Source: a virus. From it: a DNA stretch of 64,000 nt. The notes beneath the pieces were generated by a model. That model searched no databases, was not told the origin of the DNA, and worked only from the letters and a program-made list of their open reading frames with translations. Both the position numbers and the translations under genes were made by a program. Location of the stretch: the IMG/VR virus record IMGVR_UViG_3300028392_000050, positions 1 to 64,000 of that record; one strand, written 5' to 3'. How positions within the stretch are numbered: the stretch's first letter is position 1; each line of letters begins with the position of its first letter. Shown in pieces: positions 1-64,000 of the stretch.

Positions 1-73
1 AGGTTATCGGTGTAATTGATATCCCATCGCGACTACTTCGGTATGGTCGATGGGGGATGGACTTTCCTTCATT

Positions 74-1300
74 ATGAGTACAGAAACAAAACTAATTGGT
101 GCGGCCATTCGTGTCCGCGACCTATCCTCCCTATTTGAGCGCGGGGTATCCGACTCTTGGTTTTCTAACGAAGATGACAAGCGTGTCTGGACATACCTGC
201 GTACGCACTTTGCCAAGTACGGTGAGTGCCCAAGCGAAGAGGTAATCGCAGCTAACTTCCCTACCTATCGAGTAGCGGAACTAACTGACTCAATTGACTT
301 CCTACTAGATGACTTAGTAGATAAGCGACGCAAGCTTTCTATTAGCAATACGCTACGTCAAGCAGTAGAAGCAATCCAAAACGAAAAAGACCACGAGGCA
401 GCCTTGCTGCTTATGCAGGGTGGTTTAGTAAAGCTTGAAGAAGAGGGCCTGAACAAGACCTCAGATATCAACTTGATTACAACCACAGAATCGCGGTGGG
501 AAGATTACTTATTCCGTAAGAACAACCCTGGTCTACTAGGAGTAGCTACCGGATTCCCTACCATAGATGCTGTAACCAACGGGTTGCAAAAGGGTCAGCT
601 AATTGTAATTGTTGCTACGCCTAAGACAGGTAAGTCAACGCTTGCTTTGCAGATTGCTAATAATATCCACAAGCAAGAGATGTCGCCTATGTTCCAGTCA
701 TTTGAGATGACTAACCGAGAACAGCAGAACCGCTATGACTCAATGCGTGCCCTAGTTTCTCACAACCGTTTGATTTCAGGTACATTGACTAAGGACGAAG
801 AAAAGCGATTCCAAGACTCGTTGAACAGTATGGCTGACGACCCTACTAACTTCTGGCTTGTAGATGCTGCTCACGGCATTACCGTGTCCACTATTCAGAG
901 CAAGATTCAAACGCTTAATCCAGATGTCGTATTTATTGACGGTGTGTATTTGATGCTAGATGAGCAGACCGGTGAGTCAAACACCCCACAGGCCTTGACC
1001 GGAATTACTCGTTCGCTAAAGCGTCTAGCCCAGCGCACAAACAAGCCAATCGTTATTACTACACAGGCGCTTAACTGGAAGACTAAAAAGGGTAAGGTAT
1101 CTACTGACTCAATCGGTTACTCATCATCATTCCTGCAGGACGCAGACGTTGTGTTTGGCCTTGAGCGTGAAGATGAAAACGTAGACGATACCAGAACCCT
1201 AAAGGTCATGGCTGCTCGTAACAGCGGTAACGTAGAAGCATCCCTAATGTGGGACTGGGCAAGCGGTTTGTTCCGTGAGATGACTAGTGATGACGTATGA
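74..1300 (+). CDS. dnaB: DnaB-like replicative DNA helicase
   Basis: Replicative helicase of the RecA-fold DnaB family, which unwinds duplex DNA at the fork. A Walker A motif (ATPKTGKST) lies near residues 181-189 and a Walker B strand (DVVFIDG) near 285. An N-terminal helical region of about 150 residues fits the DnaB N domain, and 408 aa is normal for the family. Start chosen at MSTETKLIG; an in-frame ATG at 50 would add 8 residues, and neither has a clear ribosome site. The stop overlaps the next start by 4 bp (ATGA), so helicase and primase are probably translationally coupled. Confidence 0.88.
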   Translation: MSTETKLIGAAIRVRDLSSLFERGVSDSWFSNEDDKRVWTYLRTHFAKYGECPSEEVIAANFPTYRVAELTDSIDFLLDDLVDKRRKLSISNTLRQAVEAIQNEKDHEAALLLMQGGLVKLEEEGLNKTSDINLITTTESRWEDYLFRKNNPGLLGVATGFPTIDAVTNGLQKGQLIVIVATPKTGKSTLALQIANNIHKQEMSPMFQSFEMTNREQQNRYDSMRALVSHNRLISGTLTKDEEKRFQDSLNSMADDPTNFWLVDAAHGITVSTIQSKIQTLNPDVVFIDGVYLMLDEQTGESNTPQALTGITRSLKRLAQRTNKPIVITTQALNWKTKKGKVSTDSIGYSSSFLQDADVVFGLEREDENVDDTRTLKVMAARNSGNVEASLMWDWASGLFREMTSDDV

Positions 1301-2247
1301 GACTAGAGCAGATGGAGACGGTATTACGCCGTCTAGATATTGAACCGGTCAATGCACGCGGCTCAGAGGTACTTGCACTATGCCCAGGCCACAAAGAAAT
1401 TACTGGCAAGGAAGACCGTAGCCCGTCATGGTGGATTAACTCTGAAACCGGTGCTCACATCTGCTTCTCCTGCGGATTTAAAGGCAACTTATTTTCGTTA
1501 ATCGCTACCGTGCAAGGCTACAAAGACCCTAACGGTTTTTTAGATTACGCCGATGCTAAAGACTGGCTATACCTATCTTTTGATAATATCCAGCTAGGCG
1601 CTCCAGAAGAAGAACAAGAGCAAGAGTCTGTATTCAAAGAAGTTACTAATATCACAGAGTCAAGACTTGCTTTGTTTACGCTACCTCCGGCACACGCGCT
1701 ATCGGCCCGCGGATTTACATACGAAGCTGCTGAAAAACATCAACTGCTTTGGGATACCGTGCACTCAAACTGGATATCAGTAATTCGTGACCCGCATTCA
1801 AATAAATTACTCGGATGGCAGGAGAAAGGGTTTAGTCGCCGTTATTTCCGAAACTACCCGACTGGGGTAGAAAAGTCTACAACGTTATTTGGGCTTAACC
1901 GATATTCCGGAGGACGCATGATTGTTGTAGAGTCCCCATTAGACGTAGTAAGATTAGAGTCTGTAGGAATAACTGGAGCAGTATCTACTTATGGCTCTAT
2001 GATTTCTAATGCTCAGATTGAGTTAATTAAAGAGGCAGATGAAATCTTGTTTGCTTTAGACAATGACGAGTCTGGCATTAATGCATCTAAAAAGATGCTA
2101 GAGCAAAACTTTGAGGCTTGGTATTTTAACTATGGCCACACAGATATGAAAGACGTAGGCGCAATGAGCCGTATTGAAATCCTTACCGGATTGGATAACG
2201 CTAAGCACTCCGTAAATGGTCTAGGAGCACTGACATGGGGTTCGTAG
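1297..2247 (+). CDS. DnaG-like DNA primase
   Basis: Primase that makes RNA primers for lagging-strand synthesis. An N-terminal zinc-binding module is visible (C29, H32, C56, C59 in CPGH and CFSC). A TOPRIM domain follows around residues 205-265, with the acidic VVESPLD motif and the DND motif (ALDNDESG). At 316 aa it is shorter than bacterial DnaG and lacks an obvious C-terminal helicase-binding domain, as is common in phages. It overlaps the helicase by 4 bp and the following SNF2 gene by 13 bp, so the three form one replication operon. Confidence 0.87.
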   Translation: MRLEQMETVLRRLDIEPVNARGSEVLALCPGHKEITGKEDRSPSWWINSETGAHICFSCGFKGNLFSLIATVQGYKDPNGFLDYADAKDWLYLSFDNIQLGAPEEEQEQESVFKEVTNITESRLALFTLPPAHALSARGFTYEAAEKHQLLWDTVHSNWISVIRDPHSNKLLGWQEKGFSRRYFRNYPTGVEKSTTLFGLNRYSGGRMIVVESPLDVVRLESVGITGAVSTYGSMISNAQIELIKEADEILFALDNDESGINASKKMLEQNFEAWYFNYGHTDMKDVGAMSRIEILTGLDNAKHSVNGLGALTWGS

Positions 2248-3818
2248 GAACACTGCTGCCTTATCAGCCAGAGGCCGTTGATAAGATGACCGAGCGCGGC
2301 AAGATGCTAGTTGCTTATGACCTAGGACTTGGTAAAACAGTCTTGACTATTGCTGCTATTGAAGGGTTGATGGATAGCGGGGAAATTATTGAACCAGGTT
2401 TAATTATCTGCTTGTCTAGCCTTAAATACCAGTGGCAGTCATCCATTACTAAGTTTACTAATGGCTCTAACGCCCTTGTAATTGACGGCACCCAGGACCA
2501 GCGTAAACGCCAATATCAAAAGGCGTTAAAGTGGAAAACTTATGGCGTTGACTACATCATTATGAACTACGAACAAGTAGTTAATGACTGGGAGTATGTA
2601 AGTAAACTACCACGCGGATTTGTTGTGTTGGACGAAGCAACTGCTATTAAATCATTTAAATCTAAACGTGCTAAGGCAGTTAAAAAGTTAGCCACCTCTA
2701 AATACAGGTTTGCGCTTACCGGCACGCCTATTGAAAACGGTAAACCAGAAGAACTATTCAGCATCATGCAGTTTGTGGATGAAAGCGTACTTGGTAGGTT
2801 TGACAAGTTTGATATGACGTTTATTGTGCGCAATGCCTGGGGTGGTGTAGAGCGTTATAGAAATCTACCTACTTTGCATGAACGTATGAAAGAAGCCTCT
2901 GTACGTAAAGCACAAAGTGACCCAGATGTAGCACCCTTTTTGCCCGCCACTATTCACAAAGACCCTGTGTATGTAATGATGGATAGAAAAACAGCCAATC
3001 TTTACAAGCGTATTGCAGATGATTTGCTACTAGACTTGGATAACGCACAAACCTTATTTGGTAGCAACTTCAATGTCTTAGCTCACTACGGATTTGAAAA
3101 GTCTTGGGGAGGACCTGCAGACGAACTACGTGGCCAATTGATGTCTAAGATAGGCTGCCTTAAAATGCTGACTTGTTCCCCAGAGCTGCTTCAAATAAGT
3201 GCTGAAAAGTTCCGTGCAGGTAACGGACAAGGCTCAGCGTACGCGGCTCAATTAGACGACGAAGAGCTATTAAGTAATTTGCCGAATACAAAACTAGAAG
3301 TATTTATTAAATATGTAAAAGACTTCTTAGACCAGGATGAAAAGAATAAATTAGTTGTGTTTTGCTCATATGTCGATATGGTAGATATTATTGCTGACCG
3401 CATTGGTAGAGACATAAGCGTTACATACACCGGACAACTAGATGCTAAGACAAAGGAAAAACACAAAAATGCTCTTAATAATGACCCTAATATTCGTGTT
3501 TTTATTAGTTCAGATGCTGGTGGCTATGGAGTTGACCTACCATCCGCCAACATGCTTATCAATTATGATTTACCTTGGTCTTCTGGCCTTGCTATTCAGC
3601 GTAATGGGCGTATTCGTAGGGCTTCTTCCGCTTGGAAAACTATTGTAATCCAAGACTTCCTAGTTACTAATTCAGTGGAAGTTCGTCAACACGCAGCTCT
3701 CCAGCAAAAAAATGCTGTGGCATCTGCGGTTATTGACGGTACCGGAATTAACGAAAGCGGCGGAGTGGACTTGACAATTGGCACACTTCGTGGTTTCCTA
3801 TTAGATATGTCGGTTTAA
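2235..3818 (+). CDS. SNF2/DEAD-box family DNA helicase
   Basis: Superfamily 2 ATPase of the SNF2 type, acting as a DNA translocase or helicase. Motif I is DLGLGKT (residues 29-35), motif II is LDEAT, motif III region is ALTGTPIEN, and motif VI is QRNGRIRRA near the C-terminus. The length of 527 aa fits phage SNF2-like helicases common in actinophages. The start ATGGGGTTC lies inside the primase 3' end. Probably assists replication-fork or recombination steps; the specific substrate cannot be inferred. Confidence 0.87.
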   Translation: MGFVGTLLPYQPEAVDKMTERGKMLVAYDLGLGKTVLTIAAIEGLMDSGEIIEPGLIICLSSLKYQWQSSITKFTNGSNALVIDGTQDQRKRQYQKALKWKTYGVDYIIMNYEQVVNDWEYVSKLPRGFVVLDEATAIKSFKSKRAKAVKKLATSKYRFALTGTPIENGKPEELFSIMQFVDESVLGRFDKFDMTFIVRNAWGGVERYRNLPTLHERMKEASVRKAQSDPDVAPFLPATIHKDPVYVMMDRKTANLYKRIADDLLLDLDNAQTLFGSNFNVLAHYGFEKSWGGPADELRGQLMSKIGCLKMLTCSPELLQISAEKFRAGNGQGSAYAAQLDDEELLSNLPNTKLEVFIKYVKDFLDQDEKNKLVVFCSYVDMVDIIADRIGRDISVTYTGQLDAKTKEKHKNALNNDPNIRVFISSDAGGYGVDLPSANMLINYDLPWSSGLAIQRNGRIRRASSAWKTIVIQDFLVTNSVEVRQHAALQQKNAVASAVIDGTGINESGGVDLTIGTLRGFLLDMSV

Positions 3819-3819
3819 T

Positions 3820-3987
3820 ATGCCTACATATGAGTATCACTGTGAACACTGTAATAAATCAATTCTATTAATACATGAAATGAATGAACAGCCAAAGCCA
3901 GTATGCGAAGATTGCTCAACTCCTTTAAACCGAGTGTTTAAAATAGGAGCAGTTCAGTTTAGAGGCGGGGGCTGGGGAAGAAACTAA
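3820..3987 (+). CDS. FmdB-like zinc-ribbon small protein
   Basis: A 55-aa protein beginning MPTYEYHCEHC with a second cysteine pair CEDC, matching the FmdB/CxxC zinc-ribbon family of small putative regulators. It ends in a glycine-rich tail (RGGGWGRN). It starts one base after the SNF2 stop codon and its stop overlaps the next start by one base (TAATG), so it belongs to the same operon. Biochemical role in phages is unknown. Confidence 0.75.
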   Translation: MPTYEYHCEHCNKSILLIHEMNEQPKPVCEDCSTPLNRVFKIGAVQFRGGGWGRN

Positions 3988-4223
3988 TGACGTTTGAAGA
4001 ATGGCTGCAACACGGCCTTACTCAAGGTTGGATTGGACCTAGTGTCTGCCACACTCACGATGGCTTACCTATGAGCGAGGATGAGTACGAAGAGTATGAC
4101 CGCGGAGACGACCCTTGCGTACATATATTAAGACTTTATGAAAGCCTAGAACACAAGGCTGCCGTAGAAGCAAACCACTCACCAAGCATTTGGCGAGCTA
4201 CCAATTCCGGCTACGAAATATAA
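3987..4223 (+). CDS. hypothetical protein; its 3' end is duplicated downstream
   Basis: A 78-aa acidic protein without a recognised family; HTHDG and DDPCVHILRLYESLE are visible. The C-terminal segment from SLEHKA to the stop, together with the following ribosome site (AAGGAG) and ATG, recurs 866 bp downstream after the methyltransferase. It is coupled to the previous gene through TAATG. Real gene status is supported by protein-level conservation of the duplicated tail despite many synonymous changes. Confidence 0.7.
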   Translation: MTFEEWLQHGLTQGWIGPSVCHTHDGLPMSEDEYEEYDRGDDPCVHILRLYESLEHKAAVEANHSPSIWRATNSGYEI

Positions 4224-4235
4224 GGAGAAATAATG
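4143..4235 (+). repeat. direct repeat copy 1 flanking the methyltransferase gene
   Basis: A 93-bp segment covering the last 26 codons of the preceding gene, the ribosome site and the start codon of the methyltransferase. It aligns without gaps to 5009-5101; I count 15 mismatches (about 84% identity), mostly at third codon positions. Confidence 0.85.
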
Positions 4236-4982
4236 TTGCCAATTGCTTCTAATGCTTCAGGTTCGCTTTATGCGGTTGATGCAGTCAAGTTCATGAAAGC
4301 TTTGCCTTCTAATGCTGTTCAATTGATTTGGACTGATCCGCCTTTTGGAACTAATAATGTTCAGCGTATTGAATCAACTGCTAAACAATACAAGGATTTG
4401 ACTGTTGATCAGGTTATTGAATTGATGGTTGATGTTGGTAAAGCTGCTTTTGATGCTTTGACTGATACTGGTGTTCTTGCTATTTGTTTAGATTATCGGT
4501 CAGTCCATCAGGTTTACTGCGAGATGCTTAAAATTGGTTTTATTCCGCAGAATGAAATTATTTGGACTTTTGGGCTAGGGCGTGGTGCTTCTAAATGGTG
4601 GGCGAATAAACATAATACGATTCTGCTTTTCAGTAAAACTTCTAATCCTTTATTTCAAGCAGACTTTGTTCCTTATGTTGAACGCAAATGGCCGAAGAAG
4701 GGTTATGAAGGGACTAAGAAGGTTGCTTCAGTTTGGGATATAACTTTGTCTAATACGCATCCTGAGCGTGTTGGTTATCCTAATCAGAAACCTTTGGATT
4801 TGATAAAGCCTTTTATTGAAGTGCATACTAAAGCTGGTGATGCTGTTGTTGATCCTTTCGGGGGTTCTGGTTCTACTGCTCATGCAGCTAAGTTACTTGG
4901 AAGGCGGTTTGTTACTAATGACGCTAATCCGGTTGCTGTTGATGTGATGTTGAAGCGATTGTTTGATCATGGCAAGAGATAG
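4233..4982 (+). CDS. DNA methyltransferase (N4/N6, beta-class order)
   Basis: Amino-group DNA methyltransferase. The catalytic motif is TDPPFG near residue 33 and the SAM-binding motif is DPFGGSGST near residue 209; catalytic motif before SAM motif is the beta-class order of N4-cytosine or N6-adenine enzymes. At 249 aa it is a stand-alone methylase with no nuclease partner nearby. Codon use is strikingly T-ending (GTT, GCT, TTG), unlike its neighbours, and GATC tetramers are common in it but look rare elsewhere. With the flanking duplicated gene tails this points to recent acquisition. The recognition site is unknown. Confidence 0.87.
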   Translation: MLPIASNASGSLYAVDAVKFMKALPSNAVQLIWTDPPFGTNNVQRIESTAKQYKDLTVDQVIELMVDVGKAAFDALTDTGVLAICLDYRSVHQVYCEMLKIGFIPQNEIIWTFGLGRGASKWWANKHNTILLFSKTSNPLFQADFVPYVERKWPKKGYEGTKKVASVWDITLSNTHPERVGYPNQKPLDLIKPFIEVHTKAGDAVVDPFGGSGSTAHAAKLLGRRFVTNDANPVAVDVMLKRLFDHGKR

Positions 4983-5008
4983 TTTCAGTTTTACTGTTTT
5001 TGGGTTTG

Positions 5009-5093
5009 AGCCTAGACCGCAAGGCTGAAGTAGAGGCAAACCACGCACCAAGTATCTGGAGAGCAACAAACTCAGGTTATGAAATATAAGGAG
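5009..5093 (+). pseudogene. remnant C-terminus duplicating the gene at 3987-4223
   Basis: Reading SLDRKAEVEANHAPSIW and onward to a TAA at 5091-5093, this fragment matches the end of the gene at 3987-4223 residue for residue except for a few changes. No start codon or upstream part remains after the methyltransferase stop. It is best explained as the tail of a second, diverged allele left by recombination. Confidence 0.7.
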
Positions 5094-5101
5094 AAATAAT
5101 G
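5009..5101 (+). repeat. direct repeat copy 2 flanking the methyltransferase gene
   Basis: Partner of 4143-4235. The last 23 bp, containing the stop codon, AAGGAG and ATG, are identical in both copies, whereas the coding part has drifted at silent sites. Confidence 0.85.
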
Positions 5102-5227
5102 GCCAAAGGAAAATCAGCACCAGCACCAGTCACTAAGGCTAGTGATGGCCGTAACAACGGTAAAGCATTTAAGAAGCACCCAAAGATTTTTGACGCAATT
5201 AAACGAAAGTTAGTGCGCAAAAAGTAA
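5099..5227 (+). CDS. small basic protein
   Basis: A 42-aa lysine-rich protein (MAKGKSAPAPVTK ... KRKLVRKK) with a clear AAGGAG ribosome site. No family recognised. It ends just before a strong bidirectional terminator and is the last plus-strand gene before the convergent lysis block. Net charge suggests nucleic acid or envelope binding, but that is inference only. Confidence 0.6.
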   Translation: MAKGKSAPAPVTKASDGRNNGKAFKKHPKIFDAIKRKLVRKK

Positions 5228-5230
5228 ATA

Positions 5231-5262
5231 AAAAACCCCCTGCTAAACAGCAGGGGGTTTTT
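5231..5262. terminator. bidirectional rho-independent terminator
   Basis: AAAAACCCCCTGCT pairs with AGCAGGGGGTTTTT around a 4-nt loop, with A and T runs on both sides. It separates convergent operons. Confidence 0.92.
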
Positions 5263-5274
5263 TACTATAAACTA

Positions 5275-5643
5275 TTAAGCTGTAGGAGCCTCTTCTTCTG
5301 GGGCGTCTACGTGGTCTGCAAGTTCTGATAGGTCACCAAAATCGCTAAGCTGAGGAGTTTCAGCAGCAGATTCTTCAAGTGCCTTCTTAATCTCAGGGTC
5401 ATTTGCTGACTGCTTTGCAACAGCTGCGCGGAAACCCTTTTCAATTTCTTCATTAGAAATAGTGGCATCCCAAGCAAGCTGGACACCAAAATAAATGATG
5501 ATTGATGAGAACACGGTCATAACACCGTTTAGAGCACCCAAGATAGGGCCAATGCCTGATGCAGCACCGGTAGCCATACCTGGAATTGCAGCAAACATAA
5601 TCACACCAATGGTGCGCTTAATTAGGTTAAAAAGTTGCTTCAT
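5275..5643 (-). CDS. holin-like membrane protein
   Basis: A 122-aa protein with an N-terminal cationic start (MKQLFNLIKRT) followed by two hydrophobic segments (about residues 12-35 and 38-58) and an acidic alanine-rich cytoplasmic tail (DAPEEEAPTA). Position directly after the M23 endolysin, whose stop codon abuts this start, suggests a holin or other lysis-control membrane protein. No specific holin family recognised. Confidence 0.6.
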   Translation of the reverse strand: MKQLFNLIKRTIGVIMFAAIPGMATGAASGIGPILGALNGVMTVFSSIIIYFGVQLAWDATISNEEIEKGFRAAVAKQSANDPEIKKALEESAAETPQLSDFGDLSELADHVDAPEEEAPTA

Positions 5644-6167
5644 TATTTAATCTCCTGTTTGCAGGTAGGGCAAACCTTTGGGTCTGCGTGAACTGGGGCA
5701 GCAGCAGGTGCAACAGCAGGCTTAGCAGCCTTCTGCTTTGCAATCTGGCCTTTAATGTATTCGTGAGCGTTGTATACTTTACCGCCAAACACACCTTCTA
5801 CAGATGTGCTAAGAGTAAAGTGCAAATGACAACCAAAACTCGCTGAGCCGGTGTTACCTGCGTGACCTACTACATCTCCTGACTTCACAACTGTTCCAAC
5901 CTTAAGTGGCGATGGCTCATTCATGTGGCAGTAACCAAAGTAGTGGTCATTATCTGTTTTTAGTACTACGACGTTGCCGAGTACTGCGCTTTGTGCTAGA
6001 GGTCTGTTAAGTACGATTGTTCCATCGTTTACGGCGAGCAAAGGCTCTCCGACTGCGAAACCGTTATAGTCGGTTCCACGGTGACCTGGGGCTTTGTGCC
6101 ACTGGTCTACTGCGCCAAATAGTGATCCGAGTTTGACCTTCTTTACTGGGAAAATCCAGTTACCCAT
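5643..6167 (-). CDS. M23-family peptidase, probable endolysin
   Basis: Zinc metallopeptidase of the LytM/M23 family that cleaves peptidoglycan cross-bridges. The zinc ligands appear as HRGTDY (HxxxD) near residue 29 and HLHF near residue 118. No signal peptide is present, so export would depend on a holin. The tail is alanine/proline rich and ends in CPTCKQE, a possible extra metal site. The 174-aa length equals a single catalytic domain. Small membrane proteins lie on both sides, supporting a lysis cassette. Confidence 0.85.
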   Translation of the reverse strand: MGNWIFPVKKVKLGSLFGAVDQWHKAPGHRGTDYNGFAVGEPLLAVNDGTIVLNRPLAQSAVLGNVVVLKTDNDHYFGYCHMNEPSPLKVGTVVKSGDVVGHAGNTGSASFGCHLHFTLSTSVEGVFGGKVYNAHEYIKGQIAKQKAAKPAVAPAAAPVHADPKVCPTCKQEIK

Positions 6168-6240
6168 AGGGATTCCTTTCGAAGGGTTGGAGGGGACATA
6201 TCTATTGTCCCGTATTTACAGGCATTTTACAGGGGAAAAG

Positions 6241-6282
6241 AAAAACCCGGGTACCTGCTAATTAGCAAATACCCGGGTTTTT
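6241..6282. terminator. bidirectional terminator within the lysis block
   Basis: AAAAACCCGGGTA and TACCCGGGTTTTT form a 13-bp stem with a 16-nt loop. On the minus strand it follows the acidic gene at 6290-6448. Confidence 0.9.
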
Positions 6283-6289
6283 AGCTAAA

Positions 6290-6448
6290 TTATTCAGCTT
6301 CTGGAGCGTCTTCCTCAGCTTCTTCAGCCTCTTCAACGTCATCGAAATCTACGAAGTCATCAACTTCTTCAACTTCTACAACATCCAGTTCAGCCTCAAG
6401 TTCAGCATCAGTTACTTCTACAGCATCTAGGTTTAGTTCATCCGACAT
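6290..6448 (-). CDS. very acidic small protein
   Basis: A 52-aa protein made largely of Asp, Glu, Val and Ala (MSDELNLDAVEVTDAE ... DAPEAE) with no cysteine, lysine or arginine. An AAGGAT ribosome site precedes the ATG. It ends shortly before a strong terminator. The extreme acidity recalls DNA mimics or anti-restriction proteins, but composition alone cannot show that. Confidence 0.6.
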   Translation of the reverse strand: MSDELNLDAVEVTDAELEAELDVVEVEEVDDFVDFDDVEEAEEAEEDAPEAE

Positions 6449-6495
6449 AATGGTATCCTTTGTCTAGGTGGGTGGGGGGACACTTTTATTATGGC

Positions 6496-6684
6496 TTATT
6501 CGTCGCGATTACGCAGCGGGAAAGTAAGAATCCAGATAAGAAGAGTGACACCAATCAACTTACCTACGATATCTCTAGCAGAGCCTTCTAGAAGCACCCA
6601 ACCAAGGGCTAGACCCAAAAGGGTCCAAGCCTGGTCAAGTAGGTCTCTAAGCAGGGCAACTAGGAATTTTTTTACCTTTTTCAT
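6496..6684 (-). CDS. small membrane protein
   Basis: A 62-aa protein with two hydrophobic stretches (LLDQAWTLLGLALGWVLL and IGVTLLIWILTF) between basic ends, preceded by AGGAG. Its ATG overlaps the stop of the secreted PA14 protein by 4 bp. Possible holin or accessory lysis protein by position. Confidence 0.65.
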   Translation of the reverse strand: MKKVKKFLVALLRDLLDQAWTLLGLALGWVLLEGSARDIVGKLIGVTLLIWILTFPLRNRDE

Positions 6685-8198
6685 TGTTTTCTCCTATTTG
6701 TTCTATTTGAGGATGATGAGCCACCAGAAGCGGTTGCCAGGGCAGCTGTTTGAGCAATTTGCCCAACGACTAGGGTGGTTACTACAAGTGTCTGAGCTTT
6801 TTTACGGGCTTTAGGTGAGATATCCGCACCTACGTTACCAATAGCGTTCAATACGTTAGCAATGGCTACAGCAGCTTGACCAACACCAGGAATATTCGCA
6901 ATACCTGGGTCAACCACAATGTCATCTTGCTCGGCTGCCAAGTAAAGCGCATCCAAAGCTTGCTGGTACTCTGGTGAGCCTTCTGTTGCTGTTTCAAATA
7001 CAACCAAAGCCGCTTCTTTAAGTTGCGTGGCCTGTTCTGGAGTCAACTGGGTAGGGTCTACTGCCTGTAAATCAACTTGGCCTAAATCAGTAATTACCGC
7101 AGGAATATTAGGGTCACCTTGCGGCTCTGGCTGTGGTTCTGGAACAACTGGCGGGACTACGACAGGTGGGTCAGGGACTACCACAGGCGGAACAACTACC
7201 GGAGGTTCTGGAATAACTGGCGGCACAACTACAGGTGGGTCAGGTATTACAGGTGGCTGAGGGTCTACCGGCGGGTCAGGAATAACTGGCGGAACTACAA
7301 CAGGAGGTTCAGTAGGTTGTGGCACAGGGACGACTACTTGGTCAAAGCCTGTGTGAACTACGATTGGGTCAGAGTACTGCGAGTAAACGTGAAGAGTGTC
7401 ATTGTCAGAACGCACCATAAAAGTAACGTCTGTATCTTCTGGCAAACCACCAATCGTAATATTTTGGTCGGTAGAACTTACCCCCCAACCATCAGCACCT
7501 GCGTAAGTCCAAGTTACTGCGTAGTGCTCAATTGGAGTGTCTTCAACAACTGCTCCCCAAACCAAATCAACGTTAGTGCCATCAGCAGTTCCAACTAGAC
7601 CAACTGGCTGGCTTAGAAAAGGCGGGTTAACAAATACTGGAGCAGAGCCGTCAGTAGTGAAATATTCAGAAGGAACGACATCCCAGTTAGAGCCGTTGTC
7701 AGGAGAATACATAAGAGTATCGCTGGCACCACCACCATACTCGTAGAACCAAGCGTCTAGAGCGTAGGTATGACCGCCCTCAATCTTGATGTCTGGATAA
7801 ACCTGACCCCAGCGACCTTTTAGCACCCAGTCATTAGTAATGATTGGAGTTCCGTCAAGAGATAGCCAGAAACCGTCATCAGCAGGAGCCATAAACGCAA
7901 AAGTGCCAGACTTTGGGAAAGTTACAAAACCTGTGTAATGTACCAAAACAAAATCAGGCTGACATCCAGCAACAGCTCCTAAAGCATCAAAGTCGGCATC
8001 AATGTTGTCAACGTGAGTCCACGCACCTTCACAAGGGGTGTACGGTTGACGGTCAGGAGTACTTGACCGGTCATAAGTGTAAACCTGGACATTAAGCCCG
8101 GATACTGTATCGGCAGACGCTATTGCTGGGAATAGTAGCGGTGTAAAAGCAAGTGGTAGTGTGACGAATAGCGCTGCGAATTTACGCAGACTTCTCAT
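6681..8198 (-). CDS. secreted PA14 / fibronectin-III / proline-rich surface protein
   Basis: A 505-aa exported protein. A signal peptide occupies residues 1-29 (hydrophobic run, cleavage near ASA-D). A PA14-like beta domain follows at about 35-190 (FVLVHYTGFVTFPKSG, ADDGFWLSLDG), then a fibronectin type III-like domain at about 198-285. Next comes a proline/valine repeat stalk (PPVVVPPVIPDPPV type) at about 290-360, an alpha-helical segment, and a C-terminal hydrophobic anchor ending in a basic tail. PA14 domains usually bind carbohydrate. A sortase-like signal was not seen. An extracellular, membrane-anchored protein made from the phage genome is unusual and may alter the infected cell surface. 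Confidence 0.75.
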   Translation of the reverse strand: MRSLRKFAALFVTLPLAFTPLLFPAIASADTVSGLNVQVYTYDRSSTPDRQPYTPCEGAWTHVDNIDADFDALGAVAGCQPDFVLVHYTGFVTFPKSGTFAFMAPADDGFWLSLDGTPIITNDWVLKGRWGQVYPDIKIEGGHTYALDAWFYEYGGGASDTLMYSPDNGSNWDVVPSEYFTTDGSAPVFVNPPFLSQPVGLVGTADGTNVDLVWGAVVEDTPIEHYAVTWTYAGADGWGVSSTDQNITIGGLPEDTDVTFMVRSDNDTLHVYSQYSDPIVVHTGFDQVVVPVPQPTEPPVVVPPVIPDPPVDPQPPVIPDPPVVVPPVIPEPPVVVPPVVVPDPPVVVPPVVPEPQPEPQGDPNIPAVITDLGQVDLQAVDPTQLTPEQATQLKEAALVVFETATEGSPEYQQALDALYLAAEQDDIVVDPGIANIPGVGQAAVAIANVLNAIGNVGADISPKARKKAQTLVVTTLVVGQIAQTAALATASGGSSSSNRTNRRKQ

Positions 8199-8469
8199 TC
8201 TTAGATTCCTCTACATTTTTTAAAGCAACAGTCTGTTGGAAAGCCGCATTGATTTCGTTAAGGGTTAGTTTGCCATCTTCTAGGAAAGCCAAAGCTAGCA
8301 ATTCTACTACCTTAGCTACAGCCATCACACCACCCATTACGGCACTAAACCAGATAGGAATTTGTATGCCGCTCATAGAGCCTGCGACTGTACCAGCACC
8401 AATTACGCCTAGTGCTGAGGCTACAAAAGTTGCGATTACACGCAACAAAACGTTTGCAAAAAGTTTCAT
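8182..8469 (-). CDS. holin-like membrane protein
   Basis: A 95-aa protein with two transmembrane segments (about residues 8-30 and 38-62, rich in Gly, Ala, Val) and a charged C-terminal tail (NVEESKNEKSA). Architecture resembles the membrane protein at 5275-5643, and both carry a short EEI/NEI helix after the second segment, so they may be distant paralogs. It overlaps the secreted protein by 17 bp. Confidence 0.65.
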   Translation of the reverse strand: MKLFANVLLRVIATFVASALGVIGAGTVAGSMSGIQIPIWFSAVMGGVMAVAKVVELLALAFLEDGKLTLNEINAAFQQTVALKNVEESKNEKSA

Positions 8470-8714
8470 AATTTTTTCTAAACTGATAGTTTTTATGGGA
8501 GTTTAGGTATAGAAACGCGTGTTTTAAGCAGATAACTGCGCGATTTATTTGACAAATAGGGTCTATTCCATTGTCCCCCATCCAGGTGTGTTTTTTTGGC
8601 TAAACCTTGCACACCTCTGTATTTCTATGTTATGGTCTTACCTATAACTTAATAAAGTGTCACTTCGACAATAAACGACCCCAGTACTAAAGCAATGAAA
8701 GGTAAGGTCGCTAA
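8470..8714. promoter_or_regulatory. divergent control region
   Basis: Intergenic region between divergent operons. On the plus strand TTGACA (about 8549) and a TTGCAC ... TTATGG pair with a 17-bp spacer are plausible promoter elements for the NlpC/P60 gene. A ribosome site (AAAGGTAAGG) lies near 8698-8707. No riboswitch was recognised. Confidence 0.4.
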
Positions 8715-9254
8715 ATGAAAAAGTACGTAATGATAGCCAGTATTGTATTAGCTCTCGCTGGCTGCGCTGCATCAACAGCTACAGCAACCCCGCTAAAAAC
8801 TGTTAGTGTAGTTACAAAAGAAATAAAGCAAGTACCTGTAAACCAGCGGTTAATACAAACTGCAAAGGCGCATCAGGACGCTGCAAAAATGAAACAAGTA
8901 ATCAAGTACCTAAAAACTAGAGTAGATAGAACTGCTTATGTGTTTTCAGGTGCCAGTCCTCGTGGATGGGACTGTTCAGGTCTAGTGCGCTGGACCTACG
9001 AACGATTCGGAATCGAACTACCACATTCGGCTGATGCCCAAGGGCATTTAGGTAAAAGAGTATCTACCCCTAAACTAGGGGACATTGTTGTATTTGCTTA
9101 TAACGGCTCTAAGTCGTTTTACCACGCCGCCATTTACATTGGAAATGGAAAAATAATTAATGCACATCGTGGGGCTCACTCTACGATAATTCAGCCATTA
9201 ACGGATTACAAGAGCGGACAGATTAGATTTGTCCGAGTAATATCAACTCTATAA
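8715..9254 (+). CDS. NlpC/P60 peptidase with lipoprotein signal
   Basis: Cell-wall endopeptidase of the NlpC/P60 family. A lipobox (LALAGC) at residues 13-18 predicts a lipidated extracytoplasmic protein. The catalytic cysteine lies in WDCSGLVRW near residue 93 and the catalytic histidine in FYHAAIYIG near 144. At 179 aa it holds one catalytic domain plus a linker. It stands alone between a divergent promoter region and a terminator, away from the M23 endolysin. A membrane-anchored hydrolase may remodel the wall or block other phages rather than cause lysis. Confidence 0.85.
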   Translation: MKKYVMIASIVLALAGCAASTATATPLKTVSVVTKEIKQVPVNQRLIQTAKAHQDAAKMKQVIKYLKTRVDRTAYVFSGASPRGWDCSGLVRWTYERFGIELPHSADAQGHLGKRVSTPKLGDIVVFAYNGSKSFYHAAIYIGNGKIINAHRGAHSTIIQPLTDYKSGQIRFVRVISTL

Positions 9255-9266
9255 AAAAGTAATACA

Positions 9267-9299
9267 GCCCCGTCACTCGTTTAGGGTGGCGGGGTTTTT
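9267..9299 (+). terminator. rho-independent terminator after NlpC/P60 gene
   Basis: GCCCCGTCAC and GGTGGCGGGG pair imperfectly and are followed by a T run. Confidence 0.85.
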
Positions 9300-9372
9300 A
9301 TTTTATGTCATACTAGCCGTAGATTTACTAGACCAACCACGTGCAGTGGAAGGAAACACCCGACAAGGTATA

Positions 9373-9400
9373 GGGTGGTGCTGGGAAACTGGCACCACCC
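9373..9400 (+). promoter_or_regulatory. leader hairpin upstream of a small ORF
   Basis: GGGTGGTGC and GCACCACCC form a perfect 9-bp stem with a 10-nt loop, ending 8 bases before the ribosome site AAGGAGG. The rest of 9305-9420 shows no other gene. Confidence 0.5.
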
Positions 9401-9420
9401 ACTTAAAAAGGAGGATGTAG

Positions 9421-9561
9421 TTGTCCAATTTTCTCCCGTTTCATATGAGAAAAAGCCAGCATTTACATCTTCGCCGTCCTAGAAATCTTTTAAAGAGCCA
9501 GCATAAAATGAGCATTTCGCGCCATAAAGTTTATAGCAAGGCTGCTTTACCTAAACAGTAA
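9421..9561 (+). CDS. small basic protein with TTG start
   Basis: A 46-aa ORF starting with TTG, six bases after a strong AAGGAGG ribosome site. The product is rich in Arg, Lys and His (SNFLPFHMRKSQHLHLRR at the start) and has no recognised domain. The WhiB-like gene at 17426 also uses TTG, which supports this start. It could still be a leader peptide or spurious. Confidence 0.4.
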   Translation: MSNFLPFHMRKSQHLHLRRPRNLLKSQHKMSISRHKVYSKAALPKQ

Positions 9562-9574
9562 CTACAGTTTTTGA

Positions 9575-9671
9575 TATACTTTACCTAGGCACGCCAATTG
9601 GGTGCCGTAAATAAATGCTGTGCTATGGGCAGTAAATGTACCAAGGCACAGTTGTCGTCTAAGGAGACAAC
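9575..9671 (+). promoter_or_regulatory. hsp20 promoter and hairpin enclosing the ribosome site
   Basis: A TATACT -10 box lies at about 9575. The leader holds a GGCAC...GTGCC hairpin. GTTGTC (9651-9656) can pair with GACAAC (9666-9671), which ends directly at the ATG, leaving AAGGA of the ribosome site in the loop. An alternative stem GTCT/AGAC closes an AAGG tetraloop. This layout resembles translation-control hairpins known from small heat-shock genes. Confidence 0.5.
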
Positions 9672-10226
9672 ATGAAAATAACTGATAATCAATTTCCAGA
9701 CCCGTGGGACAAGCACGGAGCCCCGTACGGTAAACCGTATCCACCACTTCCAAACCCGCACAGTCCAGAAGATATCTACGAAAAGTGGAAGAAGCCTGTT
9801 CCACCTAAAGTCGTTACTATTAATGACTTATTCCCTAGCCTAGACCGCTGGGCAATTGGTTGGTCACCAATTCTAGATGAATTAAAAAGTTTAGCTGCGC
9901 TAAAGCCTAGCTATCCTCCTTATGACATCATTGACCAAAAAAACGATTCCACCCTCATCAACGTCGCTGTGGCTGGGTTCACTAAAAAGGACCTTACAAT
10001 TACAGTCGAAGAAAGGACGTTGAGCATTGAAGGCACAAAAGAAGATAAAGAAGCAGAAGGAACGCTCGTTCACAATGGCATTGCTGGACGCGATTTTAAA
10101 CTCACCTTTGCCTTGGCTGAGTTTTATGAGGTAGAATCAGCCACCGTTAAAGATGGTATCTTATCGGTCAAACTCATCAAAAATGTACCTGATGAAAAGA
10201 AGCCAAAAGTCATTGATATCAAGTAA
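9672..10226 (+). CDS. Hsp20 small heat-shock protein
   Basis: Small heat-shock chaperone that holds unfolded proteins. The C-terminal half (about residues 83-180) is an alpha-crystallin domain: YDIIDQKNDSTLINVAVAGF, a strand-forming ERTLSIEG, and FKLTFALAEF followed by VKDGILSVKL. The N-terminal 80 residues are proline-rich and atypical. The usual C-terminal IxI motif may be represented by VIDIK at the end. Its leader can hide the ribosome site in a hairpin. Phage Hsp20 proteins are known, mainly from cyanophages. Confidence 0.85.
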   Translation: MKITDNQFPDPWDKHGAPYGKPYPPLPNPHSPEDIYEKWKKPVPPKVVTINDLFPSLDRWAIGWSPILDELKSLAALKPSYPPYDIIDQKNDSTLINVAVAGFTKKDLTITVEERTLSIEGTKEDKEAEGTLVHNGIAGRDFKLTFALAEFYEVESATVKDGILSVKLIKNVPDEKKPKVIDIK

Positions 10227-10242
10227 TTATAAGGAGTAAGTA

Positions 10243-10416
10243 GTGGCTGGTGGCTTCATAAATCCTTACCCAGACCCCATTCCAGACGATTCACATCATA
10301 GGGAGAAGTATTCGACTGGTTGGCTTGGCTGGAAAAATGAAAAACGTGGATGTTTATTCCTTGTTTTAGTATTTGTGGCCATTGCTACTTTAATCGCTGC
10401 CTTAATACTTGTATAA
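10243..10416 (+). CDS. small C-terminally anchored membrane protein
   Basis: A 57-aa protein with a GTG start after AAGGAG. Residues 1-35 are polar (NPYPDPIPDD), followed by one transmembrane helix of Leu/Val/Ala/Ile to the C-terminus. Probably co-transcribed with hsp20 and followed by a terminator. No family recognised. Confidence 0.6.
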   Translation: MAGGFINPYPDPIPDDSHHREKYSTGWLGWKNEKRGCLFLVLVFVAIATLIAALILV

Positions 10417-10429
10417 TTAGATAAGAAGA

Positions 10430-10483
10430 CCCCAGAACCGTCCCTGTGTAATCCGTAAGGATAGACCAAACGGCTGGGGTTTT
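10430..10483 (+). terminator. terminator after hsp20 operon
   Basis: CCCCAGAACCG and CGGCTGGGG pair across a 30-nt apical region and are followed by TTTT. Confidence 0.75.
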
Positions 10484-10508
10484 ATCTTATTTTGTGCATA
10501 CATTTTGG

Positions 10509-10520
10509 TATACTAGGTAT
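10509..10520 (+). promoter_or_regulatory. -10 box for a probable leaderless mRNA
   Basis: An extended -10 (TGGTATACT) ends six bases before the ATG at 10521, so transcription would begin at or next to the start codon. There is no ribosome site. Leaderless genes are common in Actinobacteria. Confidence 0.55.
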
Positions 10521-10685
10521 ATGCCTAATGCACCTAAAACCCCGACACGCACTATTCGCGTATCCGATGAACTCTGGCTAGCCGTCCAAAAAGAGGCCGC
10601 TAAGCAGGGAGTTACCGTTACCAGCATCCTCATTGAAGCAATGGAAAAATTTGTTGCAGAAGGACTTGACAAAGTCTCAGAGTAG
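10521..10685 (+). CDS. ribbon-helix-helix DNA-binding protein
   Basis: A 54-aa protein with the RHH pattern: a beta strand RTIRVSDELW, then helices QKEAAKQG and VTSILIEAMEKFV. RHH proteins dimerise and insert the strand pair into the DNA major groove, acting as repressors or antitoxins. No toxin partner is adjacent. The start is set by the -10 box six bases upstream. Confidence 0.75.
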   Translation: MPNAPKTPTRTIRVSDELWLAVQKEAAKQGVTVTSILIEAMEKFVAEGLDKVSE

Positions 10686-10747
10686 ATGTTAGTTTTGTAC
10701 AGCTAAGAGTTAGCATCCCCCACGGGGGTTAGACTAAGAGGTACAGA

Positions 10748-11182
10748 ATGCCAATTATCAACGATTCACCAGCTGATAACCTAGACAACCTACGTCAGGA
10801 AGTTCAGCAGTATGTAGCACTAAAAGAAGATGTGACTCACATCGAAGAACGCGTAGCAACTTTACGCAAACGAATCTTGGCCACAGTAGAAGAGCTGGGT
10901 GAGCCAAATGAAAAAGGAAGCCTAGTTCTTCCAATTAATGACGCAAAATCAAACACAGGTAATGTTGTAAAACAGCGCCGTGTGTCCAAAGTATTTGATG
11001 AAGACAAAGCCGATAACTTGCTAAAAGAAAAAGGCTTGTTTGATTCAGTAACTAAAACAATTACAGTACTTGACCAGGATGCTGTCATGGCAGCATACTA
11101 TGATGGTAAGCTAACAGACGAAGACATCGAGTCTATGTTTCCTGAGAAGGTTTCATGGGCACTAATATTGGAGAAGAACTAA
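10748..11182 (+). CDS. hypothetical coiled-coil protein
   Basis: A 144-aa protein with a predicted N-terminal coiled coil (LRQEVQQYVALKEDVTHIEERVATLRKR, written here by its position at residues 15-42) and a basic-acidic C-terminal half. No family recognised. It begins the replication and recombination operon downstream of the RHH gene; its last base overlaps the next ATG (TAATG coupling). Confidence 0.7.
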   Translation: MPIINDSPADNLDNLRQEVQQYVALKEDVTHIEERVATLRKRILATVEELGEPNEKGSLVLPINDAKSNTGNVVKQRRVSKVFDEDKADNLLKEKGLFDSVTKTITVLDQDAVMAAYYDGKLTDEDIESMFPEKVSWALILEKN

Positions 11183-11424
11183 TGGCTAGAATCGCTGAAC
11201 TAGACGCAGAACTACACGAACTACCTGATGAGGCTAAAGATTTTATGCAGGGATTTACGCAAGGCCGTGACGAAGGGATTATCATAGGTCAGGCAGAGGG
11301 CGAAATAATGGAGCGAGAACGCATCATTGCTTTGCTAGAAAATCAGCACAACTTTGATGAAATCTTTTTAGACGCAGTAGACAACGTTATTGCACTTATT
11401 ACAGGAAAGATTGATGGGGAATAA
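11182..11424 (+). CDS. hypothetical acidic protein
   Basis: An 80-aa acidic, helical protein (MARIAELDAELHELPDEAKD start). An in-frame upstream ATG at 11155 lies inside the previous gene; the ATG coupled to its stop is preferred. No family recognised. Confidence 0.65.
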   Translation: MARIAELDAELHELPDEAKDFMQGFTQGRDEGIIIGQAEGEIMERERIIALLENQHNFDEIFLDAVDNVIALITGKIDGE

Positions 11425-11575
11425 TATCCCGACCAAATTGGTTATTATCTCTGTACTAATGATTACGTCATTGGTATACGGATACATTCTCATAAAAAGC
11501 GAACAACCTCACAATTGCTGGGACCAGTACACAACTGAGGTTGAAGCAATACAACACTGTGAGGTTCATCCATAA
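11414..11575 (+). CDS. small membrane protein
   Basis: A 53-aa protein with one transmembrane helix near residues 5-25 (LVIISVLMITSLVYGYIL) and a short cysteine-containing exterior segment. Start taken at MGNNIPTK, overlapping the previous gene by 11 bp. The final base overlaps the following methylase start. Confidence 0.55.
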   Translation: MGNNIPTKLVIISVLMITSLVYGYILIKSEQPHNCWDQYTTEVEAIQHCEVHP

Positions 11576-12024
11576 TGAGCCAAGTAAATTCTGGGCTTTA
11601 CTCTAGTGCGACTGATGACTGGGGTACGCCTCAAGCTTTGTTTGACGAGTTAAACTCAGAGTTTAATTTCACCCTGGACGCCTGCGCTAGTGCGCATAAT
11701 TTTAAAGTAAACATATACTTTAATAAAGAAATTAATGCACTAGCGCAGAGCTGGACAGGCACCGTGTGGATGAACCCACCATACGGCAGAACTATTGGCC
11801 AGTGGATGAAAAAAGCCTACGAAGAGTCTCAAAAAGGCGCTACTGTAGTTTGTCTAGTACCTGCTAGAACAGACACAGCTTGGTGGCACGACTATGCTGT
11901 AAAAGGCGAAATAAGATTCTTAAGAGGCAGACTAAAATTTGAACAACCAGGATTTGTTAAAAATAACTCAGCACCTTTTCCAAGTGCTATAGTAATTTTT
12001 AAAGGAGCAACAAATGAGCGATAA
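11575..12024 (+). CDS. phage Dam-type N6-adenine methyltransferase
   Basis: DNA adenine methylase of the phage Dam family. The catalytic NPPY motif occurs in VWMNPPYGRTIGQWM near residue 63, with the family-typical DDWGTPQALFDEL near the N-terminus and FLRGRLKF later. At 149 aa it has the compact size usual for the family, in which a recognisable SAM-binding glycine loop is absent. It may modify GATC or another site to resist restriction; specificity cannot be read. It overlaps the next gene by 11 bp. Confidence 0.85.
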   Translation: MSQVNSGLYSSATDDWGTPQALFDELNSEFNFTLDACASAHNFKVNIYFNKEINALAQSWTGTVWMNPPYGRTIGQWMKKAYEESQKGATVVCLVPARTDTAWWHDYAVKGEIRFLRGRLKFEQPGFVKNNSAPFPSAIVIFKGATNER

Positions 12025-12484
12025 GATAGACGCTATGTTCAGCGACCTTGACGTTTATTACCCAGGTAGTAAGCGTAAGCGAAAAGAGCCTATCGAACAG
12101 CCTGTTATTGACACTAGCTGGGAAAATGACTACACTGAAAGAACTTTGCCAAATGGCCGTGTAATCAAAATGTATCTGCTAGGCTCATTAGCAAAAGCTT
12201 TGTCCAGACCTACTAAAACTATTAGGTGGTGGACAGAAAGAGGTACACTACCGATGTCGCCTTATCGACTTCCTTCAACATTTGGGAAAAACGGTAAAGA
12301 ATATGTCGGTCGTAGACTGTATAGTAAAGCAATGATAGACGTGACTGTAGAACTTTTTAAAAAAGCTGGACTTTTTGAAGAAAATCCTATAGAATGGTCT
12401 AACCACCGGAATCTTAGTGATAAGATAGCCGAGGCGTGGGAGTCAATCCGCGCAGAAGAAAATAAACCAATAAACAATCAATAA
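12014..12484 (+). CDS. MerR-like helix-turn-helix protein
   Basis: A 156-aa protein. Residues 55-85 (LGSLAKALSRPTKTIRWWTE) form a winged-helix/MerR-like DNA-binding unit as in excisionase or AlpA-like phage regulators, followed by RGTLPMSPYRLPS. N-terminal residues are basic and acidic patches. It follows the adenine methylase with overlap. Could be a transcription regulator or a DNA-binding replication accessory. Confidence 0.6.
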   Translation: MSDKIDAMFSDLDVYYPGSKRKRKEPIEQPVIDTSWENDYTERTLPNGRVIKMYLLGSLAKALSRPTKTIRWWTERGTLPMSPYRLPSTFGKNGKEYVGRRLYSKAMIDVTVELFKKAGLFEENPIEWSNHRNLSDKIAEAWESIRAEENKPINNQ

Positions 12485-12491
12485 GGAAAAC

Positions 12492-13148
12492 ATGCCAATT
12501 AACAATGCCCCAGATGCCTCTAGCTACGTTGCAGATGACATCGATGCCCGCCCTACACAGGCCACAGCAACATCCACATCAGTTCAGTCTGGTTGGGATG
12601 CAGCTGAGACCCTAACTACCTCAAGTGACTTCCCAACAGAAGTTAAGTTTGAGGAAAACCAGCACCAGGTCTTCAAGTTCCTTGACGAGAATGGCCCGTT
12701 TGCTATCTACAAGCAGCACTTCCTAAAGCAGAAGACAAGCGGTAAGCGCTCGTACGTCTGTATCGGTGCTAATTGTCCACTCTGCATCAAGTTGCAGGAC
12801 CGCCCAGAGAACAAGCGCGCATTTACTGTCGTGTCTTTGAACTCTCCGCTAGGTATCCAGCGTCAGATGCTTATTTCAGGTGCACGTCTATACCAGGCTT
12901 TGCACGCAGCCCACTACTCACCACAGGGTCCACTTACAAAGGGATACTGGGCGATTGTGCGCATTGGTAAGGGTCCACAGACCACTTACACCGTAACTCC
13001 AATTAAGGAGCGCGACCTAGAGGAAGATTGGAAGCTAGATGCAGATGCTGCAGCTGCTTACGTTTCTTCATCTGAGGTTTATTCACGCAACCTAATCAAG
13101 GAACACTCGTTCGAGGAACTCGACGAGATTGCGGATTCACTAATCTAA
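12492..13148 (+). CDS. putative single-stranded DNA-binding protein
   Basis: A 218-aa protein with a beta-rich core (residues 50-160) carrying a CIGANCPLC cysteine cluster like a zinc site, and an acidic C-terminal tail (EHSFEELDEIADSLI). Those traits and its position just before DNA polymerase fit a phage SSB with a gp32-like layout. Codon use is biased to C-ending codons, suggesting high expression. SSB identity is inferred and not proven. Confidence 0.55.
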   Translation: MPINNAPDASSYVADDIDARPTQATATSTSVQSGWDAAETLTTSSDFPTEVKFEENQHQVFKFLDENGPFAIYKQHFLKQKTSGKRSYVCIGANCPLCIKLQDRPENKRAFTVVSLNSPLGIQRQMLISGARLYQALHAAHYSPQGPLTKGYWAIVRIGKGPQTTYTVTPIKERDLEEDWKLDADAAAAYVSSSEVYSRNLIKEHSFEELDEIADSLI

Positions 13149-13158
13149 ATCCAATGGC

Positions 13159-13189
13159 AATAGGCGGGGACTTGACATCCCCGCCTATT
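13159..13189 (+). terminator. strong hairpin between SSB-like gene and DNA polymerase
   Basis: AATAGGCGGGGA and TCCCCGCCTATT form a perfect 12-bp stem with a 7-nt loop. No T run follows, so it may reduce read-through or stabilise the upstream mRNA instead of fully terminating. Confidence 0.65.
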
Positions 13190-13208
13190 ACGCTATTGTG
13201 GAGATATT

Positions 13209-15191
13209 ATGAATATTATTACTACTGCCAAACAACTTGCCGAGATGGTAGATTACTACCTAACTCAAGATGCCTTTGCCTACGATGTTGAAACTGTTGG
13301 CCCACGCCGAGGTATGACTCCTGTAAATGAAGTCTTATGGATTACATTTGCAACTAATGGTCGCTGCGATGTTATCCCTATGGGACACCCGCACGGTGAC
13401 TTTATTGAAGAAGTTTTCCCACTGACTGGTCAGGGCGAAGTTCGCAAGGAAAAGGGACTTACCCTTAGACCTAGCGACTATAGCCGTGACTCAAAAAAAG
13501 CAACCAAGGTATTTGGTCCTGCTCCAGAGCAGCTGTATCCAGCTGAAGTGTTTAAGGCTTTAGAGCCGTTGATGTTTAATGAAAACATCCTTACTATTGG
13601 ACACAATCTAGTATTTGACCTTACGTCAGTTGCAAAGTACTACGGAGGGCGTGTTCCGGCCGGACCATACTTTGACACTATGATTGCCTCATTTATTTCA
13701 GACAACCGCAATAAGAATAAGTGCGGTCTTGCTGACTGCCTTAAGCGTGAGTTTGGTTACGAAATGGAAAAAGGCGTTGGTAAGGAAGTTGAGGTCTATG
13801 ACTTTAACACCGTTGCTAAATACGCTTACCTAGACTCTAAGTACACATTCTTATTATGGAAGTCACTTGCCCCTAAACTAGAGGCCGCTGACCTTAACCG
13901 TGTGTTCGCCTTGGAGATGGACGTGCTACGCGTACTTTGCGATATGAAACTAACTGGCGCAGTAATTGACACCGAGTCACTAGAGCAATTAAAGATTGAC
14001 CTAGAGGCTAAAGTAGATGAGGCTCGTGGCAACATCTACAAAGCTGCTGGCCGTGAGTTTAACATTAACTCTAATCAGGAAAAGCAAGCTTTGCTATACG
14101 GCTCTAAAGAAGAAGGCGGCCGTGGTCTAAAAGCTAAAGTATTGACTACTAAGGGTAATCAAAAAGACAAAGAGGGTTCAGACCTATCTCAGTCAGATTA
14201 CTCAGTATCTGCCGAGGCACTAGAGCCTTACCGTGACAAAGACCCACTTGTAACTGCCTTATTAGAATATGCCGACTACAATAAGTTGCTATCTACTTAT
14301 GTAATCCCATATCTAGGTGGCGAGATTGAACGTACAACCTCTGGTAAGACCCGCACAGAGACCAAGGAAAGCCTTTTAATTAATGGCCGACTACACGGTG
14401 ACTTTGTACAGCACGGGGCTGAGACAGGCCGCTTCTCAAGTCGTAACCCTAACTTGCAAAACGTACCTGCGCCACACACTCCTCACGGTAAAGCTATTCG
14501 TAACTTGTTTACAGCTCCACCAGGGCACAAGTTAGTTGTAGCCGACTACTCACAGATCGAGCCACGCGTTATTGCGTCATTCTCAGAAGACCCAATTATG
14601 ATGGATAATTACCTAGAGGGTAGAGACATCTATACAACCATTGGTGACACGATGGGTGTAGACCGTAAGGCAGGTAAGGTGCTTGTGCTTGCTATGGCTT
14701 ACGGCGTTGGTCCAGATAAGATTGCTAGCCAGATTGGTTGTACCAAGACTGAAGCTAAAGATTTGCTAGACCGATTTGCTAAAGAGTTTCCAGCAATATC
14801 TACTTATCGTTCAAAGGTAATTTCAGCCACGCGTGCAGGTAAACCAGTTGCTCATATTAAAACTATTACAGGCCGTCGTCGCTATCTTCCAGAGATTATG
14901 TCTAGAGATAACGGTGCTCGTGCAGGTGCTGAGCGTCAGGCATTTAACACAAAGATTCAGGGAAGTGCTGCAGATATTATTAAGATTGCCATGGTTCGTG
15001 CTTGGAATATGATTCCAAAAGAAGCTAGAATTATACTTACTGTTCACGATGAACTGGTGCTAACTACTCCAGCGGAACTGGCAGAAGAAACAGCAGAAAA
15101 ACTGCGCGAGGCTATGGAGGATATACAAGTGCTAAAGGTACCATTAATCGCAGACATCAAGATTGTAGATAAATGGGGTGAGGCAAAGTGA
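13209..15191 (+). CDS. family A DNA polymerase (PolA-like)
   Basis: Phage replicative DNA polymerase, 660 aa. A 3'-5' exonuclease domain is at the N-terminus (YDVET near residue 24; TIGHNLVFDL; YLDSKYTFLLW). The polymerase domain includes motif A (VVADYSQIEPRVIA; usual Leu replaced by Pro after Glu), the O-helix region RKAGKVLVLAMAYGVG, RQAFNTKIQGSAADI, and motif C TVHDELV near residue 612. No 5' nuclease domain. The stop overlaps the next GTG start by 4 bp. Confidence 0.95.
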   Translation: MNIITTAKQLAEMVDYYLTQDAFAYDVETVGPRRGMTPVNEVLWITFATNGRCDVIPMGHPHGDFIEEVFPLTGQGEVRKEKGLTLRPSDYSRDSKKATKVFGPAPEQLYPAEVFKALEPLMFNENILTIGHNLVFDLTSVAKYYGGRVPAGPYFDTMIASFISDNRNKNKCGLADCLKREFGYEMEKGVGKEVEVYDFNTVAKYAYLDSKYTFLLWKSLAPKLEAADLNRVFALEMDVLRVLCDMKLTGAVIDTESLEQLKIDLEAKVDEARGNIYKAAGREFNINSNQEKQALLYGSKEEGGRGLKAKVLTTKGNQKDKEGSDLSQSDYSVSAEALEPYRDKDPLVTALLEYADYNKLLSTYVIPYLGGEIERTTSGKTRTETKESLLINGRLHGDFVQHGAETGRFSSRNPNLQNVPAPHTPHGKAIRNLFTAPPGHKLVVADYSQIEPRVIASFSEDPIMMDNYLEGRDIYTTIGDTMGVDRKAGKVLVLAMAYGVGPDKIASQIGCTKTEAKDLLDRFAKEFPAISTYRSKVISATRAGKPVAHIKTITGRRRYLPEIMSRDNGARAGAERQAFNTKIQGSAADIIKIAMVRAWNMIPKEARIILTVHDELVLTTPAELAEETAEKLREAMEDIQVLKVPLIADIKIVDKWGEAK

Positions 15192-15643
15192 CCTGGCCTA
15201 TTAGTCATAATGATGATGACGGACCTTACGAGGTTAGTAAAATTCCAGTTACTACTTTATTTCGCTGGTTTTTATACGACATAAGTAGTGAAGATGCTCC
15301 CGATTACGCTCATATTTTTGGGCTAACTCCGGTAAGTGAAGAAGGTCATCTTAAAGAACAGAATGATTCAGATTCCAGAGTAGAAGAGATTGCTGATTTA
15401 ACTCCACTATTGACTTTTTATGCTACAGCTACTGCTGAATTTGCTTTTAACTTGCACCGTCTTAAAATGAATAAAATTGACGGCATCACTAATGATATGA
15501 TTGATGCTTCAGAAGAGGCATTTAAAGAGTTCTATTATCACATGGTATTTGCAGGACTTTTAGGGTCATTCTCAGCCATGCGAGAATTAGATATAATTAA
15601 ATTAAACAGCACTCATACAAGTATCGAAGAAGGAGAATTATGA
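15188..15643 (+). CDS. hypothetical protein
   Basis: A 151-aa acidic, helical protein with a GTG start overlapping the polymerase stop (GTGA). Contains long helices (LTFYATATAEFAFNLHRLK). Encoded between DNA polymerase and RecA and coupled at both ends, so probably part of the replication machinery. No family recognised. Confidence 0.7.
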   Translation: MTWPISHNDDDGPYEVSKIPVTTLFRWFLYDISSEDAPDYAHIFGLTPVSEEGHLKEQNDSDSRVEEIADLTPLLTFYATATAEFAFNLHRLKMNKIDGITNDMIDASEEAFKEFYYHMVFAGLLGSFSAMRELDIIKLNSTHTSIEEGEL

Positions 15644-16056
15644 GTAATTGGTGGGCAGATAAACTAGGTACGCCTAGGCAACCACAGCCAAGATTACCGG
15701 AACAACAGGTACCGGTAGTTAATCCAGGAATAACTCCACAGTACCCTGGGTACACACCTAGTCAGGGTTACCCACCGGTTACCCAGCAGCCTCCTTATAA
15801 TCCAGAATTAGTTGGTAGATTGTTACCTGCTAGTGCTACGAACCCAGGTCGTTGTCCTAATTGTTCTAGTGGCAACTACGGAAAGATGACGCCAGAAACA
15901 GCTCCGCGTTGCTATGATTGTGGTTACCCAATTCAGCAGTCAGGTTCAGGTATGCCGGGAGTAAGAATTCCAAACAGCGGTAATACTGAAGCCACTAAGC
16001 AGGTAAGTACTGCAAATAACTTTAACCCAAACACAATCATTGATAGGATTGGCTAA
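15640..16056 (+). CDS. proline-rich zinc-ribbon protein
   Basis: A 138-aa protein: a disordered proline/glutamine-rich N-terminal half (residues 12-60), a zinc ribbon (CPNC ... CYDC near residues 72-93), and a disordered tail. May be an adaptor that contacts DNA through the zinc ribbon. It overlaps neighbours by 4 bp and 1 bp inside the polymerase-RecA operon. Confidence 0.65.
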   Translation: MSNWWADKLGTPRQPQPRLPEQQVPVVNPGITPQYPGYTPSQGYPPVTQQPPYNPELVGRLLPASATNPGRCPNCSSGNYGKMTPETAPRCYDCGYPIQQSGSGMPGVRIPNSGNTEATKQVSTANNFNPNTIIDRIG

Positions 16057-17069
16057 TGTCATTAGAAAAAGTTTTAGCGCAAATAAATAAAAAGTATGGC
16101 GAAAATACTGTCGTACTTGCATCAAAAGTAGCTGCACCGACTCGTTTTCCATCAGGGTCATTATCGCTAGATATGATTTTGGGTGGCGGCTGGCCAACTA
16201 ACCAGTGGCACGAAATTATCGGTGAGGCCAGCAATGGTAAAACCGCTTTGGCACTTAAAACTATTGCCGCTAATCAAAAGCGTGACCCTAACTTTACTAC
16301 TATTTGGATTGCTGCTGAGCAATGGGTACCAGAGTACGCAGAGATGTGTGGCGTAGACCCTACACGCGTTCACGTGTTTACTAGCAACGTCATGGAAACA
16401 GCCCTTACAGCCGTTCTAGAGTTTATTGAAACCAAAGAAGTAGACTGTGTGGTTATTGACTCACTTCCAGCCCTTGTACCATCAGCCGAGGATGCCAAAG
16501 AAATGGAAGAGTTTACAGTTGGCCGCGGAGCTATGCTTATGGGTAAGTTTTTCCGCAAAATGGAAAAGGCCGGTAAGCGTGACTTACTAGGCGGCGAACG
16601 CCCTTTCATCGGACTAATCATTAACCAGTTCCGCATGAAGATTGGCGTTATGTACGGTGACCCTCGCACTACCCCAGGTGGCGAGGCTAAAAACTATTTC
16701 TTCTTTACTCGTATCGACGTTAAGCGTGACGAGTGGATTGAGATTGGCACTGGTCAGGATAAGCGCAAGGTTGGTCAGACTATCAAGTTCCAGACTAGAA
16801 AGAACAAGTCAGCCCCTCCGGGACAAACTGCTTTTGTGGACTTTTACTTTGATGACGGTTCTGGTATTGACAAGGGCGAATACGACTTCGCTAAAGAAAT
16901 TGTGTCCCTAGCAATCATCAATAAGATTGTTACACGTGCTGGTGCGTACTACCGCTACTCAGAACGTCAGTGGCAAGGTGCAGATGCGTTGCTTAACTCA
17001 ATTCGTGAAGAAGTAGACTTGCAAGAACAACTAACTAAAGACGTGATGGGTACTTTGAAGATTGGCTAA
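16056..17069 (+). CDS. recA: RecA-like recombinase
   Basis: Strand-exchange ATPase of the RecA family, 337 aa. The Walker A loop is GEASNGKTAL near residue 51 (canonical GPESSGKTTL), the Walker B strand is VDCVVIDSLPAL, and INQFRMKIGVMYGDP matches the L2/DNA-binding region with PGGEAKNYF after it. Size matches bacterial RecA without the long acidic tail. Supports recombination-dependent replication with the nearby RuvC- and Cas4-like nucleases. Confidence 0.92.
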   Translation: MSLEKVLAQINKKYGENTVVLASKVAAPTRFPSGSLSLDMILGGGWPTNQWHEIIGEASNGKTALALKTIAANQKRDPNFTTIWIAAEQWVPEYAEMCGVDPTRVHVFTSNVMETALTAVLEFIETKEVDCVVIDSLPALVPSAEDAKEMEEFTVGRGAMLMGKFFRKMEKAGKRDLLGGERPFIGLIINQFRMKIGVMYGDPRTTPGGEAKNYFFFTRIDVKRDEWIEIGTGQDKRKVGQTIKFQTRKNKSAPPGQTAFVDFYFDDGSGIDKGEYDFAKEIVSLAIINKIVTRAGAYYRYSERQWQGADALLNSIREEVDLQEQLTKDVMGTLKIG

Positions 17070-17406
17070 ATCCGAAGGACAGAAGCAATCATTAAAACAC
17101 GAAAAGCGTCTTGCTAAAATCGTCGGAGGTCAACGTAATGTTGCCTCCGGCGCTTTTTGGTTTCGTAAAGGTGACGTAAGGTCCCAGGACCTCTTGATTG
17201 AGCATAAGTGGACCGGTAAAAAGTCATTTACCTTAAAGTCTGATGTCCTAGAGAAGATAACTACCGAGGCTCTTTTGGACAGTCGTACGCCCGTTTTGGG
17301 CATAAGTCTAAACGACGTTAATTATGTAGTCATGGATGAAAATGACTTTTTGACAATGCGCGAATTTCTGTTACAATGTATAGAGGAGCACACGGAAGAG
17401 AAGTAG
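17062..17406 (+). CDS. PD-(D/E)XK nuclease / Holliday junction resolvase-like
   Basis: A 114-aa protein with the compact phage nuclease pattern RLAKIVGGQRNVASGAFW, then the catalytic series KGDV ... LLIEHKWT (D, E-x-K) near residues 37-50, and KKSFTLK. Starts at TTG overlapping the recA stop by 8 bp. Likely cleaves branched DNA. The same architecture is common next to recombination genes in actinophages. Confidence 0.65.
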   Translation: MAKSEGQKQSLKHEKRLAKIVGGQRNVASGAFWFRKGDVRSQDLLIEHKWTGKKSFTLKSDVLEKITTEALLDSRTPVLGISLNDVNYVVMDENDFLTMREFLLQCIEEHTEEK

Positions 17407-17425
17407 CTTACTATTAGGAGATTAC

Positions 17426-17800
17426 TTGTCTAACCCATTTATAAATCTATTCACAGAACCAGACCCTTGGGAATACCAAGCTAAATGCGGTGAGCGAATT
17501 TATGATGAAAACACAAAAGAATATGTGTCAGTCTATGACCCGGACCTTTGGTTCCCGCCTCGTGATAAGGCGCTTTACAAACCAATAGCTGATAAAGCTA
17601 AATCAATTTGCTTTGGCCGTGACGGCAGGCCTGAGTGCCCAGTTAGACTACAATGTCTAATGGCCGCGGATAAACGTGACGAAGTTCATGGCATCATGGG
17701 TGGCATGAGTCACCGTGAAAGAAACGCTTTAAAACGCAAAGCCAAGAAACAAAAAACAACTTTAGAAGAACTTGCTAAAAAAGCTAGTAGACAATCTTAG
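17426..17800 (+). CDS. WhiB-family Fe-S transcription regulator
   Basis: A 124-aa WhiB-like protein. Four cysteines fit the Fe-S cluster: the single Cys in WEYQAKCGER, then IC, CPVR and QC in the segment ICFGRDGRPECPVRLQCL. The turn motif GIMGGMSHRER and a basic C-terminus bind DNA. The usual CxxCxxxxxC spacing has an insert between the second and third cysteines. WhiB proteins occur almost only in Actinobacteria and their phages, which sets the host group. TTG start after TAGGAG. Confidence 0.85.
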   Translation: MSNPFINLFTEPDPWEYQAKCGERIYDENTKEYVSVYDPDLWFPPRDKALYKPIADKAKSICFGRDGRPECPVRLQCLMAADKRDEVHGIMGGMSHRERNALKRKAKKQKTTLEELAKKASRQS

Positions 17801-17837
17801 GAATGTGTGTTATGTTCTTCCTTGGAGGATATAAAAC

Positions 17838-18713
17838 ATGCCAGAGAAAAAACTAAAAAAGATACCGGCCGGTGCATTGAAAAACTTTGTAGATGCCGGT
17901 AAATCAACAACCCGTGTGATTAGCAAGGTAGAGCGCTTTGTATTGTCACAACCAATAGATAACTCCAGATCGTTTAACGGTCTGCATCCATCAGCTATGG
18001 TAAGCCCGTATTGGTGCCACAGAGCATCGTACTTTCACTTAAAAGGTAATCACCCTGCACCAGAAGCACGTCAGTTTAAGCGTGAACTTATTTTTGCACA
18101 AGGCCACGGCATTCACGCCACTTGGCAAAACTGGTTCCGAGACATGGGCAAACTATACGGAGTGTGGGAATGTAAAAGTTGCGGTGACAAAATTTGGGCA
18201 ACTAGCCCAGAAGGCTGCGATATGTGCAGCACACAAGGTACGATGAAATATAAAGAAGTACCTGTAGAACACGATGCCTTAATGATTACCGGCCATTCAG
18301 ATGGTTGGCTAAAAGGATTTGGCGATGACCTAATGCTTGAGATTAAATCAGTAGGTGCCGGTACGTTTATGTGGTATGACAGGTCTAACTGGTTTGCATC
18401 AAACCAAGATTTTGCTGAGGCATGGAAAAACCTTAAGTCACCATTTGAATCACACGTTGCCCAGGTTCAGCTGTACATGAAAGTGCTAGAGTTATCGGGC
18501 CGTACAGATGTACCACAAGAGGCTGTACTTATTTATGAGGCAAAGCCTACACAGGATGTTAAAGAGTTTATTGTTCGTAAAGATGATTGGGCAATTCAAC
18601 CAATCATTGACGGCGCACAACTTGTGGTAGACTCACTAGGTAAGAATGTTGCTCCAGACTGTAATGTCGGTGGGGCGCTAAAGTGCAAGCAATGCGGAGG
18701 GTTCAATGAGTAA
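17838..18713 (+). CDS. Cas4/RecB-like PD-(D/E)XK exonuclease
   Basis: A 291-aa nuclease of the Cas4/RecB type. The catalytic residues appear in ITGHSDGWL (D), LEIKS (E-x-K) and QVQLYM, with a WYDRSNWF block between. Zinc-like cysteines occur as CKSC ... CDMC near residues 113-131 and at the C-terminus (CKQCGG), resembling an Fe-S or zinc clamp. Likely resects DNA ends for the RecA pathway. Overlaps the next gene by 8 bp. Confidence 0.85.
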   Translation: MPEKKLKKIPAGALKNFVDAGKSTTRVISKVERFVLSQPIDNSRSFNGLHPSAMVSPYWCHRASYFHLKGNHPAPEARQFKRELIFAQGHGIHATWQNWFRDMGKLYGVWECKSCGDKIWATSPEGCDMCSTQGTMKYKEVPVEHDALMITGHSDGWLKGFGDDLMLEIKSVGAGTFMWYDRSNWFASNQDFAEAWKNLKSPFESHVAQVQLYMKVLELSGRTDVPQEAVLIYEAKPTQDVKEFIVRKDDWAIQPIIDGAQLVVDSLGKNVAPDCNVGGALKCKQCGGFNE

Positions 18714-19209
18714 GACAACTTTAATCACAAACGACACTAGCAAGTACATCTTGGATATGCTTGATGAGCAAGGTCTATCAGTAGACCGTGAAACATCTAT
18801 GCCAAGGCCACAGCTTCCTGCTGATATTACAGAGCTAGATGATGAAGACCTAATGCGTTTGTACACCCATTTGTCGGCGTATAGCGAGTTCTTAGGCACC
18901 CAGCTAGCCTGTGCAATCATTGACGAAAAAGACGCAGAGCGCAACAGAGATTACGCTGAGTCAGAGGCAATGTTACGTCACCAGACAAACAATGCCAAGA
19001 CCACAGTGACTATTATCAAGGCCCTAGTTGATGGCGACCCTACGCTTGGTGAAGTGCGTCAGGAGGCCCTGGTTAAGTATTCATACCGCAAGATGCTAGA
19101 GACTATGGTAAATAATTATGAGCGCAGTACTGCTGTATGTAGCCGTGAACTGACTCGTAGAACATCAGGCGATAACTTTAAGACCAGAAGTCGTAAGTTC
19201 ACTGCGTAA
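18706..19209 (+). CDS. hypothetical protein of recombination operon
   Basis: A 167-aa helical protein (LMRLYTHLSAYSEFLG; TTVTIIKALVD; ELTRRTSG) between Cas4-like and RuvC-like nucleases, overlapping the former by 8 bp and the latter by 1 bp. No domain recognised. The tight coupling suggests a recombination accessory. Confidence 0.7.
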   Translation: MSKTTLITNDTSKYILDMLDEQGLSVDRETSMPRPQLPADITELDDEDLMRLYTHLSAYSEFLGTQLACAIIDEKDAERNRDYAESEAMLRHQTNNAKTTVTIIKALVDGDPTLGEVRQEALVKYSYRKMLETMVNNYERSTAVCSRELTRRTSGDNFKTRSRKFTA

Positions 19210-19790
19210 TGGCTAAAGATAAAATATTCGGCCCAGGGCTAAGTCTAAACGTAGATAATATTTCTATCGGCATAGACCAGTCCTACTCTGGGTTTGGCAT
19301 AACTATATTAAATACTTATAACCCAGAAGAATATTCCACCTTAGTTTTTAAAGCAGAACAGTCGCACATTGACAGATTAGTTTGGGTGCGCGAAAGACTA
19401 AGAAAGCTGCTTGCATTATCAGGCGGATTTAAGTCAGTAACAGTAGCCATGGAAGGTTACGCATTTGGCACGACAATGGCCCATATGCTAGGCGAACTTG
19501 GTGCCATAGTAAAACTAACCTGTTATGAAGAACTGGATAAGTTTGAGGGCAAATACCCATACATCATTCCGCCGACTACTTTAAAGAAATACATTACTGG
19601 TAAAGGCACTGGAGTACAGAAAAATCAAATATTGCTAAACGTATACAAGAAGTGGGGCGTAGAGTTTAATGACGATAACGCTGCAGATTCCTATGCCTTA
19701 GCTATGCTGGCTGCCGGTAAAGGTGAACTAGCCTATGAGAAAGAAATACTTGAAAAAATTAAGGGCCCTAATTTCAGGGAAAAACCGTAA
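19209..19790 (+). CDS. RuvC-like Holliday junction resolvase
   Basis: RNase H-fold resolvase that cuts four-way junctions, 193 aa. The acidic catalytic residues appear in SIGIDQSYSGFG (D), AMEGYAF (E) and FNDDNAADSYALA (DD/D). Length is close to RuvC (about 170 aa). It likely acts with RecA to resolve replication and packaging intermediates. Confidence 0.85.
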   Translation: MAKDKIFGPGLSLNVDNISIGIDQSYSGFGITILNTYNPEEYSTLVFKAEQSHIDRLVWVRERLRKLLALSGGFKSVTVAMEGYAFGTTMAHMLGELGAIVKLTCYEELDKFEGKYPYIIPPTTLKKYITGKGTGVQKNQILLNVYKKWGVEFNDDNAADSYALAMLAAGKGELAYEKEILEKIKGPNFREKP

Positions 19791-19945
19791 TGTGGAATGC
19801 CTTTAACCGAGAGATAAAGAGGCATTCATTTGCTATAAAAATGTTTGCGTATTTAATAGCACGAAGTTACTTGACTATACATAAACAAAACATTAGAATA
19901 AACGAATTAGAAAATCAATTAAAAAGATTTAAAGGATTAAGATGA
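19790..19945 (+). CDS. small basic helical protein
   Basis: A 51-aa protein (MWNAFNREIKRHSFAIK start) with an amphipathic segment and a coiled-coil-like C-terminus (RINELENQLKRF). Start overlaps the resolvase stop by one base (TAATG); its end overlaps the next ATG by 4 bp. No family recognised. Confidence 0.55.
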   Translation: MWNAFNREIKRHSFAIKMFAYLIARSYLTIHKQNIRINELENQLKRFKGLR

Positions 19946-20079
19946 TAGAGTTATTAGCAATGATATTTGTATTTACATTCCTAGTAGCTCTAGGGGTGTT
20001 AATACTAACCGCGTTGTTTGTTTTTATTGGTACAATTTCCGGCTTGGATATTGACGCATTTCACGACGATGAAGAGTAA
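19942..20079 (+). CDS. small membrane protein
   Basis: A 45-aa protein with a single long hydrophobic helix (residues 3-35) and an acidic end (DIDAFHDDEE). Coupled to the previous gene by ATGA. Role unknown. Confidence 0.55.
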   Translation: MIELLAMIFVFTFLVALGVLILTALFVFIGTISGLDIDAFHDDEE

Positions 20080-20218
20080 TAATTTATCAGGCACAACTTA
20101 CACCGGATGGTGTATAACTGGGCATCACATTAATTGCCCAAAAGTAGTAAAGTTATCAATGGGTACATTACAAGAAAAAGTGTGTGGCTGTGATTGTCAC
20201 GCAGAACAAGGAGAATAA
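20069..20218 (+). CDS. small cysteine-rich protein
   Basis: A 49-aa protein with paired cysteines (WCITGHHINC and VCGCDCH), likely metal-binding. Start taken at MKSNNLSG overlapping the membrane protein by 11 bp. Followed by AAGGAG for the next gene. Confidence 0.5.
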   Translation: MKSNNLSGTTYTGWCITGHHINCPKVVKLSMGTLQEKVCGCDCHAEQGE

Positions 20219-20219
20219 C

Positions 20220-20657
20220 ATGTCATTTACACCAGGCGACCCAGGGGATTTTAACTCCCTGTCAGAGGCAGCAAAAGAATTTATCCGTAAAGCTGGGCCT
20301 ACAACAGAAGAACTAAAGCAACAGATTATTCAGGATAATTTTGAGGCAGCACTATCTACTAAGTTCCTAGAGGCCGAGGAACTGCTGGTCAAGAAGCACA
20401 AAGACTACGGACCAAAGAACATCAGTGAAAGCCCTGGCGGACCGTTGAACGGCCTTAGAGTACGTATGCATGACAAGCTGGCCAGAATCAACCATTTGTA
20501 CGACAGCGGCGCTACCCCTGAAAACGAGAGCCTACGCGACAGTTTTATAGATATGGCTAATTATTCCATTATTGCCCTTATGGTCCTTGACGGCGACTGG
20601 GATAACCGCGATATTGGCACCGTGCCGGATATCAGAGAAAAATTGGATTGGGCCTAA
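20220..20657 (+). CDS. nucleotide-modification-associated domain protein (DUF1599/Nmad1-like)
   Basis: A 145-aa protein whose core (KHKDYGPKNI ... GLRVRMHDKLARINHLY ... DSFIDMANYSIIALMVL) matches the DUF1599/Nmad1 group, linked by genome context to base modification, with resemblance to all-alpha NTP pyrophosphatases. The start is placed at MSFTPGDPG after AAGGAG. Could clean or control modified nucleotides; substrate unknown. Confidence 0.7.
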   Translation: MSFTPGDPGDFNSLSEAAKEFIRKAGPTTEELKQQIIQDNFEAALSTKFLEAEELLVKKHKDYGPKNISESPGGPLNGLRVRMHDKLARINHLYDSGATPENESLRDSFIDMANYSIIALMVLDGDWDNRDIGTVPDIREKLDWA

Positions 20658-20720
20658 ATTCAGCCTATTTTACCTTTATAGTAGTAACTACGGGAGTACT
20701 AACTACAACCAGAGGTAATA

Positions 20721-21002
20721 ATGTCCGAATCACCAGATGATAATGTGTTGCGCGTAAGCGCATCCAGCAACCCGCAGTCAGTTGCGTCTGCAATTGCCCA
20801 TGCTATTTACGAAAAGGGTACCTGTAGAATCCGCGCCGTAGGTGCAGGTCCAGTTAACCAGGCCGTAAAAGCCATTGCAATTGCTAGTGGATACACCGCC
20901 CCACGAGGAATCAGCCTAGTATGTATACCAGGTTTCCAGTCTGTGGAGATTAATGGCGAAAGCATCAGCGCAATCGTATTTAAAGTAAATTCAGTTAATT
21001 AA
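20721..21002 (+). CDS. SpoVS-like (Alba-fold) protein
   Basis: A 93-aa homolog of stage V sporulation protein S: LRVSASSNPQSVASAIAH, RIRAVGAGPVNQAVKAIAIA and a C-terminal SISAIVFKV. SpoVS has an Alba-like fold and is thought to bind nucleic acid or act in regulation. Monocistronic, with its own upstream region (TAGTAGTAAC) and ribosome site AGAGGT. Confidence 0.8.
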   Translation: MSESPDDNVLRVSASSNPQSVASAIAHAIYEKGTCRIRAVGAGPVNQAVKAIAIASGYTAPRGISLVCIPGFQSVEINGESISAIVFKVNSVN

Positions 21003-21067
21003 GCATATTTGGCTAATTCACTGTATCGTTATAGTATCAACCATCTTAGGCCAAAGAGGTAAAATCC

Positions 21068-21379
21068 ATGGAACAACCAAACAGCAAATTCCCAACTATG
21101 GGAACTAGTGCGTCTAACGGCGTTAAGAACGCTTCAGGCAAGCCACTAAAGGGCAAGCTAGTAAAGCGTAAGAACACCGCAGCTGGCGATTTGTCAGGTA
21201 AGAAGGGTGGACATGTTATGAAGCAGTCTACCTCAAAGCGTGCGTACGGCATCACCACAACGATGCCTTCATACGTGGACCCACAAATTGGTCCTACTCA
21301 GGGTAACGGTCGCATCTTCAAGTCTGCAACGAACCGTACCACTCCTAACTTTACCGATGGTATGTCAGACCACAACTAA
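21068..21379 (+). CDS. basic disordered protein
   Basis: A 103-aa protein rich in Lys, Gly, Ser and Thr (GKPLKGKLVKRKNTAAG) with no predicted fold. It resembles the other small basic proteins at 22.7-25.2 kb in composition. Ends before a strong terminator. Possibly a virion or DNA-binding component. Confidence 0.6.
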   Translation: MEQPNSKFPTMGTSASNGVKNASGKPLKGKLVKRKNTAAGDLSGKKGGHVMKQSTSKRAYGITTTMPSYVDPQIGPTQGNGRIFKSATNRTTPNFTDGMSDHN

Positions 21380-21395
21380 AGTTAGCCACAAAAAG

Positions 21396-21419
21396 CCCGC
21401 CGAAAGGCGGGTTTTTTTT
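21396..21419 (+). terminator. rho-independent terminator
   Basis: CCCGCC-GAAA-GGCGGG followed by eight T: a textbook tetraloop terminator. Confidence 0.95.
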
Positions 21420-21424
21420 ATACC

Positions 21425-21453
21425 TTGACAAAGTAAGCATTATCGGCAATAAT
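21425..21453 (+). promoter_or_regulatory. sigma70-type promoter
   Basis: TTGACA at 21425-21430, a 17-bp spacer and AATAAT at 21448-21453. A TGTACC...GGTACA inverted repeat (21459-21482) lies over the start region and could be an operator. Drives the genes from 21514. Confidence 0.75.
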
Positions 21454-21513
21454 CATGGTGTACCGCGACAACATGTGGTACAGTACTAATGAACATTAAC
21501 CGAGAGAAGGAAT

Positions 21514-21756
21514 ATGTTACTAGACGAACTAAAAATATTGGCCAGTAAAGCAGCTGTGGATGGCTGCGTAGTAGGCGTTTGGATAAAAAATCAAGACGCT
21601 GAGTTCCAGGAAGTATTTGGAATACTAAAGGACCGACCAAACCTAAACCTAACTGAAACGTTAGCCTTAATTAAAAAGTATCATCCAGAAATTCCATTTA
21701 AACGTACGTCATTTACATCCCATATGAGAGGAACATGCACTTGTCCGACAGCTTAG
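21514..21756 (+). CDS. hypothetical protein
   Basis: An 80-aa protein (MLLDELKILASKAAVDG start) with a helical middle (LTETLALIKKYHPEIP) and a CTC pair at the end. Encoded ahead of the metallophosphoesterase and overlapping it by 22 bp. No family recognised. Confidence 0.6.
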   Translation: MLLDELKILASKAAVDGCVVGVWIKNQDAEFQEVFGILKDRPNLNLTETLALIKKYHPEIPFKRTSFTSHMRGTCTCPTA

Positions 21757-22751
21757 CTCAAGAATTAGCAAAACTTTTAAAAGAAGACCCAATAAAGCCA
21801 TTCCCAATTATGCAGGCACAGAAGATGACAATTAAGCCATCAACTATTGTCAAGCCTAAAAAGGGAAAAAACGATTGGAAACTGGCCGCCTTGTTGCCAG
21901 ACACACAGATTGGATACCGTGTATATGAAGACGGTACAGTAATTGAATTCCATTCTGAGAAAGCAATTGACATTGCACTACAGATACTAAATTACGCGCA
22001 CCAGCAGTTTGGCGTGGATACTGTGGTAAACCTAGGAGATACCCTAGACCTACCTGCACAGAGCCGTCACCACCAGGAGATTGCGTTTCAGAACTCAACT
22101 AACCTAGCTATCCAGCGTGGTTATGAATATCTGGCTGCCCAGCGTGCCACCGTGCCAGACGCGGAAATCGTATTCCTAGAAGGTAACCACGATTGCCGTA
22201 TATATAAGTATTTGGCAGAGAACGCTCCAGCCGTATCAAATATGCGTCAGGCAGGGACTACCCCAAGTGATTGGCCAGTAAACAGCCTGCCACACCTATT
22301 GCGTATGGATGAGCTCGGAATTAAGTACGCCAGCGGATATCCAGCGGGCGAGTACTGGTTGAACGAAAACTTACGTTGCATCCACGGCGATCGAGTTAAT
22401 TCAAGCGGCAGCACAGCTATGAAGTATATTAATTCAAATCACCACGTTTCCGTAATTTATGGGCATATTCACCGAATTGAAATGCTGTATCACACTAACC
22501 ACACAAGCACCGGTCCAGGTAGAAATGCTGCATTTAGCCCTGGATGTCTATGCCGTGTAGATGGTTCGGTACCTAGCGTCAAGGGCGGAATTACTCCAAA
22601 TGAAAAGCCAGTTAAATACTGGGAGAACTGGCAGCAGGGCGTTGGATTTGCTTGGTACAAAGACACAGGCGAATTTACCCTATTATCAGTGCCAATCCTA
22701 GATGACTGGGCAGTATTTATGGGCCAAGAGTTTAGAACTAAATTAGCCTAA
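21735..22751 (+). CDS. calcineurin-like metallophosphoesterase
   Basis: A 338-aa two-metal phosphoesterase. Motifs in order: LLPDTQIG, NLGDTLD (GD), LEGNHDCR (GNHD), CIHGD and YGHIHR (GHxH). Such enzymes are widespread in actinophages and may act as 2',3'-cyclic phosphodiesterases or nucleases; substrate unknown. Confidence 0.87.
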   Translation: MHLSDSLAQELAKLLKEDPIKPFPIMQAQKMTIKPSTIVKPKKGKNDWKLAALLPDTQIGYRVYEDGTVIEFHSEKAIDIALQILNYAHQQFGVDTVVNLGDTLDLPAQSRHHQEIAFQNSTNLAIQRGYEYLAAQRATVPDAEIVFLEGNHDCRIYKYLAENAPAVSNMRQAGTTPSDWPVNSLPHLLRMDELGIKYASGYPAGEYWLNENLRCIHGDRVNSSGSTAMKYINSNHHVSVIYGHIHRIEMLYHTNHTSTGPGRNAAFSPGCLCRVDGSVPSVKGGITPNEKPVKYWENWQQGVGFAWYKDTGEFTLLSVPILDDWAVFMGQEFRTKLA

Positions 22752-22757
22752 TAAGCG

Positions 22758-22771
22758 TATAAACTTGTCGT
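22758..22771 (+). promoter_or_regulatory. -10 box close to a start codon
   Basis: TATAAAC at 22758-22764 lies eight bases before the ATG at 22772, and there is no ribosome site, so a leaderless transcript is likely. Confidence 0.4.
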
Positions 22772-23299
22772 ATGGCCTCAGCACATCAAAATACCCAAAG
22801 CCTAGGCGCTGGCGGTTTATACGGAACTTACACTAATTATGGTGGCGGTGGCGTTGCTGTTGCACGTTCAGAACTTGATTACCTGCGCATGGGTGTGGGT
22901 CGTGAACCGTCTGCAGAATATCCTGACGGTTATTTAGGAACAATTAGAACTCGCCGCGATGACCGTGGACGCCCTAATAGCGTATCTGAGCAGGTCTTAA
23001 ATGGCCTAAAAGTACGCCAAACGCAACGTGGATATCAGCGCGGCGTTCATCGCGGCGAGCGTATTGACCCAGGTGACTATTATTTAGCACCTGAATTTGC
23101 TGTAGATAGAGGAATTAAACGACAAATGGTAGCAGCTCGTAAAGGCGTACCAACCCCTCGTTTTGCACCTGCTTTCTCACTAGCACCGGCCCCTCACCTA
23201 GTAAATGACGGTAAGGCAAATACTCGTTCTAGCGCACCGCTAGAGATGAACAACGTCCGCAAGTCACAGCTACGCGGCCTATCACCACAGTGGAGATAA
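22772..23299 (+). CDS. hypothetical glycine/arginine-rich protein
   Basis: A 175-aa protein with a glycine-rich N-terminus (LGAGGLYGTYTNYGGGG) and an arginine-rich centre (IRTRRDDRGRPNS; QRGYQRGVHRGERID). No domain recognised. First of a run of small structural-looking genes to 25.2 kb. Confidence 0.65.
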   Translation: MASAHQNTQSLGAGGLYGTYTNYGGGGVAVARSELDYLRMGVGREPSAEYPDGYLGTIRTRRDDRGRPNSVSEQVLNGLKVRQTQRGYQRGVHRGERIDPGDYYLAPEFAVDRGIKRQMVAARKGVPTPRFAPAFSLAPAPHLVNDGKANTRSSAPLEMNNVRKSQLRGLSPQWR

Positions 23300-23300
23300 A

Positions 23301-23657
23301 TTGCCTAATACCCCAAATGGTAAATATGGATTTAGGGCGTGGGATAAGCCAGTAGGCGTACCTCCACAGGCCGCCATGCCTCCGCAGGAATATATTGGCC
23401 CATTTGCTAGCAATAACGAACGTATGCTTAGCCAGGCCCTAAAAGTAGGTAACTTGACATCTGCTGAAATCCAAGAGTATGTTCGTCCGCCAATGCCTCA
23501 AATCCAGTTATTCCCTAATAAATTTGGTTACGAAACCTCAGAATATGGCATTAAAGATATAGTAGAACTATCTGGTCGCGTTCAACAGCGCACCGATTAC
23601 TCACAGCAGCCTACTACAACAGAATCAACTAGCAGAAATGCGTTAGGAAATACCTAA
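23301..23657 (+). CDS. hypothetical protein
   Basis: A 118-aa proline-rich protein with a TTG start directly after the previous stop. Contains KYGFRAWDKPVGVPPQ and a helical NNERMLSQALKVG. No family recognised. Confidence 0.6.
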   Translation: MPNTPNGKYGFRAWDKPVGVPPQAAMPPQEYIGPFASNNERMLSQALKVGNLTSAEIQEYVRPPMPQIQLFPNKFGYETSEYGIKDIVELSGRVQQRTDYSQQPTTTESTSRNALGNT

Positions 23658-23658
23658 T

Positions 23659-23868
23659 ATGGATTTAAGAATGATTGACCCAAATGGTGAGGGTACAGCA
23701 TTTCCTGCACCATACCCAGCAGACATGGGTCGTACACAGTATAATGGGGATAAAGGTTGTACAAGCTGCGGCCTGATTTTAAACCCAGTTCAAGCCCTTA
23801 ATTCGGATATCTGCCCGTCCTGTTCAAGACGTGAAGCAGTAAAACGTTTTAAAAATAAGATGGTCTAA
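23659..23868 (+). CDS. zinc-ribbon protein
   Basis: A 69-aa protein with CTSC and CPSC separated by 17 residues, a classical zinc ribbon, and a basic C-terminus (RREAVKRFKNKMV). Starts one base after the previous stop. Confidence 0.65.
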   Translation: MDLRMIDPNGEGTAFPAPYPADMGRTQYNGDKGCTSCGLILNPVQALNSDICPSCSRREAVKRFKNKMV

Positions 23869-23879
23869 GGAGACACATT

Positions 23880-24146
23880 ATGGCAAACACGCCAAAACCT
23901 ACTCGTAAAGTAATAAAGTCGGTTGTAGCTAGAAACGCTGATAAGCCGCGTAGTAGCAAAGGTAAGCCGTTGTTGAACCCATCTGATAACATGAAGACGC
24001 CTAAAGCAACATCAGAGTATGGTAAAGTTTGGGCCGATGATAAGGCCTGGAAAAAGACCTTTTCTGCTTTAGACAAAAAACAACCGGGAAACCCTAAAAG
24101 AACCGGCCCAGTTTCTTCAAAAGTACGCTCAAATAAAGGTAAATAA
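23880..24146 (+). CDS. small basic disordered protein
   Basis: An 88-aa Lys/Pro/Ser-rich protein (PKPTRKVIKSVVARN; KRTGPVSSKVRSNKGK). AAGGAG ribosome site. One of six consecutive similar genes. Confidence 0.6.
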   Translation: MANTPKPTRKVIKSVVARNADKPRSSKGKPLLNPSDNMKTPKATSEYGKVWADDKAWKKTFSALDKKQPGNPKRTGPVSSKVRSNKGK

Positions 24147-24148
24147 TC

Positions 24149-24484
24149 ATGGCAGTAAAGAAAAACTTAAATAATCCGATGGGTAAAAAATCTAATGCAG
24201 ATGGTATTAAAAAAACAACTTCTACTAAAGAACCCGCTAAACTTGGTGGTCGTTCCTATAGAGTGGACCAACATGATGAATCATTGCGCAATAAGACTAC
24301 TGTTGGCCCTAACACAAAGCGTTTTGAAGTAGGTACCGTAGCGCCTGCAAATAAGTCCGTCCGTTCCGTAAAAACAGACATTAGAAAAAATGGTGCACCT
24401 AGCTCGCCAACTAGTATAGGAAATAAAAAAGGTACAAAATTAGCACAAAATAAATTTAAAAGAAATCTTAAGAAAGGCAAATAA
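24149..24484 (+). CDS. small basic disordered protein
   Basis: A 111-aa lysine-rich protein (AVKKNLNNPMGKKSN; NKFKRNLKKGK) that begins two bases after the previous stop. Conserved-looking PTS(I)GNKKGTKL segment. Function unknown. Confidence 0.6.
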   Translation: MAVKKNLNNPMGKKSNADGIKKTTSTKEPAKLGGRSYRVDQHDESLRNKTTVGPNTKRFEVGTVAPANKSVRSVKTDIRKNGAPSSPTSIGNKKGTKLAQNKFKRNLKKGK

Positions 24485-24486
24485 CC

Positions 24487-24693
24487 ATGGCAGTTAACGA
24501 ATCACGTTCATTGAACCAGAGCCTAGAGAACGGCGCAACTGACGGTAAATACCGTAAGCGTCGCCCAAACACCGAAGTTATCCCTGGCCAAGGTGACCAG
24601 ACTGTAGTAAAGAACCGTGCGGGTTTACACCCATACATGAACTACGGTTTCATTAACAGCGAAGACCCAAACAAAGTAAATCCAGGAAAGTAA
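24487..24693 (+). CDS. small hypothetical protein
   Basis: A 68-aa protein containing YRKRRPNTEVIPGQGDQ and HPYMNYGFINSEDPN. Starts two bases after the previous stop. Codon use resembles highly expressed genes of the window. Role unknown. Confidence 0.6.
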   Translation: MAVNESRSLNQSLENGATDGKYRKRRPNTEVIPGQGDQTVVKNRAGLHPYMNYGFINSEDPNKVNPGK

Positions 24694-24698
24694 GTAAA

Positions 24699-24995
24699 AT
24701 GGCATTATTTAAAAATAGAAAAACAAATAAGCTAGAAGACCTAAACGGTTCATACGGAGCATACAAGGCCGCAGACGCTAGCCCTGGTCATCGCTTAAAC
24801 CCAAACCTATCAGGCAAAGAGCAGATGAACAATGGTACTCGTGTTCCTGGCCGCCCAAACACTGCGGCTGACAATGGTACTCTTGTTCCTGGAGTAAACC
24901 GCCCAAACACTTCGGCTGATTATAAAGCTAAGCAAGGCACCCTTGCTAGAGTGCAAAGCGCTAAAGTCCCGGGAGTAAAGAAGCCAGGAATGTAA
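24699..24995 (+). CDS. small protein with internal repeat
   Basis: A 98-aa protein containing a duplicated motif, NNGTRVPGRPNTAAD and DNGTLVPGVNRPNTSAD, giving two tandem copies of about 16 residues. Basic and probably disordered. Part of the small-protein run. Confidence 0.6.
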   Translation: MALFKNRKTNKLEDLNGSYGAYKAADASPGHRLNPNLSGKEQMNNGTRVPGRPNTAADNGTLVPGVNRPNTSADYKAKQGTLARVQSAKVPGVKKPGM

Positions 24996-24997
24996 TC

Positions 24998-25186
24998 ATG
25001 GGTCTATTTAGAGACCGCAGGAGTAAAGGTAAAGTAGTAGAAATAGCCGATACACAAAAACCAGCTTCGAGTGATACGCCTGCGCCTCCGTACAGTTCAA
25101 AGCATCCAGTACGTTCTCACAAACAAAATTTAGAAGTATCAAGAAGACCTAGAGAATTAAGAACATCTAACATAAATAAAGAATAA
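24998..25186 (+). CDS. small basic protein
   Basis: A 62-aa basic protein (MGLFRDRRSKGKVVE start; HPVRSHKQNLEVSRR). The MGLF/MALF-R/K start is shared with the preceding gene. Last gene of the small basic cluster. Confidence 0.55.
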   Translation: MGLFRDRRSKGKVVEIADTQKPASSDTPAPPYSSKHPVRSHKQNLEVSRRPRELRTSNINKE

Positions 25187-25223
25187 TATGATAGGCTAAT
25201 CACCTATCTACTAGGAGCACTAC

Positions 25224-25712
25224 ATGGCTAAAGAAGAACAAGAACCGTATTTCCGTTTACTTGTATGTAAGACCTGTCGTACCATTGACGAGCTTCCTCC
25301 TGCCGAGGAAGACCCAGGCGATACCCTTTTAACTATCACAGCAGAACGCCACGGCGAACTGCACTATGGCCGTTTGTGGAACGTTCCAAAGGCTATTTGG
25401 ATGACCCCAGCCCTTAAAGAAGATGTTGTAAAGCAACTATCTGGTGGCGAGGGCGAAGGACTAGGTCTGCCTTTCTACAATACCCGTATGCAGTTTGCGG
25501 AAGACGCTATGTCGTGTTATAGTTTACACCTACGCCCAAAGGGTCAATGCGCTGATTACAAGTCAGACAAAAAGAAACTTTCGGCGGGTACCGAGCAAAT
25601 GCGTAGAGCCGAAAAACTAGACGCATACTCAGGTCCAACTATTTACCTGTGCGATTTCTGCCCAGTTAAATCGTTTAATATGGTTAAACATCACGACAAG
25701 ACTATTAAGTAA
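25224..25712 (+). CDS. hypothetical metal-binding protein
   Basis: A 162-aa protein with CKTC near the N-terminus and a later C-x2-C (LCDFCPVKSF), suggesting a split zinc site. Good AGGAG ribosome site and its own AT-rich upstream region. No named family recognised. Confidence 0.65.
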   Translation: MAKEEQEPYFRLLVCKTCRTIDELPPAEEDPGDTLLTITAERHGELHYGRLWNVPKAIWMTPALKEDVVKQLSGGEGEGLGLPFYNTRMQFAEDAMSCYSLHLRPKGQCADYKSDKKKLSAGTEQMRRAEKLDAYSGPTIYLCDFCPVKSFNMVKHHDKTIK

Positions 25713-25723
25713 AGGAATAACAG

Positions 25724-26020
25724 ATGGCACTCGGAGAACAAAACGAAACCACTACACCAGAGGACGAGAAGACCCCTAGATTTGAGACTGGGTTTATTGT
25801 CTTAAAAGGCGAAAGCGGAGCTTGGCACGTACTGACAGACCTATCAGCCAAGATTGACATTGACCGTGAAGTCAGCGTTAATGAGGTAAGAGCCGCTACT
25901 ACCGAAATTACCTATTCAATTGGTCAGCAGCAGCTAGCCGCCTTGGTAATTTCAGCCCTTTCACCACAACCTTCGGATATCAACCTAGAAGGCCAAACTG
26001 AGGGTACAATAAAAGAGTAA
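25724..26020 (+). CDS. hypothetical protein
   Basis: A 98-aa acidic protein with a beta-rich centre (FETGFIVLKGESGAWHVL) and a helical REVSVNEVRAATTEI. Probably co-transcribed with 25224-25712. Confidence 0.6.
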   Translation: MALGEQNETTTPEDEKTPRFETGFIVLKGESGAWHVLTDLSAKIDIDREVSVNEVRAATTEITYSIGQQQLAALVISALSPQPSDINLEGQTEGTIKE

Positions 26021-26042
26021 ACCCCTTGGTTAGGAGCCCATC

Positions 26043-26252
26043 ATGTTCGCAGAAATGTCCTGTAAGTGCGGTTCAACCCTGCAACTTGATGGGCTCAATG
26101 ACACCTTCACTGAGTTTACAACTATTAGATTTCTAGAGGCCCATGTTGGCTGTGGATTTGTAACCCCAGTTAAAAAAGATGAGCCAGATAAGACCACTAA
26201 ACGAGATGTTGATTTTAAGCGCATCGTGTTTAAGGATGACGACGAGGATTAA
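26043..26252 (+). CDS. small zinc-binding-like protein
   Basis: A 69-aa protein with CKCG near the start and a later AHVGCGF, a possible zinc ribbon, and an acidic tail (DDDED). Its stop abuts the nucleotidyltransferase start. Confidence 0.55.
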   Translation: MFAEMSCKCGSTLQLDGLNDTFTEFTTIRFLEAHVGCGFVTPVKKDEPDKTTKRDVDFKRIVFKDDDED

Positions 26253-27146
26253 ATGTTAGAACCAGCAGAGACATCATACTTTAGTAAGCCTTCTGTTGGA
26301 CTAGACCCACGGTTATTCAGAGATGGAAACCTACAAGGTTCGGTTCGTTCAGCTATTCTGCAATTACTATTTAATCATTTAAACGGCCTTTACACAGGAG
26401 CAGAGTCCTGGTCCCACGTTTGGCTAGCCGGATCGGGTGTTTCGTATCAGTGGGCCGCACACCGCGACCCAGGCGATTTAGATTGCTTAATCGGAATTGA
26501 TTACCCTAAATTTAGGCAATCAAATCTTAGATTTATGGGGTTAAGCGACCAAGAAATAGCCTCAATGCTTAACGAAGAGTTCCGCGAGAAGCTGCACCCT
26601 ATTACTGATAGGTTCCTCGGCTCGTTTGAACTAACCTTTTATGTAAATGTTCGTAGCAACATTGTAGATATTAAACCTTACGCCGCCTATTCAGTTACCG
26701 ATGATAACTGGACTGTTACCCCAAGTATGGAAACCGTTGAGGCTAACCCAGCTTGGCTAAATGCTATTGAGAACGACAGACTAATGGCAATTGATATATT
26801 GTCAAAATACGTATCCGCTAAGAACAAGTACGAGCAGGCTAGCAACGAAGCAGTTAAAGCAAACGCCCGTTCAGAAATGCGTATGGCTATGTCACAGGGT
26901 ATAGCATTATATGAGAGCGTACATTCAGAGCGCTCAAACGCCTTTAGCCCATCAGGTGAAGGTTATTCAGATTTTGCTAACTACCGTTGGCAAGCAGGTA
27001 AGCAATCAGGAGTTATCCAGTCCCTTCGTAGTCTAAAAGAAGAGATGGACGCCGAAGACGAAGCACTAAATAAATCAAAATACGGAGTAGATTTGCCAGA
27101 CGCGAATACCCTAATTCGCCGCGCTGCAACTCGTCACCAATACTAG
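26253..27146 (+). CDS. nucleotidyltransferase-fold protein
   Basis: A 297-aa protein with a polymerase-beta-like nucleotidyltransferase signature: LAGSGVSYQWAAHRDPGDLD (GS ... D-x-D) near residues 54-73, and a third acidic position in SNIVDIKPY. A helical C-terminal half follows. Such genes are common in actinophages; the acceptor (tRNA, protein or nucleotide) is unknown. Confidence 0.65.
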   Translation: MLEPAETSYFSKPSVGLDPRLFRDGNLQGSVRSAILQLLFNHLNGLYTGAESWSHVWLAGSGVSYQWAAHRDPGDLDCLIGIDYPKFRQSNLRFMGLSDQEIASMLNEEFREKLHPITDRFLGSFELTFYVNVRSNIVDIKPYAAYSVTDDNWTVTPSMETVEANPAWLNAIENDRLMAIDILSKYVSAKNKYEQASNEAVKANARSEMRMAMSQGIALYESVHSERSNAFSPSGEGYSDFANYRWQAGKQSGVIQSLRSLKEEMDAEDEALNKSKYGVDLPDANTLIRRAATRHQY

Positions 27147-27158
27147 AAAGACTTAATC

Positions 27159-27614
27159 GTGGCAATTGTAATGTTCCTTGACGGAGTATTGCGTTCTGAT
27201 ACTAAGACGCCAATATATGAGGGTGTTTCCCTATATAAAGCCCTAAATGTTAATGGGCTAGTTACCCTTGCCTGCGAAGACCAGGAAGAAGCCCAGCGTT
27301 GGTGCAAAGAGCACAAACTAAATGACGTTGATGGGTTTATTTCTAATAAAAGCGTTGGCGAATACCCAGATAAAGACTTCCTCAAAATACAGCACCAGCA
27401 GGCTTCAGGGCCCTTGCACATGGTTGTCACAGCAGATATGGATTTGGCTGTTAAATGCCTTGAGCACGGCATTAAAACCCTTTTATGGCTACATCCTGTC
27501 TATTTAAATGCTAAATTCAGACCAGACGGCAGAGATGGGCGCAAGAGTTGGGATGCTGTAGTTAGTGAACTAGACAGACAAGTACAACTTAAGTTAGAGG
27601 ATGACCGTCTATGA
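27159..27614 (+). CDS. possible HAD-like protein
   Basis: A 151-aa protein with a GTG start. The N-terminus MFLDGVLRSD resembles a degraded HAD motif I, and VVTADMDLAVKCLEHGIKT a later HAD-like segment. The canonical DxDx(T/V) is incomplete, so catalysis is doubtful. Overlaps the next gene by 4 bp. Confidence 0.5.
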   Translation: MAIVMFLDGVLRSDTKTPIYEGVSLYKALNVNGLVTLACEDQEEAQRWCKEHKLNDVDGFISNKSVGEYPDKDFLKIQHQQASGPLHMVVTADMDLAVKCLEHGIKTLLWLHPVYLNAKFRPDGRDGRKSWDAVVSELDRQVQLKLEDDRL

Positions 27615-29053
27615 GAATAGTATATTTGGGTGGCGAAGTACCTAGTAATAGGACTATCCTAGACCACGGCGGAGCTAAGCGAGTTGGCGTTAGTTACTGG
27701 GGCATTGTAAAGCGTGGATTGCCAAAGACTAAAGAGTATTTGCTAGAAAACTACTTTAAAGATGATGTTGAGATATATGTACATCCAGGCATCCCAGCTG
27801 TAGCAGAGCTAACTGAGCAGGAGTTATTTGATTTTTGCGCCGATTATGAAGAGTTTATTCATAATAACCTAAAAAGAATTACCCTTTTTACAGAGGTAGT
27901 CCATCCATCGCTTCCAGATGACTTTATAGCCCAGCAGAGGGCCTCTGCGTGGCACGAAATAGATGAGGCCAAGTTTGGTGTCATCTACCGGTCAGGGAAC
28001 CTTGAGAGCCTTGCTACAAGGTATTTAAATATATTTATACACGGAGATATTGCCGAACCACTATTACCTATGCTTCGTAAGTTTACCTCGCAGCACGGGA
28101 CCAGCTTCCACTTGCTTAACTCTATCAAGCCTGATATGTTCCGTAATTCACCGTTTGAGACAACCAGCACTTTGGCGTGGCTATCTCCTATGATGAGGGG
28201 CGAAACTATTGTCTGGTATGGTAACCAACTACACCGTTACCCAAAGCGTATGAAAGAGCAGGCTAGGTCTAGATACAAGGCTGCCTACGAAGCCGCTAAC
28301 CTAAACTTTGATAAGATACTGGCAGATGACGCTGTGGAAATATCTAAATTAGCAATTTGGTCATACAATCAATTAGAAGAATGGGCACTAAAAACAGGTG
28401 CAGGGCTAGTAACTAGCGCCAGTGCTTCGTCACCCGGTGATTTATCGGAAACACCCTCCTCTGATGTTACTGGTGGGGGGTCTGAACAAGGGAAACTTGT
28501 GACAAGAAATCCCGCTGAAATTCGTACTTTACCTGTGCTTGGTGTTGAAGTTTCACGAGTAATTGAGCAAGACGAAACTGGGCGCGATATCATTAAAGAA
28601 GTGCCTGTGCTTCGCTCTAACAGCACTAGCCTACGTCAGTGTAATACCTGTTTCGTTAAAGACAATTGCCCAGCGTTTAAGGTTGATAACCCTTGTGCGT
28701 TTAACCTACCAGTTGAGGTAAAGACCAAGGAACAACTTAAGGGCTTAATTAACTCACTCCTGGAAATACAAGGGCAACGAGTGGCATTTGCTAAATTTGC
28801 CGAGGATTTAAATGGCGGATATCCTGACCCAAACACAGGTTTAGAGATGGATAGGTTCTTTAAAATGCTTAAAACAATTAAAGAATTAGACGAGTCAAAA
28901 GAGGTTATGCGGGTCACGATGGAACGCGGAAGCTCGGCTGGAGTGCTGTCTAGTTTATTCGGTGAGAGGGCTCAAAAACTAACCGAATTACCTAATAATG
29001 GGCTTAATGAAGAACAGACAAACGAAGTAATTAAGAAAATTACAGACGTTTAG
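27611..29053 (+). CDS. hypothetical alpha/beta protein with four-cysteine motif
   Basis: A 480-aa protein. Residues 1-270 have an alternating alpha/beta pattern (MRIVYLGGEVPSNRTILDHG; DVEIYVHPG; FGVIYRSGN) compatible with a barrel. A low-complexity Ser/Gly linker follows, then a cysteine cluster C-x2-C-x5-C-x8-C (CNTCFVKDNC then CAF) that could hold a metal or Fe-S cluster, and a C-terminal helical region. Coupled to the HAD-like and nucleotidyltransferase genes, suggesting one modification pathway. No family identified. Confidence 0.55.
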   Translation: MRIVYLGGEVPSNRTILDHGGAKRVGVSYWGIVKRGLPKTKEYLLENYFKDDVEIYVHPGIPAVAELTEQELFDFCADYEEFIHNNLKRITLFTEVVHPSLPDDFIAQQRASAWHEIDEAKFGVIYRSGNLESLATRYLNIFIHGDIAEPLLPMLRKFTSQHGTSFHLLNSIKPDMFRNSPFETTSTLAWLSPMMRGETIVWYGNQLHRYPKRMKEQARSRYKAAYEAANLNFDKILADDAVEISKLAIWSYNQLEEWALKTGAGLVTSASASSPGDLSETPSSDVTGGGSEQGKLVTRNPAEIRTLPVLGVEVSRVIEQDETGRDIIKEVPVLRSNSTSLRQCNTCFVKDNCPAFKVDNPCAFNLPVEVKTKEQLKGLINSLLEIQGQRVAFAKFAEDLNGGYPDPNTGLEMDRFFKMLKTIKELDESKEVMRVTMERGSSAGVLSSLFGERAQKLTELPNNGLNEEQTNEVIKKITDV

Positions 29054-29204
29054 GCTAGTTACTAGCCCACCCTATTTTGGCTGATTTAGGCATAGTCTGA
29101 AATCTGCTCAAAATAACACACCCAATCTCAAATTTCTACTCAATCCCGATGAGAGATAATCTATACTAGAACATCTAACCCCCCATAAAAGAATAGGAAA
29201 TGCT
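29053..29204 (+). promoter_or_regulatory. intergenic region before NrdJ
   Basis: A small hairpin GGCTAG-TTA-CTAGCC at 29053-29067 overlaps the previous stop. A TATACT -10 box lies near 29161-29166 and a run of C follows. The region is too short for a cobalamin riboswitch and none was recognised. Confidence 0.45.
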
Positions 29205-31238
29205 ATGCCATTATCATTTAAATTAACATCCGACTTTGTAGAAAGTTACAAGACCAAACCAGTTCCTTGGGGGTTTAAAGATGTCGCTGGTAACTCTGTC
29301 GGAGAGATTACCTTTCTAAGAACTTACTCCCGCCTAAAGGCTGACGGAACTAAGGAAACTTGGCTAGATGTATGTGAGCGTGTTATTAACGGTATGTACT
29401 CACTACAGAAAGACCACTGTAAGACTAACCGACTACCTTGGAACGACGCTAAGGCACAGGCTTCTGCTAAGGAAGCATTTGACCGCTTGTTTAACCTGAA
29501 GTGGACTCCGCCTGGCCGAGGCCTGTGGGTAATGGGTACCCCGTTGGTAAATGAGCAAAAGAATAGCGCGGCTTTACAGAATTGCGCATTTGTTTCTACT
29601 AATGAAATGTCTAAAAACAATCCTGCTAAGCCATTTGCGTTCCTTATGGAAGCCTCGATGCTGGGTGTAGGTGTAGGTTTTGACGACAAGGGCGCTGATA
29701 AAGGTTTTGATATTTATGAGCCAAAAGGCGAACAAGTGTACGAAATCCCTGACACACGCGAAGGATGGATGGAAAGTACATCTATGCTAATAAATGCTTA
29801 TTTAAAGCCAGACCAGACAAACTGGGTATTTAATTACGATAATATCCGTCCATATGGCGCACCTATCTCTACCTTCGGAGGAACTGCGGCGGGCCCTGCG
29901 CCACTTGTGAAGCTCCACGAACAAATTAAAAAACTCTTTAATGGCAGGGCTGGAAATAAGGTAACCCGAATTGATATTGCCGATATAGGAAATATGATTG
30001 GTGTCTGCGTCGTTTCCGGAAACGTACGCCGTTCTGCTGAGCTGTTGCTTGGGCGTATTGATGACGATAACTTCTTAAATCTCAAGAACGCTGAGCGTTT
30101 CCCTGAGCGTAACTCTTACGACCCAGAAAATCCAGGTTGGGCTTGGATGTCTAATAACTCTGTAGAAACCTCTGTGGGTACTGACCTCTCACCTATCGTG
30201 GATGGTATTGCTCTCAACGGTGAGCCTGGAGTTATCTGGATGGACGTAACTCGTAAGTATGGACGTTTGGCTGACCAACCTAACAATAAAGACTGGCGTG
30301 CTGCGGGATATAACCCTTGTGCTGAACAATCTCTAGAAAGTTTTGAGTGCTGTACTCTTGTAGAAACCTACCTGAACAGACACGATAGCCTAGAGGACTA
30401 CAAGCGTACTCTTAAGTTTGCTTATCTCTACGCCAAAACCGTTACTCTACTTCCTACTCACTGGGAAGAAACAAATGCCATAATGCAAAGAAACAGACGC
30501 ATTGGTACTTCTATGTCTGGTGTTGCTAATTTTGCGGATCTAAATGGGCTTCCAGAGCTACGTGAGTGGATGGACAAGGGCTACAACACTATCGTTAATT
30601 ACGATAAAGCATATTCCGAGTGGCTTGGAATACGAGAAAGTATTAAAACCACTACTGTAAAGCCTTCTGGTACTGTATCTATTCTCTCTGGCGAAAGCCC
30701 TGGCGTTCACTGGACACCAGGTGGAGAGTACTTCTTGCGTGCCATCCGCTTTGGTAATGATGACCCTATGCTCTCTCTCTTTAAAATGGCTAATTACCGA
30801 GTAGAACCTGCTAGCGAAAACCCTACCAAAACCTCTGTGGTGTTCTTCCCTATCAAATCTCTCGCCAAGCGCTCCGAGAAAGATGTTTCTATCTTTGAGA
30901 AAGTATCTCTCGCTGCGACTGCTCAACGCTACTGGTCAGACAACTCTGTATCTGTAACTATCTCTTTTGATGTTGAGAAAGAAATTAAAGATGTAGGTAC
31001 TGTACTACATATGTACGACGGCCAACTCAAGACAATCTCTTTCTTGCCTATGGGTAACCACGTCTATCCACAAATGCCTTACTCTCAAATCTCTCAAGAA
31101 GAATACGAACAGTACGCTATGGAACTCTTCCCTATTGACTTTAAGGGTATCTATGAGGGTCTGGCTATTGACGCTATCGGTGAGGCTTACTGTACTACTG
31201 ACGCTTGTGAAATCAAACTCATCAAGGACAACCAGTAA
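29205..31238 (+). CDS. nrdJ: class II (B12-dependent) ribonucleoside-triphosphate reductase
   Basis: Adenosylcobalamin-dependent ribonucleotide reductase that makes deoxynucleotides without oxygen. The reductase barrel shows ALQNCAFVST (first redox Cys), NVRRSAELLLG, and NPCAEQSLESFECC with the radical Cys and active-site Glu. The C-terminus ends CTTDAC, a CX4C redox pair as in the monomeric Lactobacillus-type enzyme. At 677 aa it is slightly shorter than that enzyme. In the second half the codon choice shifts to TCT/CTC-rich words. Confidence 0.92.
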   Translation: MPLSFKLTSDFVESYKTKPVPWGFKDVAGNSVGEITFLRTYSRLKADGTKETWLDVCERVINGMYSLQKDHCKTNRLPWNDAKAQASAKEAFDRLFNLKWTPPGRGLWVMGTPLVNEQKNSAALQNCAFVSTNEMSKNNPAKPFAFLMEASMLGVGVGFDDKGADKGFDIYEPKGEQVYEIPDTREGWMESTSMLINAYLKPDQTNWVFNYDNIRPYGAPISTFGGTAAGPAPLVKLHEQIKKLFNGRAGNKVTRIDIADIGNMIGVCVVSGNVRRSAELLLGRIDDDNFLNLKNAERFPERNSYDPENPGWAWMSNNSVETSVGTDLSPIVDGIALNGEPGVIWMDVTRKYGRLADQPNNKDWRAAGYNPCAEQSLESFECCTLVETYLNRHDSLEDYKRTLKFAYLYAKTVTLLPTHWEETNAIMQRNRRIGTSMSGVANFADLNGLPELREWMDKGYNTIVNYDKAYSEWLGIRESIKTTTVKPSGTVSILSGESPGVHWTPGGEYFLRAIRFGNDDPMLSLFKMANYRVEPASENPTKTSVVFFPIKSLAKRSEKDVSIFEKVSLAATAQRYWSDNSVSVTISFDVEKEIKDVGTVLHMYDGQLKTISFLPMGNHVYPQMPYSQISQEEYEQYAMELFPIDFKGIYEGLAIDAIGEAYCTTDACEIKLIKDNQ

Positions 31239-31239
31239 A

Positions 31240-31260
31240 TCTCTCTCTCTCTCTCTCTCT
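31240..31260 (+). repeat. (TC)n dinucleotide tract
   Basis: Ten TC/CT units immediately after the nrdJ stop. CTCTCT words are also frequent in the adjoining 3' half of nrdJ and in minus-strand leaders to 46 kb. Confidence 0.9.
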
Positions 31261-31261
31261 A

Positions 31262-31310
31262 AATAGCATTAAAGCCAATAGTTAAATACGACTATGGGCT
31301 TTTTGCTATT
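31262..31310 (+). terminator. nrdJ terminator
   Basis: AATAGCATTAAAGCC pairs with GGCTTTTTGCTATT, with an inner ATAGT/ACTAT extension, giving a long nearly perfect stem. Confidence 0.8.
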
Positions 31311-31379
31311 TTATCTCTCTCACAATTTATCTCTCCCGCAGCGTACCTGAGCTAAGGTCCAGGGGCTTTGGGAAATAAA

Positions 31380-31403
31380 AAAGCCCCTATTGCTAGGGGC
31401 TTT
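31380..31403 (-). terminator. terminator of the minus-strand block
   Basis: AAAGCCCCTA and TAGGGGCTTT form a 10-bp stem with a TTGC loop; the A run at 31374-31381 becomes a U run on the minus strand, downstream of the prepilin peptidase. Confidence 0.88.
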
Positions 31404-31420
31404 AATATTTAAATCGCTGT

Positions 31421-31897
31421 TTAATAGTGAAACGCTATTGCCAATGCGAAACCGAAGGTTAATAGCGTCAATGGAGAAAGCCTTATCACTGTCGCACGAG
31501 AGAACTTTATAGTAAAAATTGCTACAAAGACAGACAGCACTGCCAGAATTGGCAAGAACGATAGGGCTACTCCCCAAGAGAACCAGCCGAGTATCATCAT
31601 TAAAGTTGATAGCAATTTAATATCGCCCATACCTAATAGGTCATACTTCACATTTAAGAATAAGCCTAATACAGTAACTCCGATAAAGAATAGAACAGAG
31701 ATACCAAACCTAGCCCACTCACCCTGCCATATGGCTAGGGTCAGCCAACTCAATAAAGTCAGAGCCATTAGGGGCAGAACTATTTTATTAGGAACTCTGC
31801 CGTCTTTCACATCTGATAGCAGGATAGGGATTACAGCACCACCTACATACGCTAGTGGTAATAGGGTTATTAGTAATTGTATTTCGTGTATAGTCAT
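31421..31897 (-). CDS. type IV prepilin leader peptidase-like (A24, GxGD)
   Basis: A 158-aa polytopic membrane aspartyl protease of the A24/CpaA-PilD group. Catalytic aspartates are expected in LLSDVKDGRVPNKIV (residues about 27-41) and in the GMGDIKL signature near residue 93. Six or so hydrophobic segments fill the protein. The N-terminal methyltransferase domain of PilD is absent, as in TadV/CpaA. It would cleave type IV or Tad prepilins or pseudopilins. A phage copy is unusual; no pilin gene was seen nearby. Confidence 0.8.
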   Translation of the reverse strand: MTIHEIQLLITLLPLAYVGGAVIPILLSDVKDGRVPNKIVLPLMALTLLSWLTLAIWQGEWARFGISVLFFIGVTVLGLFLNVKYDLLGMGDIKLLSTLMMILGWFSWGVALSFLPILAVLSVFVAIFTIKFSRATVIRLSPLTLLTFGFALAIAFHY

Positions 31898-31924
31898 TTG
31901 ATTTCCTTATTTATCATCTGGGGT

Positions 31925-32131
31925 TTAGTTACCCTCGTAGTAATCTTTGTGTTCATACTTGCTCTGTGGGTCAAAGATACCACCCTCGCCATTACACTCT
32001 GGGCAGGATACTTCATCAACAGCACCCTCTCCCTCGCAAGCCTCACACTCGTTCCAGCATACAGGGCAACTCTCATCACAGCCACTCTCACTTGTGTAAG
32101 GGCTTTCTAGCCAGCCGTCATAGTCAAACAT
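31925..32131 (-). CDS. DnaJ-type zinc-finger small protein
   Basis: A 68-aa acidic protein with CPVCWNECEACEGEG ... CPECNGEG, that is CxxCxGxG-like repeats as in the DnaJ zinc finger. Probably binds zinc. Start overlaps the upstream stop (TAATG) in a chain of minus-strand genes. Confidence 0.65.
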   Translation of the reverse strand: MFDYDGWLESPYTSESGCDESCPVCWNECEACEGEGAVDEVSCPECNGEGGIFDPQSKYEHKDYYEGN

Positions 32132-32271
32132 TAGTTATCTCCTTTATCAAAGTCTAGTAGCACCTCGTAGCACTCTTGGCACTCAACAGCAACATTAGTA
32201 TCGGCATAGGATACAACTTCTATATCGTGTCCTATGTGTCGGCTTAGGTCTTTGTAATCGGTAGCACTCAT
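32131..32271 (-). CDS. small acidic protein
   Basis: A 46-aa protein (MSATDYKDLSRHIGHDIEVV start) with a CQEC pair. Ends GDN-stop with the ribosome site AGGAGATAAC for the next gene built into its last codons (TAATG overlap). Confidence 0.55.
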   Translation of the reverse strand: MSATDYKDLSRHIGHDIEVVSYADTNVAVECQECYEVLLDFDKGDN

Positions 32272-32451
32272 TTATTCCTCTCCCTCAATTTCTATAACCT
32301 CTGTGTTAGCACTTAGTAAAGTAACTGCGTCTATCTCTACTCCGTCTTGCCACCATCTCTTTTGAGAGAGGTCTAGCAGGTTGCCCCAGTCCTCTCCCTC
32401 TTTAGTATCTATCTCCCAGATTTGGCGTACCTCTACTGTGTATTTAGGCAT
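32272..32451 (-). CDS. small acidic protein
   Basis: A 59-aa protein (MPKYTVEVRQIWEIDTKEG start), acidic, beta-rich at its N-terminus. Its start overlaps the stop of the gene at 32451-32615. No family recognised. Confidence 0.6.
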   Translation of the reverse strand: MPKYTVEVRQIWEIDTKEGEDWGNLLDLSQKRWWQDGVEIDAVTLLSANTEVIEIEGEE

Positions 32452-32615
32452 TAGTTACTCTCCTTTAATTTCTTTAGCATAACTTCGTAGGCATTGTAAG
32501 CACCTTCGGCATAAGCATAATCATAATCTAGGTTATGTTTATCGGCTACTTTCATATCCTTTTTAAACTCTCGCATAGCCTTTTTAATAAACTTGGTTAG
32601 TTCTTTAATTTCCAT
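32451..32615 (-). CDS. small helical protein
   Basis: A 54-aa lysine-rich helical protein (MEIKELTKFIKKAMREF start, ending KLKESN). Coupled on both sides through TAATG. No family recognised. Confidence 0.55.
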   Translation of the reverse strand: MEIKELTKFIKKAMREFKKDMKVADKHNLDYDYAYAEGAYNAYEVMLKKLKESN

Positions 32616-32857
32616 TAGTTTCGCCAGTCCTCTCCGATAACTCTCATCAAAGCATTAGGGCTAACTTTTAGAACAGAACATAGGGCAGACATAGTTCCAC
32701 TCGGTATCTCTCGCTGTAAATGAAAGTACCTAGACAGACTAGATTTCTGGAAACCTGTTGCTATTGCGAACTGGTTGAGTGATTTGTAGCCGAGTTTCTT
32801 GTATCTGGCTACGAACCATACCCAAGCGATTTCCTTTTGCTTATTAGTTTTTAACAT
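32615..32857 (-). CDS. Cro/CI-type helix-turn-helix regulator
   Basis: An 80-aa DNA-binding protein. The HTH lies at about residues 22-50 (LGYKSLNQFAIATGFQKSSL), followed by VLKVSPNALMRVIG. It shares the RYK(K/S)LGYKSL-F ... P-(A/E)L frame with the protein at 37686-38024, so the two are probably paralogs. Candidate regulator of the minus-strand genes. Confidence 0.7.
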   Translation of the reverse strand: MLKTNKQKEIAWVWFVARYKKLGYKSLNQFAIATGFQKSSLSRYFHLQREIPSGTMSALCSVLKVSPNALMRVIGEDWRN

Positions 32858-33227
32858 TTGTTTCCTCTACTTCCTGATTTAAATATTCGCTAAACTGTTT
32901 AACGAAATCTTCCTGTGTGTAATGCGTATTTTCATATTGTACCTCGCCTGTATCGGCATTAACAACGATAGGTGGGTTGTCCTCTGTGTAATCCACAGAA
33001 CTAGCAGAGCCAATACCAAAGCCAGTAGAGCCTTTGTAATTACCCTCTACTATTGCGAACTCATAGAACGCCTGTGCCGTTAGGTAGGTGAAATCACCTA
33101 CTCGTTCTGTCTTGTTTAGCAGGTTGGCTACGGCAACAGCGTTATCTGTGCCTGACCAATGACCATATATCCTAATTATGCTGTCGTCAATTTCGCTAAC
33201 GAGGTAGATAGAACTCCTATCGCCCAT
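32844..33227 (-). CDS. hypothetical protein
   Basis: A 127-aa acidic protein beginning MGDRSSIYLVSEID with IRIYGHWSGTDN, a pattern seen in small phage proteins of unknown role. Overlaps the HTH gene by 14 bp. Confidence 0.65.
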   Translation of the reverse strand: MGDRSSIYLVSEIDDSIIRIYGHWSGTDNAVAVANLLNKTERVGDFTYLTAQAFYEFAIVEGNYKGSTGFGIGSASSVDYTEDNPPIVVNADTGEVQYENTHYTQEDFVKQFSEYLNQEVEETNVKN

Positions 33228-33348
33228 TTGATTTGCCTTTCTTTCCTGATTTATTTGGCTCTGATGTGTAATGTAGCCAGACCATTAGGGCTAGTGTTTC
33301 TAGCCCGAATAGTCCAACTGGCAACAGAACTGCGTAGGTAACTAGCAT
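33217..33348 (-). CDS. small membrane protein
   Basis: A 43-aa protein with an N-terminal transmembrane helix (residues 2-27, Leu/Val rich) and a basic tail (NKSGKKGKSNGR). AGGAAAG near the following start acts as ribosome site; overlaps the next gene by 11 bp. Confidence 0.5.
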   Translation of the reverse strand: MLVTYAVLLPVGLFGLETLALMVWLHYTSEPNKSGKKGKSNGR

Positions 33349-33353
33349 AGTGT

Positions 33354-35423
33354 CTAGCCCCTAACTTTTCTACTCTTGATTTGATGTTTTACAACATCTC
33401 TAGCAACCTTTACCAATTCGTTAGGATTTTGGATAGTTCTAAAATCGCTAGCGTTGTGTGTGTATTGAGCAAGGCTCTTAGGGTTGGATAAGATTTGCTT
33501 AGCGTAGTCCTCGTCACCGAGCCAGACCACACTTACATAACAGCCTTGCTGTACTAGGTTAGCGATTTTCTGGTCACACACAGCAGAGTTAGACCACTCG
33601 CCGTCTGTAAGAATAAATACTAATTTAGTTTTAGCAGTTGTATTATCCATTATTCGCTTGGTTTCGTTTAGGCTGTCTATCGGGTCAGTACCACCACCAG
33701 CCTCAACTACACGAACGACAGAGGCATTAGCAGGGGTATCTCTGTCGTAGATTTCCTTAGCCCCATAACTAAAGGCAGATACAGACACCTTGCCGTTAAT
33801 GCGTTCTATGCCACGCTTGATAACCCAAGCCGAACGGCAAGCCGAGCCGATAAGTGACCACATAGAGCCAGACTTATCTATCAAGATACTAGCCTCAATG
33901 TCGTACTCGTCGTTGCCCTCTGACCACCTATCAAACAGTCTATCTATCTGGTTGATGTCTGCGTTCATAGCCCTACGAACATTTAACTTGCCACTAGGCT
34001 TTTCTCTATCCCACGCTGGGTCACTTTCTATGCGTAGCAGTTCTAGTTCCTGTGCGAACAGCCTACTAGCAGTCACTTCCGACATCTCTGGGGTAAAGTT
34101 TCTAGCCCTACCTTTCTCTAGGGTAGATTTGCTACTCCTATCCTTTTGGATAGCCTTGAGTGTGTCTATGACCTTACGCTGTAAAGACTTATCTGCCTTA
34201 GCACGATTAACAGCCTCGTTTAATTGCTCAACTACCTCTGACTGTTCGTTGATGAAACCAGCAGTATCAGGATTAACCTCGCCTGTTTCCTTTCCAGCCT
34301 CGTTGCCAGCAGACAGCCCACCGAATAGGTTGTCTGTCTTATCGCCGTCTAGGTCTAGCAAGCCCTCTTGTTCTTTCTCGCCAACTGGTCTGCCGTTTCG
34401 CATAGGGGCTCGGTAGGTACAGCCATTAGGGTTATCAGGTAGGTCTGGCTTGCCGTTCTCGTCTTGAGGCAACAGAGCAATTAGAACTGTGATTAGGTCT
34501 TTGGCTCGGTCATACTGGCGAGGGAATACAAGCGTACGATATTCATTTATGATTTCGTAAATAGCCTGTGCCTTATCAAACCCATATTTAGAAATAAACA
34601 TCTGGGCAGATATCTTGCGTAGTTCCTGTGAGAAATACTTACGCCCAGCCAGCAGGATAAACTGTTCGCCTAATTTCTCGGTCTTGTTCTCTAGCAGGTA
34701 ATCACCCAGCAGGGCTACCATAAATGGTCTTACGCTTGGATACTTGAGTGTTAAGAAATACTCGGCTCGGCAGTCCTCAAGGATATTAAAGACCGAGTTT
34801 CGTCTAGGGTCTGCCAATTCCTCTGTGGTATAGGTGTGGGTTAAATCGTTTCCGTCACTATCCTTACCATACACATAAGACTTGGTTTTAGTAACTTTCT
34901 CGCCTACCCACTTACCCAACGCTGTACCAATGCGAGGTGTAAATAGCAGGTGACCGAGTTCGTGATAGTTAAGACCCTGTAAAGATAGGACTGTGTTTTC
35001 GTCAAGTTCCTTAATCAACTTGCCAGAGAACACGATATCTTTGCCGTCATTGTAGGCAGGGGCTACCTCTGTTTCGCTAACAGACACTAGAACATTTAGA
35101 CCAGTTAAAATCCTGTCGGCTCGTTGATAGACAGACACCACGCTATCTAGCGTGTTGTTGCGAGAGGTGATACCACCACTAGCCCTGTCTTTCTCGCCGT
35201 CTAGGTAGAGGTCATACTCCTCTTGGATTTCCATAGATAAATGTAAGCGTTCGTTATAGATTTCGTTTTCTGTTCTACCAGTTTCTTTGGCAACTCGCTT
35301 AACAGTATCGTCATCTCTAGCCCAGTCTTGGGCTTTGTAGCCGTTTTCATTGAGCCACTCATAGAAACCCTTGCCAACGCTAATGCTTTCTACGGACTGT
35401 CTTGTAATCTTTGGCTTAGGCAT
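33354..35423 (-). CDS. VWA-domain protein (CobT-like) with HExxH motif
   Basis: A 689-aa protein. The C-terminal third is a von Willebrand factor A domain with a MIDAS-type metal site (ILIDKSGSMW, residues near 520, then GGGTDP and FILTDGEWS). The N-terminal part has NYHELGHLLF, a zinc-peptidase-like HExxH. It is translationally coupled to an upstream MoxR/CobS-like AAA ATPase (TAATG). AAA plus VWA pairs form chelatases or remodelling complexes, for example CobS-CobT in cobalt insertion. Whether HExxH is catalytic is unknown. Confidence 0.75.
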   Translation of the reverse strand: MPKPKITRQSVESISVGKGFYEWLNENGYKAQDWARDDDTVKRVAKETGRTENEIYNERLHLSMEIQEEYDLYLDGEKDRASGGITSRNNTLDSVVSVYQRADRILTGLNVLVSVSETEVAPAYNDGKDIVFSGKLIKELDENTVLSLQGLNYHELGHLLFTPRIGTALGKWVGEKVTKTKSYVYGKDSDGNDLTHTYTTEELADPRRNSVFNILEDCRAEYFLTLKYPSVRPFMVALLGDYLLENKTEKLGEQFILLAGRKYFSQELRKISAQMFISKYGFDKAQAIYEIINEYRTLVFPRQYDRAKDLITVLIALLPQDENGKPDLPDNPNGCTYRAPMRNGRPVGEKEQEGLLDLDGDKTDNLFGGLSAGNEAGKETGEVNPDTAGFINEQSEVVEQLNEAVNRAKADKSLQRKVIDTLKAIQKDRSSKSTLEKGRARNFTPEMSEVTASRLFAQELELLRIESDPAWDREKPSGKLNVRRAMNADINQIDRLFDRWSEGNDEYDIEASILIDKSGSMWSLIGSACRSAWVIKRGIERINGKVSVSAFSYGAKEIYDRDTPANASVVRVVEAGGGTDPIDSLNETKRIMDNTTAKTKLVFILTDGEWSNSAVCDQKIANLVQQGCYVSVVWLGDEDYAKQILSNPKSLAQYTHNASDFRTIQNPNELVKVARDVVKHQIKSRKVRG

Positions 35424-36808
35424 TAGTTAGCCACCTCGTCTGCCTCAAGTGAAACATCAACAGCGATACCAAAGCCACTAGCAATACCAGCCTTAGCAGT
35501 ATCAAAGACCAATTTAACAGCCTCTCGTTCATCATCAGAGAACGAGTTTAAATAGGTTTCTGTCGCATACTCAAGGTCTATGTTCTTTACATTTTTAACA
35601 AAAGCCTCAAGACCTCTGGTAGAGATAGGGGTATCTATCTCGCCTCGTTCGTGCTGTTCTCGCAACTGATTAGCAACCTCTAGCAAGGTAGCGTTTCCGA
35701 TAAGTTTTTTCTCAATAGCCTTATCGTAACCAAACTCCCACTTGTGGGCAAACCTATCTTTCCACGCTTGGTTCATTGGGCGAGAGCCACGATAGTTAGG
35801 GTTGTGGTCACCGATAACAACTAGGTCTGGGTGAGCCTTGATTACCTCACCACCATTTTCTAGCAGTTGGATTTCTCGTCTATCGTCTAGCAGACCGAAC
35901 AGAACTGTTGTAACTCGCTCTGGCATAAAATCTATTTCGTTTAATAGCAATACGCCACCATTACGAACTAGGTCTGTAACAGGTCCGTCTTGCCACTTAA
36001 ACACGCCAGCCTGTTCTGTCGGTATCCACATACCGAATAGGTGGCTCGGCTCTAGTCCAATGTTGCTAGAGATGTTGTAGTAGCGATAGCCCCTAGAACT
36101 TGCCCAAGCGATAACACACATAGTCTTACCTGACCCAGCGTGACCTCTGATTAGTAGGTTCTGGTTATTTGCCTTGATGATGTCCAACATCTCAAAGTCC
36201 GTTCTGGTCTTGGTAATTTTGCGATTTAGGTAACGCTTAGCCCAAGAAATATCTGGCACGCTTGCCATTTCCATTTGTGCCTGTGGTCTTGCCATAGTTG
36301 GTACTGGGGCTGGTGTTGTCGGGGCAGTCATTACAGGAACGAAAGCGACAGCCAACTCCTCGTCTGCCTCAACCTCAACTGGGGTAATCGGGTTAATGGT
36401 TACAGGGTTGGTTCTGCGATTATCAGACACATAGTTAGATAGGCTCTGGTCACCAGCGATTAGTCTGTCGGTTAGTTCTGTAATCCAAACCTGATGTGCT
36501 TTGGCATTTTTTTCTGGGTTATACACATAGTCACCAGTAAGGTTGGTAAGCCTACTTGATAGGGCTGTTACATTTCCGTATTTGGCATTAAATACATCTG
36601 TGCTGTTGATAGCAACTGCGACAGGTAGGTTCTGTGCGACAGTCTGGGGCAAGGTAGTTACATCTGTGACCTTGTGCCAAGCCTGACCTCTGCCACGCTG
36701 TCCGTTAGATACTCGGTGAAATACTAAGACCTCACTCTCGGTTGGAACAATTAGGGTCTGTTCCTTTCCGTCTGTTACTGGGGTAGATACCATAAGGGCA
36801 ATACTCAT
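35423..36808 (-). CDS. MoxR/CobS-like AAA+ ATPase
   Basis: A 461-aa AAA+ ATPase. Walker A is IRGHAGSGKTM near residue 220, Walker B is VLLLNEIDFM near residue 286, and sensor-like GDHNPNYRG follows. The N-terminal 170 residues are a separate domain with an Ala/Pro/Thr linker. Coupled to the VWA protein downstream. CobS-like genes are known in cyanophages. A link with the B12-dependent reductase upstream is plausible but inferred. Confidence 0.8.
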   Translation of the reverse strand: MSIALMVSTPVTDGKEQTLIVPTESEVLVFHRVSNGQRGRGQAWHKVTDVTTLPQTVAQNLPVAVAINSTDVFNAKYGNVTALSSRLTNLTGDYVYNPEKNAKAHQVWITELTDRLIAGDQSLSNYVSDNRRTNPVTINPITPVEVEADEELAVAFVPVMTAPTTPAPVPTMARPQAQMEMASVPDISWAKRYLNRKITKTRTDFEMLDIIKANNQNLLIRGHAGSGKTMCVIAWASSRGYRYYNISSNIGLEPSHLFGMWIPTEQAGVFKWQDGPVTDLVRNGGVLLLNEIDFMPERVTTVLFGLLDDRREIQLLENGGEVIKAHPDLVVIGDHNPNYRGSRPMNQAWKDRFAHKWEFGYDKAIEKKLIGNATLLEVANQLREQHERGEIDTPISTRGLEAFVKNVKNIDLEYATETYLNSFSDDEREAVKLVFDTAKAGIASGFGIAVDVSLEADEVAN

Positions 36809-37055
36809 AAGATTTGATACTTTCTGTTAGTTGTGGGGCAGACCTCTTGCCTGACCTCTCTCTCCGAGTTTATGCGATAGGCACGACATTTCCTAGAGCC
36901 ATAAACCTAAATAAGCATTTATTAACCTATTGTTCATCTTTGCCTATAAAGTATCGGCAGCCGATAGAAATTACGGGGCTTTGCTTATTTCTTTGTTTCT
37001 ACCTCATAGAGAGAGAACTAATAGAGAGTAAGGGATAGGTGTAGCCCTAGTGACT

Positions 37056-37093
37056 AACAGGCTAGTAACTAACCAACAGGCTAGTAACTAACC
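37056..37093 (+). repeat. two tandem 19-bp repeats
   Basis: The unit AACAGGCTAGTAACTAACC occurs twice without spacing, with a partial third copy (CTAGTGACTAAC) before it. Confidence 0.9.
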
Positions 37094-37146
37094 AAGTTCG
37101 CAAGGTAGCCCACATCTGGGCTTACCCCTGCCTCTCTTTCTGTATT

Positions 37147-37164
37147 GCTAGGCAGTAGCCTAGC
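37147..37164. repeat. left flank hairpin (AGGCAGTAGCCT type)
   Basis: GCTAGGC-AGTA-GCCTAGC. A related hairpin with the same loop is at 47108-47129 on the other side of the array. Confidence 0.8.
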
Positions 37165-37193
37165 CATTACCACAGTTTCGGCTATTTAGCAAG

Positions 37194-37217
37194 GATTATA
37201 ACGAAATCGTTATAATC
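37194..37217. promoter_or_regulatory. 24-bp palindrome
   Basis: GATTATAACGA-AA-TCGTTATAATC, perfect 11-bp arms. Its right part contains AAATCGTTATAA, found again at 37280-37291 and 47191-47202. Possible operator or origin element. Confidence 0.75.
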
Positions 37218-37353
37218 TCTCTATTCGGCTCATAGCATACTCTCTCTCTATAGTCAATAGGGTATCTCTCTCTGTTATGAAATCGTTATAACCAAGATTA
37301 ACCGGCCGTTCTCTCTCTGTTAACCAGCTGTTTACTTTGGTGTGGTAAGCGTT

Positions 37354-37447
37354 TTGTTGCGTTGGTAGCCTTTTAGCCTTAACTATGCGATTGAGCGTAG
37401 CGAGCACGCACGGCACGGCTAAGGCTAAAAGGCTACCAACTCAACAA
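37354..37447. repeat. array palindrome 1 (inside-out copy)
   Basis: Arms 37354-37381 and 37420-37447 (28 bp, one mismatch) with a 38-nt loop. The constant box is present, but the 5' arm carries TTGTTGCGTTGG and the 3' arm CCAACTCAACAA, the reverse of the other copies. The inner stem carries TAGCCTTTTAGCC. Confidence 0.88.
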
Positions 37448-37460
37448 TTTCGGGTATGCG

Positions 37461-37496
37461 AAAGCCCCCAAGCCAGAGAGGGGGCTTGGGGGCTTT
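37461..37496 (-). terminator. terminator of the 37.6-39.2 kb operon
   Basis: AAAGCCCCCAAGCC and GGCTTGGGGGCTTT, 14-bp stem. A second stem GGCTGGTC/GACCAGCC lies just upstream on the minus strand (37498-37529). Confidence 0.88.
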
Positions 37497-37555
37497 GGGC
37501 TGGTCACAGAAAGGGGAAAAAGACCAGCCTATAGCGAGGTGGGACAAATCACCTG

Positions 37556-37693
37556 CTAATTCTTATGTTTTCCTTGTCTATACCACTTTAGAAAGTCGGT
37601 GGCACAGGTAATACATAGAGCAGTTGGGGCTACAGTTGGGTCTGTAAGTTGTGTTTTACAGACAAAACACTTCTTACCAGTATAACTACCCAT
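37556..37693 (-). CDS. small zinc-binding protein
   Basis: A 45-aa protein with CFVC and CITC separated by 14 residues, a zinc ribbon, and a basic end (RQGKHKN). Overlaps the upstream HTH gene by 8 bp. Last gene of its operon before the terminator. Confidence 0.6.
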   Translation of the reverse strand: MGSYTGKKCFVCKTQLTDPTVAPTALCITCATDFLKWYRQGKHKN

Positions 37694-38024
37694 TGTTATC
37701 TAGTTTCATCTTACTAGGGTCATAGATACCTAGCAAGGCGAGTAATTCATTAGGGGTCATTAGTAGAGCATAACACAGTTTAGGCAAGAAATACAAAGGC
37801 ATTGTGCCGTTTCCCTTGAGGTAATTGCCTACAGTTCCAGCAGTTACGCCAAAGTTATTACGCCTACAAAAGTCGGCTAGGGACTTATACCCTAGGCTCT
37901 TGTATCTAGCCTCTATTAGTTGTTGCTTACGCTTGCGTTCTTGGGTGTTCCAGTCGTAATAGGCTTGTATTTTCTCATAACGAGTTTCGGCTGGCTCATT
38001 TGGGTCATACTTCGGGTATTCCAT
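37686..38024 (-). CDS. Cro/CI-type helix-turn-helix regulator
   Basis: A 112-aa protein with an HTH at about residues 42-72 (LGYKSLADFCRRNNFGV; TVGNYLKGNG) and LMTPNELLALLG after it. Similar order and words to the 80-aa HTH protein at 32615-32857. Lies at the left edge of the array, so it is a candidate binder of the 11-bp repeats. Confidence 0.7.
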   Translation of the reverse strand: MEYPKYDPNEPAETRYEKIQAYYDWNTQERKRKQQLIEARYKSLGYKSLADFCRRNNFGVTAGTVGNYLKGNGTMPLYFLPKLCYALLMTPNELLALLGIYDPSKMKLDNNG

Positions 38025-38140
38025 TATTTACTCCTCATTGTAATTAGTCGTGCTTGTAGTCGGGATAGGGCAATAATGGCTTTACTTAGTAGCCTTATTG
38101 CTATGTGGCGTGGGCTTGGGTTGTATCTGTGCTTACTCAT
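38024..38140 (-). CDS. small basic peptide
   Basis: A 38-aa arginine-rich ORF (MSKHRYNPSPRHIAIRLL start) overlapping its upstream neighbour by 8 bp and sharing one base with the downstream start. Coupling pattern supports it, but it is short and unlike any known protein. Confidence 0.4.
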   Translation of the reverse strand: MSKHRYNPSPRHIAIRLLSKAIIALSRLQARLITMRSK

Positions 38141-38852
38141 TACAGCACTCCAAGTTACAGTAACCACGCAAATCCATACCTAAAGCGTGGGTGATTTCAG
38201 GCTCGTTCTCATAGAACTTATCGCCGTCTAGCCATTGAGCCTCATAAGCAAAGCAGTCGCTTTCGTCAATACTGGACAGGTTTATAGTGATGTCGGGGTA
38301 TTGGCTAGCCAAGTGGTCTAATGCCTCTACTGGTGGTGACCACGCACTTTCTAGGTGATAGGTAATCTCTAGAGAAACTGGCATAGTATCTGGGTCAGTA
38401 TCGCCCATCTCACCTGCGAGAATAGTAGGCATTTCATAGACAATAGAGGCTTCGTCTGTTATCTCCCACTTAGTTCCCCAGTTACGGCAGTTCCAGTTAT
38501 ACCAGTCGTCGCTGGTCTTGCGTTCCTCTAGTATCTTGACGAGAGCCTGATTAGCGTCAAAAGGCGTGCTGGTCTTATCAGCCTTGTCTATCTCTACCAA
38601 GTCAGGGTCAGCCTTTACAATGCTGTCAAAGGCTTTCTTACCCCTCTCTAGGTAGGTATCAAGGTTACTAGGCTTTACTATGTTCCATAGCAAGAATACT
38701 CCCTCAACCTGCTCGGCTGGGGTAGGTTCGCCTTTCCAGTTAGTTTCTCCAGCCCAAGGTGTAGTATAAGGCTTAGCAAGCCTATCCTTTATTGCCATTA
38801 CTGTATCGTAGTCACCAACGATAGTGACTTTACTGCTAGCCCAATTCGGCAT
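38133..38852 (-). CDS. DUF1281/Api92-like protein
   Basis: A 239-aa protein starting MPNWASSKVTIVGD and containing WYNWNCRNWGTKWE, the signature of the Api92/YubB ferredoxin-like family found on phages and plasmids. Biochemical role unknown. The start overlaps the upstream stop (GAGGAGAACGACTAATG junction). Confidence 0.75.
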   Translation of the reverse strand: MPNWASSKVTIVGDYDTVMAIKDRLAKPYTTPWAGETNWKGEPTPAEQVEGVFLLWNIVKPSNLDTYLERGKKAFDSIVKADPDLVEIDKADKTSTPFDANQALVKILEERKTSDDWYNWNCRNWGTKWEITDEASIVYEMPTILAGEMGDTDPDTMPVSLEITYHLESAWSPPVEALDHLASQYPDITINLSSIDESDCFAYEAQWLDGDKFYENEPEITHALGMDLRGYCNLECCNE

Positions 38853-38959
38853 TAGTCGTTCTCCTCAATACAAGTGTGGTTATTCCAGTCTTGTTCGGCT
38901 GTGTCAGAATAGTTATCCACTATAAATCCACAATGGTTACATTTAGTCCAGCGTGCCAT
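38852..38959 (-). CDS. tiny zinc-finger protein
   Basis: A 35-aa protein with C-x2-C ... H-x-C spacing (CNHCGF ... NNHTC), likely zinc-binding. Ends EEND with the ribosome site for the next gene embedded in those codons. Starts in the same 17-bp junction sequence. Confidence 0.55.
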   Translation of the reverse strand: MARWTKCNHCGFIVDNYSDTAEQDWNNHTCIEEND

Positions 38960-39210
38960 TAGTCGTTCTCCTCTTTCTGTTTGATAAGGAACTCTAGGTC
39001 ATCAGCAAGTTCATACCCAGTCTGGGTGAACTCAATGTGACCTGATAGTGTTTGCTGTGCCTCTCCAATGAACTCTGACCATACTCTCTCTACATCTGCT
39101 CTATCTAAGCCTGTATCTACAAAGTAGGTCTTGTCCCAATACTCCACAATGATTTCATCATCTAGAGCATTGTCTTTTAGTATCTGTGCGATTAGGTCTT
39201 TTACCTTCAT
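38959..39210 (-). CDS. hypothetical acidic protein
   Basis: An 83-aa acidic protein (MKVKDLIAQILKDNALDDE start) ending EEND. First gene of its operon, with 11-bp repeats and palindrome 2 upstream and a TATAAA-like -10 near 39243. No family recognised. Confidence 0.65.
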   Translation of the reverse strand: MKVKDLIAQILKDNALDDEIIVEYWDKTYFVDTGLDRADVERVWSEFIGEAQQTLSGHIEFTQTGYELADDLEFLIKQKEEND

Positions 39211-39289
39211 CTCTCAATTCCTTTCTGTGAATTGTAATACGAGTTTATACCTATCTCTCTCTAAATAGCAACTCTCCTGCGTGTATTCC

Positions 39290-39322
39290 AGGTAAACATT
39301 AGATGAACAACAGGTGAACAGC
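39290..39322 (-). repeat. 11-bp repeats, cassette a
   Basis: Three contiguous units (plus strand AGGTAAACATT, AGATGAACAAC, AGGTGAACAGC) ending 4 bp from palindrome 2. Confidence 0.88.
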
Positions 39323-39326
39323 CCTG

Positions 39327-39401
39327 CCAACTCAACAATTTAGCCATTTAGCCATCCGACGATCCGGAGAAGATGGCTAAATGGCTAAATTGTTGAGTTG
39401 G
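39327..39401. repeat. array palindrome 2
   Basis: Perfect 30-bp arms (39327-39356, 39372-39401), 15-nt loop containing GATC. Outer box CCAACTCAACAA; inner stem carries TTAGCCATTTAGCC. Confidence 0.95.
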
Positions 39402-39402
39402 G

Positions 39403-39442
39403 AAAGCCCCCTAGCGTGATGAATGAAACGCTAGGGGGCTTT
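39403..39442 (-). terminator. terminator next to palindrome 2
   Basis: AAAGCCCCCTAGCG and CGCTAGGGGGCTTT; the stem begins two bases after the palindrome. Confidence 0.88.
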
Positions 39443-39471
39443 TATGCCAGAGAACCAGTCTGGCTTGGGTT

Positions 39472-39501
39472 GAGGGGCTGGGCTGGGAGAACCAGCCCCT
39501 C
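39472..39501 (-). terminator. hairpin after the gene at 39513
   Basis: GAGGGGCTGG and CCAGCCCCTC, 10-bp stem, directly downstream of the stop on the minus strand. Confidence 0.7.
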
Positions 39502-39512
39502 AAGTCTGTTGG

Positions 39513-40073
39513 TTAGTCTACCTCTACCTCTGTGTCGGAAATGTCAAATCCGTAACCAGCCTCGTCAAGGTCGCTGTTGGTAACGGTAGCTTCGGCTGTA
39601 ATGTTTAGGTCGCTCTCAATGTCGTCCCAGTCATAACCTCTAGGGGCTGTTACCTCTAGTGAGCCAGTAATGGTAATGTTTACTGTCTTAGTGACTTCTG
39701 CCTCAATGTCAAAGATTTCGCATAGTTCGTCACGAACTTCCTCGTCAATGTCGTTCCAGTTGTCGTCAAGAAATGTCTCAAGTTTGGTGACTTTCCTGAT
39801 TAGTTCCTGCCACTTCACATACCACTCTTGCTTTTCGGTTTCTAAGCTTTTTAGGTTTTTGTGTAGGTGAGTGAGTTCGTGGCGAATAGTTACCTTGTCG
39901 CCCCCAGTTACCCAGCCGTTATCTATGTAGCCATAGAACTTTACTTCTAGGTCTAAGACATCTGCTAGTGGCTTTACTGGTGTTGTTGCTAGTTCGGTCA
40001 GACCTGCCTCTGCGAGTTTTTCCTCAACAGTTAGTTCTGGCTTTGGTTCTTGGTTCTCTTGGTTCTCATACAT
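39513..40073 (-). CDS. hypothetical coiled-coil protein
   Basis: A 186-aa acidic protein. Residues 60-115 are heptad-like (LTHLHKNLKSLETEKQEW), and a beta-rich acidic C-terminus follows (VNITITGSLEVTAP). Start taken at MYENQENQ after the common AGAAAGAGAG leader; an upstream in-frame extension would read through palindrome 3. Single-gene cassette. Confidence 0.65.
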   Translation of the reverse strand: MYENQENQEPKPELTVEEKLAEAGLTELATTPVKPLADVLDLEVKFYGYIDNGWVTGGDKVTIRHELTHLHKNLKSLETEKQEWYVKWQELIRKVTKLETFLDDNWNDIDEEVRDELCEIFDIEAEVTKTVNITITGSLEVTAPRGYDWDDIESDLNITAEATVTNSDLDEAGYGFDISDTEVEVD

Positions 40074-40164
40074 AGTAATCTCTCTTTCTGTAGGTTGTGT
40101 ATTGCTATGTATTACTATTATGGCAGTTGGGGGTGGCAAAACCCAAATCCTAGAGGCAAACTCT

Positions 40165-40197
40165 AAGTAAAGCTTTTGTGAACAACAGGTAAACGGA
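40165..40197 (-). repeat. 11-bp repeats, cassette b
   Basis: AAGTAAAGCTT, TTGTGAACAAC and AGGTAAACGGA in phase, 4 bp from palindrome 3; GATC overlaps the last unit. Confidence 0.75.
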
Positions 40198-40201
40198 TCT
40201 C

Positions 40202-40268
40202 CCAACTCAACAAAGCCCAAAGCCCGATCTTTATTAGGGGCTTCGGGCTTTGGGCTTTGTTGAGTTGG
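40202..40268. repeat. array palindrome 3
   Basis: Perfect 26-bp arms (40202-40227, 40243-40268), 15-nt loop. Inner stem AGCCCAAAGCCCGA. Confidence 0.95.
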
Positions 40269-40278
40269 CACGAAAAAA

Positions 40279-40313
40279 CCCCCCAGCGAGAACCTTGGGA
40301 GTTCGCTGGGGGG
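40279..40313 (-). terminator. terminator next to palindrome 3
   Basis: CCCCCCAGCGA and TCGCTGGGGGG, with six A at 40273-40278 forming the U run on the minus strand. Confidence 0.92.
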
Positions 40314-40352
40314 CTGGTATTATCGGGCTAGACACCAACACACCCGATAAGT

Positions 40353-40703
40353 CTAACTAGGCTGGTGAGCCTCTGGCTCTACCTCTACCCACTCGCCGTC
40401 TATGAACTGTTTTTCGTTCACTAACTCACTAATAGCCCCTGAGTATAGGTCATAGTAAAAGGCGTATAAATCAACCTTTTGTAAATCCTCTATTGTTTCG
40501 GCACTGTCATAGCCAAACTCTTTCCACCTGTTTTGATACTCAAAGTCTAGGCTAGCCCAGTCTAATTGAATGTTAGCCGTATAAACTGGAACTGCTCCGT
40601 CGGCGTATTCGTGAGCGATGTCCTCGGGATAAGGTCGCCCTAAAATCCACTCTCGGTTATCCCAGATTTCTTGGTTGATTTCTGTTTCTGTCCAAAGTGC
40701 CAT
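40353..40703 (-). CDS. hypothetical protein, paralog of the gene at 42682
   Basis: A 116-aa acidic protein beginning MALWTETEINQEI. The block YPEDIAHEYADGAVPVY corresponds to YPQDLAGEYADSGVPVW in the protein at 42682-43050, and both share length and order. Single-gene cassette with the AGAAAGAGAGAACCA leader. Function unknown. Confidence 0.7.
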   Translation of the reverse strand: MALWTETEINQEIWDNREWILGRPYPEDIAHEYADGAVPVYTANIQLDWASLDFEYQNRWKEFGYDSAETIEDLQKVDLYAFYYDLYSGAISELVNEKQFIDGEWVEVEPEAHQPS

Positions 40704-40778
40704 TTGCTGGTTCTCTCTTTCTGTTTGGTGTAGCCCCTTTGGCTACTCTCTTATACTAATGCCACCTAATGACTTATT

Positions 40779-40822
40779 AGGTAGCGAGCTGATGAATGTC
40801 AGGTTAATATTAGGTAAACGGA
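40779..40822 (-). repeat. 11-bp repeats, cassette c
   Basis: Four contiguous units: AGGTAGCGAGC, TGATGAATGTC, AGGTTAATATT, AGGTAAACGGA; 5 bp from palindrome 4. Confidence 0.85.
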
Positions 40823-40827
40823 TCAAG

Positions 40828-40902
40828 CCAACTCAACAAAAGCCATTTAGCCAACCCTCTTATCTAGTGGGTGTTATGGCTAAATGGCTTTTGTTGAGTT
40901 GG
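40828..40902. repeat. array palindrome 4
   Basis: Perfect 26-bp arms (40828-40853, 40877-40902), 23-nt loop with its own ACCC/GGGT pairing. Inner stem AAGCCATTTAGCCA, resembling palindrome 2. Confidence 0.95.
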
Positions 40903-40908
40903 CAAAAA

Positions 40909-40936
40909 CCCCCTAGCAAGTCAGGTTGCTAGGGGG
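40909..40936 (-). terminator. terminator next to palindrome 4
   Basis: CCCCCTAGCAA and TTGCTAGGGGG, preceded by five A that give the minus-strand U run. Confidence 0.92.
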
Positions 40937-40951
40937 CTGGTCTTTGCCGGT

Positions 40952-41317
40952 TTATCCGTAAGTCAGTTCACCGAAAATCGCATACTGGATAACCATATCG
41001 CCAAAGCAAGCGTCAGCGTCCTCAATGTCTAGGGAGTAAGTGCCACAGTGCTTCTGCCCTGCGTTTAGAGCCAACTGGTATCCCTTTGCTAGTTGCGCTA
41101 GCGTAACGGTGTGCCACTTGTCTTCTTCCTCGTCATACAACTTAAAGTCCTGTGGGTTAGGCTCGTAGTCTGGCAAGTGCCAAAGGCTAATCTTGCTACC
41201 ATCAGGCTTACGGATTTTACTCGCCCAGTAGGTAATACCTGCGCCATCACAGCCCCAGATACCTTCCCACAAATCATCAAGCGAAACCTCTACGCTTACA
41301 GTGATTACCTCGCTCAT
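40952..41317 (-). CDS. hypothetical protein
   Basis: A 121-aa protein starting MSEVITVSVEVSLDDLW, containing GIWGCDGAGITYWASK and a C-terminal DADACFGDMVIQYA. The pattern recalls small phage proteins of unknown role. Second gene of a two-gene cassette, coupled by TAATG to the upstream 35-aa gene. Confidence 0.65.
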   Translation of the reverse strand: MSEVITVSVEVSLDDLWEGIWGCDGAGITYWASKIRKPDGSKISLWHLPDYEPNPQDFKLYDEEEDKWHTVTLAQLAKGYQLALNAGQKHCGTYSLDIEDADACFGDMVIQYAIFGELTYG

Positions 41318-41424
41318 TAGTATCCTGCCTTTTCTAGAATAGCAAGCACAGTATCTACCTGCTCGTCGGTTAGTTTCTCTATTGCTTCGGTGTTGATTAC
41401 ACTCTCGCCGAATAGATTTTCCAT
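41317..41424 (-). CDS. tiny hypothetical protein
   Basis: A 35-aa helical acidic protein (MENLFGESVINTEAIEKL start) with the common AGAAAGAGAGAACCA leader right before ATG. First gene of its cassette. Confidence 0.55.
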   Translation of the reverse strand: MENLFGESVINTEAIEKLTDEQVDTVLAILEKAGY

Positions 41425-41492
41425 TGGTTCTCTCTTTCTTTTAGGTAGCCCTTTTGGCTACATACTCACTCTATACCACAGGCGACCAGACA

Positions 41493-41536
41493 AGGTAGCC
41501 GGTGAGTAAATGGCAAATGAACGTTAGGTGAACAAA
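41493..41536 (-). repeat. 11-bp repeats, cassette d
   Basis: AGGTAGCCGGT, GAGTAAATGGC, AAATGAACGTT, AGGTGAACAAA; 4 bp from palindrome 5. Confidence 0.85.
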
Positions 41537-41540
41537 GCAG

Positions 41541-41613
41541 CCAACTCAACAAATAGCCAACAGCCATACATCCGATCAGGATTAGTATGGCTGTTGGCTA
41601 TTTGTTGAGTTGG
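41541..41613. repeat. array palindrome 5
   Basis: Perfect 29-bp arms (41541-41569, 41585-41613), 15-nt loop with GATC. Inner stem ATAGCCAACAGCCATAC. Confidence 0.95.
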
Positions 41614-41621
41614 CATAAAAA

Positions 41622-41655
41622 AGCCCCAGAGCGAAAGGGGGGTCGCTCTGGGGCT
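41622..41655 (-). terminator. terminator next to palindrome 5
   Basis: AGCCCCAGAGCGA and TCGCTCTGGGGCT with an A run at 41616-41622. Confidence 0.92.
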
Positions 41656-41682
41656 GTGGTTAGAGTAGGGAAATGAGAGAAC

Positions 41683-41937
41683 CTACTCTAAGTTTGTTTC
41701 GTTGTTTAGTATGTAAAGCACATACAAAGTTTCTGTTTTTTCTGTATGAACAAAAGTATACTTAGGAAACTTTCTGCGTAAATAAGTTATTTCGGTTCGC
41801 TTTACAGGGTTATTGTAAATAGCCCATTGGTTCGGGTGTTTTGTAAGTTCTGTTAGAAACGGCTCAATGTTTCTAATAGTGCTTCCTGCTCTGCCTTTTT
41901 TTGGAACTAGGCTTTCGTCAATAAACTTGATTTCCAT
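41683..41937 (-). CDS. hypothetical basic protein
   Basis: An 84-aa protein (MEIKFIDESLVPKKGRAGS start) with a strand-helix pattern WAIYNNPVKRTEITYLRRKF, resembling short phage proteins of unknown fold. Third gene of a coupled three-gene cassette. Confidence 0.6.
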   Translation of the reverse strand: MEIKFIDESLVPKKGRAGSTIRNIEPFLTELTKHPNQWAIYNNPVKRTEITYLRRKFPKYTFVHTEKTETLYVLYILNNETNLE

Positions 41938-42131
41938 TAGTTTTCCTCCTCATTTTCGCCAAAGGCTTCTCTGGCTTCTTCCATTAGACCCATAGCATCT
42001 CGTAACGCTTGGTCTAGGCTGGTGAAACCCTGTATCCTAATCGGCTCAATAGGTTCTAAGCCTTTGTAGTCGTTACAGGTTGGGCATACTGCTTGCTCGG
42101 TGTGTGTTCCGTCAAATACACAAACGCTCAT
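41937..42131 (-). CDS. hypothetical protein with cysteine pair
   Basis: A 64-aa acidic protein with CVF and CPTCND (possible half zinc site) and a helix ALRDAMGLMEEAREAFGEN. Both ends use the TAATG overlap. Confidence 0.6.
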   Translation of the reverse strand: MSVCVFDGTHTEQAVCPTCNDYKGLEPIEPIRIQGFTSLDQALRDAMGLMEEAREAFGENEEEN

Positions 42132-42409
42132 TAGTTCTCCTCATCCTCGATAATGGTGTTATTGGTGTTGTCTGGCTCGTCGTGAGGTTCGCCACACTCA
42201 TCACATTTTTCTTCACGACACTCAAAGCAAGAGCCGTCTAGGTCTAGTTCTCGTTCGCAACCTCCACAGACCTCTTCGAAGTCGATAGACTCGGTGCCAG
42301 AGTAGTAAGAGTTCAGGTCAGACAAAAACGCCTTCTCTGCCTCTTCTTGTGTGTTGCCTTCTACTACACCCTCGTATTCATAGAGGGCTTTGATTTTGTA
42401 AAATGCCAT
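42131..42409 (-). CDS. acidic zinc-ribbon protein
   Basis: A 92-aa protein: N-terminal beta-helix unit (MAFYKIKALYEYEG), then CGGC, CFEC and CDEC cysteine pairs, and a disordered acidic tail. Start taken at MAFYK behind the AGAAAGAGAGAACCA-type leader; an upstream in-frame ATG lies inside that leader region. Confidence 0.65.
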   Translation of the reverse strand: MAFYKIKALYEYEGVVEGNTQEEAEKAFLSDLNSYYSGTESIDFEEVCGGCERELDLDGSCFECREEKCDECGEPHDEPDNTNNTIIEDEEN

Positions 42410-42484
42410 TTGGTTCTCTCTTTCGTTTCTCATTTATGTAGCCTTTTGACTACTCTCTAATACTAGGGTATAGGGCACGCCCAC

Positions 42485-42528
42485 AGGTAGCCGTCAGGTA
42501 AAAGCCAGATGAACAACAGATGAACAGA
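42485..42528 (-). repeat. 11-bp repeats, cassette e
   Basis: AGGTAGCCGTC, AGGTAAAAGCC, AGATGAACAAC, AGATGAACAGA; 5 bp from palindrome 6, with GATC at the boundary. Confidence 0.9.
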
Positions 42529-42533
42529 TCGCC

Positions 42534-42600
42534 CCAACTCAACAAACAACAGCCAGCCAGCTTTTATATAGCTTTGGCTGGCTGTTGTTTGTTGAGTTGG
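42534..42600. repeat. array palindrome 6
   Basis: Perfect 26-bp arms (42534-42559, 42575-42600), 15-nt loop. Inner stem ACAACAGCCAGCCA. Confidence 0.95.
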
Positions 42601-42609
42601 CAAGAAAAA

Positions 42610-42640
42610 GCCCCCCTGCTCCTAGATTTAGCAGGGGGGC
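42610..42640 (-). terminator. terminator next to palindrome 6
   Basis: GCCCCCCTGC and GCAGGGGGGC with an A run (42605-42609). Confidence 0.9.
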
Positions 42641-42681
42641 GGTGTTGGCGAGGGGATGAATGGAAACCTCACCAAGTCTAT

Positions 42682-43050
42682 TTAGTCCTCGCCGAAGAAC
42701 TCCTCGGCTGTGAGGGTGTGAGAGCGTTGAGTTTCTTTGATACGCTCCTGCTCATCACGCTCCTTAACTAACGCCTCAATTTCGGTGTAATAGTGTTCTT
42801 GGTAATAAATCCAGAGGTCAAGGTGCATTAGGGTATAAATGCTGTCTGGCAGAGTGTCGGTCATTTCATTAAACCTATTTAGATACTCAGTAGGTAATGA
42901 GCGCCACTCGTCTAGGATTTCACTGTGCCACACTGGCACGCCACTATCGGCGTATTCACCTGCCAAGTCTTGTGGATAAGTCTGCTCCAATAGGTATTCT
43001 TTATCAGCTAAGATTTCTGCCTTAAACTGCTCTGGTGTATAAAGTGCCAT
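42682..43050 (-). CDS. hypothetical protein, paralog of the gene at 40353
   Basis: A 122-aa acidic protein (MALYTPEQFKAEIL start) with YPQDLAGEYADSGVPVW aligning with the product of 40353-40703. C-terminus diverges (LTAEEFFGED). Single-gene cassette. Confidence 0.7.
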   Translation of the reverse strand: MALYTPEQFKAEILADKEYLLEQTYPQDLAGEYADSGVPVWHSEILDEWRSLPTEYLNRFNEMTDTLPDSIYTLMHLDLWIYYQEHYYTEIEALVKERDEQERIKETQRSHTLTAEEFFGED

Positions 43051-43124
43051 TTTGTAGTTCTCTTTCTCTCAATTTGTAGCCCCTTTGACTACTCTCTAAC
43101 TCTACACCCCTAGGGGGACTTACT

Positions 43125-43168
43125 AGGTAGCGACGAGGTGAATGTCAAATGAACAGCAAGTGAACAGA
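43125..43168 (-). repeat. 11-bp repeats, cassette f
   Basis: AGGTAGCGACG, AGGTGAATGTC, AAATGAACAGC, AAGTGAACAGA; 5 bp from palindrome 7. Confidence 0.9.
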
Positions 43169-43173
43169 TCGCT

Positions 43174-43243
43174 CCAACTCAACAAAGCCACAAAGCCATA
43201 CACCGATCTAGGTAAGTATGGCTTTGTGGCTTTGTTGAGTTGG
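43174..43243. repeat. array palindrome 7
   Basis: Perfect 28-bp arms (43174-43201, 43216-43243), 14-nt loop with GATC. Inner stem AGCCACAAAGCCATAC. Confidence 0.95.
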
Positions 43244-43252
43244 CATAAGAAA

Positions 43253-43280
43253 ACTCCCCTGCCAGTTTCGGCAGGGGAGT
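43253..43280 (-). terminator. terminator next to palindrome 7
   Basis: ACTCCCCTGCC and GGCAGGGGAGT, 11-bp stem. Confidence 0.85.
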
Positions 43281-43300
43281 CCTTTTCTTGAGAGAGAAAC

Positions 43301-43879
43301 TTATCCCTCGACCTCGAGCAATACCTCGAAGCCGTATGCGTCTTTTATCCAATCAGCGTTTAGCGTGAATAACTTTTCTACAACCTCAGAATAACCGAAA
43401 TCTTCATCAGTAATCCACTCAGTTCTAGTTTCGCCGTCATTGGCAGTAAATACCTTAGCGTATTCTACGCTAACCCGATAAACCTCACCAGCGAACCTAG
43501 CGTCAAAATCCTCAGCGACAGACTCTAATCCCTTAGCATTCCATTCCTTTCTCAAGTCATAGATAACCATTGTGTGCCATTCGCCTTGACTAAATCCCTT
43601 TAGTCCATAGATAAGGAACGGAATACCCTCGCCTGTGAAGTAATCGCTAACGGCGTCCTCAATTAGAGTGCCGTCCGAAACAATTTCCTCAATTTCAGTC
43701 TTGGCGTCATCATCAGTGGAATAACGGGTGAAGTTGTTTGGAGCGTGGAGTGTCTGAACGCCTAAGCCAATATTGCGAGCAACCTGATCGATAGTGTCAT
43801 AGTCCTCTTCATAATCAGCAACAACTCTCACGCTTGGGCTAATTTGGAATACTTGTTCTCTTTTTGTTTCTACTAACAT
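43301..43879 (-). CDS. hypothetical acidic protein
   Basis: A 192-aa acidic alpha/beta protein (MLVETKREQVFQISPSVRVV start; FLIYGLKGFSQGEWHTMVIY in the centre; WITDEDFGYSEVVEKLF later). Leader GAGAGAGTAGTAATT differs slightly from the common form. No family recognised. Confidence 0.65.
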   Translation of the reverse strand: MLVETKREQVFQISPSVRVVADYEEDYDTIDQVARNIGLGVQTLHAPNNFTRYSTDDDAKTEIEEIVSDGTLIEDAVSDYFTGEGIPFLIYGLKGFSQGEWHTMVIYDLRKEWNAKGLESVAEDFDARFAGEVYRVSVEYAKVFTANDGETRTEWITDEDFGYSEVVEKLFTLNADWIKDAYGFEVLLEVEG

Positions 43880-43954
43880 AATTACTACTCTCTCTTGTGA
43901 GCAAGTCCTCTGTGCCTTGCTTCACTTACTACAATACACCACGCCAAGCGTGTT

Positions 43955-43998
43955 AGCTAAACGCTAGGTTGATGTTAGGTGAACACTAGGTGAATAAG
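43955..43998 (-). repeat. 11-bp repeats, cassette g
   Basis: AGCTAAACGCT, AGGTTGATGTT, AGGTGAACACT, AGGTGAATAAG; 4 bp from palindrome 8. Confidence 0.85.
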
Positions 43999-44002
43999 CC
44001 TG

Positions 44003-44075
44003 CCAACTCAACAAATTAGCTAATTAGCCGATCTAAGGTTACACCGGCGGCTAATTAGCTAATTTGTTGAGTTGG
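44003..44075. repeat. array palindrome 8
   Basis: Perfect 28-bp arms (44003-44030, 44048-44075), 17-nt loop; GATC at the stem-loop border. Inner stem ATTAGCTAATTAGCCG. Confidence 0.95.
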
Positions 44076-44080
44076 CGCAA

Positions 44081-44118
44081 AGTTCACCCACTGTTCATCT
44101 CTGAACAGCAGGTGAACT
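44081..44118. repeat. hairpin built from inverted 11-bp repeats
   Basis: AGTTCACCCACTGTTCA and TGAACAGCAGGTGAACT (17-bp arms, two mismatches, 4-nt loop). It stands where other cassettes have a GC-rich terminator. Confidence 0.8.
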
Positions 44119-44129
44119 CTGGCTGAACT

Positions 44130-44423
44130 TTAGTCCTCTGCTGGCACGCCGTTCTGGTAGTCCTCAATGCTGTCGTAAGATACGCCCTCAACTCTAATTG
44201 CCCCGTGGCTGTGGATGAGGTAATCAGTTTCACTTGACATCATAAGAACTTGCTGGAGGTTAGCAATTAGAGTTCTAGCCGCTTCACGGGTAATCTCAAC
44301 CTGAACTGCTGACGGCTGAACTAGCCCGTCCTCTAGGTGATAGAGGTTGCGAATGGTTAGGCTAATGTCAGCGTTTCCAGTGTGTCTGCTATCATTTAGC
44401 AGGATGTTAGTTTCTACTCTCAC
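44130..44423 (-). CDS. hypothetical protein
   Basis: A 97-aa protein with a GTG start directly after the AGAACCAA leader (MRVETNILLNDSRHTG). Beta-rich (ISLTIRNLYHL; VQVEITREAARTLIANL). No terminator; the inverted-repeat hairpin follows its stop. Confidence 0.65.
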   Translation of the reverse strand: MRVETNILLNDSRHTGNADISLTIRNLYHLEDGLVQPSAVQVEITREAARTLIANLQQVLMMSSETDYLIHSHGAIRVEGVSYDSIEDYQNGVPAED

Positions 44424-44499
44424 TTGGTTCTCTTTCTATTTTGGGCAAACTCTCTTGGTTTGCCTCACTTACTAACTTACAGGATTACACCTAAACAAT

Positions 44500-44532
44500 A
44501 GGTATTAGTTTGATGAACGGCAGATGAATTAA
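44500..44532 (-). repeat. 11-bp repeats, cassette h
   Basis: AGGTATTAGTT, TGATGAACGGC, AGATGAATTAA, followed by inverted copies (TGTTAACCTAG, GGTTCACC) up to palindrome 9. Confidence 0.75.
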
Positions 44533-44570
44533 GAATTAACCTGCTGTTAACCTAGGGTTCACCCCCCGTT

Positions 44571-44632
44571 CAACTCAACAAAATAGCTGGCAACAAACAA
44601 CGTTGCCTAGCTATTTTAAATTGTTGAGTTGG
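44571..44632. repeat. array palindrome 9 (imperfect)
   Basis: CAACTCAACAA and TTGTTGAGTTGG boxes close a stem with AATAGCTGGCAAC versus GTTGCCTAGCTATT; the 3' arm has an extra TTTAA bulge and the 5' arm lacks the first C of the box. Confidence 0.85.
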
Positions 44633-44636
44633 CGGC

Positions 44637-44669
44637 TGTTCACCAAAAGTTCATCTAATGTTAACTTTC
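44637..44669 (+). repeat. inverted 11-bp repeats on the other side of palindrome 9
   Basis: TGTTCACCAAA, AGTTCATCTAA, TGTTAACTTTC: three units in the opposite orientation, so this palindrome is flanked on both sides. Confidence 0.8.
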
Positions 44670-44678
44670 CCCGAAGGG

Positions 44679-44704
44679 AGGAGGGCTGGTTTCCCAGCCC
44701 TCCT
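44679..44704 (-). terminator. terminator after the gene at 44710
   Basis: AGGAGGGCTGG-TTTC-CCAGCCCTCCT, 11-bp stem, no long U run. Confidence 0.75.
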
Positions 44705-44709
44705 GTTTG

Positions 44710-45069
44710 CTAAGCTTCTAGCCCTGCGATTACCTGTTCTTTGGTATCTGTTGGTTCTACCCCTGGCTTGCTGTAATCAGCAAGTAGGCAATCCTCATCA
44801 CAGATAACTCTAACCTGTGCCCTGCTCCACAGCCCTTGGTGAGTATTACACCACCAATCAAATCCGTCTGCCTTGTCGCCTGTAAAGTAATCGCTTAGGT
44901 TTCTGTCCAAGGCTGGTATCCAAATTTCTGGGAATTTCCAAGGCTTTTCCAAGGCATAAGTATCAAACTTTAAACCTCGTGCCTTGTAAGCGTTTAGAAT
45001 TGAGCCGATTAGGTTGAGTAGTTCTAATGAACCTAGTTCATCAATTCTTTCTAGATAACTTTTTTCCAT
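44710..45069 (-). CDS. hypothetical protein
   Basis: A 119-aa protein (MEKSYLERIDELGSLELLN start) with WWCNTHQGLWSRAQVRVICD. Its leader is AAGGACAAACAAATG, the same as the 34-aa gene at 46545-46649, and different from the AGAGAGAACCA leader. Downstream gene of a two-gene cassette. Confidence 0.65.
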   Translation of the reverse strand: MEKSYLERIDELGSLELLNLIGSILNAYKARGLKFDTYALEKPWKFPEIWIPALDRNLSDYFTGDKADGFDWWCNTHQGLWSRAQVRVICDEDCLLADYSKPGVEPTDTKEQVIAGLEA

Positions 45070-45096
45070 TTGTTTGTCCTTCTTGTTTGGAGGTTT

Positions 45097-45116
45097 GGGG
45101 GAGGTTGCCCTCCCCC
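45097..45116 (-). terminator. internal hairpin of a two-gene cassette
   Basis: GGGGGAGG-TTGC-CCTCCCCC between the genes at 45130 and 45069. The surrounding 60 bp resemble 46646-46710. No U run, so possibly an attenuator. Confidence 0.7.
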
Positions 45117-45129
45117 GTCGCCTGTTTGA

Positions 45130-45396
45130 TTAGTTAGTTCTAGTGGTTAGGGAAATTGGAAATTGTGAGTAAGTTCCCTCAGTACAATAGGTTAGTTTTC
45201 CCCAAGGTGTGTGGATAGAGTAGTTGTATCCCTCGCAGTTAGGCTCGTGGTTCTTGTCGCAGTTTGTCTCCAAGTCAATTTTTACGGGTTCTACAAACTC
45301 AATGTGGTTATTTTCCCAAATTGCCATTACATAGCCATACCATAGTTCATTTTCTGGTCCAGAGGTAATGTGTTGTTCGGTAATTCTAATTTCCAT
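45130..45396 (-). CDS. hypothetical protein
   Basis: An 88-aa protein (MEIRITEQHITSGPENELWY start) with CDKNHEPNCEGY and a C-terminal WGKLTYCTEG. AGAGAGAACCA leader. No family recognised. Confidence 0.6.
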   Translation of the reverse strand: MEIRITEQHITSGPENELWYGYVMAIWENNHIEFVEPVKIDLETNCDKNHEPNCEGYNYSIHTPWGKLTYCTEGTYSQFPISLTTRTN

Positions 45397-45483
45397 TTTG
45401 GTTCTCTCTCTAATCTGGAGAGGTTCTCTTGCCCTCTCTCAATTACTACATTACAGGATACTTATTTGGATCTATACCAATTC

Positions 45484-45526
45484 AGATGAACGTCAGGTAA
45501 ATTAATTGTTCACCTAATGTTCACCT
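45484..45526 (-). repeat. 11-bp repeats, cassette i
   Basis: AGATGAACGTC, AGGTAAATTAA, then inverted TTGTTCACCTA and ATGTTCACCTA, forming an inverted array beside palindrome 10. Confidence 0.85.
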
Positions 45527-45535
45527 AACCCCCCG

Positions 45536-45622
45536 CCAACTCAACAATTTATGGCAACGAAGTTGCCTATAAATTGTCAAAAAAGCCTGTTAGCTATGCT
45601 ACAGGCTTTTTTGTTGAGTTGG
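45536..45622. repeat. array palindrome 10 (two inner hairpins)
   Basis: Boxes CCAACTCAACAA and TTGTTGAGTTGG enclose two adjacent hairpins: CAATTTATGGCAAC/GTTGCCTATAAATTG and AAAAAAGCCTGT/ACAGGCTTTTTT. The second looks like a complete terminator inside the palindrome. Confidence 0.9.
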
Positions 45623-45631
45623 CAAGGCTTA

Positions 45632-45654
45632 GCCAGCCGGGGTCTCCGGCTGGC
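45632..45654 (-). terminator. hairpin after the gene at 45669
   Basis: GCCAGCCGG and CCGGCTGGC, 9-bp stem; U run supplied only by the hairpin within palindrome 10. Confidence 0.7.
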
Positions 45655-45668
45655 TTGCCTAATCCCTC

Positions 45669-45998
45669 CTAGTGTCCTGACTTGTAGAGTTCTAGATACT
45701 GCTCAATGGCTTGGAGCAAAGCGTTGTGGTTGCCCTCGTAGCGTTCCACTAGATACGCAAAACGCTTAGCCCAAAGTTTGCGGCGTTCGTCTTGGATGTA
45801 GTAAACGGCAGCTGAATAGCCCTGCTCCTCTAGAGTGTGGTAGCCGACATCTTCGCAAGTCCAGCAAGCGTTTTCCATGTCGTAGCCAGCAGTGAACTTG
45901 CCGTGGCAGCAAGAGCCTTGGGCGATACGCTCACGCAAGTATGCGATTTGAGCGTTCTTGACGGCAATGGCTTCACGGGCGATTTGTGCGTTTAGCAT
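45669..45998 (-). CDS. hypothetical helical protein with cysteines
   Basis: A 109-aa protein: N-terminal helix (MLNAQIAREAIAVKNAQIAY), CCHG and CWTC in the centre, and a C-terminal helix (LVERYEGNHNALLQAIEQYL). AGAGAGAACCA leader. No family recognised. Confidence 0.6.
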   Translation of the reverse strand: MLNAQIAREAIAVKNAQIAYLRERIAQGSCCHGKFTAGYDMENACWTCEDVGYHTLEEQGYSAAVYYIQDERRKLWAKRFAYLVERYEGNHNALLQAIEQYLELYKSGH

Positions 45999-46078
45999 TT
46001 GGTTCTCTCTACACCCACGCCCCTTGCGTGGTGTGTCCTCTCAGTCTAGCAACCTAGAAATAGATCACCCTCTCTCTA

Positions 46079-46132
46079 AGATGAACACTTGGCAAACAAC
46101 TTAGATCATTTTTATTCATCTAATGTTCACCT
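46079..46132 (-). repeat. 11-bp repeats, cassette j
   Basis: AGATGAACACT and TGGCAAACAAC, then inverted TTATTCATCTA and ATGTTCACCTA next to palindrome 11. More degenerate than other copies; two GATC sites lie in or near it. Confidence 0.7.
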
Positions 46133-46138
46133 AGGGGC

Positions 46139-46232
46139 CCAACTCAACAAAGGCTATTGACAGCAAAGCTGCCTAATAGCCTTATAATACCTAGGCTATG
46201 TATATCATAGCCAGGTATTATTGTTGAGTTGG
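46139..46232. repeat. array palindrome 11 (two inner hairpins)
   Basis: Boxes CCAACTCAACAA (46139-46150) and TTGTTGAGTTGG (46221-46232) enclose AGGCTATTGACAGC/GCTGCCTAATAGCCT and ATAATACCTAGGCTATG/CATAGCCAGGTATTAT. Confidence 0.9.
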
Positions 46233-46266
46233 CGAGGGTCTCCTCTGCTCCCCGAGAACGCCAAGA

Positions 46267-46290
46267 CCAGCCCCCATCGCTGGGGGCTGG
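46267..46290 (-). terminator. hairpin after the gene at 46303
   Basis: CCAGCCCCCA-TCGC-TGGGGGCTGG, 10-bp stem. Confidence 0.75.
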
Positions 46291-46302
46291 CTGGCTGATT
46301 AC

Positions 46303-46548
46303 TTACATAACTTTGTGTCCGCAATCACACTTTTCATCGTGGTCGCCACCCAGTGAGCCTTCTGGCAAGCCTAGACTACGCTCCAACAAGTCTAGCCCAG
46401 TCCAGAAGGACTCACGCCATCCTGGGCTGTCATCCCAGTCCTGTTGGTGATAGTAGTCTAGAGCATACTCTATCTCGTTCACTAACTGATTAGCGGTTTT
46501 TGTAATTGGCTGGTCGGATAGGGTTGCCCAGATTTGTTCTTTTATCAT
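46303..46548 (-). CDS. hypothetical protein
   Basis: An 81-aa acidic protein (MIKEQIWATLSDQPITKTAN start) with helices and a C-terminal C-D-C-G-H cluster. ATG overlaps the stop of the upstream 34-aa gene (ATGA). Confidence 0.6.
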   Translation of the reverse strand: MIKEQIWATLSDQPITKTANQLVNEIEYALDYYHQQDWDDSPGWRESFWTGLDLLERSLGLPEGSLGGDHDEKCDCGHKVM

Positions 46549-46649
46549 TTTGTGTCCTTATCTATTAGGTGATCTTGTGTGTATTGGTAAAGCCTGCCTA
46601 GTAAAAATGATACTACTAAGCCTAGTACTACAAGCCAGTGTGTTGGCAT
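46545..46649 (-). CDS. tiny membrane protein
   Basis: A 34-aa protein with a transmembrane helix (LVVLGLVVSFLLG) and a charged tail. AAGGACAAACAA leader. Coupled to the downstream gene by ATGA. Confidence 0.5.
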   Translation of the reverse strand: MPTHWLVVLGLVVSFLLGRLYQYTQDHLIDKDTK

Positions 46650-46675
46650 TTGTTTGTCCTTTGTTTAGGGGTTCA

Positions 46676-46695
46676 GGGGGGGATTGCTCCCCCCC
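46676..46695 (-). terminator. internal G/C hairpin
   Basis: Seven G and seven C separated by ATTGCT, between genes at 46709 and 46649. Same junction layout as 45097-45116, including the downstream GTCGCCTGTTTG. Confidence 0.7.
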
Positions 46696-46708
46696 GTCGC
46701 CTGTTTGT

Positions 46709-46903
46709 TTATTCTGCTGGTTCTACTTTAGCCAAGGTGATTAGTACTGTGATTAGTTCTTGGCGTTCTGCTGGTGTTAGTTCCAATGCGATTTCCACAA
46801 CTGTACCAGAGCCGTTAGCCCCGAGAGTGTGAACTAGCAGGTTGAACATTCCCTTGTCGCCGAAGGTGAAACCCCCGAAGGTATAACGCTTTACATTTTC
46901 CAT
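46709..46903 (-). CDS. hypothetical protein
   Basis: A 64-aa protein (MENVKRYTFGGFTFGDKGM start) with LELTPAERQELITVLITL. Start taken at MENVKR after AAAGGGGCAAC; it is the first gene of the array on the right-hand side. Confidence 0.6.
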   Translation of the reverse strand: MENVKRYTFGGFTFGDKGMFNLLVHTLGANGSGTVVEIALELTPAERQELITVLITLAKVEPAE

Positions 46904-46962
46904 TTTGTTGCCCCTTTGTTTTGTGTGAGCCTTGTTGCTCACAAATACAGACTAAGGCTCTT

Positions 46963-47073
46963 AGGTAAACAAACAATGCTAGTTAGGTGAACGTCAGGTG
47001 AACAATTCCAAGATCGTTAGGTTAACAGCAGGTGAACAGGGGGGGTAGGTTAGGTGAACGCCAGGTAAACAGG
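46963..47073 (-). repeat. 11-bp repeats, right edge (seven units)
   Basis: AGGTAAACAAA, AGGTGAACGTC, AGGTGAACAAT, AGGTTAACAGC, AGGTGAACAGG, AGGTGAACGCC and AGGTAAACAGG; the last four keep an 11-bp phase from 47019 to 47073. Confidence 0.88.
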
Positions 47074-47107
47074 CCGGCAGGACGCAGATACGATTGACGA
47101 CCCAAAA

Positions 47108-47129
47108 AAGTTAGGCAGTAGCCTAACTT
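47108..47129. repeat. right flank hairpin (AGGCAGTAGCCT type)
   Basis: AAGTTAGGC-AGTA-GCCTAACTT. Shares loop and core stem with 37147-37164. Confidence 0.8.
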
Positions 47130-47372
47130 CGTGCCCAAAGGGCGGGGGGAGGCGGCGCAGCCGTTACGGCTTCGTTACCAAATCGTTACTAAATCGTTAT
47201 AATTCAAATCACCACGTGCTATGCAAACTGTATTAAATATTTGATTATCTCTTTGTTTTAATAGGAATACCTATTTAGCAGTGCTAGCTGCGCCGCCCTA
47301 TGCAAAAATTACCCTCTGGATATTCTCAGCAATTAATGCTATAATCACCCACTTATCATTTATACTAAAGTA

Positions 47373-47735
47373 ATGGCAAACATTTCTAATAAGCAAAGAC
47401 GTAAGATAGCTAAATCACAAACTATTATGACTCAGCGGGGTTTTAAAGCTGATAAAGAGGCTATCCTAGGCAATCCTGACGGCCCTGTTAACCAAAAATA
47501 CAATAAAATGTGGTCTAAAAAAACTAGGGCAACAGAAAATGAGTTTAACAACGCTGAGACTACTATGGGTAGAACCGGGCATTTTAGAGAAGGTCTAAAC
47601 TTATTTAAAACTGCTCAAGCAAAATCAAACATTAGAACCGATGCGATGTTTAACCCTAAGTTTGAAAAAATGGCAGACAAGGCTTATAACCCTGGTCCTA
47701 AGTCAGGATTCCTAAGTAAGGCGAAGAATAAGTAA
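47373..47735 (+). CDS. basic protein, first gene of the structural region
   Basis: A 120-aa lysine-rich protein (MANISNKQRRKIAKSQTI start). A TATACT -10 box ends six bases upstream and no ribosome site is present, so a leaderless mRNA is likely. Its stop overlaps the next ATG by one base. No family recognised. Confidence 0.65.
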   Translation: MANISNKQRRKIAKSQTIMTQRGFKADKEAILGNPDGPVNQKYNKMWSKKTRATENEFNNAETTMGRTGHFREGLNLFKTAQAKSNIRTDAMFNPKFEKMADKAYNPGPKSGFLSKAKNK

Positions 47736-48037
47736 TGAGACCTAAGAAAACGCAATTGAAAAAAAGCGGTGCTGATACCTCACGCAACGCAGCCGGTAAG
47801 AACACCTACAGTTTTGGAAATGGTGTAACAGCTCACCTAAGTGATTCTGACCTAAAGCACATGGCCCGTACCGATATGCCGGGCCATGAGTGGCATCCAG
47901 CTGACCCTAACGCGGCTAGGGACTGGGATAAGAGTAACCCTCACCACACTTACCTGGATTATGTAAATGGCTGTAAGAAGTGTGAAGACCTGGAAAGCAA
48001 GCGGATGCACCCTAACGGCTCTAAGCCTTGGGAGTAA
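47735..48037 (+). CDS. hypothetical basic protein
   Basis: A 100-aa protein (MRPKKTQLKKSGADTSRNA start) containing GHEWHPADPNAARDWDKS and CKKC. Coupled to the previous gene by TAATG. Function unknown. Confidence 0.6.
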   Translation: MRPKKTQLKKSGADTSRNAAGKNTYSFGNGVTAHLSDSDLKHMARTDMPGHEWHPADPNAARDWDKSNPHHTYLDYVNGCKKCEDLESKRMHPNGSKPWE

Positions 48038-48038
48038 A

Positions 48039-48266
48039 GTGAAACCACGCGGGCTATACGAGGAGTTTGCACACGGCCGTGCGCCCGAACTGCATCAAGT
48101 GCTAGGTGTATTCACCCAAAATAATGCCGTTTTAGGACTAAATGTCATGGATGCACGTAGAATTAATGATGGTATCTTTACTGGTCCAAAAGGTGCCTAC
48201 CAACGCTATAATGTTTCTGGACAAGCAACAAACGTTGCACAAATACCTTACGGGAGCTCACAATGA
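48039..48266 (+). CDS. hypothetical protein
   Basis: A 75-aa protein with a GTG start (KPRGLYEEFAHGRAPELHQV after the initiator). Contains LGLNVMDARRINDGIFTGP. An upstream in-frame ATG lies inside the previous gene. Overlaps the next gene by 4 bp. Confidence 0.6.
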   Translation: MKPRGLYEEFAHGRAPELHQVLGVFTQNNAVLGLNVMDARRINDGIFTGPKGAYQRYNVSGQATNVAQIPYGSSQ

Positions 48267-48565
48267 AACCAACTGATGGTCAATTTGATAAAGTACATAG
48301 TGAAACTATGGGACACCTTAGTAACGCCATTAAATTAACTAGGGGCCTTGCCGATATCTACAGCAACCCTAATATGTCTTCTTCTCAGAAAGAAGCCGCT
48401 GTAAACGCTCTAAACTCCTCTATGAGAAGCCCTGAGCAGCCTACAAGCACAGAACATGAATATAATGACGCAATGGCTAATGACCCTCGCTACGAGACTC
48501 CTGAAGCCTCTGAGGAAAAGGGAAATGCGATGTTCAAAGCAGAACAGGAAAAGAACAATGGCTGA
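48263..48565 (+). CDS. hypothetical protein
   Basis: A 100-aa helical protein (MKPTDGQFDKVHSETMGHLS start) with an acidic, disordered C-terminus. Overlaps the HNH gene by 8 bp. Confidence 0.6.
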   Translation: MKPTDGQFDKVHSETMGHLSNAIKLTRGLADIYSNPNMSSSQKEAAVNALNSSMRSPEQPTSTEHEYNDAMANDPRYETPEASEEKGNAMFKAEQEKNNG

Positions 48566-48896
48566 AAAGAAAAAGGCAACTGGTAAGAAGACCAAGACCC
48601 TGGCTGGTAAAACAGCTGACGGTAAAAAGGTTTATGGCCCATTTAAGGGTTCAAAGTCTAATGGCGGACGCCCTATGATGTCTGTTGTGAATAAGGATGG
48701 CTCACGCACATCTATTTCGGCCGCTAAATATAAATATGAAAAAACACACGGCAAGTTGCCTAAAGGCGTGGATGTTGACCACAAGGACAACAATCACTCT
48801 AACGACAACTCTGGAAACCTACGCGCTCTAAAGCACGGTAAGAACACCGCTAAAGAAAACAAGCGTCGCGTTGGTAAGAAAGAAAACGACAAGTAA
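48558..48896 (+). CDS. HNH endonuclease
   Basis: A 112-aa nuclease of the HNH homing-like group. The metal site appears in VDVDHKDNNHSNDNSGNLR (D-H ... N ... N) near residues 75-93, followed by ALKHGKNTAKENKRR. A lysine-rich N-terminal region may bind DNA. Start MAEKKKATG; upstream extension would overlap too far. Either a free-standing homing nuclease or a packaging-associated HNH, although terminase is 5 kb away. Confidence 0.8.
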   Translation: MAEKKKATGKKTKTLAGKTADGKKVYGPFKGSKSNGGRPMMSVVNKDGSRTSISAAKYKYEKTHGKLPKGVDVDHKDNNHSNDNSGNLRALKHGKNTAKENKRRVGKKENDK

Positions 48897-49204
48897 TGCA
48901 CCCAAAAGACGAGCAGATGCCCCGTAAATATAAAGGCCAAGGCGGAATGAGCCCTTATGATGCTTTTATTGATTACTACAATGAAGAAAACCAGCGTGAA
49001 GAAGACACCGCTAACGCTGTTAAATCAAAGCGTTCTATCAAAGATATTGATAAAGAATACAAAAAGACCGGCAAGACTCTAGAAGTAAGCGGTGATGCTA
49101 TTAATAGGGCTAAACGTGGCAAGCCTTCTAAAAAAGGCTGGGATATTGCAAAAGATGTCTGGGACTCAATGTCTGAGGCAGAAGCAGCAAAGCACAAAAA
49201 ATAA
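48896..49204 (+). CDS. hypothetical basic protein
   Basis: A 102-aa charged protein (MHPKDEQMPRKYKGQGG start) with helices KSIKDIDKEYKKTGK-like and SMSEAEAAKHKK. Coupled to the HNH gene by TAATG. Confidence 0.6.
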   Translation: MHPKDEQMPRKYKGQGGMSPYDAFIDYYNEENQREEDTANAVKSKRSIKDIDKEYKKTGKTLEVSGDAINRAKRGKPSKKGWDIAKDVWDSMSEAEAAKHKK

Positions 49205-49305
49205 TTCGGTTTAGATAAGAAATCCGAAACAACTCCCGCCATACTTAATAATATGGCGTTCCGATCAAACGTCTTTAAATCTATCTCTAGAGAAAGTACA
49301 AATTA

Positions 49306-51378
49306 ATGTCAAATAACCTAGGTGACGTGCAGGATAGCGGTACGCTATACCCTGTTACCACACAAAAAATCTCTGGTGCAGTAACTAACAGCACTAGCGT
49401 AACTCTTTCAGCGTCTAACTCAGCTATCGTAGTTGGTCAGGTAGTTACTGGTCCTGGTGTACCAAACGCTAACGGTATCACTGCTGCTACTACTGTAACT
49501 GCAATTAACAGCACTTCATTGACCCTAAGCAACCCTGCTACTCTTGTAGATGGTGTTGTTCTAAACTTTGCTGCTGCGTCTAACTTAAACATCCAGACTG
49601 ACTTCGTATGGAAGAACATCGCTATTCAGTCAAACGACGACCGCGCAACTACTGCTGCAAACGCTATTGGTGGTGCAGGTGTTCAGTCTGTAACTATCTC
49701 AGGTGCAAGCAGCGATGGTAAGGTTACTACCTTCACAACTTCAGCCGCTCACGGTCTAACCGTAGGTGCAACAGTAAACACTGGTATTTATGCTATCGGT
49801 GGAACTGTAGCTGCTCCAACAGCTGGTACTACCGTTCTAGCGACCACAGGTTCATCTTCATCAGTAACTCTTGCTGCAACTACCGTTACAGCTGACACTA
49901 CTCAGAAGACTGTTACCCTAACCACTTCTGCTGCTCACAACATCAGCGTTGGTGAAACCGTTATCATTTCTGGTGGTCTAACCACTGCTGCTGTTTACAA
50001 CGGTACTTTCACAGCTTTGGCTGGTACAACTGGAAGCACACTAGTAGTTGCTAACGCTGCTGCTGCTGTAGCATCTCCTGCTAACACAACCACTGCTTGT
50101 ACTATCGCTGTTTACCACTTCGATGTTAACCAGGCTGTAATCCTATCAGTACCTTCAACAACTACCTTCACTATTGCTCAGGCCCTTTCAAACATTAACT
50201 CAGTTGCCGCTTCTAATAAGACTGCATCACTAGAGGTTGTAGGAGACTCTTCATGGGGTTACACCACTCCAGTACAGAGCGCTCGTCTAGCAGTTGATTC
50301 AATCACTAAGACCATCAACGGAAACTCATACGCAACTCCTGTATATGACGGAAACCTAGTTGATTCAGCGTACTACGGCTTCCCAGCATACAATACTGGT
50401 AAGTACAAGGCAACAGCTGCTGCTGTTGGTTCAAAGTCTGGTTCTGCTTACATTTATGTAACTGCTCCAAACAACTTGTCTGACTTTGTAACTCTAGGAA
50501 CAACTACAGTAAGCATCACTGGTTTCACTGTTGCTGGCCTAAACGTAACTGGCGCTACTGTTGTTGCCGCTAACCTAGATGGTTTTGTGGTTGCTGGTAC
50601 TAACGCACTTCTAGGAACTTCTGTTACTGGTCAGAACGCACTTGTACAGGTTGTCGGTTGGGGCGTTGCTAACTACAACGTTACTGCCGCTGCTGTTGAC
50701 GCTACTACAAACACCAAGTACATCTACACCGCACAGAACAACCTACAGGTCGGTGACGTCGTAACCGTTACAGGTCTAACTAACAGCGTATTCAACGTTG
50801 CTTCTCAGACCGTAGCTGCTGCAACTGCAACTAGCTTCACTCTAACCAGCCAGACTGCATCAACTGCAGGTCTAACCATCACTGGTCAGGTCGGTAAGGT
50901 TGAGTACTCAGCTGCTATTACTAACGTAGATGGCGGTTACTCAAGCGGTACTTTCGGTTACCTAGTTCCTAACGTAATTGGTAAGACTGCTACTTCTGCT
51001 GTAGATGCATTTGCTGACCGTGGTATTACCCTTACCGCAGGAAGCACTACTTCAAAGGCTAGCAAGACCGCTGATGGTGTATGGAGAACTGCTGGAAGCG
51101 CTTTGACTCAAATTGCTACTAGCGCTACTCACGGCCTTGTTGCAGGTGACACCTTCACCGCTGCTAGCATCACTGGCGTGACTGACGGTGATTACACTGT
51201 GCTATATGTGATTGACACATCAAACTTTGTGTTTGTGTCAGGTTCAACCGCAGTTCAGACAACCGCTTCTGGTGGAACTGGAACTGTTATTGGTAAGGTA
51301 GGAACTGTACACTCTACCACCCCTGCAGGTAACGCCCGCACTACAACTGCTACTGCTACTTACAGCCTCTGGGCTTAA
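49306..51378 (+). CDS. large beta-repeat virion protein
   Basis: A 690-aa protein dominated by Thr, Ala, Val, Ser and Asn. It contains repeated units of the form TTSAAHGLTVGATV and TTSAAHNISVGETVIISG, later QNNLQVGDVVTVTGL and ATHGLVAGDTF, typical of phage tail or capsid-decoration beta domains. At least five copies are visible. C-biased codons suggest high expression. It is followed by a strong terminator. Likely a surface-exposed virion protein; the exact role is inferred. Confidence 0.65.
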   Translation: MSNNLGDVQDSGTLYPVTTQKISGAVTNSTSVTLSASNSAIVVGQVVTGPGVPNANGITAATTVTAINSTSLTLSNPATLVDGVVLNFAAASNLNIQTDFVWKNIAIQSNDDRATTAANAIGGAGVQSVTISGASSDGKVTTFTTSAAHGLTVGATVNTGIYAIGGTVAAPTAGTTVLATTGSSSSVTLAATTVTADTTQKTVTLTTSAAHNISVGETVIISGGLTTAAVYNGTFTALAGTTGSTLVVANAAAAVASPANTTTACTIAVYHFDVNQAVILSVPSTTTFTIAQALSNINSVAASNKTASLEVVGDSSWGYTTPVQSARLAVDSITKTINGNSYATPVYDGNLVDSAYYGFPAYNTGKYKATAAAVGSKSGSAYIYVTAPNNLSDFVTLGTTTVSITGFTVAGLNVTGATVVAANLDGFVVAGTNALLGTSVTGQNALVQVVGWGVANYNVTAAAVDATTNTKYIYTAQNNLQVGDVVTVTGLTNSVFNVASQTVAAATATSFTLTSQTASTAGLTITGQVGKVEYSAAITNVDGGYSSGTFGYLVPNVIGKTATSAVDAFADRGITLTAGSTTSKASKTADGVWRTAGSALTQIATSATHGLVAGDTFTAASITGVTDGDYTVLYVIDTSNFVFVSGSTAVQTTASGGTGTVIGKVGTVHSTTPAGNARTTTATATYSLWA

Positions 51379-51383
51379 TCACT

Positions 51384-51425
51384 AAATAATAAAACCCCGG
51401 TCGTTTGGCCGGGGTTTTATTATTT
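51384..51425. terminator. strong bidirectional terminator
   Basis: AAATAATAAAACCCCGG and CCGGGGTTTTATTATTT, perfect 17-bp arms with an 8-nt loop. Confidence 0.95.
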
Positions 51426-51461
51426 AAACTGCTAAAATTACTAAAAAGATAGGATTTAATA

Positions 51462-52115
51462 ATGGCTGATAATATTGAAAAATCTGCTGCTGATAGCATG
51501 GCAAGTTCCGAAAAATACGGCGGCTTTGCAAAAATGAGGAACCTTACAAACATTCTCATGGGAAGAACTAGATCAACTACTGATTCAGATGGCGGTAGCT
51601 CAACTGGAGGTAGCTCAACTGGCGGCGGAGGAAGAACCGGTAACGGCTGGACTGCAGAAGATTACAAGAACTACGGTGATTGGCAAGAGCGCCACTATGG
51701 TCTTCACAATGACGCAGAAGATAAAAAAGTTTACCGTGAGGCTAAGGGACTTGAAGCTAGAAATGATATAGAAGATATTGCTAAAAATAGAGACCTTGGC
51801 AGAGAGATACAAAGAAGACGACTTGATTCAGTGGGTTATGGCCCTGGTTTTCAAGGTACAAGCCAGCAACAGGCTAAACCGGGCGGTAGAAGGTCTACAA
51901 CAACCGCTGCACCTGGAACAACTGCAGTAAAAACCACAACCACTCCTGTTAAAAAAACACGTGGCAAAGCTGTTGCACAAGTGGACTATAGGTCTAATCC
52001 TACATTAGATGCAAAAAACAGAGAACCAAACTTTGGTAAAGTTACCCCTAAAGATTTAACTACAACCACTGTTAAACCGGCAACTACTCGTAAAACACGT
52101 GGAAAACGAGCTTAA
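51462..52115 (+). CDS. low-complexity structural-like protein
   Basis: A 217-aa protein with a Gly/Ser/Thr repeat (GGSSTGGSSTGGGG), a charged helical centre (RNDIEDIAKNRDLGREI), and a Thr/Lys-rich tail with two KTRGK motifs. Probably disordered. Function unknown. Confidence 0.6.
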   Translation: MADNIEKSAADSMASSEKYGGFAKMRNLTNILMGRTRSTTDSDGGSSTGGSSTGGGGRTGNGWTAEDYKNYGDWQERHYGLHNDAEDKKVYREAKGLEARNDIEDIAKNRDLGREIQRRRLDSVGYGPGFQGTSQQQAKPGGRRSTTTAAPGTTAVKTTTTPVKKTRGKAVAQVDYRSNPTLDAKNREPNFGKVTPKDLTTTTVKPATTRKTRGKRA

Positions 52116-52305
52116 AGTAGATATACGCCGTAAAGGGCCTCTAGCGGCCCGTACAGGCGCTATTACATCTACTGATGTATATGAACGCTTAGAGAGGCCT
52201 GTAGGCCGCTCTAAAGAGTTTTTTGATGCCCTTATGCGAGTGTATGCCCCTGTAGTTTCCGGAATACCTACTCATATGAAAGAGCAAGGTCGATGGGACA
52301 GCTAA
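52099..52305 (+). CDS. small hypothetical protein
   Basis: A 68-aa protein with a GTG start that overlaps the end of the previous gene by 17 bp. Contains STDVYERLERPVGRSKEFF. Overlapped by the next ORF at its end. No family recognised. Confidence 0.5.
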   Translation: MENELKVDIRRKGPLAARTGAITSTDVYERLERPVGRSKEFFDALMRVYAPVVSGIPTHMKEQGRWDS

Positions 52306-52469
52306 AAAAACACAAAGTTAAAAAAGAGTTTCAAAAAGAAGCTCTATTTAAACCTGCACAAGTAAAAGATACGCGATTCGGTATTCGTAGAATATATTTG
52401 GGACAAACGGAAAAGCCAACCACTTTTTCATACATGGACCCTAACACCAACTGGTGGGGCACTAGATAA
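52293..52469 (+). CDS. small basic protein
   Basis: A 58-aa protein (MGQLKKHKVKKEFQKEAL start; NTNWWGTR end) with a lysine-rich N-terminus. Overlaps the previous gene by 13 bp. Function unknown. Confidence 0.5.
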   Translation: MGQLKKHKVKKEFQKEALFKPAQVKDTRFGIRRIYLGQTEKPTTFSYMDPNTNWWGTR

Positions 52470-52478
52470 TAGGATTTT

Positions 52479-52748
52479 ATGGATACCAGTCAAATTATTG
52501 CGTCAATCTCTGGCCTCTGTGCGGCTCTTAGCCTAATTGGCTTTATAGTTGCCCGATTAATTAAAGGCCACACTAGCGAAATAGTAAATACTCTTGTAAG
52601 AGACTATTTGTCAGAACTTAAGCCAAATCACGGCTCATCTCTTAAAGATGACGTTTTATCTATTAAAAAAGACATCACAGACCTTAAAGTAGACATTGCT
52701 ACTCTAGAAGGAAAGTTTGACCAGCATATCACGGAGAACTTTAACTAA
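52479..52748 (+). CDS. membrane-anchored coiled-coil protein
   Basis: An 89-aa protein: N-terminal transmembrane helix (residues 4-27, ASISGLCAALSLIGFIVARL), then a coiled coil (SIKKDITDLKVDIATLEGKF). This layout is seen in holins and in small phage membrane proteins. AGGATTTT is a weak ribosome site. Confidence 0.6.
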   Translation: MDTSQIIASISGLCAALSLIGFIVARLIKGHTSEIVNTLVRDYLSELKPNHGSSLKDDVLSIKKDITDLKVDIATLEGKFDQHITENFN

Positions 52749-52798
52749 ATCTGTTATTATTAATTAATACACTATAAGAAGAAACTTATTACGGTCAA

Positions 52799-53014
52799 AT
52801 GAAGATAATTAAAACACAGGCTTATCAAGCCCACCCAGTACCTAGTCATGTGTACTATCCTCCGGAAGACCCACTAGAGCCAGACATTACAGCTCAACCT
52901 GAACAGGCGATGGATGATGAAGAGCCGGACTATGAAGAGCGCATATTTAGATGCAAGCATTGCCTTGACCTTGTTCTTGAATTTGATATAGAAGACCACG
53001 AGTGTGATAACTAA
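52799..53014 (+). CDS. acidic zinc-finger-like protein
   Basis: A 71-aa acidic protein with C-x2-C and a terminal H-x-C (CKHC ... HECDN), likely zinc-binding. Coupled to the next gene by TAATG. Confidence 0.55.
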   Translation: MKIIKTQAYQAHPVPSHVYYPPEDPLEPDITAQPEQAMDDEEPDYEERIFRCKHCLDLVLEFDIEDHECDN

Positions 53015-53436
53015 TGGGTGACCGCGAAAATACTAGCTATTGGTTAGACGTTTTACTGCAAGGCTCTCAAGACGGGGCGTCTGCTCCAGAAGATGAAAAC
53101 TTTGAAATCGATGAGCCTGCGGCATCCATGCCCAATATGCTTCCTACTATTTCCACAAATCCTAAAAGACCCAGAACAGTAAAAGCTGGTTTTGACTACA
53201 CTACATTTAAAATGATAGTAGTATTTAGAGACGGAACTTGGTGGCAATATAATGGAGTTCCAGTTCAGATTTGGGAAGGTTTTAAAGCAGCAGCGTCTAA
53301 GGGAAAGTACTTGACTTCTTCTGGCCTAGACTCTTGGCCAGACATGGGTCCCGCTGACATGGCTGCATTATCCAAGGCCCAAAGAACACAGATAAACGAT
53401 ATGAAGGGTTATTTAGATAACATCTATAAAGGATAA
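53014..53436 (+). CDS. KTSC-domain protein
   Basis: A 140-aa protein. The C-terminal half (about residues 62-125: FDYTTFKMIVVFRDGTWWQY, then VPVQIWEGFKAAASKGKYL) fits the KTSC domain, often attached to lysyl-tRNA synthetase or found alone in phages. Role unknown. N-terminus is acidic and disordered. Confidence 0.65.
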   Translation: MGDRENTSYWLDVLLQGSQDGASAPEDENFEIDEPAASMPNMLPTISTNPKRPRTVKAGFDYTTFKMIVVFRDGTWWQYNGVPVQIWEGFKAAASKGKYLTSSGLDSWPDMGPADMAALSKAQRTQINDMKGYLDNIYKG

Positions 53437-53441
53437 ATAAT

Positions 53442-53696
53442 ATGAAATCAGTTGGTCCACTATACATTGACACTATTAAACTAAAACACCCAGTATTCCC
53501 AATGTTTGAATGGGGCTGGAGCCAGGAAACTGAACACCCATTTAGAGCTAGCAAGGTTTGCCTAGTATTCTGGGTTCCTTTTGCCCCTAGGGGATATGCC
53601 ATCGGCCTTTGGGGTAACCCAATCGATGAAGACGAAGCCCTTAATAAAGTCTTTAAAGTTAGGAAAACCGAAGCTAAGGAGATTAGAGAATGGTAA
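53442..53696 (+). CDS. hypothetical protein
   Basis: An 84-aa protein (MKSVGPLYIDTIKLKHPVFP start) with an aromatic centre. Overlaps the next gene by 7 bp. No family recognised. Confidence 0.6.
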   Translation: MKSVGPLYIDTIKLKHPVFPMFEWGWSQETEHPFRASKVCLVFWVPFAPRGYAIGLWGNPIDEDEALNKVFKVRKTEAKEIREW

Positions 53697-53935
53697 AGCT
53701 TTTTAAAAAGAAGCGTTGGGACAAGCCTTTTTCTGAAAAGATATCCCGCAGAGTTAAGCGCATATCTACCCCTGACCTGAGTGTGTGGGCAGACCAATCT
53801 ATTTATGAATTAGGTAGGTTGCTTAACATTTACCAGCGCATTCGTACTCCAGAGGCGCTTAGAGAAGTGCTTTTAGGTGCTGAGGCACTTCATGCTGTAA
53901 TTGATGAATTAGATAAAAGAACAAACGAAAACTAA
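53690..53935 (+). CDS. hypothetical helical protein
   Basis: An 81-aa protein (MVKLFKKKRWDKPFSEKI start), basic at the N-terminus and helical afterwards (LRNLL-type: RLLNIYQRIRTPEALREVLL). Position directly before terminase makes a small packaging role possible, but no terminase small-subunit signature is seen. Confidence 0.6.
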   Translation: MVKLFKKKRWDKPFSEKISRRVKRISTPDLSVWADQSIYELGRLLNIYQRIRTPEALREVLLGAEALHAVIDELDKRTNEN

Positions 53936-54001
53936 CCTAGTTAATTATTTTTTTATGTTATCATTAATAAGCCAACCTTCCTTCTCTCCCGTGTGGCACT
54001 T

Positions 54002-54034
54002 AGTAACCCTGAGTCTTATCGGCTCAGGGTTACT
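54002..54034 (+). terminator. perfect hairpin before terminase
   Basis: AGTAACCCTGAG-TCTTATCGG-CTCAGGGTTACT, 12-bp stem. Supports starting terminase at 54053, since a longer ORF from 53993 would have to code through it. Confidence 0.75.
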
Positions 54035-54052
54035 TTACTATTAAGGCATAAT

Positions 54053-55630
54053 ATGAGTGAATATGACGATTTTGAAGAAGTAGATGAAGAACTCGAAGAA
54101 CAACTAGAGGTCTACGAAGAGCTGTATGATGACGGCCTGGATGAACTGTCGCGTGAGTTTGTTGACCAACTAATTGATAAGATTATGATATTTATGACTG
54201 CCTTAGTCGGTCACCCACTACGCGTTTATCAAGAGCCTTTAGCCAGACGTATTATCGAGTCTGTTGTAATTAACGAAGGTGAAGAAATTACCGCTCTGGC
54301 TTCTCGTCAGTCAGGTAAGTCTGAGACCGTGGCGGATACCGTAGCGGCGTTGATGGTTATCTTGCCACGACTTGCCAAGATGTACCCTGACCTACTAGGT
54401 CGCTTTAAAGACGGCCTGTGGGTAGGTTTGTTTGCCCCTGTTGAAGGCCAGGCTGAAACCCTGTTCTCCCGTGTTATTTCACGACTTACCAGTGAGCACG
54501 CGTTGGCAGTCCTTGAAGACCCAGAGATTGATGATGAGGCTAAGAAAGTCGCTGGTGTGACTAAGCAAGTTAAACTTCTTAAGTCTAACTCCTCAGTTAT
54601 GATGATGACAGCTAACCCTAGAGCAAAGATTGAGTCTAAGACCTTCCACCTTATCGTTATTGATGAGTGCCAAGAGGCAGATGACTTTATTGTGGCTAAG
54701 TCAATTGGTCCTATGCTAGCGTCTACTAACGGTACTATGGTAAAAACTGGTACCCCTACCACTCACAAAAACAATTTCTATCGCGCTATTCAACTTAACA
54801 AACGCCGCGCTACTGGCCGTGGTGGTAAGCAAAATCACTTCCAATGGGACTGGCGTGACGTAGCCAGAGCTAGCGAGGACTATGGAAAGTTTGTCCGTAA
54901 AGAGATGCTTCGTATTGGCGAGGACTCTGATGAGTTCCAGATGGCTTACAACTGTAAGTGGCTTCTAGAACGCGGTATGTTCGTTACTTCAGGCGTTATG
55001 GATGAGCTTGGTGATACTTCTCAGAAGACCGTAGAAGCTTGGCACCGTACCCCTGTAGTTGTAGGTATTGACCCTGCCCGTAAAATGGACTCCACAGTAG
55101 TCACCGTGGTTTGGGTAGACTGGGATAGACCTGATGAATTTGGGTATTTTGACCATCGCGTGCTTAACTGGCTAGAGATTCAGGGAGATGACTGGGAAGA
55201 CCAGTATTTCCAAATCGTTAACTTCCTTGAGAATTACGACATTTTGTATGTAGGTGTAGACGCCAATGGTGTAGGAGATGCTGTAGCCCAGCGTCTTCGT
55301 CTTTTGCTTCCTAGAGCAGAAGTTATCTCTGTCGGAAGTAGCCAGCAAGAACAGTCTAAGCGTTGGAAGCACTTAAAGACATTGATTGAACGCCGTCTTA
55401 TTGGTTGGCCAGCGCACGCTAAGACTCGCGGACTTCGTAGATGGAAGCGTTTTTACCAGCAAATGACTGACCTTGAGGTTAAGTTCCAAGGCCCTAACTT
55501 CCTTGCCCATGCCCCTGAAGAAGCCCATGCCCATGATGACTTTGCCGACAGTCTAGCCATTGCTTGTAGTTTAACTATGGATTTGACTATGCCGAACGTA
55601 GAAGTAAGTTCTTCGCCTTTTTACAGATAA
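54053..55630 (+). CDS. terminase large subunit
   Basis: DNA-packaging motor, 525 aa. The ATPase has an adenine/Walker A region ASRQSGKSETVAD near residue 83 and Walker B FHLIVIDECQEAD near residue 198. The nuclease domain shows the acidic residues in VVGIDPARKMDST, LYVGVDANGVGD and HAHDDFADSLAI. Start MSEYDDFEEVDE is preferred over a GTG 60 bp upstream inside a hairpin. Confidence 0.92.
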   Translation: MSEYDDFEEVDEELEEQLEVYEELYDDGLDELSREFVDQLIDKIMIFMTALVGHPLRVYQEPLARRIIESVVINEGEEITALASRQSGKSETVADTVAALMVILPRLAKMYPDLLGRFKDGLWVGLFAPVEGQAETLFSRVISRLTSEHALAVLEDPEIDDEAKKVAGVTKQVKLLKSNSSVMMMTANPRAKIESKTFHLIVIDECQEADDFIVAKSIGPMLASTNGTMVKTGTPTTHKNNFYRAIQLNKRRATGRGGKQNHFQWDWRDVARASEDYGKFVRKEMLRIGEDSDEFQMAYNCKWLLERGMFVTSGVMDELGDTSQKTVEAWHRTPVVVGIDPARKMDSTVVTVVWVDWDRPDEFGYFDHRVLNWLEIQGDDWEDQYFQIVNFLENYDILYVGVDANGVGDAVAQRLRLLLPRAEVISVGSSQQEQSKRWKHLKTLIERRLIGWPAHAKTRGLRRWKRFYQQMTDLEVKFQGPNFLAHAPEEAHAHDDFADSLAIACSLTMDLTMPNVEVSSSPFYR

Positions 55631-55708
55631 TTTGTGTTTATCCTGCAAAAATACTGTTTTAGTATAAAACTTGTATAGAGGCCTCAACCTTTTTATTAGG
55701 AGATATTA

Positions 55709-56107
55709 ATGTCACTTGCACCAGACCCACAGTTCCCAGAGCGTGCCCCACTAACTTACGACCGTAAGATGGCTGCAGCAGCTCCTGGCCAGCGCGGACC
55801 ACTTCGTTTTGAAGAAGGTATCGCAACCGATACAGACGTTCCAGACCAGTTCATTCTTGGTGCACAGCAGGGTTACACCCCAGCTGCTGGTCGTCCAAAC
55901 CGCAACGCCCCTGTCCACACCAAGACTGCTGAAGAAACCATGAGCGAACGCGCTCACGTTGGTTCAGCTGCATGGGTGGAGTCACAGGACTACCTAAGCG
56001 AGTTCTCAGGCGCAGCCTTTGAGGACCACGGTTCAAACGTATACGAAGAGGTTATTCGTAACGGTTCACGCCAGCAGCACCCGAACCCAGCTCAGGTTCA
56101 GGACTAG
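55709..56107 (+). CDS. hypothetical structural-region protein
   Basis: A 132-aa proline/alanine-rich protein (MSLAPDPQFPERAPLTYD start) between terminase and portal with a strong GGAG ribosome site, promoter-like TATAAAA near 55664, and a terminator after it. C-biased codons and its own promoter suggest abundant expression, perhaps a minor virion protein. Confidence 0.65.
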   Translation: MSLAPDPQFPERAPLTYDRKMAAAAPGQRGPLRFEEGIATDTDVPDQFILGAQQGYTPAAGRPNRNAPVHTKTAEETMSERAHVGSAAWVESQDYLSEFSGAAFEDHGSNVYEEVIRNGSRQQHPNPAQVQD

Positions 56108-56117
56108 GTTCTAGCGT

Positions 56118-56153
56118 TTAACCCCGTCTGCCCTAATAGGTGGGCGGGGTTAA
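56118..56153 (+). terminator. hairpin after the gene at 55709
   Basis: TTAACCCCG pairs with CGGGGTTAA, with an inner CCC/GGG extension; a weak T-containing tail follows. Confidence 0.75.
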
Positions 56154-56175
56154 GCTTCTTATAAGGCGGTGAATT

Positions 56176-56493
56176 ATGGCTCTCGTTAAGGGTCAAGAAG
56201 TAAAAGAGACGCCCCAACAATACCCTGCAAACCCGCGTCTTTGGAACCTGATTACTACCCAGGCAAAAACTCGTTTTGCTAAATATCCTTCTCCAGCTGC
56301 TGCTCACTGGGTGCACACCAAGTACATACAACTTGGCGGACAATTTGTGGATACCCAAAAAGAAGTAGACCCACGTATGCGTGACCGCGCTCAAGAAGCT
56401 ATGGATAAAAAAGAAGAGCAACAGAAAAACTCTATCCAAAAAGACGTAAATAAGAAAGTAACTAAAAAAGTTACTAAACCAATTGCTAAATAG
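56176..56493 (+). CDS. hypothetical basic protein
   Basis: A 105-aa protein with WNLITTQAKTRFAKYPSPAAAHWVHTKYIQLGG (by position residues 24-56) and a lysine-rich tail (NKKVTKKVTKPIAK). The central part is conserved-looking in small phage proteins near portal genes. Function unknown. Confidence 0.6.
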   Translation: MALVKGQEVKETPQQYPANPRLWNLITTQAKTRFAKYPSPAAAHWVHTKYIQLGGQFVDTQKEVDPRMRDRAQEAMDKKEEQQKNSIQKDVNKKVTKKVTKPIAK

Positions 56494-56566
56494 TAAAGCC
56501 TAAAAAACACACGAACTTTGCGATACACTATAATTACTATTAAACTTACTGAAGGCGCTTTGTAGC

Positions 56567-58288
56567 ATGTCGATTGATTTTTCCCCACCGTCATATAGAG
56601 CCGCATCGTCTGACCTTACCATCAGCATTTCCCCTCTGGGCCTTGTAGAACTTGCTGATGAAGAATTTGAGGTTCACGGTCCTCGCCTAAACCGTTACAG
56701 CCTTAACTGGGCTATGTACCTAGGTCACCACACATCTTTCCGCCGCCAAGCTGGTGAACCTTCTATTATCCTGAACTATTACCGCGCTTTTACTGATTTT
56801 ATTATTAACTTCACATTTAGCAAGGGTGTCCAGTTCCGTAGCGTTAAGGCCACAGAAGCTATCGTTCCTTCACTTCTAGAGCGTGTTTGGGAAGTAGACA
56901 ATAATAAGGCTACTGTGCTTTGGGAAATTGGTCAGCAAGGCGGTGTATCTGGTGACTGCTTTATCAAGGTGGCTTATGAAGAAGCTTACACAGATTCTGT
57001 AGGCGGTATCCACCCAGGCCGTGTTCGTATCCTACCTCTTAACTCTTCTTTTGCTTTCCCAGAGTTTCACCCTCACGACCGTGAGCGACTAGTCAGATTT
57101 AAGCTAAAGTACCGTTTCTGGGGAACATCTCTAGAAGGTACTCGTCAGGTATACACTTACACTGAGATTCTTACCGAAGACACTATTGAAGAGTACATCA
57201 ACGATGAAATGATTGACTCTCGCCCAAACCCTCTAGGTATTATTCCAGTTATTCACATTGCTAACGTTCGCGTATCAGGTTCTCCTTGGGGTCTATCTGA
57301 CTGTAATGAAATGATTAGCATTAACCGTGTCTATAACGAAACTGCTACAGACATTGCAGATATCATTAACTATCACGCTGCTCCTGTTACCGTAATTATT
57401 GGTGCTAAGGCTAGCCAGCTAGAAAAGGGTGCTAACAAGGTTTGGGGTGGTCTGCCAAAGGACGCTCGTGTTGAAAACCTTGAAGGTGGAGGCCAGGGTC
57501 TAAAGGGCGCTATGGACTTTATGGCACAGCTAAAGAAGTCAATGCACGAAATGACCGGTGTGCCTGAGTCTGCTCTAGGTCAGGCTATGCCTGTTTCTAA
57601 CACTTCCGGTGTTGCACTTTCTATCATGTTCCAGCCTTTGATGAACCGCTACCACCAGAAGATTGTGCAGTACGCGCATGGTATTGAGCGTGTAAATGAA
57701 CTAGTACTTCGCACCCTTGCACTAAAAGAACCAGAGACATTTACTCTTAACCTAGACGTAGACACCATGCCAAAGCCTGAGCAGTTGGTTCAACTTGACC
57801 CTAACGACCCAGAGACTTACAGAACATACGCACACTTCCCTCCACCACTTCCTCTAGACAAGCTAATTATTTTGAACGAAGTTCAATCATTGCTATCACT
57901 TGGTCTACAGTCTAAAGCTGGTGCTTTGCGTGACCTTGGTGAAGAGTTCCCTGAGTCTAAGCTTCAGGAAATTCGTAAAGAACTTATTGACGATGCAGTT
58001 GCTGATGGTGCCCTACGCCTTGTTCAAACTGAAGTTGACCAAGAAATCGCATCACTTACAGGCCAGATGGCTCCGGCTGACGGCACAACTGCTGGTGGCG
58101 GGGCTACTCCAGGTGCTGCTGCTCCTGGCCCTATGGCAGGTGGACCAGCGGCTGCTGGACCAGCCCTTGACCCAGAAACTCTTGATAATTTGAGCATGGG
58201 TGAGTCTGAACTTAGAACTCGCCTAGTGACAGAAGCTTATGGAAGTCGTCTTCCACAAAGACAAGTTCCACAAGATTATACAAAATAA
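56567..58288 (+). CDS. portal protein
   Basis: Dodecameric portal at the capsid vertex, 573 aa. Portal-like features: an N-terminal RRQAGEPSIILNYYRAF region, GGVSGDCFIKVAYEE, NPLGIIPVIHIANVR and the helical stem with MHEMTGVPESALGQAM. C-terminal 80 residues are Gly/Ala/Pro-rich and then polar. A TATAAT box near 56528 lies upstream. Fits the position between terminase and scaffold. Confidence 0.88.
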   Translation: MSIDFSPPSYRAASSDLTISISPLGLVELADEEFEVHGPRLNRYSLNWAMYLGHHTSFRRQAGEPSIILNYYRAFTDFIINFTFSKGVQFRSVKATEAIVPSLLERVWEVDNNKATVLWEIGQQGGVSGDCFIKVAYEEAYTDSVGGIHPGRVRILPLNSSFAFPEFHPHDRERLVRFKLKYRFWGTSLEGTRQVYTYTEILTEDTIEEYINDEMIDSRPNPLGIIPVIHIANVRVSGSPWGLSDCNEMISINRVYNETATDIADIINYHAAPVTVIIGAKASQLEKGANKVWGGLPKDARVENLEGGGQGLKGAMDFMAQLKKSMHEMTGVPESALGQAMPVSNTSGVALSIMFQPLMNRYHQKIVQYAHGIERVNELVLRTLALKEPETFTLNLDVDTMPKPEQLVQLDPNDPETYRTYAHFPPPLPLDKLIILNEVQSLLSLGLQSKAGALRDLGEEFPESKLQEIRKELIDDAVADGALRLVQTEVDQEIASLTGQMAPADGTTAGGGATPGAAAPGPMAGGPAAAGPALDPETLDNLSMGESELRTRLVTEAYGSRLPQRQVPQDYTK

Positions 58289-58415
58289 TTTATATTTAGC
58301 AACAAAAACGCTGTAGAAAGCGTAAAACTTAATATTGAAAACATAACGTGCGGCTATATGTGCTACGTGTCGAAAGACACATTCGGAAAACGCCCTAGAG
58401 AAATTAAGGATATAC

Positions 58416-59219
58416 ATGAGTACAACAGATTCACAACCAAATGCCGAAGCTTTTGAAGCTGAAGCAGGAGTAGTTCCAACAGTAGCAACGCCTGACGCTG
58501 ATGCGTCAATTGCTACATCGGTATCTTCAACTGATGCGCCAGCTACAAACACCAAGTTCTATACGGACGAGGATTTGTCTAAGGTACGCACCCAGGAAAA
58601 AGATAAGCTTTACCCACAGATTGACGCACTAAAGTCTGAACTTGCAGAGATTAAACGTCAACGTGAAGAAGAACTTGCAGCAAAACGTGCGGAAGAAGAC
58701 GCCAGAGCCGCTGAAGAGCGAGCAAAGGCAGAAGCTGATATGGACGTTCGTGACCTTCTAAAGCAGAAGGAAAACGAATGGCAGGAGCAATTGGAGCGTG
58801 AGCGTCAAGAACGCGAACGCGCATTTGCTGAGTTGGACCGTGAAAGGCAGTACTCAGAACTTACCAGTTACAGGCAGCAATTGCTTGAATCTGAGCGGGA
58901 CAATATTATTCCCGAACTATTGGACCTTGTATCGGGTAACACCCCGGAAGAGGTTAGTGCGAGTATCGAAGGCTTGAAAGAGCGTTCCGCTCGTATCCTT
59001 GATTCGGCACAGGCAGCGATGCAGAATGCCCGCAAGGAAATGACGGGTAGTCGGGTAACCGCGCCACCCACCGGACCATTGGATATCAATTCGGAACAAC
59101 GTACGCTTACGGCTCAAGAAATTGCAGCCATGCCGATGAACGAATATGCACAATATCGTCAGCGTCTATTGAGTGATAAAGCTCGTGGACGAGGACAGGG
59201 TTTGTTCGGGAACCCATAA
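58416..59219 (+). CDS. scaffolding protein
   Basis: A 267-aa protein with an acidic disordered N-terminus (residues 1-50), a long charged coiled coil (about 60-160; repeats of EEELAAKRAEEDARAAEE type) and a C-terminal helical/basic end, as expected for a phage capsid scaffold. Directly precedes the major capsid gene. 58289-58415 before it is non-coding with AAGGATAT as ribosome site. Confidence 0.8.
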   Translation: MSTTDSQPNAEAFEAEAGVVPTVATPDADASIATSVSSTDAPATNTKFYTDEDLSKVRTQEKDKLYPQIDALKSELAEIKRQREEELAAKRAEEDARAAEERAKAEADMDVRDLLKQKENEWQEQLERERQERERAFAELDRERQYSELTSYRQQLLESERDNIIPELLDLVSGNTPEEVSASIEGLKERSARILDSAQAAMQNARKEMTGSRVTAPPTGPLDINSEQRTLTAQEIAAMPMNEYAQYRQRLLSDKARGRGQGLFGNP

Positions 59220-59256
59220 AACTAATAACGTCAATTTAATTTAGGAGCCCACACAA

Positions 59257-60345
59257 ATGGCATCAGGTATTACGGGAACCGGCAATCTAGCTGCCGCCCC
59301 AACCTCGTACTCAGGTACAAACACCCAGCTAACTCAGGCGATTCAGCAAATCTGGTCAAAGGAAATCCTTTTCCAGGCTATGCCAATCCTTCGCTTTGAG
59401 CAGTTCGCAGTTAAGAAGACAGAACTTGGTGTTGCACCGGGTCTTCAGATTAACTTCTTGCGTTACAACAACCTAGGCTTCGCTTCAGCGCTAGTCGAAG
59501 GTGTACGTATGCAGACCAACGCTCTGACTGCACAGCAGTTCTCAATCACCGTTTCAGAGCACGGATACGCACTTGCAGTTTCAGAGCTATTGCTAAACGC
59601 ATCTTTCGATGACGTTATGGCTTCAGCTTCTCGTCTGCTAGGCCGTAACATGGCTCTTTACCTAGACAAGCTAAGCCGCGACACCCTATACGGTGCGACT
59701 TCTCAAATCTGGGGTGAAGACCGTACCAACCTAACCGCTATCACTAACGGAACTGGTAACTTCAACCAGTACGGATACGGTACAAATGGTACAAGCAACG
59801 CCTCAATGACTGGTAACTACTTCTTGAGCCCACGTACTGTTAAGGACGCGGTAGAGAACCTAGCGACTAAGAACATTCCAAGGCTTGGCGAGACCTATGT
59901 TGCATTCGTTCACCCTCACCAGTCACGTCGTCTACGCGACACTGCTGAGTTCATCGAAGTAACTAAGTACGCTGCTCCAGGTAACTTCATGCTAGGTGAA
60001 ATCGGTCGTCTATACGACACCGTATTCATCGAGACCACTCAGGTCCGTAAGGTTACTAACGGTGCAGGTACCGGTTGGTCTGCAGACACTGCAGTATCTA
60101 ACCCAACCCCAGCTGCTGGTGGAGGCTACGTAAGCCCTGCTGAGTGGACTGGTAACGGTAACGCAGACCGCTACGACGCTATCTTCATCGGAGATAACGC
60201 ATTCGGTCACGCTATTTCACTTCCAGTTGAGCTACGTGATGGTGGTATTCTAGACTTCGGTCGTGAACACGCACTAGCATGGTACTCAATCTTTGGTCTA
60301 GGTCTAATCACTGACCAGGCTGTGATTGTAGCTTCAACCAACTAA
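59257..60345 (+). CDS. major capsid protein (N4-gp56-like)
   Basis: Main shell protein, 362 aa, HK97 fold of the N4-gp56 group. Recognisable stretches are WSKEILFQAMPILRFEQFA near residue 33, SEHGYALAVSELLLNASF, YLDKLSRDTLYG, and FVHPHQSRRLRDT. Codon use is strongly C-biased, in line with very high expression. AGGAG ribosome site; followed by a terminator. Confidence 0.9.
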   Translation: MASGITGTGNLAAAPTSYSGTNTQLTQAIQQIWSKEILFQAMPILRFEQFAVKKTELGVAPGLQINFLRYNNLGFASALVEGVRMQTNALTAQQFSITVSEHGYALAVSELLLNASFDDVMASASRLLGRNMALYLDKLSRDTLYGATSQIWGEDRTNLTAITNGTGNFNQYGYGTNGTSNASMTGNYFLSPRTVKDAVENLATKNIPRLGETYVAFVHPHQSRRLRDTAEFIEVTKYAAPGNFMLGEIGRLYDTVFIETTQVRKVTNGAGTGWSADTAVSNPTPAAGGGYVSPAEWTGNGNADRYDAIFIGDNAFGHAISLPVELRDGGILDFGREHALAWYSIFGLGLITDQAVIVASTN

Positions 60346-60353
60346 TTGTGTTA

Positions 60354-60379
60354 GGGGGGTCAGAAATGGCCCCCCTTTT
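60354..60379 (+). terminator. terminator after major capsid gene
   Basis: GGGGGG and CCCCCC with a 10-nt loop, then TTTT. Confidence 0.85.
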
Positions 60380-60421
60380 ACAACCCCTGCAATACCGAGA
60401 TACTAATTAGGAGAATACCCC

Positions 60422-60790
60422 GTGGCAACACAAAAGAAACCAAGCGACTTTACAGGTCGCCAACGAGATGCCCTCGTCGCACAGCAGTTAGATGACCAGG
60501 CAGCACGCACAAGCGAGCTTGCAATGGCTACTGCTGAAGCTGCTATTAAAGCAGAAACAGAAGTAATCGACGCTACAGAGCCAAATCGTGCTCAGCCAAT
60601 CGTAGTTGATGAAGTTGTTAAGAGCAAAGAACAGAACGCCACAGTAACTATCCGCGTGTCGGATACTATTGAGGGTATGACTTTCGGTGCTGGCAACTAC
60701 TACAGCTTCAAGGCTGGTCAGAAGTACGAAGTTACTCCAGAAGTAGCTGCTCACCTTGAGCTAAAAGGTTATGTATCACAGAGATTCTAA
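60422..60790 (+). CDS. hypothetical head protein
   Basis: A 122-aa protein with a GTG start after AGGAG. Helical N-terminus (DFTGRQRDALVAQQLDDQAA) and a C-terminal beta part (YYSFKAGQKYEVTPEVAAHL) typical of small proteins following N4-gp56-type capsid genes. May be a head-completion or decoration protein. Confidence 0.65.
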   Translation: MATQKKPSDFTGRQRDALVAQQLDDQAARTSELAMATAEAAIKAETEVIDATEPNRAQPIVVDEVVKSKEQNATVTIRVSDTIEGMTFGAGNYYSFKAGQKYEVTPEVAAHLELKGYVSQRF

Positions 60791-60808
60791 ACTTCTCTTT
60801 AGACGGGG

Positions 60809-60833
60809 CAGCGGGCTTAGTGCCCGCTGTTTC
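60809..60833 (+). terminator. rho-independent terminator
   Basis: CAGCGGGC-TTAGT-GCCCGCTG followed by TTTCG. Ends the head operon. Confidence 0.8.
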
Positions 60834-60902
60834 GTTTATCCAGACTTTTTGCACGTTATAAGTCATCATATAAATGACGGATTTTTCTTAGGTTAGGTTA
60901 AT

Positions 60903-61961
60903 ATGGCGACTGTTTCAGACCTTGTATCTAAGGTCCGTGTTGAGCTAAACGACCAAGCTCGTCAGTTCACCAAAGTTTTTATTGGTGATGGAGTTACTAA
61001 AGACTTTACTACTGGCTATAAGCCACTAGATACAACCACTTTGATGGTTAAAGACAACAACACCGCCCTGGCTAATCCAACTACTTATACAGTTGAGCCT
61101 ATTTATGGCGTTATCCACACAGCCACTGCCCCAGCAGTTGGGCACACCCTGACTATTACCGGTAACGTATACAGATACTTTACTGATGACCAATTAACTT
61201 ACTACGTTAACACCGCAGTCTTACAGCACACAAATAACCGCACAGACGGCTATAACAGGGCTATAACTATTGACACCCTACCTGAGATTGAATCTTATCC
61301 AGTAGTCCTCCTAGCGTCCATAGAAGCCCTCTGGGCCCTAGCTACGGATGCAGCATTCGATATTGATATTCAAGCCCCTGACGGTGTCAGCATTCCTCGT
61401 TCTGAGCGCTTCCGTCAGCTTAGTGCAATCATTGAATCTCGCAAGGAACAGTACCGCAATCTATGTTCTGCTCTTAACATTGGTGTTTGGCGCATTGAGA
61501 TGGGAACTCTACGCAGAGTGAGCCGCACTACTAATAAGCTTGTTCCAATCTACGTTGCTCAAGAGATTGATGACTCTACTAGCCCAGAGCGCGTTTACAT
61601 GCAAAACGACCTTAATGGCCGCTCAGTTATACCTAGCACAGTGCCTATCTACGATATGGTAATGCAGCAGGGTGACACTTTCTCAGTTATTCTTGATTTC
61701 CCTGACACTATGAACTTTAGCACTAATACGTTTAAGGCCCAGATTAGAACCTACCCTGGCTCACCTACACTATGGGCTACATTTACCATTGCCGTTTATG
61801 ACGCTAACCTTAAGAAGCTAAAGCTAAGCCTTGATGGACCTACTACCGCTATTCTGCCAGTTCGTTGCTTCTGGGATATTCAGGCTACCTCATCTGTTGA
61901 TAACAGCGTTACTACCTATCTTCGCGGACAGGTATTTACTTACCCACAGGTGACCCAGTAA
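60903..61961 (+). CDS. putative head-tail adaptor with C-terminal beta domain
   Basis: A 352-aa protein. The N-terminal 200 residues include SDLVSKVRVELNDQA, YFTDDQLTYYVNTAV and SIEALWALATDAAFD, the pattern of phage adaptor/connector proteins. The C-terminal 130 residues (TFSVILDFPDTMNFS; KLKLSLDGPTTAILP) form an added beta domain. Overlaps the next start by one base (TAATG). Confidence 0.65.
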   Translation: MATVSDLVSKVRVELNDQARQFTKVFIGDGVTKDFTTGYKPLDTTTLMVKDNNTALANPTTYTVEPIYGVIHTATAPAVGHTLTITGNVYRYFTDDQLTYYVNTAVLQHTNNRTDGYNRAITIDTLPEIESYPVVLLASIEALWALATDAAFDIDIQAPDGVSIPRSERFRQLSAIIESRKEQYRNLCSALNIGVWRIEMGTLRRVSRTTNKLVPIYVAQEIDDSTSPERVYMQNDLNGRSVIPSTVPIYDMVMQQGDTFSVILDFPDTMNFSTNTFKAQIRTYPGSPTLWATFTIAVYDANLKKLKLSLDGPTTAILPVRCFWDIQATSSVDNSVTTYLRGQVFTYPQVTQ

Positions 61962-62320
61962 TGACTGATACAATTATTGTTACCCCCTCACCAGTCGTAG
62001 AAGTTACCGTAACTCCTTCAGTCACTACATCTACTAATCCAGGCACTGTTAGCGTTTTTACAGGAACTCCGGGACCTACTGGACCAGTTGGACCAACTGG
62101 ACCTACAGGGCCACAAGGAACTTCTGGCGGTTCTCTAACTTTTACACAAAACTCAGTTACTACTACATGGACTATAACTCACGCTCTTGGGTATTACCCA
62201 GCAGTTACAACAACTGATTCATCAGGAACAGTAATTGAAGGAACAATCTCTTATCCATCCATCACTTCGGTAGTAGTAACTTTTGGAATTGCTACCAGCG
62301 GCTTTGCTTATCTATCTTAG
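61961..62320 (+). CDS. collagen-like tail/virion protein
   Basis: A 119-aa protein with a Val/Thr-rich N-terminus, a short collagen-like (G-x-y)n stretch GTPGPTGPVGPTGPTGPQGT at residues 35-54, and a C-terminal beta domain. Collagen-like repeats occur in phage fibres as trimerisation stalks. Codes directly before the long fibre-like gene. Confidence 0.7.
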   Translation: MTDTIIVTPSPVVEVTVTPSVTTSTNPGTVSVFTGTPGPTGPVGPTGPTGPQGTSGGSLTFTQNSVTTTWTITHALGYYPAVTTTDSSGTVIEGTISYPSITSVVVTFGIATSGFAYLS

Positions 62321-62328
62321 GAAAATAA

Positions 62329-64000
62329 ATGGCTAGATTATTTTTAACCCCAATTGACTTAAACGGTCTTGAACTACGAGGTGCTGTAATTGGCAACCTT
62401 CCAACTGCTTCTATCGACGCTATTACTTCTGGTGCTGGTCGTATTCAATATGACTCTTCACTAAATGTGCTAAAGTATCGTGACAATGCTGGTTGGAAAA
62501 CAATTAGCACTTCTGCTGGAACCGTAACTTCCGTAGCCGGCACCTCCGGAAGAATTACTGCTTCTGGTACTACTTCGGTAACCCTAGATTTAGCGGCTAA
62601 TTATGGTGATAATCTAAACCCATATGCTTCAAAAAGCGCTAATACTATCCTTGCTGCTCCTAACGGCTCTACTGGTGTTCCAACATTTCGTGCTCTTGCT
62701 GCTGCTGATATTCCTAGCACTCTAAATGCAACTATTTTTAGTGGCGCTGTTGCTATGGGTACCTACAGAATTACTGGCGTTGGTGACCCGTCAGCTGCTC
62801 AAGACGCTGCTACTAAGGCATATGTAGATACTATTGCTACTGGCATTAATGCTCACGAAGCCGTGTCTTATGCTTCAACCGCTGAAATTACAGGAACTTA
62901 CTCAAACGGTGTTTCTGGTGTAGGAGCAACTCTTACTGGAACTGGCTCACTGGTAATTGACGGTTACACTGTTGTTTCTGGTGATGCAGGTACCAACGTT
63001 CAAGGCGGAACTGGACTTAGAGTTCTACTAAAAAACCAGACTACAAACACTGACCAAAACGGTATTTATACTGTAACTGCCTGTGTTTCTACAACTAGCT
63101 GGACTCTTACTCGTGCATATGATTATGACGCTCTTGGTGAAGTGGCTGCTGGTGACTTTACCTATGTACTTCTTGGAAGCGCAAACGCTAAATTTACTTT
63201 TGTTCAAACTAGCAAACCTGCCGCTATTAGCGGTGTTGGTACTACAGCAAACGCTATTACTTTTGGTGTCTTTGCTAACGGTAATATTAGCGGTACTGTA
63301 GCAGTTAACCAAGGTGGTACAGGGCAGACTACATTTACCTCTAACGGTGTTCTTTTGGGTAACGCTGGTAGTGCGCTTAACGTGACTGCTGCCGGAACTG
63401 CAGACCAGGTATTGCGTATTCCAGGTGCTGGAGGTGCGCCTGCGTTTGGTGCCATTGACCTAAGCAAGTCTGCCGCTGTAACTGGTTTGCTATCCCCTAC
63501 AAATGGCGGAACTGGTGTAAACAACGGTTCTAAAACTATTACCCTTAGCGGTAGCGCGACTATTGGTTCTAACACAGATACTGTTCAATTCACTACTGCA
63601 GGTAACACTAACGTAACTTTGCCTACTACTGGTACTTTGCTTACCGCAGCAGGCGCTGTTACTTCTGTAAACGGCTCTGTAGGAGCAGTAAGTAACATAG
63701 CAGTAACTAACGCTGCTAACACCTTTACTGGAACTCAAACTGTTCAAGCCGCTGCTACACAGGATTCTGTAAAGGTTGCTGGACGTGCGGGCGGTACCTC
63801 AAGCTATGCAGTTACTTTGACTCCAGCAACACTAAACGGTAGCGTCACGCTCACCCTACCTAGCTCACAAGCTGCTCAGGGGTTCACCTTAGCGCGTACT
63901 TTGACCGGAACTGTTACAGTAGCCTCGGGTACTGGTACAATTACACATAATATGAATAACCAATATGTTCTTGTTCAGATTTTTGATAACAGTACTAACG
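62329..64000 (+). CDS. tail-fibre-like protein (partial, continues past window)
   Basis: Open reading frame from ATG 62329 that continues past the end; at least 557 residues are encoded here. The N-terminus MARLFLTPIDLNGLELRGA and AAQDAATKAYVDTIATGI match phage tail-fibre attachment segments. Later parts are Gly/Thr/Val-rich beta repeats with NQGGTGQTT and NGGTGVNNG, as in long tail fibres that bind the host surface. AGGAAAA ribosome site. Confidence 0.8.
   Translation, partial: MARLFLTPIDLNGLELRGAVIGNLPTASIDAITSGAGRIQYDSSLNVLKYRDNAGWKTISTSAGTVTSVAGTSGRITASGTTSVTLDLAANYGDNLNPYASKSANTILAAPNGSTGVPTFRALAAADIPSTLNATIFSGAVAMGTYRITGVGDPSAAQDAATKAYVDTIATGINAHEAVSYASTAEITGTYSNGVSGVGATLTGTGSLVIDGYTVVSGDAGTNVQGGTGLRVLLKNQTTNTDQNGIYTVTACVSTTSWTLTRAYDYDALGEVAAGDFTYVLLGSANAKFTFVQTSKPAAISGVGTTANAITFGVFANGNISGTVAVNQGGTGQTTFTSNGVLLGNAGSALNVTAAGTADQVLRIPGAGGAPAFGAIDLSKSAAVTGLLSPTNGGTGVNNGSKTITLSGSATIGSNTDTVQFTTAGNTNVTLPTTGTLLTAAGAVTSVNGSVGAVSNIAVTNAANTFTGTQTVQAAATQDSVKVAGRAGGTSSYAVTLTPATLNGSVTLTLPSSQAAQGFTLARTLTGTVTVASGTGTITHNMNNQYVLVQIFDNSTN

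Follow-up and report, generated by a model that had tools for sequence, protein, structure and literature searches.

Long palindromes separate the units of an array of small genes in an uncultured phage that is probably actinobacterial, and in relatives of this phage the palindromes are altered, with their pairing still perfect. This pairing is maintained at the DNA level, via templated copying, selection, or both, and the joint change of the two arms suggests that the palindromes are DNA-level spacers of a novel type. The window analysed here is a stretch of 64,000 nt belonging to the 87 kb IMG/VR record IMGVR_UViG_3300028392_000050. It was considered together with a comparison set of 88 distinct palindromes drawn from related viral contigs; contigs matching a looser box pattern (L053, L055, L057, L063, L067, L068 and L071-L073), in which no palindrome passed the stem filter, were dropped. 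The closest pairwise comparison is that between the window (W) and the relative G003, at 91% identity.

Eleven palindromes in a leftward gene array

The initial annotation described eleven palindromes and attributed to seven of them (palindromes 2-8) perfect arms of 26-30 bp and loops of mostly 14-17 nt. All 11 were recovered at the positions given there, and both the arm and the loop sizes agree with that description. The array and its palindromes (the latter without strand) are as follows.

37686..46942, minus strand: leftward small-gene array of about 11 transcription units
37354..37447: palindrome 1, reverse type (TTGTTG.GTTGG outside-left), perfect inner arms of 21 bp, one box mismatch
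39327..39401: palindrome 2, perfect arms of 30 bp, loop of 15 nt; both arms rewritten in the G003 ortholog
40202..40268: palindrome 3, perfect arms of 26 bp, loop of 15 nt; both arms rewritten in the G003 ortholog
40828..40902: palindrome 4, perfect arms of 26 bp, loop of 23 nt; G003 copy identical
41541..41613: palindrome 5, perfect arms of 29 bp, loop of 15 nt; both arms rewritten in the G003 ortholog
42534..42600: palindrome 6, perfect arms of 26 bp, loop of 15 nt
43174..43243: palindrome 7, perfect arms of 28 bp, loop of 14 nt
44003..44075: palindrome 8, perfect arms of 28 bp, loop of 17 nt
44570..44632: palindrome 9, outer pair degenerate, one inner hairpin with stem GGCAAC/GTTGCC
45536..45622: palindrome 10, box with two hairpins (three-way junction), the second terminator-like
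46139..46232: palindrome 11, box with two hairpins; same architecture in the G006 ortholog (L036:1008-1099)

Each arm combines an outer 12-bp box with an inner stem of 13-19 bp, perfectly paired and containing a private 7-8-mer in tandem pair; whole arms measure 24-31 bp and are mostly perfect, and the two boxes are spaced by about 40 to 90 bp. The tandem words resemble each other more within one arm than across arms (0 of 2000 permutations reached the observed mean). With up to two mismatches allowed, the box was counted 30 times, against a mean of 6.6 in shuffled sequences (sd 2.5, maximum 14), and a window-wide survey of inverted repeats revealed no other perfect arms longer than 18 bp, palindrome 1 with its inner arms of 21 bp being the exception. 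Box count and arm survey together rule out chance as the origin of the palindromes. The outer box that the initial annotation took to be common to all eleven, with minor changes in two, is thus present in clear excess, but it is not uniform: in palindrome 1 TTGTTGcGTTGG lies outside-left, i.e. the box is reversed, a second architecture which is common in relatives, and in palindrome 9, a single hairpin, the box is degenerate. Palindromes 10 and 11 both form a three-way junction. An assembly artefact was also ruled out: metagenome contigs obtained independently contain the same palindromes (L005, 99.98% identical; L010, 100% identical), and relatives contain modified versions that are again perfectly paired.

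Within the window, palindromes occupy 11 of 11 tandem transcription-unit boundaries and 0 of 6 within-operon gaps. Palindrome 1, which is located upstream of the MoxR/vWA operon, has been conserved in G003 as well as in 11 further genomes. The divergent start of the array (46943-47372) contains no palindrome, as is also the case in four relatives; negative supercoils would be expected to accumulate above all in such a divergent promoter region, so that the lack of a palindrome there speaks against supercoiling as the sole basis of their role.

The order of terminator, palindrome and promoter, already proposed by the initial annotation, proved general among the 88 palindromes, with promoter-like regions being placed by sequence only. 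A terminator-like hairpin is found immediately upstream of 83 of them, whereas the downstream side carries operator repeats with an 11-bp phase, either PhoP-like (GTTCACC; compared with the PHO consensus of PMC4415409) or GlnR-like (GTnAC-n6-GTnAC). This phase is reflected in the downstream flanks by a mean lag-11 self-match of 11.2 of 18, versus 7.2-8.1 at other lags. Examples from the window are:

39403..39442, minus strand: terminator-like hairpin with 15-bp arms, abutting a palindrome
39291..39319, minus strand: PHO-like operator repeats GTTCACCTGTT GTTCATCTAAT GTTTACC in 11-bp phase, separated by 7 bp from the palindrome 2 box

The gap between box and operator is 7-8 bp in the window and is usually short in relatives, and the start codon follows at 112-146 bp from palindromes 2-11 and at 545 bp from palindrome 1; several starts in the window are preceded by a looser AGAGAGAACC word. 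The neighbouring PhoP- and GlnR-like operators suggest that host phosphate or nitrogen response regulators may control the cassettes, and that the type of operator may be exchanged between phages. A search for an OmpR-type regulator encoded by the phage found none.

Concerted change of both arms

The two arms of a palindrome were initially proposed to change together, through templated copying or selection on the hairpin. Comparison of orthologous junctions is in line with this proposal: pairing is intact, and uncompensated changes were looked for and not found. At the five orthologous junctions of W and G003 the flanks are conserved, whereas three interiors have been rewritten on both arms, indels included, with divergences of 38% (palindrome 2), 21% (palindrome 3) and 26% (palindrome 5). 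The boxes of palindromes 2-5 are unchanged between the two phages and that of palindrome 1 differs by one base on one side, while the 8-mers adjoining the boxes have changed. Orthologs of the MoxR junction from 13 genomes contain 339 Watson-Crick (WC) pairs, 2 GT, 1 AC and 9 other combinations, the permuted maximum being 299 WC, and at least two WC types occur at 13 of 27 pairs.

The box itself is constant within a genome and varies among phages with both arms altered (TTGTTGAG, AG, GG, GT and AC variants). Furthermore, the forward or reverse type of the palindrome and its tips are swapped at orthologous junctions, and interiors were found moved from junction to junction. Conserved stems are not tied to one cassette, since the genes preceded by AGCCCAAAGCCC differ between W, G4 and G6. 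Anchored runs of at least 12 were shared in 0 of 109 comparisons within genomes and in 20 of 1355 between genomes, a figure inflated by orthologous junctions; avoidance of the same stem within one genome is therefore suggestive only.

Across the 88 palindromes the stems comprise 2246 WC pairs, 23 A.C, 19 G.T and 18 other combinations. G.T is thus no commoner than A.C (0.8% of stem positions being G.T), indicating that pairing is kept at the DNA level. Adjacent terminator hairpins, conversely, contain 1061 WC and 79 GU in 1157 cells, or 6.8%, a value that may be somewhat high given that the terminator count permits GU by design. This absence of wobble preference, unlike in the nearby terminators, supports the DNA-level cause over an RNA-level one, as first put forward from the window alone. 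A search of Rfam retrieved no family at gathering score and only sub-threshold, microRNA-like chance matches.

Possible roles of the palindromes

Placement, constant box, perfect pairing, concerted arm change and lack of wobble preference can all be read from the sequences. The explanation that we tentatively prefer is that the palindromes are DNA hairpin or cruciform spacers, which would insulate separately regulated tandem cassettes and be homogenised arm-to-arm. A palindrome set between one unit's terminator and the operators of the next would insulate the next promoter, for instance by stopping read-through polymerase or by absorbing supercoils, and each cassette would then respond to its own operator alone. 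Arm identity would be kept by intrastrand template switching, in which one arm is copied from the other, assisted by selection for a hairpin of a given size; copying that renders quasi-palindromes perfect is a known mutation path (PMC3820800). Inner stems would be free to drift if self-pairing alone matters, and tips may pass between palindromes through short-homology recombination.

Some points weigh against the spacer model. Templated copying alone would also yield perfect arms with no function needed, and the constant box suggests a protein reader, which a spacer does not require.

The hairpin array might instead represent structural joints of the cassettes, with a genome-wide 'lock' box and a self-complementary 'key' private to each, an idea that we regard as possible but doubtful. 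Private keys would prevent pairing and recombination between junctions, and arm-to-arm copying would maintain the perfect hairpins. If true, this would be a genome-organising element selected for DNA structure and without described counterpart.

It is unlikely that the palindromes are points of cassette exchange, at which folded DNA or short boxes would serve as joints for swapping whole cassettes in the manner of integron attC sites, but with homologous or strand-annealing recombination as the driver. Whole cassette families do vary in order and presence among phages (c1, c7, c8/c6 and c3 in W, G3, G6, L058 and L064), the phage encodes a UvsX-like recombinase, a Cas4-type exonuclease and a RuvC-like resolvase, and the attC core GTTRRRY / RYYYAAC is fitted by GTTGAGT / ACTCAAC (PMC3053210), even if the GTTGTGT (L027) and GTTACGT (L070) boxes do not fit it. 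The swapping of palindrome type and tips at orthologous junctions is likewise in keeping with exchange; however, with a palindrome at every unit boundary anyway, palindrome-bounded swaps are expected under any model. Moreover, the drop in identity between W and G003 at about 41,940, from 90% to 74%, falls within a cassette and not at a palindrome, and the perfect arms are devoid of the extrahelical bases needed by attC. The 87 kb record contains neither a tyrosine recombinase (PF00589; positive control 14 of 14 genomes), which a host enzyme could still supply, nor a Y1 transposase (PF01797).

That the palindromes act as RNA hairpins, serving read-through transcripts as back-up terminators or as sites of RNase III-type processing, appears improbable. 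They do directly follow terminators, the 26-30 bp stems would be very stable as RNA (-46 to -56 kcal/mol for palindromes 2-8) and the second hairpin of palindrome 10 resembles a terminator; nevertheless, the wobble counts and the Rfam result given above, the position between terminator and operators, and the occurrence of the asymmetric reverse-type tip in both orientations (9 sense, 11 antisense) all disagree with this reading. Similarly improbable is that the inverted box pair is a duplex site for a phage or host dimer, the private stem being a mere spacer. The box is constant per genome and differs among phages, as with co-evolving operators, and a few inner stems contain operator repeats themselves (L037:1557, L058:6568 and 7378, L074:1171), but such a spacer has no need for self-complementarity and the box spacing is variable. 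Finally, selfish or neutral REP- or MITE-like elements, spread and perfected by copying with no gain for the phage, could owe their arm identity to template switching alone, shift between junctions and need no cis transposase if non-autonomous, yet they are also improbable given the fixed placement at tandem unit boundaries, at a distance of 7-8 bp from operators in the window and usually near them in relatives, the exclusion from operons of the window, the stable arm and loop sizes, and a box kept per genome although neighbouring bases change.

The array offers a clear natural case in which the arms of long palindromes co-change at the DNA level, with adjacent terminators as built-in RNA controls. 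It makes testable whether palindrome perfection in cells arises by copying or by selection, as well as how phages separate many small, individually regulated genes within one array.

Comparison with known elements

No annotated phage was found to be a near relative of the window at the DNA level. Streptomyces phage BRock, Brevibacterium phage Cantare and Gordonia phages GMA6 and Gray have a terminase or MoxR protein in common with it, and the stretches fetched from these four contain no such palindromes; the bacterial genomes searched yielded no box pair and no MoxR relative. A literature search for perfect phage palindromes with compensatory change returned no described match.

Several known systems share individual features with the palindromes. 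Intrinsic terminators are also GC-containing hairpins at gene ends, but here a separate terminator adjoins each palindrome, wobble is as rare as the A.C mismatch, and the stem is followed by the box instead of a T tract, which most palindromes lack. The 17-18 bp dyad repeats of Cluster O and Cluster EG phages are likewise short inverted repeats in many intergenic copies; theirs, however, are short, with constant arms and without private stem or concerted change. REP/BIME elements with TnpA-REP are extragenic palindromes repeated near gene ends (PMC8266576, PMC3733652) and are 20-40 bp long, tagged at one end by GTAG or CGTC, whereas here the box alone is shared, the tag and the Y1 transposase are absent and flanking bases vary. 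In integrons, every cassette has one attC site, a palindrome variable in both sequence and length and bounded by an inverse core and a core (PMC3053210). Here there is no IntI-type tyrosine recombinase and there are no strand-setting extrahelical bases (palindromes 2-8 being perfect), the box occurs in two opposite orientations, and the palindrome precedes a promoter and is not merely 3' of a promoterless gene.

The closest known element is the ESAS (Extended Start-Associated Sequences) of Cluster K mycobacteriophages, although its defining features are absent here. In ESAS, which also occur in Cluster EF Microbacterium phages and whose function is unknown (PMC3203893, PMC7302621), imperfect inverted repeats of 17 bp flank a spacer of 4-13 bp and adjoin a conserved SAS of 13 bp located at the start codon. 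The palindromes described here instead join a 12-bp box to a private, perfect stem of tandem words and, far from directly preceding a conserved SAS, lie beyond the operator array. What the two have in common is that both are intergenic inverted repeats of the non-structural region, one per gene or operon, with a repeat that is constant within a genome and a consensus that is group-specific.

Palindromes at the boundaries of small gene units

The initial annotation placed eleven palindromes among the small minus-strand genes at 37354-46232 of the window, which covers bases 1-64000 of an IMG/VR virus record of 87,293 bp. These places were confirmed, as were perfect arms of 26-30 bp in seven of the eleven; no other perfect inverted-repeat arms exceeding 18 bp were found in the window, except for the inner arms of palindrome 1. 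The 12-bp box, inverted at both palindrome ends, is far more frequent than expected by chance (30 matches in the window vs 6.6 in shuffled sequence). Two features had been missed: the boxes of palindrome 1 are reversed, and palindromes 10 and 11 form three-way structures. Identical palindrome sequences are present in independent metagenome contigs, which rules out assembly chimeras. Contig ends of related viruses fall inside palindromes in many cases (e.g. L005, G004, G006, L013 and L070); short-read assemblies would therefore hide such arrays, which are probably under-reported.

Along the direction of transcription, a junction consists of a gene, a terminator-like hairpin, the palindrome, 7-8 bp, tandem 11-bp operator repeats, a promoter-like region and a start codon. 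Palindromes 2-11 lie 112-146 bp upstream of the start codon (for palindrome 5, the first gene was taken to be the small ORF starting near 41428), and palindrome 1 lies 545 bp upstream. The proposed position after a terminator and before a promoter-like region was borne out among 88 distinct palindromes collected from related viral contigs: a terminator-like hairpin precedes 83 of them, and 11-bp-phased sequence follows downstream. Within the window, palindromes occupy 11 of 11 tandem unit boundaries and none of the six within-operon gaps; the divergent start of the array is also devoid of them, likewise in the related genomes G2, G6, G12 and L070. The boundary at palindrome 8 (44082-44120; also near 5070 in contig L008) is without a GC-rich terminator, whose position is taken by a hairpin of inverted PHO-like repeats (GTTCACC...GGTGAAC).

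Three architectures were distinguished: forward, with CCAAC outside-left; reverse, with TTGTT outside-left and usually an apical hairpin plus a AGCNGTTT-like bulge; and a box plus two hairpins. Between phages the box varies (TTGTTGAGTTGG, TTGTTAGGTTGG, TTGTTGGGTTGG, TTGTTGTGTTGG, TTGTTACGTTGG), mostly on both arms. In L070 (IMGVR_UViG_3300032240_001607), six reverse palindromes carry TTGTTACGTTGG and two-hairpin forward ones carry TTGTTGAGTTGG; boxes therefore appear to be homogenised within an architecture rather than genome-wide. In forward palindromes CCGAC often replaces CCAAC at one outer end, never at both, and in L006 and L041 a single cassette lies between two facing CCGAC-bearing ends.

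Forward palindromes with one-sided CCGAC (related contig, position)
L006: 1305 and 2255
L036: 2
L041: 2363 and 3784
L037: 1557
L058: 6568
L064: 4549 and 6634
L070: 7374 and 8646

Concerted change of the two arms

The window phage and its 91% identical relative G003 were compared at five orthologous junctions. Palindrome 4 is fully identical and palindrome 1 nearly so. The interiors of palindromes 2, 3 and 5 diverge by 38, 21 and 26%; both arms carry substitutions and indels yet remain fully paired, in agreement with the earlier proposal that both arms change together. At these three the boxes are unchanged, the 8 bases adjoining the box differ, and the flanks are 3-14% different for most and 26% for one. 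The new tips look like tips at other junctions, so that tips appear to be exchanged. At other orthologous junctions the palindrome type itself differs between genomes, reverse versus forward, and inner stems recur upstream of different genes in different phages.

Structures selected as RNA are expected to show G.T pairs in excess of A.C. Read in the direction of transcription, the stems of the 88 palindromes comprise 2246 Watson-Crick pairs, 19 G.T, 23 A.C and 18 others; this near equality counts against selection as RNA and makes an RNA role of the palindromes less likely. In the terminators next to the palindromes, from the same genomes, 79 of 1157 cells are GU; this contrast in rate is an upper estimate because terminator scoring admits GU, but the near-equal G.T and A.C counts of the palindromes are unaffected. 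At the MoxR-proximal junction, the 13 genomes together give 339 Watson-Crick cells out of 351, and two or more Watson-Crick types occur at 13 of the 27 pairs; re-dealing the right arm, a shuffle that leaves sequence relatedness in, gave at most 299 Watson-Crick cells. The two words within one arm resemble each other beyond chance, which suggests that slippage or copying may act along an arm as well as between arms. Template switching that turns quasi-palindromes perfect is an established mutation type (PMC3820800), and in nematode long inverted repeats structure is reported to be more conserved than sequence (PMC1803023).

Operator repeats and possible roles of the palindromes

Downstream of the palindromes, mean self-match reaches 11.2/18 at lag 11, as opposed to 7.2-8.1 at lags 7-10 and 12-15. 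The repeats in the window are of GTTCACC type (34 matches to the two-unit pattern vs 4.9 expected), the majority within 36.9-47.1 kb (operators 36921-47070). In Streptomyces coelicolor, GTTCACC is the unit from which PhoP direct repeats are built (PMC4415409). Other phages possess GTTAC/GTTAT units, also stepped by 11 bp, that fit the GlnR box GTnAC-n6-GTnAC (PMC10704036); MtrA has a direct-repeat site of similar kind (PMC5650626). Since boxes are PhoP-like in some phages and GlnR-like in others, operator class seems to be exchanged between related phages. The 87,293-bp record yielded no gene for an OmpR-type regulator. Consensus matches, that for PhoP being to the Streptomyces coelicolor unit, suggest that host phosphate or nitrogen regulators may control the cassettes. 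In the window, GTTAC/GTTAT repeats with the 11-bp step also occur at 37274-37291 and 47163-47202, on both outer sides of the array with its PHO-like inner operators. In a few palindromes of related contigs the operator repeats (GTTATCAAATCGTTATAA or GTAAACAACAGGTAAACA) themselves form the inner stem, mirrored in both arms (L037:1557-1650, L058:6568-6665, L058:7378-7473 and L074:1171-1256).

In the window the palindromes are confined to tandem boundaries, leaving both operon interiors and the divergent start free; this placing fits the best-supported reading, which we put forward tentatively, that they would act as insulators between units answering only to their own operator. The strongest rival, exchange of cassettes at the palindromes, is favoured by a cassette order that varies between phages; however, one clear breakpoint between the window phage and G003 lies inside a cassette, and neither a site-specific recombinase nor a Y1 transposase was found in the 87,293-bp record. 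That the palindromes are selfish elements or protein sites in duplex DNA is less likely than insulation.

Phage setting and known element families

Among the proteins encoded by the record are DnaB, a family A DNA polymerase, a B12-type ribonucleotide reductase, a terminase, a UvsX-like recombinase, a Cas4-type exonuclease and a RuvC-like resolvase. Its nearest named relatives are actinophages: the terminase matches Streptomyces phage BRock at 54%, and the MoxR-type AAA matches phages of Gordonia and Brevibacterium at about 43%. Palindromes of this kind are absent from the stretches of Cantare, GMA6 and Gray (about 50 kb each) and BRock (100 kb) searched. The window also contains an Hsp20-type small heat shock protein gene (9672-10226; PHROG 432) and, at 37056-37095 within the MoxR/vWA operon's long leader, a perfect 19-bp tandem repeat, AACAGGCTAGTAACTAACC, in 2.1 copies.

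The attC, REP and intrinsic-terminator families each have tested features that the palindromes lack. We place the palindromes among the intergenic inverted-repeat families of actinophages, and their mechanism is possibly categorically new. The closest known elements are the Extended Start-Associated Sequences (ESAS) of Cluster K mycobacteriophages and similar elements, which share with them a consensus specific to the phage group; unlike the palindromes, ESAS are short imperfect repeats that adjoin the start codon and have no private stem.
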